Assembly: GCA_902632125.1 (NCBI GenBank) | Contig: CACPBQ010000015.1 | Coordinates: 1-42,195, forward strand | Direction: 5' to 3' | Source of the DNA: Paracoccaceae bacterium | Lineage (GTDB): Bacteria; Pseudomonadota; Alphaproteobacteria; Rhodobacterales; Rhodobacteraceae | Length of the DNA: 42,195 bases | Shown here: positions 1 through 42,195 of the stretch, piece after piece | How the letters are laid out: every line of letters starts with the position of its first letter | Numbering within the stretch: the first letter of the stretch is position 1 | Notes under the pieces: generated by a model | Seen by the model: only the letters and a program-made list of their open reading frames with translations | Database searches by the model: none | Told to the model about the DNA's origin: nothing | Made by a program: the position numbers and the translations under genes

Positions 1-419
1 CTTTTTTAACTGCTTTAGAAATACATGAAGAGGAGGGCGGTGTTGCTGGACGTGGGGCTAGATATACTAATAATCGCGACGTAATGGTTAGCGGTATGCG
101 CGATTTGGGCTTTGAAACTCTACTAGACGAGAGGTGGCTGTCGCCAATTATCGTGACGTTTTTTTGTCCTGCAGACCAAGCATTTGAGTTTACAAAATTT
201 TATGATCTTATGAAGAGTGAAGGCTATATTATTTATCCAGGCAAGTTAACTGTTGTTGATAGCTTTCGCATCGGCTGTATTGGTAGAATGGACAGCCATG
301 TCATGAAAGGTGTTGTATCTGCTGCAAAAAAAGCACTTGAAGCGATGGGTGTAGAAAACGCAGCTCCGCCTGAGGCTGCATTTCTAGAAAGACAAAGACT
401 ATCAGAATTACAAGAATGA
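1..419 (+). CDS. phnW: 2-aminoethylphosphonate--pyruvate transaminase, C-terminal part (cut by window edge)
   Basis: PhnW transfers the amino group of 2-aminoethylphosphonate to pyruvate, giving phosphonoacetaldehyde and alanine (PLP enzyme, cytoplasm). The frame is open from base 3 with no start, so only about the last 138 residues are present and the PLP lysine lies outside the window. The visible part has the family's EEGGVAGRGARY stretch and the conserved tail with YPGKLT, DSFRIGCIGR and the final helix. The frame ends 12 bases before phnA, which codes for an enzyme two steps further on, and this supports the assignment over other class V aminotransferases. The methionine at base 84 is internal, not a start. 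Confidence 0.9.
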   Translation, partial: FLTALEIHEEEGGVAGRGARYTNNRDVMVSGMRDLGFETLLDERWLSPIIVTFFCPADQAFEFTKFYDLMKSEGYIIYPGKLTVVDSFRIGCIGRMDSHVMKGVVSAAKKALEAMGVENAAPPEAAFLERQRLSELQE

Positions 420-431
420 AGGGAATTCTTA

Positions 432-1676
432 ATGAGAATTGAAAAAGAGGTTGAAGCAAATGGGCGAACATATAATCCGGCTTCAAATTGTGCGGTCGTA
501 ATTTGTCTTGATGGATGTGAACCAGAATACTTAGATATAGCAATATCCGAAGGATTAATGCCTAACTTAAAACGTATCCGAGCAGAGGGTACAGATGCAC
601 TCGCTCATTCAGTTATTCCATCTTTTACAAATCCAAATAATATGTCCATCGCTACTGGCCGTCCTCCCGCCATTCACGGAATCTGTGGTAATTTTTTATT
701 TGATCCTGACACTGGCGAAGAAGTTATGATGAATGATGTGCGTTTCTTGCGTGCACCAACTTTATTCTCAAAATATTATGAAGCTGGATCGAGAGTTGCT
801 GTAGTTACCGCAAAAGATAAGCTTAGAGCCTTACTGGGTGATGGCCTGAAGTTTGACAAAGGGCGGGCCATTTGTTTCTCTTCGGAGAAGGCTGACCAGG
901 CGACAAAGGGTGATAATGGCATACAAAATGCCAGCGAATGGCTCGGTCGGCCAGTTCCCGAAGTATATTCAGCCGATCTTTCAGAATTTGTCCTGGCCGC
1001 TGGTGTAAAGATTTTAAAAGAGTGGTCACCAAATGTTATGTATCTTTCAACCACTGATTACATTCAACATAAATTTGCACCAAATCAACAGGGTGCCAAA
1101 GATTTTTATATTATGGCCGATGCTTATATTGGCGAACTTGATGCTTTGGGCGCCGCATTGGTAGTAACAGCTGATCATGGGATGAAGCCAAAACACGACG
1201 CTAATGGAGAGCCTATGGTTGTTTATGTTCAAGATCTATTAGATCAATGGTTGGGCGAGGCAAAAGCGAGAGTGATTTTACCAATTACCGATCCCTATGT
1301 TGTTCATCATGGCGCACTTGGATCGTTTGCAACTGCGTATTTGCCTGCAGAAGTAGATACTGTTGAAATAACTGAAAAGTTATCCAATATTGAGGGAATT
1401 TTATTAGTAATTAATAAATCAGAAGCTGTTAAAAGATTTGACCTTCCGCCGGATAGGATAGGGGATATCGTTATTATTTCCACAGAGAATATGACCTTGG
1501 GAACTTCTGTTGATCGTCATGATCTTGAAGCTTTGAAAGAGCCGTTAAGAAGCCATGGGGGTTTAACTGAACAGGAAGTTCCTTTTATAGTAAATCGTAA
1601 AATTGATTTGCCTGAAGTGCCAAATTTAAGAAACTACGATGCCTTCTTTTATGCAAGTATTGCAGCAAATACGTGA
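432..1676 (+). CDS. phnA: Phosphonoacetate hydrolase PhnA
   Basis: PhnA cleaves the C-P bond of phosphonoacetate to acetate and phosphate. It belongs to the alkaline-phosphatase superfamily with two zinc ions. At 414 residues it has the usual length, and the full ligand set can be placed: D27 in LDGCEP, nucleophile T66 in SFTNPNN, D209 and H213 in TTDYIQH, D248 and H249 in TADHGM, and H375 in RSHGG. From memory, the Sinorhizobium enzyme has the same set shifted by two residues. The gene sits between phnW and phnY with short gaps (12 and 52 bases), so it is very probably in one operon. A purine-rich GAAGGGA stretch precedes the ATG. Confidence 0.96.
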   Translation: MRIEKEVEANGRTYNPASNCAVVICLDGCEPEYLDIAISEGLMPNLKRIRAEGTDALAHSVIPSFTNPNNMSIATGRPPAIHGICGNFLFDPDTGEEVMMNDVRFLRAPTLFSKYYEAGSRVAVVTAKDKLRALLGDGLKFDKGRAICFSSEKADQATKGDNGIQNASEWLGRPVPEVYSADLSEFVLAAGVKILKEWSPNVMYLSTTDYIQHKFAPNQQGAKDFYIMADAYIGELDALGAALVVTADHGMKPKHDANGEPMVVYVQDLLDQWLGEAKARVILPITDPYVVHHGALGSFATAYLPAEVDTVEITEKLSNIEGILLVINKSEAVKRFDLPPDRIGDIVIISTENMTLGTSVDRHDLEALKEPLRSHGGLTEQEVPFIVNRKIDLPEVPNLRNYDAFFYASIAANT

Positions 1677-1728
1677 TGCAATAACTTTCAATAAACGAAT
1701 TTAGTCACAAATAAGGAGATCACTTATT

Positions 1729-3177
1729 ATGTCAAAACGAACTATTCGTAACGAAGCAATGCGCATTGGTGGCGAGAAAATCTTCACTGATAAAACTGTC
1801 GATGTAACTTACCCTTATACTGAAGAAGTAATAGCCACGGTGCCTGCTGGCATAGCAGAACATGCAAAGAAGGCATTTGAAATTGCATCAAATTACAAGC
1901 CTTCTTTAACACGGTATGAGAGACAACAAATATTATTTCGCGCTGCAGAAATTATAAGAGATAGACGTGAAGATATTGCCCATTGGTTAACTTTGGAGTT
2001 AGGCATTTGTCAACAACACGCTCTATACGAAACAGGACGGTCTTACGATGTTTTTACTTTAGCCGGCCAACTCGCTATCCAAGATGATGGCGAAATTTTT
2101 TCATGTGATTTAACACCTCATGGCAAAAGTAGAAAAATTTTCACGAAGAGAGAACCTGTCCGTAGTATTTCAGCGATTACTCCTTTCAATCATCCACTGA
2201 ATATGGTTGCCCATAAAATAGCCCCTGCTATTGCGACAAATAATTGTGTGGTTTGCAAACCAACAGAACAGACGCCGCTTACGGCCATAACCTTGGCTGA
2301 CATATTGTATGATGCTGGTTTACCCCCAGAAATGTTTCAAATTGTAACAGGTCTGCCCCAAGATATTGGAGGAGAAATGATAACAAATCCCAATATTGAT
2401 ATCATTACTTTTACTGGTGGTGTTCCAGTGGGGAAAATGATTGCTGAAAAGGCAGGGTATAAAAGGACTGCCTTAGAGCTTGGAGGTAATGATCCTTTGA
2501 TAATCTTGAATGATCTCAAGGAAGGTGATTTTGACAAAGCCGCCACTATCGCAGTAGCAGGTGCGACTGGGAACTCTGGTCAGCGCTGTACTGCTGTGAA
2601 AAGAATATTAATTCAGGAAAGTATTGCGGATCAAGTGGTTCCACTGATACTCGAAAAAGCTCAGTCTATCAAATATGGAGACCCAATGGATCCAGATACT
2701 CAACTTGGATGCGTTATAAATGCTAAAGCAGCCGAGCTTTTTGAAAAAAGAGTTTTCGAGGCAGAAGCTAAGGGCGCAAAAATTTTATATCATCCAGGTC
2801 GTGATGGCGCTTTACTGCCCCCAATAGTGATAGACCACGTGCCTCATGAATGTGATTTAGTCATGGAGGAAACATTTGGTCCAATTGTACCGATAGTTCG
2901 AGTCCCTGACGACGATCTAGAAGTTATGGCTATTTCAAATAGCACTGAGTTTGGCCTTTCCTCTGGAGTATGTACAAATGATTTAATCCGGGCAACAAAC
3001 TACATTGAGGGACTTGACGTGGGAACAGTCAATATTTGGGAGCAACCAGGATATCGAATAGAAATGTCTCCTTTTGGTGGTATAAAAGACTCTGGTAACG
3101 GTGTAAAAGAAGGTGTTCTCGAAGCTATGAAATTCTTCACAAATGTTAAGACTTATTCGCTTCCTTGGCCCAGCTGA
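1729..3177 (+). CDS. phnY: Phosphonoacetaldehyde dehydrogenase PhnY
   Basis: This aldehyde dehydrogenase oxidises phosphonoacetaldehyde to phosphonoacetate with NAD(P)+. Its 482 residues carry the family's catalytic residues: N154 in PFNHP, E250 in LELGG and the nucleophile C287 in [12 protein letters not shown]. The identity beyond the ALDH family comes from the neighbourhood: phnA directly upstream uses its product and phnW makes its substrate. An AAGGAG Shine-Dalgarno sequence lies 9 to 14 bases before the ATG. No phnX (phosphonoacetaldehyde hydrolase) is visible, so this organism appears to use the oxidative branch of 2-aminoethylphosphonate breakdown. Confidence 0.93.
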
Positions 3178-3208
3178 CCATCAAAAAGTTTCGGTTTGAG
3201 AAAATTAG

Positions 3209-4042
3209 ATGACCGTTTCGGTCTTCAGTCTGGTTTTACTGGCTGCGGCTCTTCACGCGATTTGGAACGCTGTTATCAAGGGCACTGGTGATAAGACAAT
3301 CGCCATTGGTCTGGTTGCCTTGGGCCATATGGTGTTGGGGTTAATCGGTGCTGCGATTTTGCCGCTTCCCGATATTAAAGTTATTCCATTTATAATAGCC
3401 TCTACTTTGATACACTGGGGTTATTATTACGGCTTAACCACGGCATATAAGTTTGGAGACCTATCTCTGATTTATCCAATTGCGAGGGGAATAAGCCCTG
3501 TGATAGTGACCTTCTTTGCTTTTTTCTGGATTGATGAGCGTTTGAGCTGGGTGGAAATGAGTGGTGTGCTCTTGATTTCAAGTGGTATTTTATTTTTAGG
3601 GTTGAGGTCATTATCTAATGAAAAGTCCATTACTGCTTTAGTCTTTGCTTTGACAACAGGAATGCTAATTGCCGCTTATTCTGTAACTGATGGGTTTGGA
3701 GTGCGCCTTACAGAAAATCCACTTTCTTATATAGTCTGGCTATTTATTGCTGAAGGTTTTGTAGTATTTTACATCTTTGGCAGGTTCAGGTTGAGACTAC
3801 TAAAATCATCACTTTCTGAAATACTGCTGGGCTTTTTTGCTGGAGTTGTTTCTACAGTTGCTTATGGTTTAGCGTTATACGCAAAAAGCCTTGCTCCACT
3901 TGGAATTGTTACGGCATTACGTGAAACTTCTGTTATTATTGCCACTCTTATTGGGGTATTTTGGTTCAAAGAAAAACCAATTGGTTATCGTCTTGGTGCA
4001 GCAAGTATAGTATTCTGTGGGATTATTTTTCTGGCTCTTTAG
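3209..4042 (+). CDS. EamA/DMT family permease next to phnY
   Basis: Inner-membrane protein of 277 residues with the usual ten hydrophobic segments and two EamA repeats (about residues 1-135 and 142-277). The family moves small metabolites, often outward; the substrate cannot be read from the sequence. It follows phnY by 31 bases on the same strand, so co-transcription with the phosphonate genes is likely. It could move an aminophosphonate, alanine or another by-product, but that is inference. Its stop codon is only 6 bases from the end of the convergent PbfA-like gene, and no hairpin terminator is visible between them. Confidence 0.85.
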   Translation: MTVSVFSLVLLAAALHAIWNAVIKGTGDKTIAIGLVALGHMVLGLIGAAILPLPDIKVIPFIIASTLIHWGYYYGLTTAYKFGDLSLIYPIARGISPVIVTFFAFFWIDERLSWVEMSGVLLISSGILFLGLRSLSNEKSITALVFALTTGMLIAAYSVTDGFGVRLTENPLSYIVWLFIAEGFVVFYIFGRFRLRLLKSSLSEILLGFFAGVVSTVAYGLALYAKSLAPLGIVTALRETSVIIATLIGVFWFKEKPIGYRLGAASIVFCGIIFLAL

Positions 4043-4048
4043 AGGAGG

Positions 4049-5407
4049 TCAGGACACTTCTTTTATACCAGCCTCTATAACGTCAAAAGCTTCGTTTAAT
4101 TCTCTTTCGGTAATTGTCATTGGTGGACAAAGAGTTAGAATGCAACCCCCGCCAACTTTGTAGCTCAATCCATTCGACAGAGAATGATAAAGAACTTCTT
4201 CAGCTTCTTTTTGCGCAGGTTTGCTGTTTTTTGTGAGTTCTATGCCAAAAAATAAACCTAAACCTCTTACGTCAGAAATGATTGAATATTTTGATTTTAT
4301 TTCCGCTAAGCGTTTCAGGCCTTTTCCCCCAAGTATCACTGAGTTGTCGATTAATTTTTCTTCTAAAAGACATTCAATTGTTGCAAGAGCAGCCGCACAT
4401 CCAACAGAACTCTTTTCATGTGTATAGTGACCAAGAGCTCTATCCCCAACAATATCTAGGTCTTCCCGAACTATGAGAGCAGCCATTGGAAAAATGCCAC
4501 CACCTAGACCTTTTCCAACAACCAGCATGTCAGGGACAACGTCGAAGTGTTCACAAACAAACATTTTACCCGTACGACCCATCGCTGACGGGATTTCATC
4601 AAATATCAACAAGATATCGTTATCATCACAAATACTTCTTACCCGTTTCCAATAATTTCTTGGTGGGAGCTCCACAGTCGTCCATCGCATGGGTTCCGCA
4701 ATTAGTGCCCCTATATCTCCTTCCATTTCGATGACATATTTTAAGTATTCAATACAGCCATCATGATTTTCATCACGGCAATTGAAGTGGCATCTCCCTC
4801 GCCTTGGAGGAGGAATATGCTCCGATCCTGGCATGAGTGGCCCAACATCTTTTCGAAATAGACTTTCACCACCAATTGAAATTGCATCTAGAGATGCACC
4901 ATGAAAACTGTCCCACATTGAGATTGTTTTGTGTCGGCCTGTAGCATATCGAGCAAGCTTCAAGGCCATACCTATCGCATTTGTGCCTCCGGGAGCGAAT
5001 AGCATTTTGTTTAGATTACCGGGAGCTAATTCGGCGAGCTTACGAGCCAAATCTATTGCCGTCTGGTTTGTATATCTTCGCGGACAAAAAGGTAGTTGGT
5101 CTAACTGGTCTTTGATGGCTTTTACCACTCTTGGATGTCCGTGTCCCACTTGGTGAACACTATTGCCGTGAAAATCCATAATTTTACGACCTTGAATATC
5201 TTCTATATATATACCTTCACTTTTATTAATAATATTTAAGCATGGGCTTGATAGAGATTGATGCAAAAAGAATTGTGCGTCGTCTTCTAAGAGTTTCCGT
5301 GTTTTGGGGTCTATGTGTTTTTTAGCCCATTCTTTTCTTTGTTTAGAAAAATTGACATCCCCTTCTGTTAAACCTGTCTGTGATTTAGTATCAAATTTTT
5401 GTCTCAT
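4049..5407 (-). CDS. pbfA: Class III PLP enzyme, probable (R)-1-hydroxy-2-aminoethylphosphonate ammonia-lyase
   Basis: 452-residue class III aminotransferase-fold protein. The PLP lysine is K299 in VVGKGLGGG and the cofactor aspartate is D270 in FDEIPSAMGRTG. Three stretches, FHGNSVHQVGHGHP (79-92), MWDSFHGASLDAISIGGE (164-181) and DEIPSAMGRTG, match what I remember of PbfA, a lyase that removes ammonia from (R)-1-hydroxy-2-aminoethylphosphonate to give phosphonoacetaldehyde. The location, tail to tail with phnW-phnA-phnY, fits, because PhnY and PhnA can use the product. The C-terminal half has a cysteine- and histidine-containing loop (206-218). It overlaps the upstream TIM-barrel gene by 4 bases (ATGA). 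The alternative is an ordinary omega-transaminase. The family call is sure; the lyase activity is moderately sure. Confidence 0.68.
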   Translation of the reverse strand: MRQKFDTKSQTGLTEGDVNFSKQRKEWAKKHIDPKTRKLLEDDAQFFLHQSLSSPCLNIINKSEGIYIEDIQGRKIMDFHGNSVHQVGHGHPRVVKAIKDQLDQLPFCPRRYTNQTAIDLARKLAELAPGNLNKMLFAPGGTNAIGMALKLARYATGRHKTISMWDSFHGASLDAISIGGESLFRKDVGPLMPGSEHIPPPRRGRCHFNCRDENHDGCIEYLKYVIEMEGDIGALIAEPMRWTTVELPPRNYWKRVRSICDDNDILLIFDEIPSAMGRTGKMFVCEHFDVVPDMLVVGKGLGGGIFPMAALIVREDLDIVGDRALGHYTHEKSSVGCAAALATIECLLEEKLIDNSVILGGKGLKRLAEIKSKYSIISDVRGLGLFFGIELTKNSKPAQKEAEEVLYHSLSNGLSYKVGGGCILTLCPPMTITERELNEAFDVIEAGIKEVS

Positions 5408-6174
5408 TCTTGGTTTTCCATCTTAAAAAAGGGATCTCGCCAACCTAAACCACCTTCTGTTGAGCCAGACGGACGGTACTCACAGCCAAAAGCTCCTTGA
5501 TACCCAAGCTGCTTAAATTCTGGTAAAATATCACTATAGTTTAGAGCTCCTGGGAATGGCTCAGCTCTATTTTCAGCAGCAGCAATTTGAACATGTCCAA
5601 TTTTATCAGCATGATCTGCAAAATTTTTAACTAAGTCGCCACTTTCTTTGTAGATATGGTAGCAATCAAACATTATTTTTAATCTTGGATGATCGATTTT
5701 ATCTATAATAGCTGCTGCCTGTTCAATTGTTCTTAGAAAGTAACCAGATAACTGTTCTTCGCAGACGGGTTCAATCAGAATAGAAATTTTTGAATTATCC
5801 AGTGCAAATTTTAAATTTGATATAAATGTACTTTTCGAAGTTTTATTATACTCTGTGATGCCGGACAAGATGTGGAGGCCTTTTGCTCCAAGATCTTCTG
5901 CTATTGTTATAGCGTCTTTGATTTCATTTCTGGCTTTGTCTAATTGGTCAGGAATTGCCGCACACCCAAAAGTATCGCCCATCCTGACATTCATTCCGTT
6001 CACATTTAACTCTATCTTTGAAAGTAGATTTTTTAATCCAGCTAAATTTTCTTTGTGAGGTTCGTCATGGAACTCCAAAGAGCTGAAGCCATGGCGCTTT
6101 GCCATTTTTAATCGGTCAATAAAAGGCAATTCTTTCCACAAATAACCGGTGTTAGCTGAAAAGTTAAAATCCAA
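5404..6174 (-). CDS. Hydroxypyruvate isomerase-like TIM-barrel protein
   Basis: 256 residues of the xylose-isomerase-like TIM-barrel superfamily. The N-terminus (FSANTGYLWKELPFIDR) resembles hydroxypyruvate isomerase (Hyi). The expected metal ligands are present: E135 in LIEPV, D170 with H173 in FDCYH, Q196 in HVQIA and E232 in CEYRP, so the protein should be an active metal-dependent isomerase or epimerase. Hyi proper interconverts hydroxypyruvate and tartronate semialdehyde, but no glyoxylate carboligase or tartronate semialdehyde reductase is nearby. Its 4-base overlap with the PbfA-like gene suggests translational coupling and a shared task. The real substrate is unknown. Confidence 0.75.
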   Translation of the reverse strand: MDFNFSANTGYLWKELPFIDRLKMAKRHGFSSLEFHDEPHKENLAGLKNLLSKIELNVNGMNVRMGDTFGCAAIPDQLDKARNEIKDAITIAEDLGAKGLHILSGITEYNKTSKSTFISNLKFALDNSKISILIEPVCEEQLSGYFLRTIEQAAAIIDKIDHPRLKIMFDCYHIYKESGDLVKNFADHADKIGHVQIAAAENRAEPFPGALNYSDILPEFKQLGYQGAFGCEYRPSGSTEGGLGWRDPFFKMENQE

Positions 6175-6192
6175 AATTATTTATCTCTCAGT

Positions 6193-7317
6193 TTAGGGTA
6201 TCAGTACTTCCCGGATTGTTTTTGCATCATCAAGACGGTCCATTGCCTCATTTAGGTCGCCAAAATTAATTTTACGAGACATGAGTTTGTTGACTGGTAG
6301 AACACCTGTTTGGAACATATTCAAATAGCGAGGTATATCGCGTTTAGCGACACAACTCCCCATATATGAACCTCGAAGGCATCTTTCTTCTGCAGCTATT
6401 TTTAAATGTGATAAATTGATTTCAGCTTCAGGCCCTGGCATGCCTGCTGCAACTGTTGTTCCGCCCCGTCTGGTTATTTCGTATGCTGTCTGCAGTGCGC
6501 GGCCCGACCCTGCGGTTTCAACGGCAATATGCACGCCTCCGTTGGTTATTTTATGTACTTGTTCAATAGCGTCGTTGTCAGCTGCATTGATAGCATGATG
6601 AACTCCAAGTGCTTTTGCAAATTCGAGTTTTTCTTCACTTAAATCTATGGCTATTACTTTCCCTGCTCCCAAAGCTAAAGATGCTAAAACTGCACTTAGC
6701 CCAACACCACCAAGTCCTACGACACCAATGAACTGACCAGCTTTAGCATCAGCAGTATTAATCACTGAGCCTACGCCGGTTACCACTCCACAACCAAAAA
6801 GTGCTGCTTGTTCAAACGGGATCGATTTGTCAATCTTAACCAATGCTTCTTTTGATAACACTGAGTACTCCGCAAACCCAGCAACACCGGAATGGTGGTG
6901 GATCGATTTACCTTTTTGGCTCAGCCTGGTTGTTCCATCTCTCAAAACTGCCTTTGCATTTGCAACTGTAGCAGGTTCGCAGAGGGCCGGTCGGCCGGAG
7001 CTACACATTTCACAGAGGCCACAGCTTGCAACATAGGAGGGCACCACATGATCACCAATTTCGAAGCCTTCAACGTTTTCCCCAATTTTGGTAATAATAC
7101 CAGCCGCCTCATGTCCTAGTACGATTGGCATAGGCTTTCCACGCTCACCACTAATTGCAACCAAATCGGAATGACAAAGACCAACGGCTTTGACTTTAAT
7201 CATTACTTCGTTTGATTTTGGTGGATCTAGCTCAACTTCTTCAATAGAGAGTGGTTTGCTTTCAGTGTAAGGTCTGGGTAACCCCGATTGACGTAAAACT
7301 GCTGCCTTTATTTTCAT
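6193..7317 (-). CDS. Zinc-dependent alcohol dehydrogenase (MDR family)
   Basis: Medium-chain dehydrogenase that oxidises an alcohol, or reduces an aldehyde, with NAD(H). From the ATG at 7317 it has 374 residues. Catalytic zinc residues are C48 in GLCHSD and H69 in GHE; structural zinc cysteines are C99, C102, C105 and C113; the GLGGVGL cofactor loop follows near residue 200. I prefer this ATG to the in-frame GTG at 7329 because MKIKAAVLR is the typical start and GGGTG sits just before it. It is 18 bases from the TIM-barrel gene and 21 from the aminotransferase gene, so the four genes probably form one operon. The substrate cannot be deduced. Confidence 0.85.
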   Translation of the reverse strand: MKIKAAVLRQSGLPRPYTESKPLSIEEVELDPPKSNEVMIKVKAVGLCHSDLVAISGERGKPMPIVLGHEAAGIITKIGENVEGFEIGDHVVPSYVASCGLCEMCSSGRPALCEPATVANAKAVLRDGTTRLSQKGKSIHHHSGVAGFAEYSVLSKEALVKIDKSIPFEQAALFGCGVVTGVGSVINTADAKAGQFIGVVGLGGVGLSAVLASLALGAGKVIAIDLSEEKLEFAKALGVHHAINAADNDAIEQVHKITNGGVHIAVETAGSGRALQTAYEITRRGGTTVAAGMPGPEAEINLSHLKIAAEERCLRGSYMGSCVAKRDIPRYLNMFQTGVLPVNKLMSRKINFGDLNEAMDRLDDAKTIREVLIP

Positions 7318-7350
7318 AATGTCACCCACAATAAAATTTAATTTGAGTTT

Positions 7351-8637
7351 TTAGGCTGCGGCTTCCTCCAATGAAGCTTCCAGAATATCCAAGCCTTCTC
7401 CTATAACTTTGAGATCTGCTGATAAAGGTACCAAAATTCTTATAACATTTCGCGTTGGGCCTGCTGTTACAAGGATAAGGCCTTTTTTAAGTGCTATTTG
7501 AGCTACTTTAGCGGCCATATCACCGTCTGGTTCTAGAGACTCACGATCCTTAACGAGCTCAATAGCATTCATACAACCTAGGCCGCGAACATCGCCAATA
7601 TTTTGCATAGAATTTTTTAAAGACATTTCTCTAAGACGCTTATCTATGACTTCCCCAATCTCTAAGCCTTTTGCCAGCAAACCATCTTTTTCAATTGTCT
7701 CTAATACTGCAAGAGCGGCTGCACAGGCCATTGGATTGCCACCAAATGTACCACCTAGACCCCCAGGTGGGACGGTATCAATAACGCTAGCTTTTCCAAC
7801 TACTCCAGATATCGGTAGACCTCCGCCTATACTTTTTCCTACACAAGTTAAATCTGGATCAATACCGAAGTGTTCCATAGCAAACATTTTGCCAGTACGA
7901 CCAATTCCTGATTGAATTTCGTCAGCGACCATGACAATTCCATGCTCATCACATAACTCACGTAAATACGACACAAATTCCTGAGTGGCTATATTATAAC
8001 CGCCTTCCCCTTGAACAGGTTCAAAAAATATTGCTGCAATTTGATCAGCTGGGCAGTCACTTCTGAATAATGTTGCAAAGGCCCTTTTTGTATCTTCCAA
8101 AGTTATGCCTCGGAATTCGTCAGGAAAGGGAAGTCTGTAAATATCGCCTGGGAACGGGCCAAATCCTTGTTTGAATGGTATCATTCTCGCACTCAATGCC
8201 ATCCCCATGTATGAGCGTCCGTGATATCCATTGGTAAAAGTAATAATTGCAGGGCGTTTTGTGTAATACCGAGCTACTTTAACGGCGTTTTCAACTGCTT
8301 CTCCCCCAGCGGAAAAAAACATGGATTTCTTTTTGAAATCACCTGGATAAATGTCGTTTAAGCGTTCAGCTAGTTCTATGTAGCTTTCATATGGTGTGAC
8401 TTGAAAGCAAGTATGGGTTAGCGTATCCAGCTGGGTTTTTATAGCGTCCACAACTCTGTGATTACGGTGACCTGTATTTTGACAACCAATCCCACCGCAA
8501 AAATCTATGTACCGTTTGCCTTCAACGTCCCATATCTCAGTATTTTCTGCTCGGTCAGCTATAAAAGTAGAAGAGTAGGCGATGGCTTTGGCTACAGAGT
8601 CATCGCGTCTTAATTCAAATTCCTTATTTGTTGCCAT
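7351..8637 (-). CDS. gabT: GabT-like class III aminotransferase (4-aminobutyrate type)
   Basis: 428 residues with the complete class III signature: FSAGGEAVENAVK (109-121), FEPVQGEGG (205-213), D239 in ADEIQSGIGRTGKMF and PLP lysine K268 in CVGKSIGGG. Length and motifs fit 4-aminobutyrate aminotransferase, which makes succinate semialdehyde from GABA. No succinate-semialdehyde dehydrogenase is adjacent. The gene heads a run with an alcohol dehydrogenase, an isomerase-like protein and the PbfA-like enzyme, so another omega-amino compound is possible. The TRAP transporter genes end just upstream (26-base gap) on the same strand, so transcription may run through from dctPQM. Confidence 0.8.
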   Translation of the reverse strand: MATNKEFELRRDDSVAKAIAYSSTFIADRAENTEIWDVEGKRYIDFCGGIGCQNTGHRNHRVVDAIKTQLDTLTHTCFQVTPYESYIELAERLNDIYPGDFKKKSMFFSAGGEAVENAVKVARYYTKRPAIITFTNGYHGRSYMGMALSARMIPFKQGFGPFPGDIYRLPFPDEFRGITLEDTKRAFATLFRSDCPADQIAAIFFEPVQGEGGYNIATQEFVSYLRELCDEHGIVMVADEIQSGIGRTGKMFAMEHFGIDPDLTCVGKSIGGGLPISGVVGKASVIDTVPPGGLGGTFGGNPMACAAALAVLETIEKDGLLAKGLEIGEVIDKRLREMSLKNSMQNIGDVRGLGCMNAIELVKDRESLEPDGDMAAKVAQIALKKGLILVTAGPTRNVIRILVPLSADLKVIGEGLDILEASLEEAAA

Positions 8638-8663
8638 TGATTAACATCCCCATCCATACGGTA

Positions 8664-10049
8664 TTACCCGTAAACATATGCCGGTAGCCAAGTGGCTAGA
8701 GCGGGCCATTGAAAAACTAAATAAATAGCTATGAGCTGAAGAATTACAAAAGGAATTATGCCTTTGTAAATATCTTTCATTGCCACACCAGGGGGGCTGA
8801 TGCCTCTCATATAAAAGAGGGCGTATCCTACTGGTGGGGTTAAAAAAGACGTTTGGAGTGTTACTGCCACTAAAATCGTGAACCAAACGAGCACTGGTTT
8901 GTCGACCACTCCATAACCGCTTATCGCTAAGTCCATGGCACCAATAACTGGAACAAGCAGTGGCAATACAATAAAAGTTATTTCAATCCAATCTAGGAAA
9001 AAGCCAAGTAGAAATACACAGACTATTACAAAAAGAATAATGCCATTATCGCTGAAGGGTAATGACGTCAGGGCCTCCTCTATGATTTCATCTCCACCTA
9101 AAGCGCGAACAACAAAAGCAAAAACAGTTGCGCCAATTATTATGCAGAAAATATAGCCCATGGTATTGAAAGTGCCGTAAAGAGCCTCTTTCAACATTGG
9201 TAAATTTAGTTTCCGATAAAATGCTGCCAATATCATTGCGCTCAAAGCACCAACTCCACTGGCTTCAGTTACTGTAGCAATACCGGCTATGATTGATCCT
9301 AAAACCAAAAACATAAGAGCCAGAATGGGAACTGCATCTAATAGGACCCTAAAAAGAGTTTTAAATCCTACCGGTTGTCTGTCTTCTGCCAAAGGTGCTG
9401 CTTCAGGTCTAAGGAATGAAAATCCGAGTATGTAGATTACATAAAGTGCTGCAAGCATTAACCCCGGGATAAAAGCGCCCATGAACAAATCACCAGCCGG
9501 CAGATTGAGTTGATCTGCCATAAAAACCAGCATAATTGACGGTGGTATAATGATCCCAAGACAGCCAGAAGCAGCCACAGTTCCCGTTGCGAGTTCTTTG
9601 GAATAGCCTTGTTTAATCATTATTGGAAGGCTTAATACGCCAAGTAGCACCACGGATGCTCCAACAATTCCAGTACTTGCAGCCAACAACGTTCCTATTA
9701 AAGCAACCGTTATTGCCATTCCACCCCTGACATTACCAAACAATTCTTGAGTTGAAGTAAGTAAACGCTCAGCTATTCCAGACTTTTCGAGCATAAATCC
9801 CATAAAAATAAAAAGGGTTCCCGCTATTAGAATCCAATTTGTCATCACGGAGTAGATACGCTTCACAACAATGCCAAAGTAAAAGAAGTCCAGACCAGTA
9901 GCCGTATCAAAATATTGATCGGAAATCATTGCTATCACAGTAAATAAAATTGAGACGCCAAAAAGTGTGTAGGAAATATGAAAACCCACAAGAAGCATAG
10001 CGCAAAAGGTTACAAAAAGAGCTGTCAGCAGAATGGTTTCAACAAACAT
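8664..10049 (-). CDS. dctM: TRAP transporter large permease subunit DctM
   Basis: 461-residue, strongly hydrophobic inner-membrane protein of the DctM type, with about a dozen membrane segments. This is the channel-forming part of a sodium-driven TRAP uptake system. Family stretches such as GTLLAASTGIVGASVVLLG and GIIIPPSIMLV are present near residues 113-175. Its ATG overlaps the stop codon of dctQ (TAATG), the usual arrangement for these two subunits. A weaker alternative frame inside it is only a shadow. Confidence 0.94.
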   Translation of the reverse strand: MFVETILLTALFVTFCAMLLVGFHISYTLFGVSILFTVIAMISDQYFDTATGLDFFYFGIVVKRIYSVMTNWILIAGTLFIFMGFMLEKSGIAERLLTSTQELFGNVRGGMAITVALIGTLLAASTGIVGASVVLLGVLSLPIMIKQGYSKELATGTVAASGCLGIIIPPSIMLVFMADQLNLPAGDLFMGAFIPGLMLAALYVIYILGFSFLRPEAAPLAEDRQPVGFKTLFRVLLDAVPILALMFLVLGSIIAGIATVTEASGVGALSAMILAAFYRKLNLPMLKEALYGTFNTMGYIFCIIIGATVFAFVVRALGGDEIIEEALTSLPFSDNGIILFVIVCVFLLGFFLDWIEITFIVLPLLVPVIGAMDLAISGYGVVDKPVLVWFTILVAVTLQTSFLTPPVGYALFYMRGISPPGVAMKDIYKGIIPFVILQLIAIYLVFQWPALATWLPAYVYG

Positions 10050-10558
10050 TAGTTGGCAACTCCTGTTAATTTTCTCAGTTTCGCAAAAATGGCGATTGAT
10101 CTAGCCACCGTTGCAATCCCAAATAATACAAATGAAAGCACTAAAACTGATTTTATGATCCATCTGTGTGGCAGCCCCCCAGGATCAATTGAGCCCTCTG
10201 CGGTCACATAGGCCCTCATCATGAAAAACCATGAGTGATATATAATGACGATAATAAATGGCAGCAGCACAACAACGTGACTGACAAGATCTATCCAAAG
10301 CTTTGTTTTTTCTGAAAACTTGCTGTAAAAAAGATCGTTGCGAACATGTGTTTCCATAGATGTACAATATGAAAACCCCATCATAAATCCAAAAGAGTAT
10401 ATGTGCCATTGCAGCTCATCAAATCCTAAACTGGACAGGCCAAGTGCATATCGAAGAAAAACTGATAAACAGACAATGGCAACGAGAAAGAGTGCAAGCC
10501 AGCTGATTGCGTGACCCAAGGCTATAATTTGTCTTTCTATATTCTGAACAAAATTCAC
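10049..10558 (-). CDS. dctQ: TRAP transporter small permease subunit DctQ
   Basis: 169-residue membrane protein with four hydrophobic segments and the DctQ signature region GFDELQWHIYSFGFMMGFSYC (about residues 41-61), followed by HVRNDLFY. It pairs with DctM in the membrane. It starts 91 bases after the end of dctP, a gap that holds a strong hairpin, and its stop overlaps the dctM start by one base. Confidence 0.93.
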   Translation of the reverse strand: MNFVQNIERQIIALGHAISWLALFLVAIVCLSVFLRYALGLSSLGFDELQWHIYSFGFMMGFSYCTSMETHVRNDLFYSKFSEKTKLWIDLVSHVVVLLPFIIVIIYHSWFFMMRAYVTAEGSIDPGGLPHRWIIKSVLVLSFVLFGIATVARSIAIFAKLRKLTGVAN

Positions 10559-10600
10559 TTTGAGATTTACCTGTTTTATTGAAGTCTTTTAGTTTGTCTT

Positions 10601-10629
10601 AGCAATGCAAGCATGCTGCTTGCATTGCT
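10601..10629 (-). terminator. Perfect 13-bp hairpin between dctP and dctQ
   Basis: AGCAATGCAAGCA at 10601-10613 is the exact reverse complement of 10617-10629, with a 3-base loop. Read on the minus strand it lies 21 bases after the dctP stop and is not followed by a run of U, so it is not a classical Rho-independent terminator. In many TRAP and ABC operons a hairpin at this place protects the binding-protein mRNA or partly stops transcription, giving more DctP than membrane subunits. That role is inferred from position; the inverted repeat itself is plain in the sequence. Confidence 0.75.
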
Positions 10630-10649
10630 AATTTTTCATCGAGGAACTA

Positions 10650-11741
10650 CTAGTCCCACAAACTATTGCGACCAATGGAGCCAATGTTTTCCCAGGCCTT
10701 ATAATCTTGCATAAACGCTGTAAGATCGTCCATCAACATTTTGACCTCAGGGTCGGTTGCCATAAGCTCATCCATTGTTTCGTTAAATGCAGCTCTCATT
10801 GCTTTGAGCATCTCGTCGTCAAACTTAACAATTTCGACGCCTTTTTCTTCTTGTAATGTCTTAAGTGCAGCATTTTGAATAGCATTTGAGTGTGTCATGG
10901 ACCAAACATTTGCTTGTCTTACGGACGCTTCCCATTGCGCTTGTTGAGCTTCACTCATGCCGTTCCAAACATCCATATTCATCACAATTTCGATGATTGT
11001 GTAAGGTTGGTGCCAGCTAGGCATATGGTAATACTTGGCAACCTTATGCAACCCAGCTTCTAAGTCATTTGCTGGAAGTCCCATTTCTGCTGCGTCAATC
11101 ACGCCTTTTTCAAGACCTGGGAAAATTTCGCCGAAAGGAATTAGTGTCGGAACAGCGCCTAATTTGGTTACAGTACCGCCTGCAAACCCACCAATTCGGA
11201 TTTTCGTTCCCTTCCAGTCTTCAACTTTCTCAATTCTCTTGGTAAACCAACCTGCGCCTTCGTTTGCATAGATAGCAAGAGGCCATACTTTAACGTTATA
11301 TCCAGCATCACTATAAAACTTTTCCCAAAGTTTTGTGCCGTTACCTTCATATAACCAGCCTAGCATTACGTGAGGTTCTGGTCCAAATGGCATTGTACAG
11401 TATGGAATAGCTTCTTTCAAAGAACCACCTAGATAAGCTCCGCAGGTGTAGCCTGCCTGTACTTGTCCGTCTGATACAGCTTGGTGAATATCAAAAGCTG
11501 GCATAAGTTCCCCTGGCTCAAACATTTTGATTTTCATATTTCCGCCAGAAACTTTTTCTAGAACGTCAGCAAAATATACAGAAGTAGAACCTGTTATAGG
11601 CAGGTTAGTTCCGAAAGCTGAAGGGGTTTTAAAAGTAATTTTTTTATCAGCCATAGCCGTTCCAGCTAAGCCGAAGAATGTTAACATAACCACGGAAGCT
11701 TTGACTGCTTTCATAGTTTGTTTGGTTAAGTAGTTTCTCAT
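10650..11741 (-). CDS. dctP: TRAP transporter substrate-binding protein DctP
   Basis: Periplasmic solute receptor, 363 residues. A signal peptide (positively charged start, hydrophobic core about 14-27, cut after GTAMA near residue 31) precedes the mature domain. The central WKGTKIRIGG and the GEIFPGLEKGVIDAAEMG region are the DctP ligand-binding signature; the arginine in RIGG normally binds a carboxylate. The style of the sequence recalls TakP-like receptors for 2-oxo acids, but the ligand is not certain. A strong GGGAGG ribosome-binding site stands 7-8 bases before the ATG. The upstream 254 bases carry a likely promoter and an AT-rich inverted repeat. Confidence 0.93.
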   Translation of the reverse strand: MRNYLTKQTMKAVKASVVMLTFFGLAGTAMADKKITFKTPSAFGTNLPITGSTSVYFADVLEKVSGGNMKIKMFEPGELMPAFDIHQAVSDGQVQAGYTCGAYLGGSLKEAIPYCTMPFGPEPHVMLGWLYEGNGTKLWEKFYSDAGYNVKVWPLAIYANEGAGWFTKRIEKVEDWKGTKIRIGGFAGGTVTKLGAVPTLIPFGEIFPGLEKGVIDAAEMGLPANDLEAGLHKVAKYYHMPSWHQPYTIIEIVMNMDVWNGMSEAQQAQWEASVRQANVWSMTHSNAIQNAALKTLQEEKGVEIVKFDDEMLKAMRAAFNETMDELMATDPEVKMLMDDLTAFMQDYKAWENIGSIGRNSLWD

Positions 11742-11840
11742 CGAGATGTCCTCCCTACATCACTAATCAAGTTGCATAAAATCGCGCCAAACGCGTTGGT
11801 ACAATCAACTTTATGTGGGATGACGGTATCAGTTTTATGA

Positions 11841-11846
11841 ATTATA
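11841..11846 (-). promoter_or_regulatory. Probable -10 box of the dctPQM promoter
   Basis: On the minus strand this reads TATAAT, the perfect consensus, about 95 bases before the dctP start. No good -35 box stands at the right distance (TGCTAC at 17 bp), which would suit an activator-dependent promoter. The large inverted repeat at 11871-11910 would be centred near -54. Confidence 0.45.
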
Positions 11847-11870
11847 GCAACGAAATGTTCTAGGTAGCAC

Positions 11871-11910
11871 AATATAAAAAATTTATACGTTTATAAATAT
11901 TTTTTATATT
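11871..11910. promoter_or_regulatory. AT-rich inverted repeat upstream of dctP, candidate operator
   Basis: AATATAAAAAATTTATA (11871-11887) and TATAAATATTTTTTATATT (11892-11910) are reverse complements apart from a two-base insertion, with CGTT between them. It lies in the 254-base gap between dctP and the aldehyde dehydrogenase gene, just upstream of the likely -10 box. It could bind a regulator, such as the LysR protein coded at 18732, or act as a weak terminator for the gene upstream. Its outer 9-bp arms recur at 17219-17239. In AT-rich DNA chance repeats are common, so this is a moderate call. Confidence 0.4.
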
Positions 11911-11995
11911 TATGGCATGTTTATATATAAAATCTAGAATTTACAGGTTATTTCTCGTTAAAACAATTGCTTATCTACTAAAAGTACTATCGAAT

Positions 11996-13474
11996 TTACT
12001 GCATTATAAACGGATTAGAACTGGTCGTCTGCTGAGCGATCCAAACGGATTTAACTTGCATGAATTCTTTAATTGATTCTTGACCGCTTTCTCTGCCTTG
12101 ACCTGATCTTTTGTAGCCGCCGAATGGCGTCATAAAACTTACGGCGCGGTATGTGTTTACCCAAACAGTGCCAGCTTTTAGTTTTTCAGACATTCGGAAA
12201 GCCCGACCTAAATCAGAAGTCCATACGCCGGCTGCGAGGCCAAACACTATATCGTTTCCAATACGGATGGCGTCTTCTTCTGTATCGAAAGGAATAACCG
12301 ATAGAATAGGCCCGAACACCTCTTCTTGTGCAATTCGCATATTATTTTTTACATCTGTGAATATTGTTGGTTCAACAAAGCGATCACCTTGAATGTCATC
12401 ACCGGTATAAGGCTTACCTCCTAGAACACAGGTTGCTCCATCTTCTTTTGCAACTTCTATATATTGTATAATTTTTTCGTATTGGGGCGCGGTAGTCACG
12501 GGTCCAACATGTGTTTCTACTGACATTGGATCTCCAATTTTTGCTTCACTTGCAACTTCAACTAAACGTTTAACGAACTTATCATGAATACTTCTTTGGA
12601 CCAGTAATCGTGAACCTGCTATGCAAGTTTGGCCAGTTGCGGCAAATATGCCTGATATTGCACCCATGACCGCAGCTTCAAAATCAGCATCCTCAAAGAC
12701 AATATTAGGTGACTTCCCGCCTAATTCTAAGGTAACAGGCATAATCTTTTTTGCAGCTGTTTCATAAATTTTTTGGCCTGCAAAGTCAGATCCTGTAAAG
12801 GCAATTTTGGCTAAATCTGGATGTTCTACCATCGGAGCGCCTATTTCAGTTCCGAAACCAGTAATACAATTTACAACTCCTTTCGGAAAACCCGCTTCAT
12901 TGACCAGCTCCATAAATTCCAAAGATGAAGCAGAAGTAAACTCAGAGGGTTTAATTACGGCTGTATTACCCGCTGCAAGGGCAGGGGCCAGCTTCCAGGC
13001 TAATAGTAAGAGAGGAGAATTCCAGGCTGTAATCATTCCAATTACACCCAATGGCTCATATCTTGTGAAATTAAAAATACCAGGTCGATCAGCTGGTAGA
13101 ACTGCTCCTTCTATTTTATCAGCAAGGCCTCCAAAATAGCGGTACCACTCTGCTAAATATTTTGTTTGTGCACTCATTTCGGTAATTAGCTTACCGTTAT
13201 CACGAACTTCTAGATTTGCTAATCTTTCAGCTTCGCGCTCAATAATTTCAGCAAGCCGCACCAACAGCTTGCCTCTTTGCGTTGGCCGCATATCCGCCCA
13301 TGCCCCGCCATCGAATGCAGCTTTTGCGGCTTTAACAGCCTGATCAGCGTCTTTCTCACACCCTCGGGCAACTTTTGCCCAAACTTCACCAGTATATGGA
13401 TTTTCAGTATCAAAATATTTATTTTTGGCTGGTTCAACCCATTCGCCATTAATGAAGTGATTATATATTTTCAT
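11996..13474 (-). CDS. NAD(P)-dependent aldehyde dehydrogenase
   Basis: 492-residue member of the aldehyde dehydrogenase family that turns an aldehyde into a carboxylic acid. The motifs are in order: WNSPLLLLAWKLAPALAAGN with the catalytic asparagine near 150, VTLELGGKSPN with the general-base glutamate near 249, and the nucleophilic cysteine in ATGQTCIAGSR near 284. It starts 17 bases after the neighbouring alcohol dehydrogenase ends, so the two may oxidise one alcohol in two steps. The substrate is unknown; the betaine-aldehyde/aliphatic subgroup is only a resemblance. Confidence 0.88.
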   Translation of the reverse strand: MKIYNHFINGEWVEPAKNKYFDTENPYTGEVWAKVARGCEKDADQAVKAAKAAFDGGAWADMRPTQRGKLLVRLAEIIEREAERLANLEVRDNGKLITEMSAQTKYLAEWYRYFGGLADKIEGAVLPADRPGIFNFTRYEPLGVIGMITAWNSPLLLLAWKLAPALAAGNTAVIKPSEFTSASSLEFMELVNEAGFPKGVVNCITGFGTEIGAPMVEHPDLAKIAFTGSDFAGQKIYETAAKKIMPVTLELGGKSPNIVFEDADFEAAVMGAISGIFAATGQTCIAGSRLLVQRSIHDKFVKRLVEVASEAKIGDPMSVETHVGPVTTAPQYEKIIQYIEVAKEDGATCVLGGKPYTGDDIQGDRFVEPTIFTDVKNNMRIAQEEVFGPILSVIPFDTEEDAIRIGNDIVFGLAAGVWTSDLGRAFRMSEKLKAGTVWVNTYRAVSFMTPFGGYKRSGQGRESGQESIKEFMQVKSVWIAQQTTSSNPFIMQ

Positions 13475-13491
13475 TATTTACCGAACCTCTC

Positions 13492-14571
13492 TTAGTCATT
13501 CTCACTAGGTTGAAACACAATCCGGCCGGTGACTTTACCGTTTTCAAGATCATGTACAGCTTGATTGATTTCGGACAGTGGACGCCTGTCTATTGGGATT
13601 TGTTTAATCTTACCACTGCGCACCATATCAATTATTTTTTGCAGTTGTGGTGAATTTCCTACGTGGCTCCCACGAACGGTCATTGCTTTTTGTGGCAACC
13701 AAACTTGAGGCATGTTAAAGTCTCCACCTGCCTGACCTACTATTAAGAAACGGCCTGATTTAGCTAATGCACGGACTGCAAGCTGCGCGGTGGCCGATCC
13801 GCCAAATGTATCAAGTACTCCCATAAGTTTATTATTCGCTAACTTTTGTAGTTTTGACACGGATCCTTCATCTCTACTGTTTAAAACTTTCACTGCACCC
13901 ATTTCGCGGGCGGTGTTTAATTTCGTATCATCAACATCCACAGCTATGATATTTTCAAACCCAAGGGCTCGCGCGATGGCAATGGCATTCATTCCAAGCC
14001 CACCACATCCTAAAATGGCCATCCATTCATCGGTACGCAGTTCACCAAGTTTTTCTAAAGCATTGTAAACCGTAATCCCTGAGCACGCGTGAGGTACAAC
14101 ATCTGCAGGATCAAGCCCCTCGATATCTACTAAAAATTTTTCGTGTTCGACGAGGCAGTGCGTGGCAAAGCCTCCCTTTTGTTTTAGCCCAATGATCCGC
14201 ATTGATGCGCAATCACTTTCGCGCTCTTCCTGACATGCTGCACATTCTCCGCAACCAATCCAAGGGAAAACCAGCACTTGCTGACCTATTTTAAAAGCAC
14301 TAGCATCAGGTCCATTTTTTTCTACCACTCCTGCAATTTCATGACCGAATGTCATTGGTAATTCAGCACCGCGCTCTGCAAAGGTTAACCGGCCCTCGTT
14401 TCCCAAGTCCATATACCCCTTTTGGACATGTAGATCTGAATGACATAAACCCGCAGCTGTAACACGAATTAAAACTTCCGAGCCTTTGGGTTTTGGGAGT
14501 GGGTTTTTTCGTTTCTCAAATGGTTTAGCCCATTCAATAAGATCATAGCTGGTATAATGTGTCATCTTCAA
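13492..14571 (-). CDS. Zinc-dependent alcohol dehydrogenase
   Basis: 359-residue medium-chain dehydrogenase. The zinc sites are complete: C43 and H44 in GLCHSD, H77 and E78 in GHE, then structural cysteines C107, C110, C113 and C121. The GCGGLGMNAI loop near residue 188 binds NAD. Between the CHSD and GHE motifs there is an insertion (LHVQKGYMDLGNEGRLTFAERGAELP) seen in some NAD-dependent aryl- or acyclic-alcohol dehydrogenases. It lies in a run with an aldehyde dehydrogenase (17 bases downstream) and a CoA-transferase (21 bases upstream). Its paralogue at 6193-7317 is only distantly similar. Confidence 0.88.
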   Translation of the reverse strand: MKMTHYTSYDLIEWAKPFEKRKNPLPKPKGSEVLIRVTAAGLCHSDLHVQKGYMDLGNEGRLTFAERGAELPMTFGHEIAGVVEKNGPDASAFKIGQQVLVFPWIGCGECAACQEERESDCASMRIIGLKQKGGFATHCLVEHEKFLVDIEGLDPADVVPHACSGITVYNALEKLGELRTDEWMAILGCGGLGMNAIAIARALGFENIIAVDVDDTKLNTAREMGAVKVLNSRDEGSVSKLQKLANNKLMGVLDTFGGSATAQLAVRALAKSGRFLIVGQAGGDFNMPQVWLPQKAMTVRGSHVGNSPQLQKIIDMVRSGKIKQIPIDRRPLSEINQAVHDLENGKVTGRIVFQPSEND

Positions 14572-14592
14572 ATATTAATCCAATTTTATCAT

Positions 14593-15723
14593 TCATACTT
14601 CAAATTCTTTAAAAATCTTCGCAGTATGTTCTCCCAATTTGGGTGGTGAAGGTAAACTCTCATTCTTGTCTATCGTCCGATTAATAGGTGGCGCTGCCAT
14701 TGTTACTTCGTCGCCTTTGGTTGTTTTTACGTTAACCAAATTGAGCCCTACATGGTTGGAGAGTGCACTCACTGAATTGACCGAACCAAACGCAATATCA
14801 GCTTTAGTAAGTAAGTTAGTAAATTCGCTGACTGATAGTTGATTGGAAGTGCTATTAATCAACTTATGTAGTGCTTCAACATTTTTTACTCTTGCGTTAT
14901 TGTTACTGTACAGGGGGTCGTTTGCTAGCTCAGGTTTTTTAAGAACTTGGGCGCAAAATCGCGCCCACTCCCGTTCATTTTGTATCGCAATTATGACCTT
15001 AGAACCGTCTTTAACAGAAAATGCTGCATAAGGCTGGATAGATGGATGCATTAACCCCACTCTTTTTGGACTTTTACCGCCATATTTATATTGTAGTAGA
15101 GGTACATTCATCCAATCTGATGCAACACCAAATAAAGATATGTTGACACCATAACCTTCACCAGTGCGTTCTCTATAAAAAAGAGCTTCCACAATTGCTG
15201 CATGTGCAGTCATGCCAGCGCCAATGTCACATATTGATACACCAATACGACCAAGTTCATTTGGGCCTCCTGATATATCAACAAGCCCACTTTCAGCTTG
15301 CACTAAAAAGTCATAAGCTTTCAATTCGCTTGCCGGCCCAGTTTCTCCGTAACCAGAAATATCGCAAGTAATTAGTTTGGGGTTTTGCTTTCGTATTTCT
15401 TCTGAACCAAAGCCTAATCTTTTCGTTGCCCCTGGAGCCAGATTCTGAACGAAGACATCTGCTTTCTTTATCAGTTGGTGCATAAGTTTTATATCTTTTT
15501 CAGATTTCAAATCTAGGACAATGGATTCCTTTCCATGATTGGTCCATAAAAAATAAGAACTATCACCATTAGCGGCTGAGTCATAACCTCGGGCAAAATC
15601 CCCTTCAGCACGTTCAATTTTTATGACCCTTGCACCCATATCAACCAGCCTTGATGTACACAAAGGCGCTGCTAGTGCCTGTTCTAGAGAAACAACAAGA
15701 AAATCAGAAAATGGGTTGTCCAA
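14593..15723 (-). CDS. Family III (CaiB/BaiF) CoA-transferase
   Basis: 376-residue CoA-transferase that moves CoA between two carboxylic acids through an enzyme-bound anhydride. The catalytic aspartate is D138 in LKAYDFLVQAESGL, and the family stretches GARVIKIERAEGDFAR (30-45) and SICDIGAGMTAHAAIVEAL are present. This subgroup includes enzymes for mesaconate, itaconate, citramalate and succinate CoA esters, but the substrate cannot be read directly. It sits between the MmgE/PrpD genes and the dehydrogenases, as expected in an organic-acid breakdown cluster. The CitE-like lyase at 21861 could act on its product; that is inference. Confidence 0.88.
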   Translation of the reverse strand: MDNPFSDFLVVSLEQALAAPLCTSRLVDMGARVIKIERAEGDFARGYDSAANGDSSYFLWTNHGKESIVLDLKSEKDIKLMHQLIKKADVFVQNLAPGATKRLGFGSEEIRKQNPKLITCDISGYGETGPASELKAYDFLVQAESGLVDISGGPNELGRIGVSICDIGAGMTAHAAIVEALFYRERTGEGYGVNISLFGVASDWMNVPLLQYKYGGKSPKRVGLMHPSIQPYAAFSVKDGSKVIIAIQNEREWARFCAQVLKKPELANDPLYSNNNARVKNVEALHKLINSTSNQLSVSEFTNLLTKADIAFGSVNSVSALSNHVGLNLVNVKTTKGDEVTMAAPPINRTIDKNESLPSPPKLGEHTAKIFKEFEV

Positions 15724-15750
15724 ATCTTTGTCCTTTTTATTCTTTATTGG

Positions 15751-17124
15751 TTATCGCAACATTTTGGTAATTTCATCGAGGTCTCTGATTTCTTCCAGGT
15801 TAATTATTTTTTTAGCAACTTGCCCTGCTTTATCTACTCCGAGAACAGGTAAACTTAGTTTATGGAATTTTTCTTGTATTTCCCCTGAAGTCATCCGATT
15901 GTTTGGATCGCCTTTTGCAAAAATTTGTTTGCCAGAGAATTTCCTCCCATCCTGAGTTTTGATGTCTACTATCGATGCAACAGTGTTTGGGTGTTCTTCA
16001 GCAAGTTGAGTACTAGAGTCAATTTTAATGCGCGACATTATTTCGTTTATTTCTGGATCAGCTAGAGTGTCTTCCGTAAATCTTTCAAGTGATACTGCAC
16101 CGTCTTGAAGGCCAAGTGATACGGCAAAGGGTGTACTCAAGCGGGCCGCCAAAGGACTTTTAGGCGTATAATTCATTCCTTGGCCAGGCATTGTCTCAGA
16201 CTGAATGATACTAACTTCCGCAATATCATCTTTTTTCAATCCGTTTTCTTTAACCAGCTCTAGGGTTTTTGAAATTGCAGTGTGGCTACATTGGATAGTA
16301 GGAAAAGATTTTAGCCCACCAACACTTATTTCGTAATATTCACCCAAACGATCAAGCAATGGTTCAAAATTTGGTTCTTCTGAAAAGGCATTGAAGAATC
16401 CTGAGGAATATTCAAGGATTCCTAATGGGCCCGTCGCCCCATTTTTAATTAACTGGGCGAACAGTACCGCTTTCATCGCGGCCATAGCTGGATGTAAACT
16501 TTTGGAAAAATCGCCGTTGTCGACACCATATCGAAGACCTCCAGCCGCATCAGCTGCAAGGCCTATTGTCATTTCGATCTGCTGGCTATCTAGTTTTAGA
16601 AGTTTTGCTGCCGCTACGCCCGCGCCAATACCTCCAAAAGTAGCTGTTGGATGCCAGTATCTGTAATGACTGGGCATAGCGCATCGCCCTACGCGACCAG
16701 CGACATCAAAGCCCAGCACGAAAGCTTCAATTATTTCTTCACCGTTAGAATTTAGTTCTTCACCAAGAGCGAATGTTGTTGCCACCAAAGATGAGCCCAG
16801 ATGGGTGATTGAAGGCATGTGCGTATCATCAAAATCAATAGTGTGCGCAATTGCACCATTAGCCAGAGCTGCTATTGCGGCGCTGGTTCTTTCTTTTTCT
16901 CCGAAAATAGTTGAGTTACCTTTTGACTTCTGAGTGTCTGTAAACATTGTTATCCAAGATACTTCTTCTTTGGCTTGTGTCCTTCCCCCAAGAGCACATC
17001 CAAGAGTATCGAGAATAAATAATTTTGCCTGGTCTATAACTTCATGCGGTAGATTGGCGTAACGGAAATTGAAGGCAAATTCCGAGAGTTTCTTAGTTAT
17101 GGCTTCGTTTTGCTGGTGGCCCAC
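15751..17124 (-). CDS. MmgE/PrpD family protein (first copy)
   Basis: 457-residue protein of the MmgE/PrpD family, which holds 2-methylcitrate dehydratase, cis-aconitate decarboxylase and many uncharacterised enzymes. Family landmarks are LDTLGCALGGR (30-40), ANGAIAHTIDFDDTHMPSITHLGSS (about 93-117) with the conserved DDTH, SHYRYWHPTATFGGIGAGVAAAKLL and the IQCSHTAIS region in the second domain. No prpB or prpC is present, so a methylcitrate cycle is unlikely. It precedes the CoA-transferase gene by 27 bases and is separated from its paralogue by 137 bases that contain an AT-rich inverted repeat. Confidence 0.87.
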   Translation of the reverse strand: MGHQQNEAITKKLSEFAFNFRYANLPHEVIDQAKLFILDTLGCALGGRTQAKEEVSWITMFTDTQKSKGNSTIFGEKERTSAAIAALANGAIAHTIDFDDTHMPSITHLGSSLVATTFALGEELNSNGEEIIEAFVLGFDVAGRVGRCAMPSHYRYWHPTATFGGIGAGVAAAKLLKLDSQQIEMTIGLAADAAGGLRYGVDNGDFSKSLHPAMAAMKAVLFAQLIKNGATGPLGILEYSSGFFNAFSEEPNFEPLLDRLGEYYEISVGGLKSFPTIQCSHTAISKTLELVKENGLKKDDIAEVSIIQSETMPGQGMNYTPKSPLAARLSTPFAVSLGLQDGAVSLERFTEDTLADPEINEIMSRIKIDSSTQLAEEHPNTVASIVDIKTQDGRKFSGKQIFAKGDPNNRMTSGEIQEKFHKLSLPVLGVDKAGQVAKKIINLEEIRDLDEITKMLR

Positions 17125-17218
17125 AATATTCTCCGTTCTTTTTAAATTTTAATCAGTGTTATTTACGCTCAGGTTATAGCCCACTGCTTGTTTAAAAAAT
17201 TCAATTGCTAGAATACAT

Positions 17219-17239
17219 AATATAAAATCTTTTTATATT
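17219..17239. promoter_or_regulatory. AT-rich inverted repeat between the two prpD-like genes
   Basis: AATATAAAA and TTTTATATT are perfect 9-bp arms around TCT. The element stands after the end of the gene at 17262 and upstream of the one at 15751, so it may be an operator or promoter part for the second transcript, or a weak terminator. The arms equal the outer arms of the repeat before dctP, and the 11-mer ATATAAAATCT also occurs at 11925-11935. Confidence 0.35.
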
Positions 17240-17261
17240 GAAATGTTTGAAGTGAAATTGA

Positions 17262-18617
17262 TTAAGTGAGCCCAATTTTATTTACTTTATAAAATTGCAT
17301 AGGATCGCCGGCTGCCACTAAATCCCATAGTTTAATAGCGCTATCCTCACCTAGCAAAGCAAAAGCTTTATTCATTATTTTTTCTTTTCGAGATTTATAA
17401 GGGAGACTTTTGTTAATATCATAATTTGCACTTAAAATTTCACCATTGGTTGTTCGCAGTTGGACGAAAGCTTCGGTTTCGCTTAATTTTATGTCTGGCG
17501 TGACAGAAATTCGATCTCTTAAAGCGATCAAATTTGCATCATAACAAGCTTCACTGGAAAATGTAGAAAGCGCTGCTGTATCTTGTTTGGCAAGAACCAT
17601 CGCCGCAGATAAACGAAAACTGAACTTTGCCTCTAATCCAGTAGTGGGGCTAGGAATATTACAAATTTTTAGATATCTAGGTGGAACTGAGATGGAAACA
17701 CTCTCAACATTTGCAGCGATAATATTATGGTTTTCTCGCAATTGGATTAGGGCCTCAAGCGCTGGATGTAGTCCATGGCAACAAGCATGATATTTGTGAA
17801 GAACTTCTTTGAGCATCCAATATTTGCCTAGTTCATTTAAAGCTATTTCTGCAACTGGGTCTTGAGTTGTGTGGGTTCTGGCGAAGCCGTGTTCAACTTC
17901 AAGTGCGTCGGGGTTTGAAATTAGACCTGCTTTGGCAAAAAGTGCAGCTTCGACGCCGTTTGCAGCTGCCATCCCAGCATGTAATGGTTTTGCCATTGTA
18001 CCGAATTGAGCTCTCACACCTGAAGCCATAGAAGATACTAAACCTACGGCATAATTGGTAGTTTTTTCATCTAGGCTGAGCAATTTGGAGGCCGCTATTG
18101 TTGCTCCAAATGCCCCTGCCGTTGCTGTTGAATGATATCCGGCCAAATGATGATCGCGTCCTAGCCAAGCTCCAATTCGTGTTACGGTCTCTAAGCCCAA
18201 AATTACTGCACTCCAAAACTTTTCAGGATTGGCATTAGTTTTCTCTCCAATAGCTATTGCAGCTGGTATGATAGCCACACTTGGATGCCCCAAATAGGCA
18301 AAGTGAGTATCGTCATAATCTAGCGCGTGGCTTATTGTTCCATTTGCAAGGGCCGAAGCTCTGGCTGGGAAACGTTGTGTAGTCCCTATTACTGTGCACT
18401 CTTCTGTGCCACCGTCGCTTTTAATTTGACCTCTAATAATATTGCTAACGGGCTCTGTTTGCCCAGCGACTGATACTAAAAACCAATCAAATAGTGAGAG
18501 CTGAGCGATCTGCTTTACTTCGTCTGAAACAAACTCTGGTTGGAAATCGATAGCAAATCTAACCAACGATGAAGAAACACTTTTGGTTTTAAAGTTATCA
18601 TACTTTTTATGTTTCAT
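17262..18617 (-). CDS. MmgE/PrpD family protein (second copy)
   Basis: 451-residue paralogue of the neighbouring gene. It has LFDWFLVSVAGQ near residue 42, ANGTISHALDYDDTHFAYLGHPSVA with the DDTH motif near 91-115, HHLAGYHSTATAGAFGATIAASKLL, and YHACCHGLHPALEAL in place of the partner's CSHTA region. The two copies differ widely, so they are probably different enzymes, not a recent duplication. The gene is divergent from the LysR gene with 114 bases between, the usual layout of a LysR regulator and its target. The substrate is unknown. Confidence 0.87.
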   Translation of the reverse strand: MKHKKYDNFKTKSVSSSLVRFAIDFQPEFVSDEVKQIAQLSLFDWFLVSVAGQTEPVSNIIRGQIKSDGGTEECTVIGTTQRFPARASALANGTISHALDYDDTHFAYLGHPSVAIIPAAIAIGEKTNANPEKFWSAVILGLETVTRIGAWLGRDHHLAGYHSTATAGAFGATIAASKLLSLDEKTTNYAVGLVSSMASGVRAQFGTMAKPLHAGMAAANGVEAALFAKAGLISNPDALEVEHGFARTHTTQDPVAEIALNELGKYWMLKEVLHKYHACCHGLHPALEALIQLRENHNIIAANVESVSISVPPRYLKICNIPSPTTGLEAKFSFRLSAAMVLAKQDTAALSTFSSEACYDANLIALRDRISVTPDIKLSETEAFVQLRTTNGEILSANYDINKSLPYKSRKEKIMNKAFALLGEDSAIKLWDLVAAGDPMQFYKVNKIGLT

Positions 18618-18731
18618 TCTACGCCAAGACTTTTTCTAAAAGTAATTCTAATAAACCATAATCCATTGACATAGTATAACAAAAAGTAAAACTTTATATA
18701 GGTTCAATAACAATTTTCGAAGGCTGTATTA

Positions 18732-19661
18732 TTGGATATCAAACAATTAAAAACTTTTATCTGTGTTGCAGAGACAGGTTCACTTAGCGCAGCCTCTGAT
18801 CGATTAAGATTGGCTCAGCCTGCACTTTCAAGACAAATAAAACTTTTAGAGCATAAATCCGGCGCCCAATTATTCCATCGTTCTGTTAAAGGAATGACGC
18901 TTACCGAAAGTGGCGAGAAGCTTCTTTCAAGGGTCTCAGGAATTATTCGTCAGCTTGAACAGGCAGTGGATGAAGTGCGCTCAAGCGCAGAAAGCATTAC
19001 TGGCAGTGTTGCTTTAGGGTTAATGCCAAGCATAAATTCAGTTTTGGCAGTTCGCTTGATTGAAAAAATAAAAAATGAGCTTCCACATGTAACTCTGAGA
19101 ATTGTTGAAGGTTATTCTGGAAATTTAATTGAGTGGTTACATCGTGGTGATTTGGATATTTCGTTTCTTTATGGGCCTACAAATGATTTGCATTTGTGGT
19201 GCAAAGAACTTCTCTACGAAGATATCGCGCTGATAAGTGCCCCTAGTAAATTGAAAGGCTTGGGCAAAGAAATAGAGCTTAACGATATTGCTCATTTACC
19301 AATTGTTTTACCAAGTCGCCCCCATGGCATACGAATACTTGTTGACAACGCAACAGCCAAGGCTGGTGTAAAATTGAATATTGCAATAAGTGGTGACGCT
19401 TTTGAAGTATTAAAGTCGTTGGTTAAAACTGGGAATTATCATGCATTTATCCCCCTTTCAGCTATTAATGAAGAGCTGAATGAGGGTACACTCGAGGCCA
19501 GAACTTTTATTTCTCCAACGATAAAGCGGCAACTTATCTTAGCAATGGCGCCTGATAGAAAAAATACTCGGGCTACGCAATCTGCATTAAAACTTATAAC
19601 TAATGAAATAGAACAGATGGTTAAAGAAGGGACTTGGAAAGCAAAACTCGTTGCTAGTTAA
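18732..19661 (+). CDS. LysR family transcriptional regulator
   Basis: 309-residue LysR-type regulator. The N-terminal helix-turn-helix (MDIKQLKTFICVAETGSLSAASDRLRLAQPALSRQIKLLE, residues 1-40, shown here in outline by LSAASDRL and QPALSRQIK) is followed by an effector-binding domain from about residue 90. The start is TTG at 18732, chosen because family members begin exactly at this position. It is divergent from the MmgE/PrpD gene and so probably controls the catabolic run to dctPQM in response to an organic acid. I could not single out a convincing T-N11-A box in the gap. Confidence 0.92.
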   Translation: MDIKQLKTFICVAETGSLSAASDRLRLAQPALSRQIKLLEHKSGAQLFHRSVKGMTLTESGEKLLSRVSGIIRQLEQAVDEVRSSAESITGSVALGLMPSINSVLAVRLIEKIKNELPHVTLRIVEGYSGNLIEWLHRGDLDISFLYGPTNDLHLWCKELLYEDIALISAPSKLKGLGKEIELNDIAHLPIVLPSRPHGIRILVDNATAKAGVKLNIAISGDAFEVLKSLVKTGNYHAFIPLSAINEELNEGTLEARTFISPTIKRQLILAMAPDRKNTRATQSALKLITNEIEQMVKEGTWKAKLVAS

Positions 19662-19680
19662 ATTTTTTAAGTTTTATTGG

Positions 19681-20145
19681 CTAGATTTTTAAATCAAGAC
19701 GTGGTTTCCAAAATGGTCTGAAGAGCTCAATTTTAGGGCAACGGTTCATGACAACTTGAAGGCCTGCATTTTCCGCAAGTTCTGCGGCTTTATCGTCATA
19801 AACACCAATCTGTCCCCACAAAACTTTTGCACCAACAGATATCGCTTTTTCAGCGATTGAATAGAGTTCTTCTTTGGGACGAAAAACATCTACCATGTCA
19901 ATTGGTTTTTCTATCTCCTCAAGCGAATGAAAGACTTTTAAACCTCGGATCTCTGATATATTTGGGTTTGGGTTTACGGGTAAAATATCATAGCCAATTT
20001 CATTCAATTGACGAAGTACACCATAACTAAACTTTGTTTTATCACCGCTTGCTCCAACCATAGCTATGGTTTTAACTGAACTTAGGATCTCAGCGAGATA
20101 TTTAGGATCGTAATCGTAGAGACGGTCAATATCAGCTTCTGGCAT
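19681..20145 (-). CDS. CoA-binding domain protein (YccU type)
   Basis: 154-residue single-domain protein of the CoA_binding_2 family with a Rossmann fold. The start of the domain, IAMVGASGDKTKFSYGVLRQL (about 27-47), and ILPVNPNPNISEIRG, VDVFRP and the tail cysteine in MNRCPKIE are all typical. It lacks the catalytic domains of acyl-CoA synthetases, so a binding or regulatory role is likely. The start ATG directly abuts the ferredoxin stop codon (TAAATG), which indicates translational coupling in the SBP56 operon. It ends 19 bases from the convergent LysR gene. Confidence 0.88.
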   Translation of the reverse strand: MPEADIDRLYDYDPKYLAEILSSVKTIAMVGASGDKTKFSYGVLRQLNEIGYDILPVNPNPNISEIRGLKVFHSLEEIEKPIDMVDVFRPKEELYSIAEKAISVGAKVLWGQIGVYDDKAAELAENAGLQVVMNRCPKIELFRPFWKPRLDLKI

Positions 20146-20511
20146 TTAAATTTCCTTTGAAGTCGCGATGTCGGACTTTAATTCATGAGGTTTTAATGGA
20201 TCAAGAAATGGATTTCGATATAGTTTGTCATGGCTTTCTACACCAATTTCAATCTTCAAGTCAGATTTTGCTCGCGCTACACACAATATAATATATCCAT
20301 TTGAAATCTGCCTATTATTAAGTGCAACTTGCCTTTTTTGGTTCACTTCACCACTGGTTAATTTAGCAGCGCAAGTTATACATCCTCCATACTTACAACC
20401 ATAAGGCAAATCCACGCCCTGCTCTCGAAGAGCATCCAAAAGAGGGCGCCGGTTATCAACTTCGTATTTTTTATTATCGCGATTTGTAATGGTTACAGTA
20501 TGCTTCGTCAT
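20146..20511 (-). CDS. Plant-type [2Fe-2S] ferredoxin
   Basis: Small electron carrier. Counting from the ATG at 20511 (121 residues), the cluster cysteines are C39, C44 and C47 in the CKYGGCITC pattern (C-X4-C-X2-C), with the fourth, C77, 29 residues on in ILCVARA. This is the plant and oxygenase-type arrangement. I chose the ATG that overlaps the upstream stop as ATGA over the TTG six bases earlier. The position between the SELENBP1-like and CoA-binding genes suggests it passes electrons to or from an enzyme of this operon, perhaps the copper protein upstream, but no reductase partner is coded nearby. Confidence 0.9.
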   Translation of the reverse strand: MTKHTVTITNRDNKKYEVDNRRPLLDALREQGVDLPYGCKYGGCITCAAKLTSGEVNQKRQVALNNRQISNGYIILCVARAKSDLKIEIGVESHDKLYRNPFLDPLKPHELKSDIATSKEI

Positions 20512-21857
20512 AGCCAAATATCACTTGTACAGTCGCCACCTGGATATCGCGCCTCGTGGCATCTACTTGGGCCATGGGGCTCCTCACCGAAATTTACTAT
20601 AAAGTCTGGATTTATTTTCATTCCACCATTGACTGGGTCACAATCGATTTGAACCATAACTCCACCTTTTTCTCTTATCTCTGGATAGAATTGATTATCC
20701 CAGGTCGAAAAAAGTGATGTGGTTACATAGAGACGTTTTCCGTCAAGGCTCAATTGGAACATTTGTGGACCGCCCGTAACCTCCACACCATTAACTCGAG
20801 GTGCTTTCCCCAGCAGACCACCCATAAAAACTTGTCCGGTTAAAACAGGATTATGGGGATCAGAAATATCATACTGGCGCATATCGCCATGCAACCAATT
20901 GTTGAGGTAAAGATATTTATCGTCCATTGAAATGAGAATTGCAGACATAACGCCAGGAAGAGGAATGGGCCAATCGGGATGCATTTCATTTTCCACATCA
21001 ATAACTTTTTCCCATTTCCAAGTGCCGGTATCATCTTTCCACCAGTGGATAACGTTGGTTGAAAGTGCGGCCCCACAAAACCCATGAGTACTGTCTGGAT
21101 TATGATGAAATTTTACTTCCAGAGGAAGAAGACCATCCTCACCCAAATAGAAACTTTCGATAGGTTCTTTCTTTTTGAAATCCCAGAAATGTAGTTCTCG
21201 ACCGTACTTAAGGTGGCCTACTTCCTCTAAATCAAACCCAGGCATAAATGTATTTGGTGCTGCCCATTCAGAACTTACCATAATGTTGTGACGAGGTTGA
21301 TACCAAAAATCATATCCAAACTTTATATCGCCCATCGAGTTTTCCCACCGGCCAATAATATTGAAGTCTTTGTCTAGCTGTAGATACCCACCGGGGGCTT
21401 CACCTTTGGCATCACCAAGAAATGAAATTATGATCTCCGACCCTAAGCAATGTACAGTATGAGGGCCAGATAAATTGGCTTTTCCTTTTATCTCTGCTCC
21501 ATCTATTACTTTATGAATGCGTGGAGCCCGTGGATCTGTTGCGGTGTCTACGATATGCAAATTATTTGATCGGACACCAGGAAGGATAAGAAACTTTCGA
21601 GACATTGAGCTATCATCGTGGCAGCTTGAACAGGCATTCCATCCCATGTGGTGAAGTTCATCGCCGATGCCCGGCATCTCAAGTCTATGAATAACTTGGC
21701 TATAGGTTGGACTGTCAGGGTCGACGTCTACAGTTGCTAGATAGTCTGGTTTTTGAATACCTGTTCCAGTATAGATTGCTATTGTATATAGTAGTTTTTC
21801 ACTAGGGGCTTTAATTGCTTCTTGTGGGCTTGCATAGCCGGGTCCACAACACTCCAT
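20508..21857 (-). CDS. SELENBP1/SBP56 family protein, probable methanethiol oxidase
   Basis: 449-residue beta-propeller protein of the selenium-binding protein family. Characterised members (human SELENBP1, bacterial MtoX) oxidise methanethiol to formaldehyde, H2S and H2O2 using copper. The sequence follows the human protein as I remember it from end to end: CCGPGYASP at the start, DELHHMGWNACSSCH (66-80), YDFWYQPRHN, SNWLHGDMRQYDISDP-like and the closing RYPGGDCTSDIWL. C76, C79, H80 and the H69-H70 pair are candidate metal or redox residues. There is no signal peptide, so it should be cytoplasmic, unlike periplasmic MtoX. It overlaps the ferredoxin gene by 4 bases and lies 3 bases after the CitE-like gene. 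Confidence 0.88.
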   Translation of the reverse strand: MECCGPGYASPQEAIKAPSEKLLYTIAIYTGTGIQKPDYLATVDVDPDSPTYSQVIHRLEMPGIGDELHHMGWNACSSCHDDSSMSRKFLILPGVRSNNLHIVDTATDPRAPRIHKVIDGAEIKGKANLSGPHTVHCLGSEIIISFLGDAKGEAPGGYLQLDKDFNIIGRWENSMGDIKFGYDFWYQPRHNIMVSSEWAAPNTFMPGFDLEEVGHLKYGRELHFWDFKKKEPIESFYLGEDGLLPLEVKFHHNPDSTHGFCGAALSTNVIHWWKDDTGTWKWEKVIDVENEMHPDWPIPLPGVMSAILISMDDKYLYLNNWLHGDMRQYDISDPHNPVLTGQVFMGGLLGKAPRVNGVEVTGGPQMFQLSLDGKRLYVTTSLFSTWDNQFYPEIREKGGVMVQIDCDPVNGGMKINPDFIVNFGEEPHGPSRCHEARYPGGDCTSDIWL

Positions 21858-21860
21858 TAC

Positions 21861-22718
21861 TTATTCTCCCAAGCGATCAGCGATTGAAATAATTCTGTAC
21901 ATTTCCCGCATTACTGGTTTCTCTATCAATTTACCATCAATAACTACAAGTCCTGTATCTGCAGCTTCAAATTCATTTATAATTTTTCGTGCACGGGTAA
22001 TTTGGTCTTTTGTTGGTGTGAAGACTTCATTTAATGCGGCAATCTGCTTCGGGTGGATAGATCCTTTTCCCGTGAACCCTAAATCACGAACTCGTTCAGC
22101 TTCTATGCGCATACCTTTCGGATCATCTAAATCAAGATAGGGCACATCTAAAACATCTAGACCAGCCATTGCAGATGCATGGGCGACTCGTGAGCGGGCG
22201 TAAAATAAAGTTTCAAATGTGTTTGGGCATCTTAATTCTGCAGCCATATCTACTCCCCCAAAAAACATAGCATCTATTCTGTCTGAGCACTTTGCTATAG
22301 CATAAGCAGCTTCAAGTCCTTCATTAGTTTCAATAATAACATGAAGTCGTGAATTATGCCCAGCCTCAGTTAGTAATTGATCCAGTATAACAACCTCATC
22401 TGGGGTTCGAACTTTCGGCATCATTAAAGCTGGAGGTGGTGTCTTTGTTGCTAGGATTGCATTTACATCCTCAATACCAAAACGCTCTCGTATGGAATTA
22501 ATCCTTACCATCCTTTCTACACCATCATCAGCCTGTGGCTGTTCAAATAAAGCAAGAGTGTTTTTTCGAGCCTCTGCTTTATCTCTTGGAGCAATTCCGT
22601 CTTCTAATTCTACACAAACAATATCTGCGCCGCTGGCTAGAGCTTTAGGAAACATGTCTGGCCTCAAGCCAGGAGTGAAAATAAAACTGCGGCGCGGGCG
22701 AATAATGCGGTTTGTCAT
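21861..22718 (-). CDS. CitE-like (HpcH/HpaI family) acyl-CoA lyase
   Basis: 285-residue TIM-barrel lyase of the CitE group, which includes malyl-CoA, citramalyl-CoA and citrate lyase beta proteins that split 3-hydroxy-acyl-CoA compounds. Motifs: RSFIFTPGLRPDMFPKAL (9-26), VCVELEDGIAP with the metal-binding glutamate and aspartate near 35-38, MMPKVRTPDE, the metal ligand E129 in VIIETNEGL, and GKGSIHPKQI near the C-terminus. It stands 3 bases before the SELENBP1-like gene, an odd partner. Possible links are to the CoA-binding protein downstream or the CoA-transferase at 14593. The exact substrate is unknown. Confidence 0.87.
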   Translation of the reverse strand: MTNRIIRPRRSFIFTPGLRPDMFPKALASGADIVCVELEDGIAPRDKAEARKNTLALFEQPQADDGVERMVRINSIRERFGIEDVNAILATKTPPPALMMPKVRTPDEVVILDQLLTEAGHNSRLHVIIETNEGLEAAYAIAKCSDRIDAMFFGGVDMAAELRCPNTFETLFYARSRVAHASAMAGLDVLDVPYLDLDDPKGMRIEAERVRDLGFTGKGSIHPKQIAALNEVFTPTKDQITRARKIINEFEAADTGLVVIDGKLIEKPVMREMYRIISIADRLGE

Positions 22719-22772
22719 TTCGGCGTCCTTTCAAGTGAAACCACCTAGCATTTTAATTTTAAATCAAAACCG

Positions 22773-24998
22773 CTAGTTTCCTTGGTATTTTTCAACTTCC
22801 ACTTCGATGTTATGTGCTGCAGAGCCTTGCCCCAAATCTGATGTGCCTGTATCAGCAGTAAGAACATTCGGGTTTCCCGAAACATCTAATCCATCTGCAT
22901 TTGGCGAAAACCAAGCGCCTGTAGCTAATGAAACTACTCCCTGTATAATCGTTTTTCTAATCTCTAAAGAAGCAAGGCAAGCGCCTCTAGAATTCCAAAC
23001 TTTGACCAATTCGCCTTCTGATAAGCCTCTTTTTCGCGCATCTTGAGGGCTCATCACTAAAACTGCATATTTGTTTATGTCTTCAATTGCAGATTGTAAT
23101 TGGCTGTGCAATTTATCGTGCGGCTGTGGAGATACTAAAGACAACGGAAACTTTGCATCTAAATGTGGCTTGTTAAAAATAGGGTAGCCTGGGATTTCTG
23201 GATAATTAAACTTTGCAATCCTTTCTGAATAGATTTCAATTTTTCCGGATGGTGTGCCGAGTGGATTCTTTATGGGGTCGTCGCGGAAAGCTTTGAAGGG
23301 CACGTAATCTTTTTCGTCCAGATCAATCGACATCCTCTCGAAATTTTTTTCTTTAAGTGTTTCAAGATTCGCGACATTAATTCCCAGACTTTTAGACTGC
23401 CTATAAAATTTATCATAAATACTTTGAATCCATTCTTCGGATGATTGATTTTCTGTAAATTTTTCCTCGCAATAAAGTTTTTTAGATAGGTCTGCAAAAA
23501 TATCATAATCATCTTTTGCTTTACCCACTGGTGAAATCATTTGTGGCATATAGAACAAATAAGGATCACCTTTTGCCCAACCTATATCTGATCGCTCAAA
23601 TTGCGTGGTAGCCGGGAAAACTATGTCGGCTCGCTGAGCTGTCGCTGTCCACCAAGGTTCATGTACGATTACAGTCTCAGGATATTGCCATCCTTTGGCA
23701 AGACGATTTAGATCTTGATGATGGTGGAATGGATTTCCACCACACCAATAAACCAACTTGATGTCTGGATAAATACGTTTTTTGCCATTGAAATTGTAAT
23801 GGCCATTTGGATTTAAGAGCATGTCTGTGATGCGCGAGACGGGTATAAAATCAGCAATAGGGTTTGTGCCTTGTTCAAAAAGAGGACCTTGCATTCTTTT
23901 TGCAGTTTTGCCTATGTTTCCAATAGCGCCATAACCGAAGCCAATGCCTCCTCCAGGCAGGCCAATTTGGCCCAACATAGCTGCTAAAACACAAGCCATC
24001 CAGTAAGGATGTTCACCATAACGTGCTCTCTGCAAAGACCATGAAACACTAATTATTGTCCGACCAAGTGCCATTTTGCGAGCTAAATTTTTAATGTCAG
24101 AGGCGTTTATTCCGGTTATTTCGGAAGCCCATTCAGGTGTTTTAGCAACATGTTCATTATTCCCCAAAAAATATGTTTTAAATAACTCATAGCCTGAGCA
24201 ATATTTATTCAAAAAATTTTGGTCGGTCAGTTTCTCAGTTTCCAAAACATAAGCAATAGCTAACATTAAAGCGACGTCTGTGCCGGGCAATATTGGAAGC
24301 CAACGAGTCTCCTTTGGGCTATCATCTTTTTGGGGGCTGATTGAAACCAAATTTTTGCCCATTTTACCAAATTTCTTGAAGTGATCAGATACATCGTGTT
24401 CTGTTGACCCACCCATGCTAACTTGCGAATTTTTTGGATTGATACCACCAAAAATAATCAGGTTATCAGTATGTTTGCCAATCGAAGACCAGCTATTTAT
24501 TTCCCCCCAAGTTATTTTATGAAAATTAAGTCCCAGGACATGAGGTATAATAGCTTGTGCGGCTCCAGTGCTATAGCTGGCAAAAGAACTAACATACCCG
24601 CCAAAAGAATTTAGAAAACGGTGCAATTGGCTCTGTGAATGATGAAAACGGCCTGCACTTGCCCAGCCGTAAGAGCCGCCATATATGGCTTTATTACCAT
24701 AATCATTCTTTATGCGGTTTAATTCTTTGGCAGCCAGGTCAATTGCGTCTTCCCAGCCAATAGGAATAAATTCATCGCTCCCTCTTGCTGTATCCGGGTT
24801 TTTTTCAATCCAACCCTTCCTAACGTAGGGTTGATCAATTCGCGTTGAATGATAGACAGCATTTGGCACCAGCTTTGAAATATTTGGGGGTGCAGGGTCG
24901 GCGTGAAAAGGCTCAGTTTTTACTATTCTGTCATTTTCGACAAATACATTGAAGGCACCCCAGTGGCTCGTGGTTACCTTTGAAAATTTTTTTCCCAT
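22773..24998 (-). CDS. Molybdopterin oxidoreductase of the DMSO reductase family (BisC-like, cytoplasmic)
   Basis: 741-residue molybdoenzyme with bis-MGD cofactor. It starts with the HWGAFNVFVENDRI stretch of the biotin sulfoxide/TMAO/DMSO reductase subgroup and has no N-terminal cysteine motif for an Fe-S cluster. S143 in SYSTGAAQAIIPHVLG is the expected serine ligand of molybdenum. There is no twin-arginine signal peptide, so the protein should act in the cytoplasm, like BisC, and not as a respiratory reductase. Further landmarks are NPKNSQVSMGG, RWLPILPGTDVALMLAI and the C-terminal molybdopterin dinucleotide-binding domain (about 620-735). Likely substrates are S- or N-oxides. It heads the tight part of the operon, 54 bases before the CitE-like gene. 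Confidence 0.9.
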   Translation of the reverse strand: MGKKFSKVTTSHWGAFNVFVENDRIVKTEPFHADPAPPNISKLVPNAVYHSTRIDQPYVRKGWIEKNPDTARGSDEFIPIGWEDAIDLAAKELNRIKNDYGNKAIYGGSYGWASAGRFHHSQSQLHRFLNSFGGYVSSFASYSTGAAQAIIPHVLGLNFHKITWGEINSWSSIGKHTDNLIIFGGINPKNSQVSMGGSTEHDVSDHFKKFGKMGKNLVSISPQKDDSPKETRWLPILPGTDVALMLAIAYVLETEKLTDQNFLNKYCSGYELFKTYFLGNNEHVAKTPEWASEITGINASDIKNLARKMALGRTIISVSWSLQRARYGEHPYWMACVLAAMLGQIGLPGGGIGFGYGAIGNIGKTAKRMQGPLFEQGTNPIADFIPVSRITDMLLNPNGHYNFNGKKRIYPDIKLVYWCGGNPFHHHQDLNRLAKGWQYPETVIVHEPWWTATAQRADIVFPATTQFERSDIGWAKGDPYLFYMPQMISPVGKAKDDYDIFADLSKKLYCEEKFTENQSSEEWIQSIYDKFYRQSKSLGINVANLETLKEKNFERMSIDLDEKDYVPFKAFRDDPIKNPLGTPSGKIEIYSERIAKFNYPEIPGYPIFNKPHLDAKFPLSLVSPQPHDKLHSQLQSAIEDINKYAVLVMSPQDARKRGLSEGELVKVWNSRGACLASLEIRKTIIQGVVSLATGAWFSPNADGLDVSGNPNVLTADTGTSDLGQGSAAHNIEVEVEKYQGN

Positions 24999-25108
24999 TA
25001 ACTATAACTCAAAGAATTCTTACTTACTGTGTGTCTTGCTTAAAACAAACTTAACTTTTCTTGTATTTCAAGTTTGGGTATTTTGGAACGTATTTTATTT
25101 CAACCAGT

Positions 25109-26410
25109 TTATCTGATGATTTTGGGGCAGTCATAAACCTGTTTCAGAATAAGCTCTACAAGACCAAACTCTGATTCACCATTTAGGTCCTCAAAATATA
25201 GATGGCTAGGCCAAGGCTCATTTACAAAATTATTTAAAGGCAAATCAATCTTTTCACAAACTTCCTTTATAGCCTTAACATAGTCTTTAGCAGCGTTTCC
25301 CAACTGCTCTCTGGCCATTTCCAGGTCTTCTATACTGTTTCTATCGACTTCGCCGGACCCAATACCCGTTGTTAATGGTATGTTTCTTTGCAGCGACTGA
25401 TCGCGATAAAACGCAACATCAACTTTATCAGCTTCGAGCCGCATCATAAATTTCTGACAGACACTAAATTTTATATCAGTAAGTTCATTCAAGTTTACTT
25501 TATTCGATGCGCTTGTAACTTTTGAGCTTCTACGGGAACGCCTATTATTACTTTGTACATTTGCCACGTAATCGCCTCTGTAATTACAATCAAAAACTCT
25601 TCCGTTCCAAAGATTTCCCCCATCCATGCGCTGAATTGATCTTATGGACATTGTTTTGCAATTCTCTGGCCCAATAAAAAAAGGTGAACCTGAAGCATCT
25701 GAAAGCTCTACCCATCCGTTAGGAAAAACAGTCAAGTGGTGTTCTATCCAAGGTATTATCACTTTGTCTGCCAGATGATCTAATAGAGCGTTAACATGCT
25801 CTGGATCATTTACAACATCTGCTAAAAGTGGTTCTTGACCATATATATCAGCCGCGAGACTGTAAGGTGCCGAAATTTGAAGCAAAGGTTCCATACCCGT
25901 TAACTCTTCTGTTACCCGCAATATATCGTCAATTATTTTGGGAATACCTGTACTAAAATCTGGCGTTTCTAAATCAAAACAGTTTTCTTTATTGATCAAA
26001 GCTTCGTCGGGATCAGATCCGGGAGGGAATTTATCTGGGTACATCATTTTTTGGCCCAATACTTCGCAAGAAAAAGCATAGAGTGCCCATGTCATATATA
26101 ATTTCTTTACCCCCAATAATCTACCGACGGTGAGATTTGCACGCACATACCTGTAAGGATCAGTTTTATAATATTCAGCAGAAGTGATACCATATAGGTC
26201 ATTTAATATTGCAAGAGCTAACATATGCACAGAGGCGGTTGAATGAACTTCATCGGCTGGAGCAAGAATAGAAAAATTATCATCAAAATTACCAGCGATA
26301 GCAGCATCAAAAATAGATTTGATTTCCGCTTTACCTTCTTCGTTCCCTGTTTGCCAAGATTTTAAAAGGTGAAGCCCTTTCGGATAAGAATAGGTTGTTA
26401 AATCTACCAT
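25109..26410 (-). CDS. Uroporphyrinogen decarboxylase superfamily protein, function unknown
   Basis: 433 residues. The centre carries marks of the UroD/MtaA superfamily: LLQISAPYSLAADIYGQEPLLADVVNDPEHV (175-205), a PWIEHH stretch and SDASGSPFFIGPENC near 239-253. The superfamily includes haem-making UroD and corrinoid methyltransferases. True UroD is unlikely, since the N-terminal substrate-arginine region is not recognisable, and I see no H-x-C zinc motif of the MtaA/CmuA methyltransferases. A basic, serine-rich segment (VQSNNRRSRRSSKVTSASNK, about 286-305) looks like an insertion. It lies 110 bases upstream of the molybdoenzyme on the same strand, so it probably belongs to that operon. Confidence 0.7.
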   Translation of the reverse strand: MVDLTTYSYPKGLHLLKSWQTGNEEGKAEIKSIFDAAIAGNFDDNFSILAPADEVHSTASVHMLALAILNDLYGITSAEYYKTDPYRYVRANLTVGRLLGVKKLYMTWALYAFSCEVLGQKMMYPDKFPPGSDPDEALINKENCFDLETPDFSTGIPKIIDDILRVTEELTGMEPLLQISAPYSLAADIYGQEPLLADVVNDPEHVNALLDHLADKVIIPWIEHHLTVFPNGWVELSDASGSPFFIGPENCKTMSIRSIQRMDGGNLWNGRVFDCNYRGDYVANVQSNNRRSRRSSKVTSASNKVNLNELTDIKFSVCQKFMMRLEADKVDVAFYRDQSLQRNIPLTTGIGSGEVDRNSIEDLEMAREQLGNAAKDYVKAIKEVCEKIDLPLNNFVNEPWPSHLYFEDLNGESEFGLVELILKQVYDCPKIIR

Positions 26411-26511
26411 TTTAAACTCGAAATTAAATTTTTTCTTTTATAGGTTTCTTAAAAATATTTTTCATAAATTTCGGTTTGTACACAATAAATTGGAATTACA
26501 ATATAGACCCA

Positions 26512-26529
26512 TTATAAAAATTTCTATAA
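26512..26529. promoter_or_regulatory. AT-rich 18-bp palindrome upstream of the UroD-family gene
   Basis: TTATAAAAATTTCTATAA is self-complementary except for one base pair. It is in the 143-base gap between the end of pit (26554) and the start of the UroD-family gene (26410), so it could be an operator for the latter. There is no GC stem, so it is a poor terminator. In AT-rich DNA this may be chance. Confidence 0.25.
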
Positions 26530-26553
26530 GCCCATTTAGATATTTTATTTTCT

Positions 26554-27606
26554 TTAAACAACTTGCAGTGAAAAAACATTCTGTAGAAAAAAGAGCCCTA
26601 TAAAACATAAAATAAAAGCGACAGCTGGCGCTAAAATCCATCCAATTAAGATTTTTCCTAATACCGCCCAGTTTATACTGGCTACGCCCTTTAAAATCGA
26701 TATACCGATGATAGCACCAACCACGGCTTGTGAGCTGGAAACCGGTACTAATGGTATTGTTGGCAATCCAAGATTTAATAAAAATGTTTCAAGACCACGA
26801 GATGCAAACATAAACAGAACAATTGAGTGCGAAATTACTGCGATCAAAGCTGTTGTAGCCGAAAGGCTGCCAAGTTGGGATCCAACTGTATCTATAACTT
26901 TGCGAGAATATGTAAACACGCCTAGGCCGATTGATAAGCCGCCCAAAAGTAAAAGCTGTTGTGCTGAACTCAAAGAGAAACTCCCAAGTTCAAGAGTTGG
27001 AAATGGCTGTACTGGTATAAAAACTCCAACAACGTTCGCTATATTATTTGCACCTAAAGCATAAGCTCCAAGTCCACCAGCAACTATTAAGGCTATCCTC
27101 TTTATAGCGTCTAGCGTTATCATATGGATAGCCATACGCCGTGCGAGAAATTTTATTAATTTTACTAGTAAAACGGCTATAATGCCGGCTAGTAGAGGAC
27201 ATAAAATCCAAGTACTCAAGATCTTTAACAAAATGACTGTGTCTGTTGGTTTTTGAGAAAAGAAATTCCAACCGATAATAGCCCCAACTATTGCCTGAGA
27301 TGTTGAAACAGGTAGACCGCCTTTAGTCATTATAAAAACTGAAAATCCTGCGGAGAGAGCTGTCATGAAAGCACCGGGCAGAGCTGAAATAGCCCCAAGT
27401 TTTCCAAGGGTTTCTGTCGTTCCAGCTCCTGAAAATAAAGCGCCCAATAAAACACAAATAGAACAAATTATGGCCGCGGTTCTCCATGACACCATTTTTG
27501 TTCCTACCGCGGTACCAAAAACATTAGCGGCATCGTTGGCACCAAGAGCCCAGCCTAGAAAAAGTCCGCTAGATAAAAAGATTAAAACTAAAGGGTCAAT
27601 AGCCAT
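26554..27606 (-). CDS. pit: Low-affinity inorganic phosphate transporter Pit
   Basis: 350-residue inner-membrane protein of the PiT family, which imports phosphate (often as a metal-phosphate complex) with protons or sodium. The two inverted family repeats are clear: GANDAANVFGTAVG (22-35) and GANNIANVVG near 185, and the paired GGLPVSTSQAIVGAIIGW and VPVSSSQAVVGAIIGI segments. It is of the short type, without the long central loop of the E. coli protein. Its start overlaps the stop of the PhoU-like gene by one base (TAATG). This common pairing supports phosphate rather than sulfate as substrate. Confidence 0.93.
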   Translation of the reverse strand: MAIDPLVLIFLSSGLFLGWALGANDAANVFGTAVGTKMVSWRTAAIICSICVLLGALFSGAGTTETLGKLGAISALPGAFMTALSAGFSVFIMTKGGLPVSTSQAIVGAIIGWNFFSQKPTDTVILLKILSTWILCPLLAGIIAVLLVKLIKFLARRMAIHMITLDAIKRIALIVAGGLGAYALGANNIANVVGVFIPVQPFPTLELGSFSLSSAQQLLLLGGLSIGLGVFTYSRKVIDTVGSQLGSLSATTALIAVISHSIVLFMFASRGLETFLLNLGLPTIPLVPVSSSQAVVGAIIGISILKGVASINWAVLGKILIGWILAPAVAFILCFIGLFFLQNVFSLQVV

Positions 27607-28262
27607 TAAGACTGTCTTTTGATGGCATAAATAGTCAAACGGTCAGCAACATCCTCTGCATGATCTGCGATCGAGTCTATTCGGTCAACGAACTCTCTTA
27701 GATGAAGTTTTAAGGCCAATTCGAGGTTCGAAGAAAAGATTTGTTTCTTGAGGTTAGTACTTAGTTTGTCAGCCTCTTTTTCGTAAAGATTGACTTTCGC
27801 TACATAGCTTGAAACTAAATGTGGTGACTGAAAAAAAATTCTGGCACCCGTTGCTAATTCATCAACAGCTTTTGCTACCATATTGGTAAGTCTCCGATAA
27901 CCAGGGATCAGTTCTTCATCGATTGTTGGCGCCTCTATTGAAAAAGCCCATAGTGATGTTTTCATCAGAGAAAAAACCTCATCTGCAGTTTCGATTAGTC
28001 CCAGAACATCACCTCTAGAGTCTGGGATCAACATATCGGAATAAATTGCCAGTTTGATCTCATTCCGCAGAGTATCTGCACTGGTTTCAATATCACAAAC
28101 TTGTTCAAAGCGAGTTGTATATTCTTCAGACAAACCTTCTCGGAGATAATTTCTTACTGCCAATCGATAAATTACGCCAGCTTCTGCCAATTTTAGGAAG
28201 AAGCTATCTACTTTATTTTCAAGATCACTAGTTTTTTGAAAAAGTCTTAAATTTAATACCAC
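27606..28262 (-). CDS. PhoU-like Pit accessory protein (DUF47/TIGR00153)
   Basis: 218-residue all-helical protein. The acidic repeats ETADEVFSLM (91-100) and DSIADHAEDVADRL (195-208) are the metal-binding PhoU-type signature. Members coded beside Pit are thought to control phosphate uptake. It is the first gene of a two-gene operon with pit, overlapping by one base. The 141-base gap to the divergent MocR gene must hold both promoters; no clear Pho box stood out when I read it. Confidence 0.9.
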   Translation of the reverse strand: MVLNLRLFQKTSDLENKVDSFFLKLAEAGVIYRLAVRNYLREGLSEEYTTRFEQVCDIETSADTLRNEIKLAIYSDMLIPDSRGDVLGLIETADEVFSLMKTSLWAFSIEAPTIDEELIPGYRRLTNMVAKAVDELATGARIFFQSPHLVSSYVAKVNLYEKEADKLSTNLKKQIFSSNLELALKLHLREFVDRIDSIADHAEDVADRLTIYAIKRQS

Positions 28263-28403
28263 CTGCTAACCTTATTATAATATTCGCTACTACATTTATC
28301 AGAGATTTATCTAAAATGATGTTGTCTGTAAACTTACTAGAGTTATAAAGGGCTTACGTATATACCCAATTTTGCGATAAATTTAAGCCCATTAGGAATA
28401 AAT

Positions 28404-29894
28404 ATGGTAAAATCTGCAAAAGGTGCCTTACTATCAACGTTGGAAATCGATAGAAACTCTAGGATACCAATTTATCGCCAAATCGAAGATTTCTTGAGAC
28501 AAATGATACTTGACGGAGTACTTTTGCCCAGTCAAAAATTACCTTCATCACGTGAGCTGGCATTAGAATTGGATGTATCGAGGATCACAATTAAATCGGT
28601 TTATGAACAATTAAATTCTGAAGGCTACGTCCAAGGGAAAACTGGCTCTGGTACATTTGTATCCGAAGGATTAGAAGGTGAGACCCCTGTAATCCCTTCA
28701 CTTAGTATTATAAAAAAAGAATACTTTGACGAAAATTTTTCGCAAACTGCTGGACATATTTCGTTTTCGAAAGCAAGTGCAAGATATGGATCAATCTTGC
28801 CTTTTCGTCCTGGCGTACCGGCGTTGGATAAATTTCCAATTAAAAGGTGGAACAAATATCTTAGCCGAGCGACGACTAAATCCAGTATTACAAATCTTAG
28901 TTACGGAGACTTACTTGGTTCTCAAAAACTAAGAGCATCGATTGCTTATCATTTAGCGGATTCAAGAGGTATGAAGGTTGATCCAAAACAAATTTTAATA
29001 ACATCCGGTGCTCAACAAGCGTTCGTATTAATTTCTTACATATTAATGAATACAAACGATACCGTTTGGTATGAAAATCCTGGTCATATCGCTGGCCGAG
29101 ATTTGATGCAAATTGTTGGTGGTGATGTCGCACCAATCCCTATAGATGATGAAGGCTTAAATTTGCCTTTTGCAATTTCGAATTTTCCAAAACCGAAACT
29201 GATATTTACGACGCCATCTCATCAACAACCACTAGGGATTACAATGTCACTTCAGAGACGGCTTGCCCTTCTAAAATATGCCCATGAAAATGCTTCTTGG
29301 ATAATTGAGGACGACTATGACAGCGAATTTCGGTATCGGGGCCGGCCTCTTCCTGCGCTTGCTGCATTAGATAAAGTTGGTCGCGTGTTATATGTTGGCA
29401 CGTTTTCTAAGTCACTTTTCCCATCGGTTCGGATAGGTTATGTTGTAGTACCTGAAATGCTTATGGACGCATTCGCTAAGACACGTAATATTTTTGGACA
29501 AACCTCTTCTGCAATAGTAGAAGAGGCTCTTTCGAATTTTATGGATGATGGTTGTTTTGCAGAGCATATAAGAAAAATGCGGCGTTTATATCGTGATAGA
29601 CGAGACATTTTGCTTAACGAATTGCAAAAAAATTGCTCTAATAATTTAACACCGCAAAAAACCGACGCGGGAATGCACATTATTGCTGATATTAAAAATG
29701 GCACAAGCGATCGATTAGTGCATTTAGAACTTCTCAAATCAGGTATAGATTCACTTCCCCTATCTATCTACTATTTAGGTCCTGTTCAAAGGCAAGCCCT
29801 CGTTTTAGGTTTTTCGGGATCCCAAAAAAAAGTTATTCCAAAATTGGTTAGCAAGATGGGTACTATTCTTAATACTTTTCAAGCCAGTAACTAA
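28404..29894 (+). CDS. MocR family regulator (GntR helix-turn-helix plus aminotransferase domain)
   Basis: 496 residues in two parts. Residues 19-90 form a GntR winged helix (IPIYRQIEDFLRQMILDG, LPSSRELALELDVSRITI, GYVQGKTGSGTFV). Residues 130-490 are a class I aminotransferase-like domain with the PLP lysine K336 in VGTFSKSLFPSVRIGY and the aspartate of EDDYDSEFRYRG. Such proteins sense PLP or amino compounds and control nearby genes. The EamA permease 27 bases downstream is the likely co-transcribed target; known MocR proteins often sit beside transporters or amino-acid genes. Confidence 0.92.
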   Translation: MVKSAKGALLSTLEIDRNSRIPIYRQIEDFLRQMILDGVLLPSQKLPSSRELALELDVSRITIKSVYEQLNSEGYVQGKTGSGTFVSEGLEGETPVIPSLSIIKKEYFDENFSQTAGHISFSKASARYGSILPFRPGVPALDKFPIKRWNKYLSRATTKSSITNLSYGDLLGSQKLRASIAYHLADSRGMKVDPKQILITSGAQQAFVLISYILMNTNDTVWYENPGHIAGRDLMQIVGGDVAPIPIDDEGLNLPFAISNFPKPKLIFTTPSHQQPLGITMSLQRRLALLKYAHENASWIIEDDYDSEFRYRGRPLPALAALDKVGRVLYVGTFSKSLFPSVRIGYVVVPEMLMDAFAKTRNIFGQTSSAIVEEALSNFMDDGCFAEHIRKMRRLYRDRRDILLNELQKNCSNNLTPQKTDAGMHIIADIKNGTSDRLVHLELLKSGIDSLPLSIYYLGPVQRQALVLGFSGSQKKVIPKLVSKMGTILNTFQASN

Positions 29895-29921
29895 GTTATA
29901 TTTCTGAAAGGTCGGTAAAAT

Positions 29922-30821
29922 TTGGTCGTAAAACAAAACCTTCCAGTTGGCGTGATTTACTTAATCATTGAACTTATTTTATCGTTTGTCATTGCAAGTA
30001 TTGTTAAAATACTTGAGCCGAATATTCCTGTATTTCAGATCCTTTTTTACAGATATTTGCTGAGCCTTCCCTTACTTACCGTATATGGTTTTTTCAAACA
30101 TGGACTAAAAATATTTTATGTAAATAATGTTAGGCTTTTAATTCTTCGAATTGTATGTGGTTTCTTGGGGTTAGTAATGTGGTTTTTAGCTGTTGCCACA
30201 ATCGATATTAGTTTGGCTACAGTACTTTTTAATACCATGTCGCTATTTATCACAATTTTATCCGTAATAATAGCACGCGAAATTGTTGGTTTGCGAAGGT
30301 CTATTGCTGTAATTACAGGGTTTCTGGGAGTTGTTTTTATAATCTCACCGATAAATGCATCATTTAATTTTTCTGGGGTAATATTCGCCCTGCTGGGGGC
30401 TGTATTTTCTGGGATGATGTTTGTCTTTATAAGAATGCTCGGCAAAACAAATGAGACTATTCCAACGGCAATATGGTATAACTCCTTTGGTGCTATTGTT
30501 TCATTATTTATTTTATTTATTGGCGAAAATTATCTTAAAATCAGCAATACTTCGGTAGAGTTCAGAGACCTTCCCTGGGATTATTTACTTGGCCTTGGTT
30601 TATTAGCTAGCTTTCAACAGTTTTTCCTAGCAGAAAGTCATAGATATGCCGATGCATCGGCCTTAGCTCCGTTTCACTATCTCGCTATACCCATAGGTAT
30701 AGCTTTTGGAGTTGTTTTATTTAATGAAAATATTACCGTTAAATTCGTAATAGGGACTGTAATAATAGTAGCATCGAATTATTACATACTAATTCGAGAA
30801 AAAAGGCACTTGGAAAATTAA
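29922..30821 (+). CDS. EamA/DMT family permease downstream of MocR regulator
   Basis: 299-residue membrane protein with about ten hydrophobic segments and two EamA repeats (about 1-140 and 150-295). The family motif APFHYLAIPIGIAFGVVLFNE lies near 246-266. The TTG at 29922 is taken as start because the first ATG would remove the first membrane segment; a weak AAAGGT lies upstream. Its gene ends one base from the end of another EamA gene on the opposite strand. The substrate is unknown; the MocR neighbour suggests an amino compound. Confidence 0.82.
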   Translation: MVVKQNLPVGVIYLIIELILSFVIASIVKILEPNIPVFQILFYRYLLSLPLLTVYGFFKHGLKIFYVNNVRLLILRIVCGFLGLVMWFLAVATIDISLATVLFNTMSLFITILSVIIAREIVGLRRSIAVITGFLGVVFIISPINASFNFSGVIFALLGAVFSGMMFVFIRMLGKTNETIPTAIWYNSFGAIVSLFILFIGENYLKISNTSVEFRDLPWDYLLGLGLLASFQQFFLAESHRYADASALAPFHYLAIPIGIAFGVVLFNENITVKFVIGTVIIVASNYYILIREKRHLEN

Positions 30822-30822
30822 A

Positions 30823-31833
30823 CTATTCCTCACTTCCGTGTTCTAAATTTGATCCTTGGTACATAGCGGCTGAAGCGGGCATTGGGACATTTGAAATTAT
30901 CTCAATTTCCCGCACCCTTTCACGGTAAATAGCATAAATTCCTCCGAATAGGATAAAAGTCATGCCAACCCATGAAAGATTAGAAGGCCAATCACCGAAT
31001 ATTGCAATTCCCCAAAAAATACTGAATGGAATTGCAACGTACTCAAAGGGTGCTAGTAATGAGGCTTCAACTGTGCGGTATGCATGAGAAGAGGTGATTG
31101 AAAGCATCAAAACAGAAAATGCACAGATAATAATATATATATAATCTTGAAAAGTTGGATATACTGGACCTCTGAGAAGGAAGTCTATTGATAAATTACC
31201 GGATGGTTCCATTGGATTGAACCAATTTATAAAAAGTAATGGTATTGCTGATAAAAGATAGCAAAAATTTTGAATAGTAACCAACGCGTATAAGTTTCCT
31301 TCGGACTTTAGACTACGCGTAAAAATCTGAAAAATAGCATAGCTCAAGGCTGCGCCCAATGCCAATAACATTTCGGGTTGAAAATTTTCCGTTCCGGGGC
31401 GCATTATTAAAATTACCCCAAACAAAGCTACGAGGACAGAGCTGATACGGTGAATGCCAATTTTCTCTTTGAGTACGATTGATGATAGCAACGTAATAAG
31501 TAATGGCGAAACGAAAAATATGGAAACAACCTCGGAAAGCGGTAGGGTGCCCAATGAGATAAAGTATAGATACATTGCTATTACCAAACACATACCACGA
31601 AGTGAAAAGAGCAGAATGACACGCAGGGGTAATTGAATAACCTCGCGAATACCTGCCCCAAAAAAGGAAACAATCAAGATACAAAGCACAGCTCTAATCG
31701 CAACAATCTCTGCTAAAGGAAAGCGATCGCTTAAAAGCTTTATAAGCGCGTCATTGAGCGGTATTATTGCCATTCCCAATGCTAATAAAAATATAACGAG
31801 TGGCGTCTTATTCATGTGATCTTTGAATTTCAA
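30823..31833 (-). CDS. EamA/DMT family permease, convergent to the previous one
   Basis: 336 residues, ten hydrophobic segments, two EamA repeats, and the characteristic APFEYVAIPFSIFWGIAIFGDWP stretch near 274-296, closely parallel to the motif in the facing gene. After the last membrane segment it has a hydrophilic tail (about 310-336). A second possible start is MNKTPL, seven residues in. It lies 152 bases after the sulfatase gene on the same strand and may or may not be co-transcribed. The substrate is unknown. Confidence 0.85.
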   Translation of the reverse strand: MKFKDHMNKTPLVIFLLALGMAIIPLNDALIKLLSDRFPLAEIVAIRAVLCILIVSFFGAGIREVIQLPLRVILLFSLRGMCLVIAMYLYFISLGTLPLSEVVSIFFVSPLLITLLSSIVLKEKIGIHRISSVLVALFGVILIMRPGTENFQPEMLLALGAALSYAIFQIFTRSLKSEGNLYALVTIQNFCYLLSAIPLLFINWFNPMEPSGNLSIDFLLRGPVYPTFQDYIYIIICAFSVLMLSITSSHAYRTVEASLLAPFEYVAIPFSIFWGIAIFGDWPSNLSWVGMTFILFGGIYAIYRERVREIEIISNVPMPASAAMYQGSNLEHGSEE

Positions 31834-31985
31834 TGGAACATCTCATTTAAAAATTGGAATTAGTTGTAATTTAGACAAAGTTCCAATTTGAGGTAGCTTG
31901 CTTTTCTATTCACGCCAAAGAAGTTGTCGTAAATAAATATTGTCTAGCTTATTTGAGAGCAATGAGAATAAATAAACAAATTTGT

Positions 31986-33632
31986 TTAGTTATCCTCTGA
32001 ATAGTTTTTAGATACTGGGCCAACATATTTTGCAACTAATTCGCTTGGTACCTCCGTACCGTCGATTAGAAAAGGAAGAATTCCCCGTCTAAGCGATGCT
32101 CCACGCATTTTTTCAATATCATCATCGGATTTTGTGACCCTTTGTGAATTCCTAAGTGACCATTTATATAAATAACCGTAAAGTTTATCTCGAATAGGTT
32201 TATACTGATTACTTTGGCCTAGATCGAAATATTCATCTGGGTCTTTTTGTAAATCAAATAACATCGGTGGGATATCACCCTGGCAGTGGATAAGTTTATA
32301 GCGTCCGTCGAAAATCATATATAACCGGGCTTCACTAGAGTTTAAATTCAAGTTTTGCATATGTTGTGTGGCAGAGAAATTGTACTCGCTGACCACGAAC
32401 TTTCTCCAATCTTCCGGGGTATCACCATTTAACCACGGAATAATGGACTTTCCTTCTACAATATGATTTGGAACTTGCCCACCAGCAAAATCAATAAAAG
32501 TTGCAACAAGGTCTAAAGACTCCGTAAGTGCATCGCAGGTTGTTCCTCTTGTTATATTTGCCTCAGGTCTAGGATCGTAAACAATTAATGGTACTTTGAC
32601 TGACTGTTCATGGAATAGATCCTTCTCTCCAAGCCAATGATCACCAAGATAATCGCCATGGTCACTTGTTAAAACTATCATTGTATTATCAATTTCTTTC
32701 GAATTCTCTAAATATTCTATTATACGCCCCAATTGATCATCGCATTGCTTAATTAAACCCATATAAGCTGGTATGACTTTCTGCCTTACATTTTCATTTT
32801 GGAAAGCTTTAGCCACTCTACTGTTTTGATAAGATTGATACAGAGGATTTTTAGTTTTTCTTTCTGTTTTATGTCTTTTAGGCGGAAGAATATGGTTTGA
32901 ATTGAACTTAGAGTTGTAAGGTGCCGGAACAATATATGGCCAGTGTGGTTTGATATAACTAATGTGAGCTAACCAAGCGCCTGTTTGATTTTTCATAAAA
33001 TCTATAGCTTGATTGGTAAGCCAAGGCGTCTCACTGTCCCGTTCTTTTATATTAGCGGGTTTATCTGCGTTATTAAAAAACCAACCAGTTGCTTTTTCTC
33101 CATTATCAATGCCACTGTTTGCAAAATCTGCCCAAGGATTATGAGCGTCATAGCCCTCAGATTTTAAATATTCATTGTAAGGAGACCGTTTTTGATCGTA
33201 AAACCCGTCGGGACCTTCTCCCCATAGTCCATCGTCTCTTATCCATACATCAAAACCACATTCAGCCTGCCTAGCTCCAATAATAGTATCGGGTGTAAGT
33301 CCCAATCTCTCCATGCCTTCCGCGTCTGCTTTCATGTGTGTTTTGCCTACTAGCCAGCATTGCATTCCTAATTTTCTAAGATGGTCTCCAAGAGTTTGTT
33401 CTCCAACACGAAGTGGGTATCCATTCCATTCTGCTCCGTGGCTAGAAGTATATCGTCCTGTGTAAAAGCTCATTCTACTTGCGCCACATATAGGTGATTG
33501 CACGTAAGTATTCGTAAAACGGACACCTCTTTGGGCGATCTTATCAAAATTTGGGGTTTTAAGATGTGGATGCCCAGCACACGATAAGTAATCAAATCTT
33601 AACTGATCGTACATTACAAAAAGTATGTTCAA
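31986..33632 (-). CDS. Sulfatase-superfamily hydrolase, phosphonate monoester hydrolase-like
   Basis: 548 residues. D9 and Q10 of MYDQ begin the metal site; the nucleophile motif is C49-G-A-S-R53, followed by YTGRY; TSDHGDYLGDHWLGEKDLFHEQ (near 323-344) supplies the other metal and activating residues. Cys49 should be turned into formylglycine. The middle (HISYIKPHWPYIVPAPYN) and the end (PPMLFDLQKDPDEYFDLG, WSLRNSQRVT) closely recall the Rhizobium and Burkholderia phosphonate monoester hydrolase/phosphodiesterase proteins. There is no signal peptide, so it is likely cytoplasmic, as for that group. Choline sulfatase or another sulfatase remains possible. No formylglycine-generating enzyme is in the window. 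Confidence 0.8.
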   Translation of the reverse strand: MNILFVMYDQLRFDYLSCAGHPHLKTPNFDKIAQRGVRFTNTYVQSPICGASRMSFYTGRYTSSHGAEWNGYPLRVGEQTLGDHLRKLGMQCWLVGKTHMKADAEGMERLGLTPDTIIGARQAECGFDVWIRDDGLWGEGPDGFYDQKRSPYNEYLKSEGYDAHNPWADFANSGIDNGEKATGWFFNNADKPANIKERDSETPWLTNQAIDFMKNQTGAWLAHISYIKPHWPYIVPAPYNSKFNSNHILPPKRHKTERKTKNPLYQSYQNSRVAKAFQNENVRQKVIPAYMGLIKQCDDQLGRIIEYLENSKEIDNTMIVLTSDHGDYLGDHWLGEKDLFHEQSVKVPLIVYDPRPEANITRGTTCDALTESLDLVATFIDFAGGQVPNHIVEGKSIIPWLNGDTPEDWRKFVVSEYNFSATQHMQNLNLNSSEARLYMIFDGRYKLIHCQGDIPPMLFDLQKDPDEYFDLGQSNQYKPIRDKLYGYLYKWSLRNSQRVTKSDDDIEKMRGASLRRGILPFLIDGTEVPSELVAKYVGPVSKNYSEDN

Positions 33633-33767
33633 ATTTTTTGTGTCCTCACCAAATAAAAATTTCTAACTCTGATTTATAAATTATTTTTACCTAAAAGGTT
33701 TAAATACTTTATTCGAAGTAATAATAAATTTATTAAAAAGCTGTTTTTAAGCATCTGTAAAGTAACA

Positions 33768-33782
33768 TACATGTTGCATGTA
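33768..33782. promoter_or_regulatory. Short palindrome upstream of waaA
   Basis: TACATG and CATGTA surround TTG, 24 bases before the GTG start of waaA in the 174-base divergent gap with the sulfatase gene. It may be a protein-binding site or a small hairpin in the waaA leader. The evidence is the symmetry alone. Confidence 0.25.
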
Positions 33783-33806
33783 ATTTGATAAAATGGATCC
33801 GACTAA

Positions 33807-35069
33807 GTGAACAAAGCACCTTTTAAAGTCAAATTATATCTGATCTTAAGTATCATATTAGATCCTGTTTATTTTCTTTATCAAAATATTGCAATTCTAA
33901 GAAAGAAAGAGGAAAAAATATGGTTGCTCGAAAGATGGGTAGATAAGAGAGTTAAAAGGCCAAAAGGGCAATTGATATGGGTACATGTTGCAAGTGTTGG
34001 GGAGGCGCTTTCAACCTTTCCTCTAATAAAAAAAATATTAGGCGATTTTCCCGATACTAACGTCTTGGTTACTTCGACAACTAAAACATCCGCTAAACTA
34101 CTAAAAAATTACGATGATGATCGTGTTATACATCAAATGTCTCCATTCGATACTTTCTTTGTTTCAAACCGATTTCTCAATCATTGGAAACCTGACCTAG
34201 CTTTTAGAGTGGAAAGCGAAATTTGGCCCCGTATTCTTGTCGAAATTAAGAAGAGAAAAGTTCCTAATTACCTTTTTAATGCAAGATTTTCAATCAAAAC
34301 GATAGAGCGTATGAAGAATGATATCATTTCCGCAAAATATTTACTTTCTCTTTTTGATCAAATTCACGTACCTGAAAAGCAATCCGAACAGCTTTTATTT
34401 GAGCTAGGCCTCAAGCCCGATAAAATTTTCATAACGGGCGACTTAAAAGATAGCCGTGAAGCTTTGCAGTTTGATACCAGTTTGGCTAGAGAATTTAGCC
34501 AAGTTATAGACAATAGGAATGTTTGGCTCGCCGCTAACACTCATCGTGGCGAAGATGAAATTGTTTTACGTGCTCACAAAAAAATAGGTGGTATTCTCAT
34601 AATTGTTCCTCGCCACATAGAACGTGCAGTAGAAATAATGTCGTTATGTTCTTCAAGTGGATTGACCTGTCAACTACGTTCTGAATATGCAAGCTTACAA
34701 AAAAATACTGATGTATATGTTGCTGATACAATGGGTGAGATGGGCCTTTGGTATTCTCTTGTAAAAATTGCTTTTATTGGAGGTTCTTTAGTAGAAAAGG
34801 GCGGCCATAACCCGGTGGAGGCGGCACAATTGGGTGTCATTACTTTGCATGGACCTTTTATTTTTAATTCCCGTGCCAAATATGAAAAATTTAATTCTGA
34901 CGGGATTTCATATGAAATTTGTAATGCAGAAGAAATAGTTGAACGGTTTAATTCTCTTTCTGCAAAAGATCTTTTGATTAAAGCTAACAGAGCAAAAAAT
35001 ATCTCACGAGTTAACAAGGTAGCGGTCCACGAGTCTTTCAAAGCAATAAAAAACTCACTTCTGAAGTAG
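33807..35069 (+). CDS. waaA: 3-deoxy-D-manno-octulosonic acid (Kdo) transferase
   Basis: WaaA (KdtA) attaches Kdo to lipid A precursors at the inner membrane. At 420 residues it has family length: an N-terminal hydrophobic segment (9-25), WVHVASVGEALSTFPLIK near 57-74, VESEIWPRIL near 134-143, and the C-terminal GGSLVEKGGHNPVEAAQLG nucleotide-sugar-binding region. The start is GTG at 33807; it keeps the membrane anchor and no ATG fits better. It is convergent with the lipid A acyltransferase gene 21 bases away, so two steps of LPS assembly are coded side by side on opposite strands. Confidence 0.93.
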   Translation: MNKAPFKVKLYLILSIILDPVYFLYQNIAILRKKEEKIWLLERWVDKRVKRPKGQLIWVHVASVGEALSTFPLIKKILGDFPDTNVLVTSTTKTSAKLLKNYDDDRVIHQMSPFDTFFVSNRFLNHWKPDLAFRVESEIWPRILVEIKKRKVPNYLFNARFSIKTIERMKNDIISAKYLLSLFDQIHVPEKQSEQLLFELGLKPDKIFITGDLKDSREALQFDTSLAREFSQVIDNRNVWLAANTHRGEDEIVLRAHKKIGGILIIVPRHIERAVEIMSLCSSSGLTCQLRSEYASLQKNTDVYVADTMGEMGLWYSLVKIAFIGGSLVEKGGHNPVEAAQLGVITLHGPFIFNSRAKYEKFNSDGISYEICNAEEIVERFNSLSAKDLLIKANRAKNISRVNKVAVHESFKAIKNSLLK

Positions 35070-35090
35070 AGCTTAATTACGAAAAATCTC

Positions 35091-35975
35091 TTATGCTTCA
35101 CTTTTCCAACGCTTGTGGGTCCAGAGCCACTGATCAAGATTTTCTTTCACTCGCGACTCTAAGCGATCATTAAATTCTTGAGTCATTTTGATTGGATCAC
35201 TATGTTGGATAGGGGTCTCAAGATGTAATTCAAATTTCGACGACCTTCCTTTTCTCACAACAAAAAATGGCATGAGAATCGCGTTGTATTTTAGAGCCAT
35301 TTTTGCTGCTGACGTTGCGGTAAAAGCGGTTTTGCCAAAGAACTTTAATGGCTCGCCGTTTTGCATATGCTGATCAATTAGTAGTGCAATTAATTTGCCA
35401 CCCTTCAAAAACTTCATCATCTCTGACATCCCATGTTTACCTCGAGCAAAAAGTGGCATTCCAATGAGTGATATATTTTTTAAGTAAGTTGCGTTAAAAT
35501 ACGGATTATTCATTGGTCGATATAACGCACCAATCTGATAGCCTTTTGGAATCAAATTCGCTCTAACAACATCATAATTACCATAGTGGCCTGAAATGAG
35601 TATTACAGGTTTTGAGGTATCTTTCGATTTCTCCAATAAAGCTGCTCCGGGTCCAAGCACCTCTGCTTTTTGCCCAACTAATTTAAACTCTTCTGGCGAA
35701 AGAAGTTCAAACATAGTCATGCCAATATTATCAAGACATTTGTTAACAATTTCTTTTTTTGTATTCTCAAGCAAGTTTGGCATAACTAAATTTAAGTTAT
35801 TTTCTATTCTTTTTTTATTATCCGTTAAGGGTGAAATAAAATATCTGAATACCAATCTACCTATATTAATTCTCACTCTGTATGGAAAAATTTTCAAAAT
35901 ATTGAGAACAAAATAGATCAGTATTGCTTCCACAGCATAAGAGAATTTTCCAAAATAAATTTGAATATTTGTCAT
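35091..35975 (-). CDS. Lipid A biosynthesis acyltransferase (LpxL/HtrB type)
   Basis: 294-residue membrane-bound acyltransferase that adds a secondary fatty acid to lipid A. An N-terminal membrane segment (about 13-30) is followed by the catalytic H-X4-D motif, H130 to D135 in ISGHYGNYDVV, and by GALYRPMNNPYFNATYL and LIDQHMQNGEPLKFFGKTA, all typical of the LpxL/LpxM/HtrB family. Which acyl position or chain it uses cannot be told. It begins 2 bases after the SH3-domain gene, so the two are an operon. Confidence 0.9.
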   Translation of the reverse strand: MTNIQIYFGKFSYAVEAILIYFVLNILKIFPYRVRINIGRLVFRYFISPLTDNKKRIENNLNLVMPNLLENTKKEIVNKCLDNIGMTMFELLSPEEFKLVGQKAEVLGPGAALLEKSKDTSKPVILISGHYGNYDVVRANLIPKGYQIGALYRPMNNPYFNATYLKNISLIGMPLFARGKHGMSEMMKFLKGGKLIALLIDQHMQNGEPLKFFGKTAFTATSAAKMALKYNAILMPFFVVRKGRSSKFELHLETPIQHSDPIKMTQEFNDRLESRVKENLDQWLWTHKRWKSEA

Positions 35976-35977
35976 GA

Positions 35978-36496
35978 CTATTCTTTTAATTCATTGTCAT
36001 ATACGCCCCAAATGCCACTTTTGGGGACCCAACCTTTGTAACCGTCATCGGAAATACGACACCAATTTTTGTTACATTTGTCCAAAGTCGCTATGTTGTG
36101 CTGTGGTACTTTGGCAATTACTTGCGCATCAGTTGAAGGTAATAATCTCATTTCTAAAAGTTCATTTTTCACTAAAACAAAACGAATTCCTGAAAGAAGA
36201 GTATAGTGTACCCATCCGCCCAATCCCTCAAAATCACGAACACGACGCCAGTTTTCATACTCACCATATATCTCTAAAGGCATATTCTTTCTTTTATAAA
36301 TCCAGTCAATTTTGTGTGAAAGTGAGGGCCCTCTTCGTGCATTAGCCTCGTTAACTTTTAGTGAGACGTATCGCGGAATTGGTAAGTTGGTGACTTGTCC
36401 TTTTTTCGTTTCTGCTGAAAATAAATGAATGGGTGCAAACAAAATTGATCCTAAAAAAATTATTAAAGAAATTTTTGGCAATAGGATTTCTCTCAA
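35978..36496 (-). CDS. Secreted SH3-domain protein
   Basis: 172 residues. An N-terminal signal peptide (hydrophobic core about 9-25, probable cut after LFSA) is followed by two bacterial SH3-like modules: about 41-108, with VNEANARRGPSLSHKIDWIYKR and GGWVHYTLLSG, and 109-168, ending in WCRISDDGYKGWVPKSGIWGVY. Such domains bind cell-wall peptides or proteins in the periplasm. The direct pairing with a lipid A acyltransferase, 2 bases apart, suggests an envelope role, but no enzyme domain is present. Confidence 0.85.
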   Translation of the reverse strand: MREILLPKISLIIFLGSILFAPIHLFSAETKKGQVTNLPIPRYVSLKVNEANARRGPSLSHKIDWIYKRKNMPLEIYGEYENWRRVRDFEGLGGWVHYTLLSGIRFVLVKNELLEMRLLPSTDAQVIAKVPQHNIATLDKCNKNWCRISDDGYKGWVPKSGIWGVYDNELKE

Positions 36497-36718
36497 GACA
36501 GACTTTTATAATAAAACTGATTTGTTATATTGTGCCACTTATCAGTGTATTTGAAAAGCAAATGCGAGTACTCCAAGAAATATGACTTGCTAAGAGCTGT
36601 TTTTCCAAGTTTAGTTCAAAAAGATAAAAGGGCTTATTAATGAAACTATTTAATTTTGCTTTAACAGATTTAAACAATTCGTTCACATTAGCTGCTTTAA
36701 TTTAAAATTATTAAGAAA

Positions 36719-37441
36719 CTAAACGAAAAACTGGGCTCCATTTGCAGAAATCGTAGATCCATTAATGAAGCCCGACTTTTCAGATGCCAGAAAGAGCACA
36801 CATCTCGCAATTTCCTCAGGCTCTCCTAAACGACCGGTAGGTATTTGAGATACCGTTGCTTCAATAGCTTTTTCGGGCATAGCCATAACCATATCTGTGG
36901 CTATGTATCCAGGGCATACTGCGTTCGCTGTTATACCATTCCTTGCTCCTTCATGTGCAAGCGATTTGACTAAACCCAAATCGCCAGCTTTTGTAGCTGC
37001 ATAGTTGACTTGAGCAAATTGTCCTTTTTGGCCATTTATTGAGGATATTACTATTACCCTACCAAATTTTTGCTCTCTCATCGAAGGCCATAAAGGGTGA
37101 ATGGTATTGAAAACTCCTGTAAGGTTGGTGTCGACTACCTGGTTCCACTGTTCTGGGGTCATCTTATGAAAAGGGGCGTCTCTGGTGATGCCAGCATTGG
37201 CAACTACAGTATCAATAGTGCCAAGATCAGCTTGAATTTTTTTTAACCCTTGAGTGCTTTCGTCATAGCTTGCAACATTCCACTTATAGGTGTTTATTCC
37301 GGTTTCTTTTGAAAATTTTGAAGCTGCTTCATCATTACCCGCATACGAAGCAGCTACTTTGTAGCCTGCATTTCTCAAAGCTTTTGAGATGGCAGCTCCG
37401 ATACCACGAGATCCGCCAGTAACCAACGCTACACGTTCCAT
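36719..37441 (-). CDS. phaB: Acetoacetyl-CoA reductase PhaB
   Basis: NADPH-dependent short-chain dehydrogenase that makes (R)-3-hydroxybutyryl-CoA for polyhydroxybutyrate. It has 240 residues with the cofactor loop GGSRGIGAAIS (9-19), NAG at 82-84, and the catalytic S134, Y147 and K151 (VISSINGQKGQFAQVNYAATKAG region). The FHKMTPEQWNQVVDTNLTGVFN segment is typical of PhaB rather than FabG, and phaA lies 83 bases upstream on the same strand. No phaC synthase is in the window. Confidence 0.92.
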   Translation of the reverse strand: MERVALVTGGSRGIGAAISKALRNAGYKVAASYAGNDEAASKFSKETGINTYKWNVASYDESTQGLKKIQADLGTIDTVVANAGITRDAPFHKMTPEQWNQVVDTNLTGVFNTIHPLWPSMREQKFGRVIVISSINGQKGQFAQVNYAATKAGDLGLVKSLAHEGARNGITANAVCPGYIATDMVMAMPEKAIEATVSQIPTGRLGEPEEIARCVLFLASEKSGFINGSTISANGAQFFV

Positions 37442-37524
37442 ATTAACCCCCTTTAATCATTGAGTAACAAATTCGCTAAATTAATCCCATATACACAATA
37501 ATAAGACGTAAATCTATTTAAGGT

Positions 37525-38697
37525 TTAACGTTCAAGGCACATTGCGACACCCATACCGCCGCCAATACACAGTGTAGCGAGACCTCGTTTTACATCTCGT
37601 CTTTTCATTTCAAATATCAGTGTGTTTAGAATTCGAGCACCTGAAGCACCGATTGGATGACCAATAGCAATCGAACCACCATTAACGTTTACTATTTCCG
37701 GGTCCCACCCCATATCCTTGTTAACCGCTAAAGCTTGCGCTGCAAATGCTTCGTTAGCCTCAACAAGGTCTAAATCTTCAACGTTCCAGCCGGCTTTATC
37801 TAAAGCCTTCCTTGAAGCACTTACAGGTCCTACTCCCATTATTGCAGGATCCAACGCAGCAGTTGCATACGATTTAATAGTTACCAGTGGCTCAATACCT
37901 TTTTTTTCAGACTGCGCTTTCGACATAACAAGGACACCAGCGGCGCCATCATTTATACCTGATGCGTTTGCCGCGGTTACGGTTCCATCTTTGGTAAAAG
38001 CAGGTCGAAGTTTTTGCATTCCCTCGATGGTCACACCATGCCGAATATATTCATCTTTATCGACTACAATATCTCCTTTACGGTGTTTGACGACAAAGGG
38101 TACAATTTCGTCTTTAAACTTTCCTGATTTTTGGGCACTTTCAGCTTTGTTTTGCGAATTTACAGCGAATTCATCTTGCATTTCTCGACTGATTTGCCAT
38201 TTTTCTGCAACATTTTCAGCAGTCTGCCCCATATGGTAACCGTTAAAGGCATCCCAAAGACCATCTTTAATCATACTGTCTATATAGTTTACATCACCCA
38301 TTTTTTGACCTGAGCGCAAGTGGGAAACATGTGGTGACAAAGTCATATTTTCCTGACCTCCAGCCGCAACAATGTCCGCGTCTCCAAGCATAACATGCTG
38401 TGCAGCTAAGGCTACTGCCCGAAGACCTGATCCACAAACTTGATTTATTCCCCAAGCCGCACTTTCAATAGGTAATCCGGCATTTACATGAGCCTGCCTT
38501 GCTGGGTTTTGGCCCTGACCACTTGATAAAACCTGGCCAAGAATAGTTTCTGAAACTTCGTCCTTTTTAAGCCCAGCACGTTCTACTAGAGCCGAAAGTA
38601 CTGCAGAGCCTAAATCATGAGCTGGTATATTGGCGAACGATCCACCAAAACTACCTATGGCAGTTCTAGCAGCGGAAACAATTACGGTATCAATCAT
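37525..38697 (-). CDS. phaA: Acetyl-CoA acetyltransferase (beta-ketothiolase) PhaA
   Basis: 390-residue thiolase that condenses two acetyl-CoA into acetoacetyl-CoA, the first step to polyhydroxybutyrate; it also works in the reverse direction. All catalytic residues are present: C88 in [13 protein letters not shown]347 in [13 protein letters not shown] and C377 in [11 protein letters not shown]. Length and motifs match PhaA. The promoter must be within the 346-base gap to rpsD; only a weak AGGAT stands before the ATG. Confidence 0.94.
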
Positions 38698-38886
38698 TGG
38701 TCGAATCCTAAATAGGGAATGAATAAAGTTTAAAAGTTCTTAAATGTTTTGCTAAGTCCCGGCAACCTCATCTGCAAAGTTCAATGCCATCAACTAAAAA
38801 GCTATTCAATCCGAATAGTAGCTGTTAGCGCCTCATTATTTTGTGGCAATCATAAAAAATTCCTCCTTTTTACATATCTTTATCCG
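38698..38886. other. Upstream region of phaA, no gene seen
   Basis: This is the first part of the 346-base gap between phaA and rpsD. It must carry the phaA promoter. On the minus strand it holds an AAGGAGGAA ribosome-binding-like sequence (about 38862-38870) followed by a five-codon frame reading MIATK and then, overlapping its stop, a three-codon frame. I see no larger coding frame, RNA gene or repeat here. The remaining part, 38887-39043, is the rpsD promoter and leader. Confidence 0.5.
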
Positions 38887-38914
38887 TTGACACTCCTAAT
38901 TAAAAGCTTATACC
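38887..38914 (+). promoter_or_regulatory. Sigma-70 promoter of rpsD
   Basis: A perfect TTGACA (38887-38892) is followed after 16 bases by TATACC (38909-38914). It stands about 130 bases upstream of the rpsD start, directly before the hairpins of the leader, as expected for a ribosomal protein gene with a long regulated 5' end. Confidence 0.7.
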
Positions 38915-39030
38915 GCCACCTCATTGGTGTTGGTGGCCTCCGTGAGGAGATGCCTGTCGTACGAAAGATTTTTTATCTAAAGTGTAAAAGGACAACGCCC
39001 TTCGTAACGGCTAGAAGCCATTGAAAAGGA
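38915..39030 (+). promoter_or_regulatory. Structured 5' leader of rpsD, possible S4 autoregulation site
   Basis: Several complementary segments follow the promoter: GCCACC (38915-38920) with GGTGGC (38932-38937); at once after it CTCC-GTGA-GGAG (38938-38949), a stem closed by a GNRA loop; TACGAA (38960-38965) with TTCGTA (39001-39006), a long-range helix; and GGC-TAGAA-GCC (39009-39019). S4 represses its own mRNA in other bacteria, so feedback control is a reasonable inference. I cannot name a known RNA family for it. Confidence 0.5.
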
Positions 39031-39043
39031 AGGAGATCAGCAG

Positions 39044-39664
39044 ATGACAAAGAGAACTGCTGCCAAGCATAAGATAGATCGTCGAATGGGAGAGAATATT
39101 TGGGGTCGTCCAAAGTCGCCAGTTAATCGTAGAGAGTACGGTCCAGGACAGCATGGCCAAAGAAGAAAAGCTAAGCTTTCAGATTTTGGGTTGCAATTAC
39201 GTGCAAAACAAAAATTGAAAGGCTACTATGGGGATTTGACTGAAAAACAGTTTAGACGAATATATTCTGAGGCTGAACGCGTTAAGGGAGATACTGGTGA
39301 AAATCTAATTGGATTATTAGAAAAGCGTCTAGATGCTGTAGTTTACAGGGCAAAATTTGTAGCTACAATGTTTGCAGCTCGTCAGTTTGTGAACCATGGT
39401 CATATTTTAGTGAACGGAAGACGAGTTAATATTCCATCCTTTCGAGTTAAAGAAGGTGATGTCATTGAGGTAAGAGAAAAATCTAAACAAATTGCTGTTT
39501 TACTGGAGGCTACTCAATTACCGGAGAGAGATGTTCCAGAATATATTGAAGCTGACCATTCAAAAATGACAGCAAAATTTGTTAGGACACCTAACTTAGG
39601 TGATGTTCCTTACCCAGTAATAATGGAACCAAATCTCGTAATTGAATATTATGCCCAAAATTAA
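39044..39664 (+). CDS. rpsD: 30S ribosomal protein S4
   Basis: 206-residue primary 16S rRNA-binding protein of the small subunit. The N-terminal part has [25 protein letters not shown]-type sequence, and the S4 RNA-binding domain follows from about residue 95 ([47 protein letters not shown]). The N-terminal cysteine zinc motif is absent, as in other C-minus S4 proteins. A strong AAGGAG lies 9-14 bases before the ATG. The gene stands alone, outside an alpha-type ribosomal operon, and has its own promoter, leader and terminator. Confidence 0.98.
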
Positions 39665-39680
39665 AAAGAATTATTTCTAA

Positions 39681-39722
39681 AAAAAAGGGCTGCAACGGTA
39701 TTCCGGAGCAGCCTTTTTTTTT
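39681..39722 (+). terminator. Rho-independent terminator of rpsD
   Basis: GGCTGC (39688-39693) pairs with GCAGCC (39708-39713), and inside it CGG (39696-39698) pairs with CCG (39703-39705) around a TATT loop. Nine T follow (39714-39722), and six A precede the stem, so the A and T tracts can extend the pairing. The stop codon of rpsD is 17 bases upstream. This is the clearest terminator in the window. Confidence 0.92.
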
Positions 39723-39777
39723 CTGGAAAGAAATTCAAGGGGCTTATACAAAGATCAAAGTATTTTGGAGAGCTTGC

Positions 39778-40857
39778 ATGGTAAAAATAAAACCTCAACC
39801 AGGTATTATGAAAATAGACTTGTATGAAGGTGGTGCATCCCAGCTATCCGGACAAGATCAAGTAGTAAAGTTATCTTCTAATGAAAACCCGTTTGGTCCA
39901 AGCCCCAAAGCGGTTGAGGCATATTCAATATCTGGGAAAGCCCTTCACAGATACCCATCGACGTCTCACGGTCATTTACGAGAAGCAATATCTATAATTT
40001 TCGATTTACCAAAAGAAAATATAATTTGTGGTGTTGGGAGTGATGAGATTATCTCCTTGTTGTGTCAAACTTTTTCTGGGCAGGGCGATGAAGTCATCTA
40101 CACAGAGCATGGTTTCGCAATGTATAAAATATCAGCACTTGCTGCCAGTGCGCATCCAGTTGTTGTTAAAGAAAAAAATCGTACTGCAGATATCAAAAAT
40201 ATTATTGAAAAGTGTAGCGAGAAAACAAAGTTAATTTTTATAGCGAACCCAAATAATCCAACTGGTACGATGATAAATTATAACGAAATACAAGAACTTG
40301 CCGCAAAAATACCAGAGCAGACTTTATTGGTTCTTGATGGAGCCTATGCAGAATATGTTGATGATTATGATGGTGGTCTCCAATTGGCAAAAAATTCCAA
40401 TAATGTGTTCGTTACACGAACTTTCTCAAAAATTTATGGCTTGGGTGGTATGCGGGTTGGTTGGGGATTTGGTTCTAAATCAGTAATTGACGCTCTTCAA
40501 AGGGTGCGTGGCCCGTTCAATCTCTCAGTGCCGGCACTTGCTGTAGCTGAAGCAGCGATTAAAGATCAGGATTATGTAAAAAAGTGTAAAGAAGAAAACA
40601 ATGCCACAAGGGACTGGTTCATTTCAAGCTTACGAAAATCAGGGCTGGCTTGTGATAACTCTTTCACAAATTTTGTGCTTCCTCGTTTTAAAAATCAATC
40701 GCAGGCAGAACTTTGCGATCAATACCTTCAATCAAAAGGTTTTATAGTGCGAAGAGTTGATGGATATAATTTGCCTGACTCACTTCGAATAACAGTTGGA
40801 AATCGAAAGACTTGTGAAAGATTAATAAACATAATTGACGAATTTTTAGTGGGGTAA
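39778..40857 (+). CDS. hisC: Histidinol-phosphate aminotransferase
   Basis: 359-residue class I/II PLP aminotransferase that forms histidinol phosphate in histidine biosynthesis; alphaproteobacterial members may also serve aromatic amino acids. Motifs: KLSSNENPFGPSPKA (31-44), ANPNNPTGT (156-164), D187 in LDGAYAEY and PLP lysine K218 in RTFSKIYGLGGMRVGWG. The start IKPQPGIMKIDLYEGGAS is of alphaproteobacterial type. It lies 2 bases before tyrC. That pairing, rather than other his genes, suggests that its main use here may be in tyrosine and phenylalanine formation. Confidence 0.93.
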   Translation: MVKIKPQPGIMKIDLYEGGASQLSGQDQVVKLSSNENPFGPSPKAVEAYSISGKALHRYPSTSHGHLREAISIIFDLPKENIICGVGSDEIISLLCQTFSGQGDEVIYTEHGFAMYKISALAASAHPVVVKEKNRTADIKNIIEKCSEKTKLIFIANPNNPTGTMINYNEIQELAAKIPEQTLLVLDGAYAEYVDDYDGGLQLAKNSNNVFVTRTFSKIYGLGGMRVGWGFGSKSVIDALQRVRGPFNLSVPALAVAEAAIKDQDYVKKCKEENNATRDWFISSLRKSGLACDNSFTNFVLPRFKNQSQAELCDQYLQSKGFIVRRVDGYNLPDSLRITVGNRKTCERLINIIDEFLVG

Positions 40858-40859
40858 AC

Positions 40860-41786
40860 ATGAGCCAAATTTATGATCGCGTTGCTTTGATTGGCTTAGG
40901 TTTAATAGCATCTTCGATTTTTTGGGCGTCAAAGAGAAATGATAATTCATTGCATATTACAGGTTTCTCGCGATCTGAGAAGACACGTAATATAGCTAGA
41001 AATATTGGGCTGTGTGATGAAGTTGCTGATAGCTTAGAAGATGCTGTTAAAGACGCCGATTTAGTTATTTTATGTGTACCGGTTGGAGCAATGGAACAGG
41101 TCATGTTAAAAATTGCTCCGTTTTTGAAAGCTGGAGCAACAATTAGTGATGTTGGGTCAGTAAAACGGGCAGTTATTAATGCTATTGAACCACACTTGCC
41201 AACTGATGTGAAATTTGTTCCAGCCCATCCATTAGCTGGTACAGAGCACTCTGGACCGGAGAGTGGTTTTGCTTCTTTATTTGACAATCGTTGGTGTTTA
41301 TTAACCGATCATAAAAGTGCAGATAAGACAGCTAAAAATAAAGTTAAGAATTTCTGGAAAGGTTTAGGTGCTAATGTTGAGTTTATGGATGCAGATCATC
41401 ATGACTTAGTTCTTGCAGTAACAAGTCATGCTCCTCATCTTATCGCTTATACGATGGTCGGAGTAGCTGATGATTTAGGCAAGGTTACCGACAGTGAAGT
41501 GATAAAATATTCTGCTGCGGGTTTTCGTGATTTTACTCGGATAGCAGCATCAGATCCAATAATGTGGCGAGACGTTTTTCTTTCTAATAAAGAAGCCACA
41601 ATAGAAATTTTAGGAAGATTTACTGAAGAGCTTTTTGACTTACAAAGAGCTATCCGCACTGGAAACGGGGAAAAATTGTTAGATTATTTCACTCATACTA
41701 GGTCGGTCCGCCGTGAAATAATTGAGGCAGGTCAAGACACCGACGCGCCAAACTTTGGACGAAATTTTGACTCAGAATTAGATTAA
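40860..41786 (+). CDS. tyrC: Prephenate/arogenate dehydrogenase family protein
   Basis: 308-residue NAD(P)-dependent dehydrogenase of the TyrA type, which decarboxylates prephenate or arogenate on the way to tyrosine. The nucleotide-binding loop VALIGLGLIASSI (8-20) is followed by VILCVPVGAM, SDVGSVKRAV and the substrate motif PAHPLAGTEHSGPESG (about 120-135). A helical C-terminal domain with SHAPHLIAYTMV and the ending SVRREIIEAGQ completes it. No chorismate mutase or ACT domain is attached. Start ATG is 2 bases after the hisC stop. Confidence 0.92.
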   Translation: MSQIYDRVALIGLGLIASSIFWASKRNDNSLHITGFSRSEKTRNIARNIGLCDEVADSLEDAVKDADLVILCVPVGAMEQVMLKIAPFLKAGATISDVGSVKRAVINAIEPHLPTDVKFVPAHPLAGTEHSGPESGFASLFDNRWCLLTDHKSADKTAKNKVKNFWKGLGANVEFMDADHHDLVLAVTSHAPHLIAYTMVGVADDLGKVTDSEVIKYSAAGFRDFTRIAASDPIMWRDVFLSNKEATIEILGRFTEELFDLQRAIRTGNGEKLLDYFTHTRSVRREIIEAGQDTDAPNFGRNFDSELD

Positions 41787-41837
41787 ATTGGATTAAAATA
41801 TAGGTATAGAGCTAATTAATATTTGTGGAAAAAATAA

Positions 41838-42195
41838 ATGAATAAATTAACTCCAAAAGAGGCCAAAGATCTTCTTGCTATGGAAGAGATACTTGAAATT
41901 TCTGGTTTTGAGATGATGCAGGGAATATTAAGTGGAGCCTACCCTCCTGCACCAATATCTAAAATTTTGAATTATAAACTTCATGCTGTGGAAGAAGGAA
42001 AAGTAGTTTTCAGGGGCGCTCCTACCGTGAACTGTCGTAATCCTATGGGTACTTTGCATGGTGGGTGGTATGGAACTCTCTTAGATAGCGCCATGGCTTG
42101 TGCAGTAATGACGACCTTACCTGCAGGAAAAATTCAAACAACACTTGAATTCAAAGTAAATATAATTCGGCCGATACCGATAGGAGCGACCGTTG
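41838..42195 (+). CDS. PaaI-type hotdog thioesterase, N-terminal part (cut by window edge)
   Basis: The frame runs from ATG 41838 off the end of the window, giving 119 residues. The sequence NCRNPMGTLHGGWYGTLLDSAMACAVMTTLPAG (about 68-100) contains the hotdog thioesterase signature: the HGG helix entry and the aspartate of LLDSAM, and TTLEFKVNIIRPIPIGATV continues the fold. Such enzymes cleave acyl- or aryl-CoA thioesters in the cytoplasm. It lies 51 bases after tyrC and may be co-transcribed. The substrate is unknown. Confidence 0.85.
   Translation, partial: MNKLTPKEAKDLLAMEEILEISGFEMMQGILSGAYPPAPISKILNYKLHAVEEGKVVFRGAPTVNCRNPMGTLHGGWYGTLLDSAMACAVMTTLPAGKIQTTLEFKVNIIRPIPIGATV

Follow-up and report, generated by a model that had tools for sequence, protein, structure and literature searches.

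A recurring block of SELENBP1-type protein, ferredoxin and CoA-binding protein genes within a six-gene locus of a Paracoccaceae bacterium

The described proteins closest to the SELENBP1-type gene reported here are methanethiol oxidases (MTOs) of the SBP56 family. Cluster 1 MTOs of Rhodobacteraceae, represented by RdMTO and RlMTO, display the cysteine motifs GWNACS, HTV(I)HC and GGDCS(T), and purified RdMTO is reported to degrade methanethiol with no ferredoxin added (PMC10936201, available text). The same text presents the products of the reaction as disputed (H2S and H2O2 versus sulfane sulfur and water) and, in the part available, mentions neither a ferredoxin, nor an operon, nor a CoA-binding partner. 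MtoX of Hyphomicrobium and Ruegeria pomeroyi is described as a periplasmic enzyme encoded with SCO1/SenC and MauG genes, with an IclR regulator upstream in roseobacters and a link to DMSP demethylation, and the conserved histidines of the SBP56 family are described as copper ligands (PMC5739008, available text). The DMSP demethylation set itself comprises DmdA, DmdB and DmdD, followed by an MTO.

Six ORFs on the minus strand span positions 19681-26410 of the window, meaning the whole stretch of 42,195 nucleotides that was analysed (Table 1). Their shared direction and spacing, as described in a first-pass annotation, were borne out by the ORF coordinates: 110 bases separate the UroD and BisC genes, 54 separate BisC and CitE, and 3 separate CitE and SELENBP, whilst SELENBP and ferredoxin share an ATGA overlap and the spacing between the ferredoxin and CoA-binding protein genes is 0. 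The ferredoxin gene was assigned to the ATG at 20511 rather than to the longer TTG-start ORF. A scan for promoters and terminators returned no excess of sites over shuffled sequences (26 vs 29.7 and 7 vs 10.5, respectively). The LysR regulator gene adjoins the SELENBP, ferredoxin and CoA-binding protein genes, hereafter the trio, in the window as well as in three other genomes (G002, G004 and G007).

Table 1. Features of the locus and its flanks, by window position
Feature	Coordinates	Strand	Basis
LysR regulator, convergent with the trio	18732-19661	+	Pfam
Small CoA-binding protein, 154 aa; proposed carrier that may bind CoA or a CoA-bound sulfur product	19681-20145	-	CoA_binding_2, 123 bits
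Plant-type [2Fe-2S] ferredoxin, 121 aa; proposed dedicated redox partner of SELENBP	20146-20511	-	Fer2
SELENBP1-type (SBP56) protein of 449 aa without a visible signal peptide; putative methanethiol oxidase of the cytoplasm	20508-21857	-	PF05694, 686.7 bits
CitE-like C-C lyase	21861-22718	-	HpcH_HpaI
BisC-type molybdoenzyme, no visible TAT signal	22773-24998	-	Pfam molybdopterin oxidoreductase; TIGR00509
UroD-superfamily protein, MocR/PiT module, outside the trio	25109-26410	-	PF01208 (URO-D)
PiT-family transporter, upstream partner of UroD	26554-27606	-	Pfam PHO4
DUF47 protein, upstream partner of UroD	27606-28262	-	Pfam PhoU_div
MocR-type regulator, divergent from the DUF47-PiT-UroD genes	28404-29894	+	Pfam GntR + Aminotran_1_2

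The window SELENBP belongs to the SBP56 family (PF05694; 686.7 bits, gathering score 34) and carries the cluster 1 motifs as GWNACS (C76), HTVHC (C137) and GGDCT (C443). Across 74 SELENBP family rows, H69, H133 and H434 were 100 % conserved and H70 97-100 %. The protein shares the family, the conserved histidines and the DMSP demethylation link with MtoX, but scored only 149.8 of 650 bits against the NCBIfam MtoX equivalog, below its cut-off. It also differs in having no visible signal peptide, and in the presence of ferredoxin and CoA-binding protein genes in place of SCO1/SenC and MauG, neither of which was found among the 29 window genes by Pfam scan. Judged by its sequence, it is a putative cytoplasmic methanethiol oxidase, an activity published for the family. 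The cysteines published for RdMTO (82/143/448) coincide with the numbering of a SELENBP1-type protein from Paracoccus (L074) with a downstream ferredoxin, and on this basis the assayed RdMTO probably belongs to the SELENBP1 type, whereas the cysteine spacing of RlMTO fits the sister SELENBP type, which has no ferredoxin (PMC10936201, available text).

Comparison of SELENBP loci revealed a strong association between the SELENBP1 type and the ferredoxin. After removal of two shortened duplicates (L181 and L149) from 76 SELENBP rows, 23 of the 26 distinct SELENBP1-type genes were followed downstream by a ferredoxin gene, the remaining three having none, as opposed to 0/39 sister-type genes. The same applied to 0/8 assessable MtoX-like rows, a ninth being left out as it had just 42 bases downstream. 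The pairing is reciprocal: using an HMM seeded with eight SELENBP neighbours that are themselves among the loci counted, eight of the 385 class genomes searched contained the ferredoxin (E <= 1.2e-28), every one within the nine that carry SELENBP1-type genes. In the ninth such genome a contig end truncates the SELENBP gene, and the next-best ferredoxin match in the 385 genomes stood at 1.2e-17. SELENBP-ferredoxin pairs were also present on four haloarchaeal plasmids. No ferredoxin reductase gene was found within the trio. These data suggest that the ferredoxin is an unrecognised electron partner of the SELENBP1-type enzyme family, a redox role that we infer from the pairing. It is not obligatory for some activity, because purified RdMTO is reported to work without added ferredoxin.

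A CoA_binding_2 protein, with PDB relatives including 2duw, is encoded by the third gene in 17 of the 26 SELENBP1-type loci. The 17 SELENBP genes accompanied by both ferredoxin and CoA-binding protein form one clade (support 100/99), and 12 of these loci have the trio but no CitE, BisC or UroD gene with it. The trio is thus a recurring, widely conserved block found in other marine bacteria, and the six genes of the window are stacked modules rather than a single unit. The CoA-binding protein was rejected as a lyase partner, given that it accompanies SELENBP and ferredoxin in 17 loci, 12 of them without CitE. The first-pass annotation had read the lyase and the CoA-binding protein together as pointing to an acyl-CoA intermediate; since the latter protein goes with SELENBP and ferredoxin and not with the lyase, it offers no evidence for an acyl-CoA lyase product. 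In a literature search on CoA persulfide and CoA-binding proteins, neither term appeared in the best matches listed.

The surroundings of the trio were indicative of sulfur metabolism in a subset of loci. At 8/17 trio loci at least one of four gene types (DmdA-type, rhodanese, IclR, acyl-CoA synthetase) was nearby, although the Phaeobacter row supplied most of the neighbourhood probes and matches them by construction. Individually, DmdA-type genes were found near the trio at five loci, rhodanese at five, IclR at four and the synthetase at three, whilst rhodanese, IclR and synthetase genes were each found at 0/25 control loci. The DmdA-type genes recall the DMSP demethylation set and IclR recalls the roseobacter MtoX arrangement. 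In Phaeobacter the order is IclR, SELENBP, ferredoxin, CoA-binding protein, rhodanese, MBL, enoyl-CoA hydratase, synthetase and a DmdA-like gene, the last scoring 377 of 410, below the DmdA cut-off. None of the four gene types was found near the trio at the other nine loci, including the window and its whole subclade, and no Dmd gene was present among the window genes checked. Elsewhere in the window's own genome (70.6 % complete) we identified a DMSP demethylase DmdA above cut-off (560.2 bits, cut-off 410) and a full-length DmdB candidate below it (712.4 of 822 bits), but no close Phaeobacter-type synthetase at E <= 1e-100. The sulfur role put forward in the first-pass annotation is therefore supported for SELENBP, by its three cysteine motifs, its conserved histidines, the DMSP demethylation genes beside the trio elsewhere and the genome's own DmdA, but not for a six-gene pathway.

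We consider it fairly probable that the functional core of the locus is the trio (19681-21857), acting as a mobile cassette that oxidises methanethiol in the cytoplasm and brings its own dedicated redox partner. What the comparisons establish is the pairing of the genes, the reciprocity of that pairing and its phylogeny; for this organism we infer every biochemical step, as follows. Demethylation of DMSP-like compounds would supply methanethiol, which the SELENBP1-type enzyme, with its copper-histidine site and reactive cysteine, would bind and cleave at the C-S bond to give formaldehyde and sulfane sulfur or sulfide, as published for relatives. Gene order suggests that the dedicated [2Fe-2S] ferredoxin would carry electrons to or from SELENBP, and that the CoA-binding protein may supply CoA or accept the sulfur product, conjugated to CoA, for delivery to rhodanese and persulfide dioxygenase. 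CitE joined the cassette in the window's subclade only, and BisC and UroD are neighbours belonging to other modules.

The best-surviving alternative, though an unlikely one, is a genus-specific pathway in which BisC and CitE, together with a GcvT-family demethylase, a choline-dehydrogenase-like GMC enzyme and a VOC protein, degrade a methylated N- or S-oxide osmolyte, the trio having been recruited behind CitE to remove released methanethiol. CitE belongs to the HpcH_HpaI family, like RipABC/citramalyl-CoA lyase and other CitE-like lyases; its closest NCBIfam model is RipC, but it falls below the equivalog cut-off (249.9 of 375 bits) and its neighbour genes differ from that system. BisC likewise fell short of the subfamily cut-off of TIGR00509 (851.1 of 1017.55 bits); it was detected in 28 of 115 class genomes at E <= 1e-100, with the best match outside its own genome at 55 %, and its action on a sulfoxide would be a family-level guess. 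BisC is a separate module, placed with UroD in the window and with CitE in a sister subclade, where the BisC-CitE pair occurs without the other four genes. Three sister-subclade loci carry GcvT-BisC-CitE (L164, L167 and L168) and two more carry BisC-CitE (L163 and L165), with CitE 76-77 % identical. A GMC-VOC-GcvT set adjoins UroD-BisC along with a betaine-type ABC transporter in L105 and is also present in L106. Furthermore, the 3-base CitE-SELENBP gap is identical in 5/5 subclade genomes and CitE adjoins a type 2 SELENBP in L163. Against this, CitE joins the trio in only five of 17 trio loci, all of the window's subclade, and is missing at the remaining 12. Between the two subclades, BisC proteins share only ~45 % identity and may be non-orthologous, GcvT scores higher against the TMAO-demethylase model than against DmdA with all scores far under cut-off, and the substrate is a guess.

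Somewhat less probable still is that the ferredoxin works for a different enzyme, for example a Rieske oxygenase, or in iron-sulfur metabolism, with SELENBP handling persulfides or metals generally instead of oxidising methanethiol. A Rieske oxygenase gene does lie near the trio in G002 (L103), and nine of the 17 trio loci have no DMSP or rhodanese gene; however, that Rieske gene represents one locus of 17 compared with 17/17 for the ferredoxin, the SELENBP-then-ferredoxin order recurs in archaea, and the SELENBP motifs match those of assayed methanethiol oxidases as given in the available literature text.

A single six-gene pathway for uptake or breakdown of an oxidised or methylated sulfur compound with carbon exported as acyl-CoA, as first annotated, is highly improbable: the last four genes are tightly spaced and co-directional, and the order recurs uninterrupted in G010 (L166/L019) and with three inserted genes in G002 (L103/L016), but in related genomes the genes were found apart, a result that the first-pass annotation had itself named as refuting, with the trio, CitE, BisC and UroD keeping differing partners, the trio lacking the other three at most of its loci, UroD occurring with MocR and PiT but without BisC at 22/27 loci (many contigs ending within a few kb), and G004 carrying BisC-UroD (L106) and CitE-trio (L101) on separate contigs. 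At the 27 UroD loci, a divergent MocR gene was present in 24, PiT/DUF47 in 16 and a following BisC in five. UroD itself scored barely above the PF01208 cut-off (26.4 vs 23.9 bits), and a PDB sequence search gave no match up to E 0.1. Its structure model (pLDDT 78.8) best matched a Methanosarcina mazei methyltransferase (4ay8/4ay7; TM 0.54/0.66; E 1.7e-6 for 4ay8), predicting a UroD/MtaA-type methyltransferase-like fold. MtaA-type enzymes carry an H-x-C zinc motif, yet no His was found two residues ahead of any Cys at the listed positions in UroD, and its conserved neighbourhood is a different one; a methyltransferase of the same pathway would be a tentative reading of UroD. A literature search for MocR, uroporphyrinogen decarboxylase and Roseobacter returned nothing.

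In sum, the trio corrects the six-gene reading of this locus. The fate of marine DMSP sulfur divides at methanethiol. A ferredoxin whose occurrence matches that of one SELENBP branch almost one to one is a concrete candidate for a missing component, as well as a marker separating SELENBP1-type genes from relatives that bear the same name. More tentatively, and rather less likely than not, SELENBP1-type MTOs may be ferredoxin-coupled in bacteria and archaea rather than simple O2-to-H2O2 oxidases, in which case the ferredoxin would set the electron balance and decide between sulfide, sulfane sulfur and peroxide, and a comparable partner may exist for animal SELENBP1.

The positions, strand and couplings of the six genes described in the first-pass annotation were reproduced from the window ORFs and Pfam matches. 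Its reading of all six as a single sulfur pathway was not supported: the UroD-family gene has its own context, the BisC-type molybdoenzyme and CitE-like lyase genes have another, and the recurring part is a trio encoding a SELENBP1-type protein (SELENBP), a ferredoxin (Fdx) and a CoA-binding protein (CoAb). Among 17 trio loci, CitE lay near the trio in five, and BisC and UroD in three each. Same-genus contigs derived from Rhodobacteraceae single-cell and metagenome assemblies, the window's own genome being 70.55 % complete.

Coordinates of features in the window and in loci from relatives (L)
Sequence	Position	Strand	Feature
Window	19681-26410	-	Six-gene cluster
Window	19681-21857	-	SELENBP-Fdx-CoAb trio
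Window	20511	-	ATG start of Fdx, overlapping the SELENBP stop as ATGA
Window	25109-29894		MocR divergent from DUF47-PiT-UroD
Window	8664-17124	-	Single run: two MmgE/PrpD, CaiB CoA-transferase, alcohol and aldehyde dehydrogenases, TRAP transporter
L099	4899-13721		Trio with rhodanese and thiolase, divergent from TPP enzyme, transthyretin/HIUase-family protein, DmdA (539 bits) and MttB-family protein
L103	6544-9067		MarR, PanB-like and Rieske oxygenase block
L105	10542-13068		MarR, PanB-like and Rieske oxygenase block
L168	8257-9492		Two same-frame ORFs beside CitE
L168	8710-8712		TGA dividing these ORFs

After removal of two truncated duplicates from 76 rows, SELENBP sequences were classed by identity as SELENBP1-type (≥50 %; n=26), sister type (38-43 %; n=39) or MtoX-like (27-29 %; n=9). 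A ferredoxin HMM match lay within 1.4 kb downstream of 23/26 SELENBP1-type genes, 0/39 sister-type genes and 0/9 MtoX-like genes, one of the last offering just 42 downstream bases; CoA-binding HMM matches within the same distance followed 17/26, none and none, respectively. The three SELENBP1-type genes lacking ferredoxin were from Rubrobacter and two haloarchaea, and four further haloarchaeal plasmids carried the gene with ferredoxin. Because eight SELENBP neighbours had served as seeds for the ferredoxin HMM, the ferredoxin itself was sought in an independent test across 385 genomes of the class. It was found at E≤1.2e-28 in eight, all among the nine genomes with a SELENBP1-type gene; in the ninth this gene was cut by a contig end, and the next-best match in the 385 was 1.2e-17. 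Phylogenetically, the 17 trio SELENBP genes formed one clade and the 39 sister-type genes fell behind one branch (support 100/99 for each). Four loci (L163, L168, L172, L173) carried a type 2 SELENBP (~40 % identity to that of the window) followed by an uncharacterized 225 aa protein that matched neither Pfam nor NCBIfam; this SELENBP lay near SelA/SelB genes in L168 and L173.

Genes near the 17 trios included DmdA-type (five loci), rhodanese (five), IclR (four) and acyl-CoA synthetase (three), with at least one in 8/17 loci, or 7/16 excluding the Phaeobacter locus, which supplied most context probes and so necessarily matches them. No rhodanese, IclR or synthetase was detected in 25 loci (356 kb) taken from the UroD search as controls, four of which had GcvT-family matches (25-38 % identity to the Phaeobacter gene, 25-29 % to the own-genome DmdA). 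The fullest locus, on a Phaeobacter inhibens P30 plasmid, was ordered IclR, SELENBP, Fdx, CoAb, rhodanese, MBL hydrolase (related to the sulfur transferase/dioxygenase Blh), enoyl-CoA hydratase, acyl-CoA synthetase and a DmdA-like protein scoring 377 of 410 bits, under the cut-off. DmdA near the trio exceeded the family cut-off in G003 and G006, and the L099 neighbourhood is unusual for DmdA. None of the four gene types lay near the trio in the window or in the four remaining genomes of this subclade; the window's genome encodes DmdA elsewhere (560 bits) and a DmdB candidate under cut-off. Elsewhere in the window, the run including CaiB is likely an operon for organic-acid uptake and breakdown; in G010, CaiB directly follows the trio.

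A MocR-type regulator lay beside UroD in 24 of the 27 loci recovered with it, and DUF47-PiT accompanied it in 16; BisC followed UroD in five and the CitE-SELENBP-Fdx-CoAb block was present in two, with gene absence partly unseen because many of the contigs stop within a few kilobases of UroD. In Leisingera, two plasmid regions displayed MocR adjoining UroD without BisC or SELENBP, the first being cut by the record end. With TM 0.54/0.66, a methyltransferase from Methanosarcina mazei was the closest structural match to the predicted UroD model (pLDDT 78.8). An H-x-C zinc motif is a feature of that methyltransferase class and was not found in the window UroD sequence. MocR/DUF47-PiT-UroD is a conserved UroD-superfamily module, apparently undescribed.

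Among 61 relatives, CitE was identified in 15 genomes (E≤1e-60); the genus accounts for 11, counting the window's own genome. BisC immediately preceded CitE in seven of these 11 (G000, G003, G008, G009, G010, G011, G012); in G002 MarR, PanB and Rieske genes intervened, in G004 the two were apart, in G007 a contig ended, and in G013 a GcvT-family gene preceded CitE. The sister subclade displayed the orders GMC-VOC-GcvT-BisC-CitE (L167, L168) and GcvT-BisC-CitE (L164), the GMC enzyme being choline-dehydrogenase-like. The GcvT proteins matched TMAO demethylase, GcvT and DmdA models, all under cut-off. The arrangement looks like a putative pathway for methylated osmolyte breakdown. MarR, PanB-like and Rieske genes moved as one block, sited between BisC and CitE or beside a GcvT-VOC-GMC set and betaine-type ABC transporter. 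The TGA-split ORF pair, found next to CitE in this sister subclade (L168 and likewise L164, L165 and L167), looks like a putative selenocysteine gene; its second ORF had no Pfam match, an AIRS-family (SelD-like) gene lies downstream, and SelA and SelB genes are nearby.

MtoX has been described as periplasmic, with SCO1/SenC and MauG (PMC5739008); the word 'ferredoxin' is absent from that paper and from PMC10936201. SELENBP1/mtoX has been predicted in SAR116, with ferredoxin unmentioned in the available excerpt (PMC12262181), and two more selenium-binding family members have been noted as candidates in Ruegeria (PMC7157515). Within the accessible portions of openly licensed PMC literature, no description was found of SELENBP, SBP56 or methanethiol oxidase paired with ferredoxin; where publications mentioned both, the ferredoxin mentions checked were unrelated.

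Cluster 1 methanethiol oxidases have three cysteine motifs, all of which the window SELENBP retains along with the histidines considered copper-binding. Cysteines 82, 143 and 448 of the published cluster 1 enzyme RdMTO occupy the same positions in a Paracoccus SELENBP having ferredoxin, and those of RlMTO (76, 140, 456) differ from the sister type (78, 142, 458) by a constant offset; assigned by cysteine spacing only, RdMTO would fit the ferredoxin-bearing type and RlMTO the sister type. RdMTO is reported to produce formaldehyde and sulfane sulfur but no H2O2 when ferredoxin is not added (PMC10936201). A ferredoxin would therefore modulate or regenerate the enzyme without being essential, or else the rate in vitro is lower than the physiological one. 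The four cluster cysteines were kept in 13/13 aligned ferredoxins, and all bacterial members but G052 carried a tail past the shared core. An invariant cysteine close to the CoAb C-terminus (seven sequences) would fit CoA-linked sulfur handling. The trio represents a predicted branch of methanethiol oxidases that has its own dedicated ferredoxin, joined in one clade by a CoA-binding protein.
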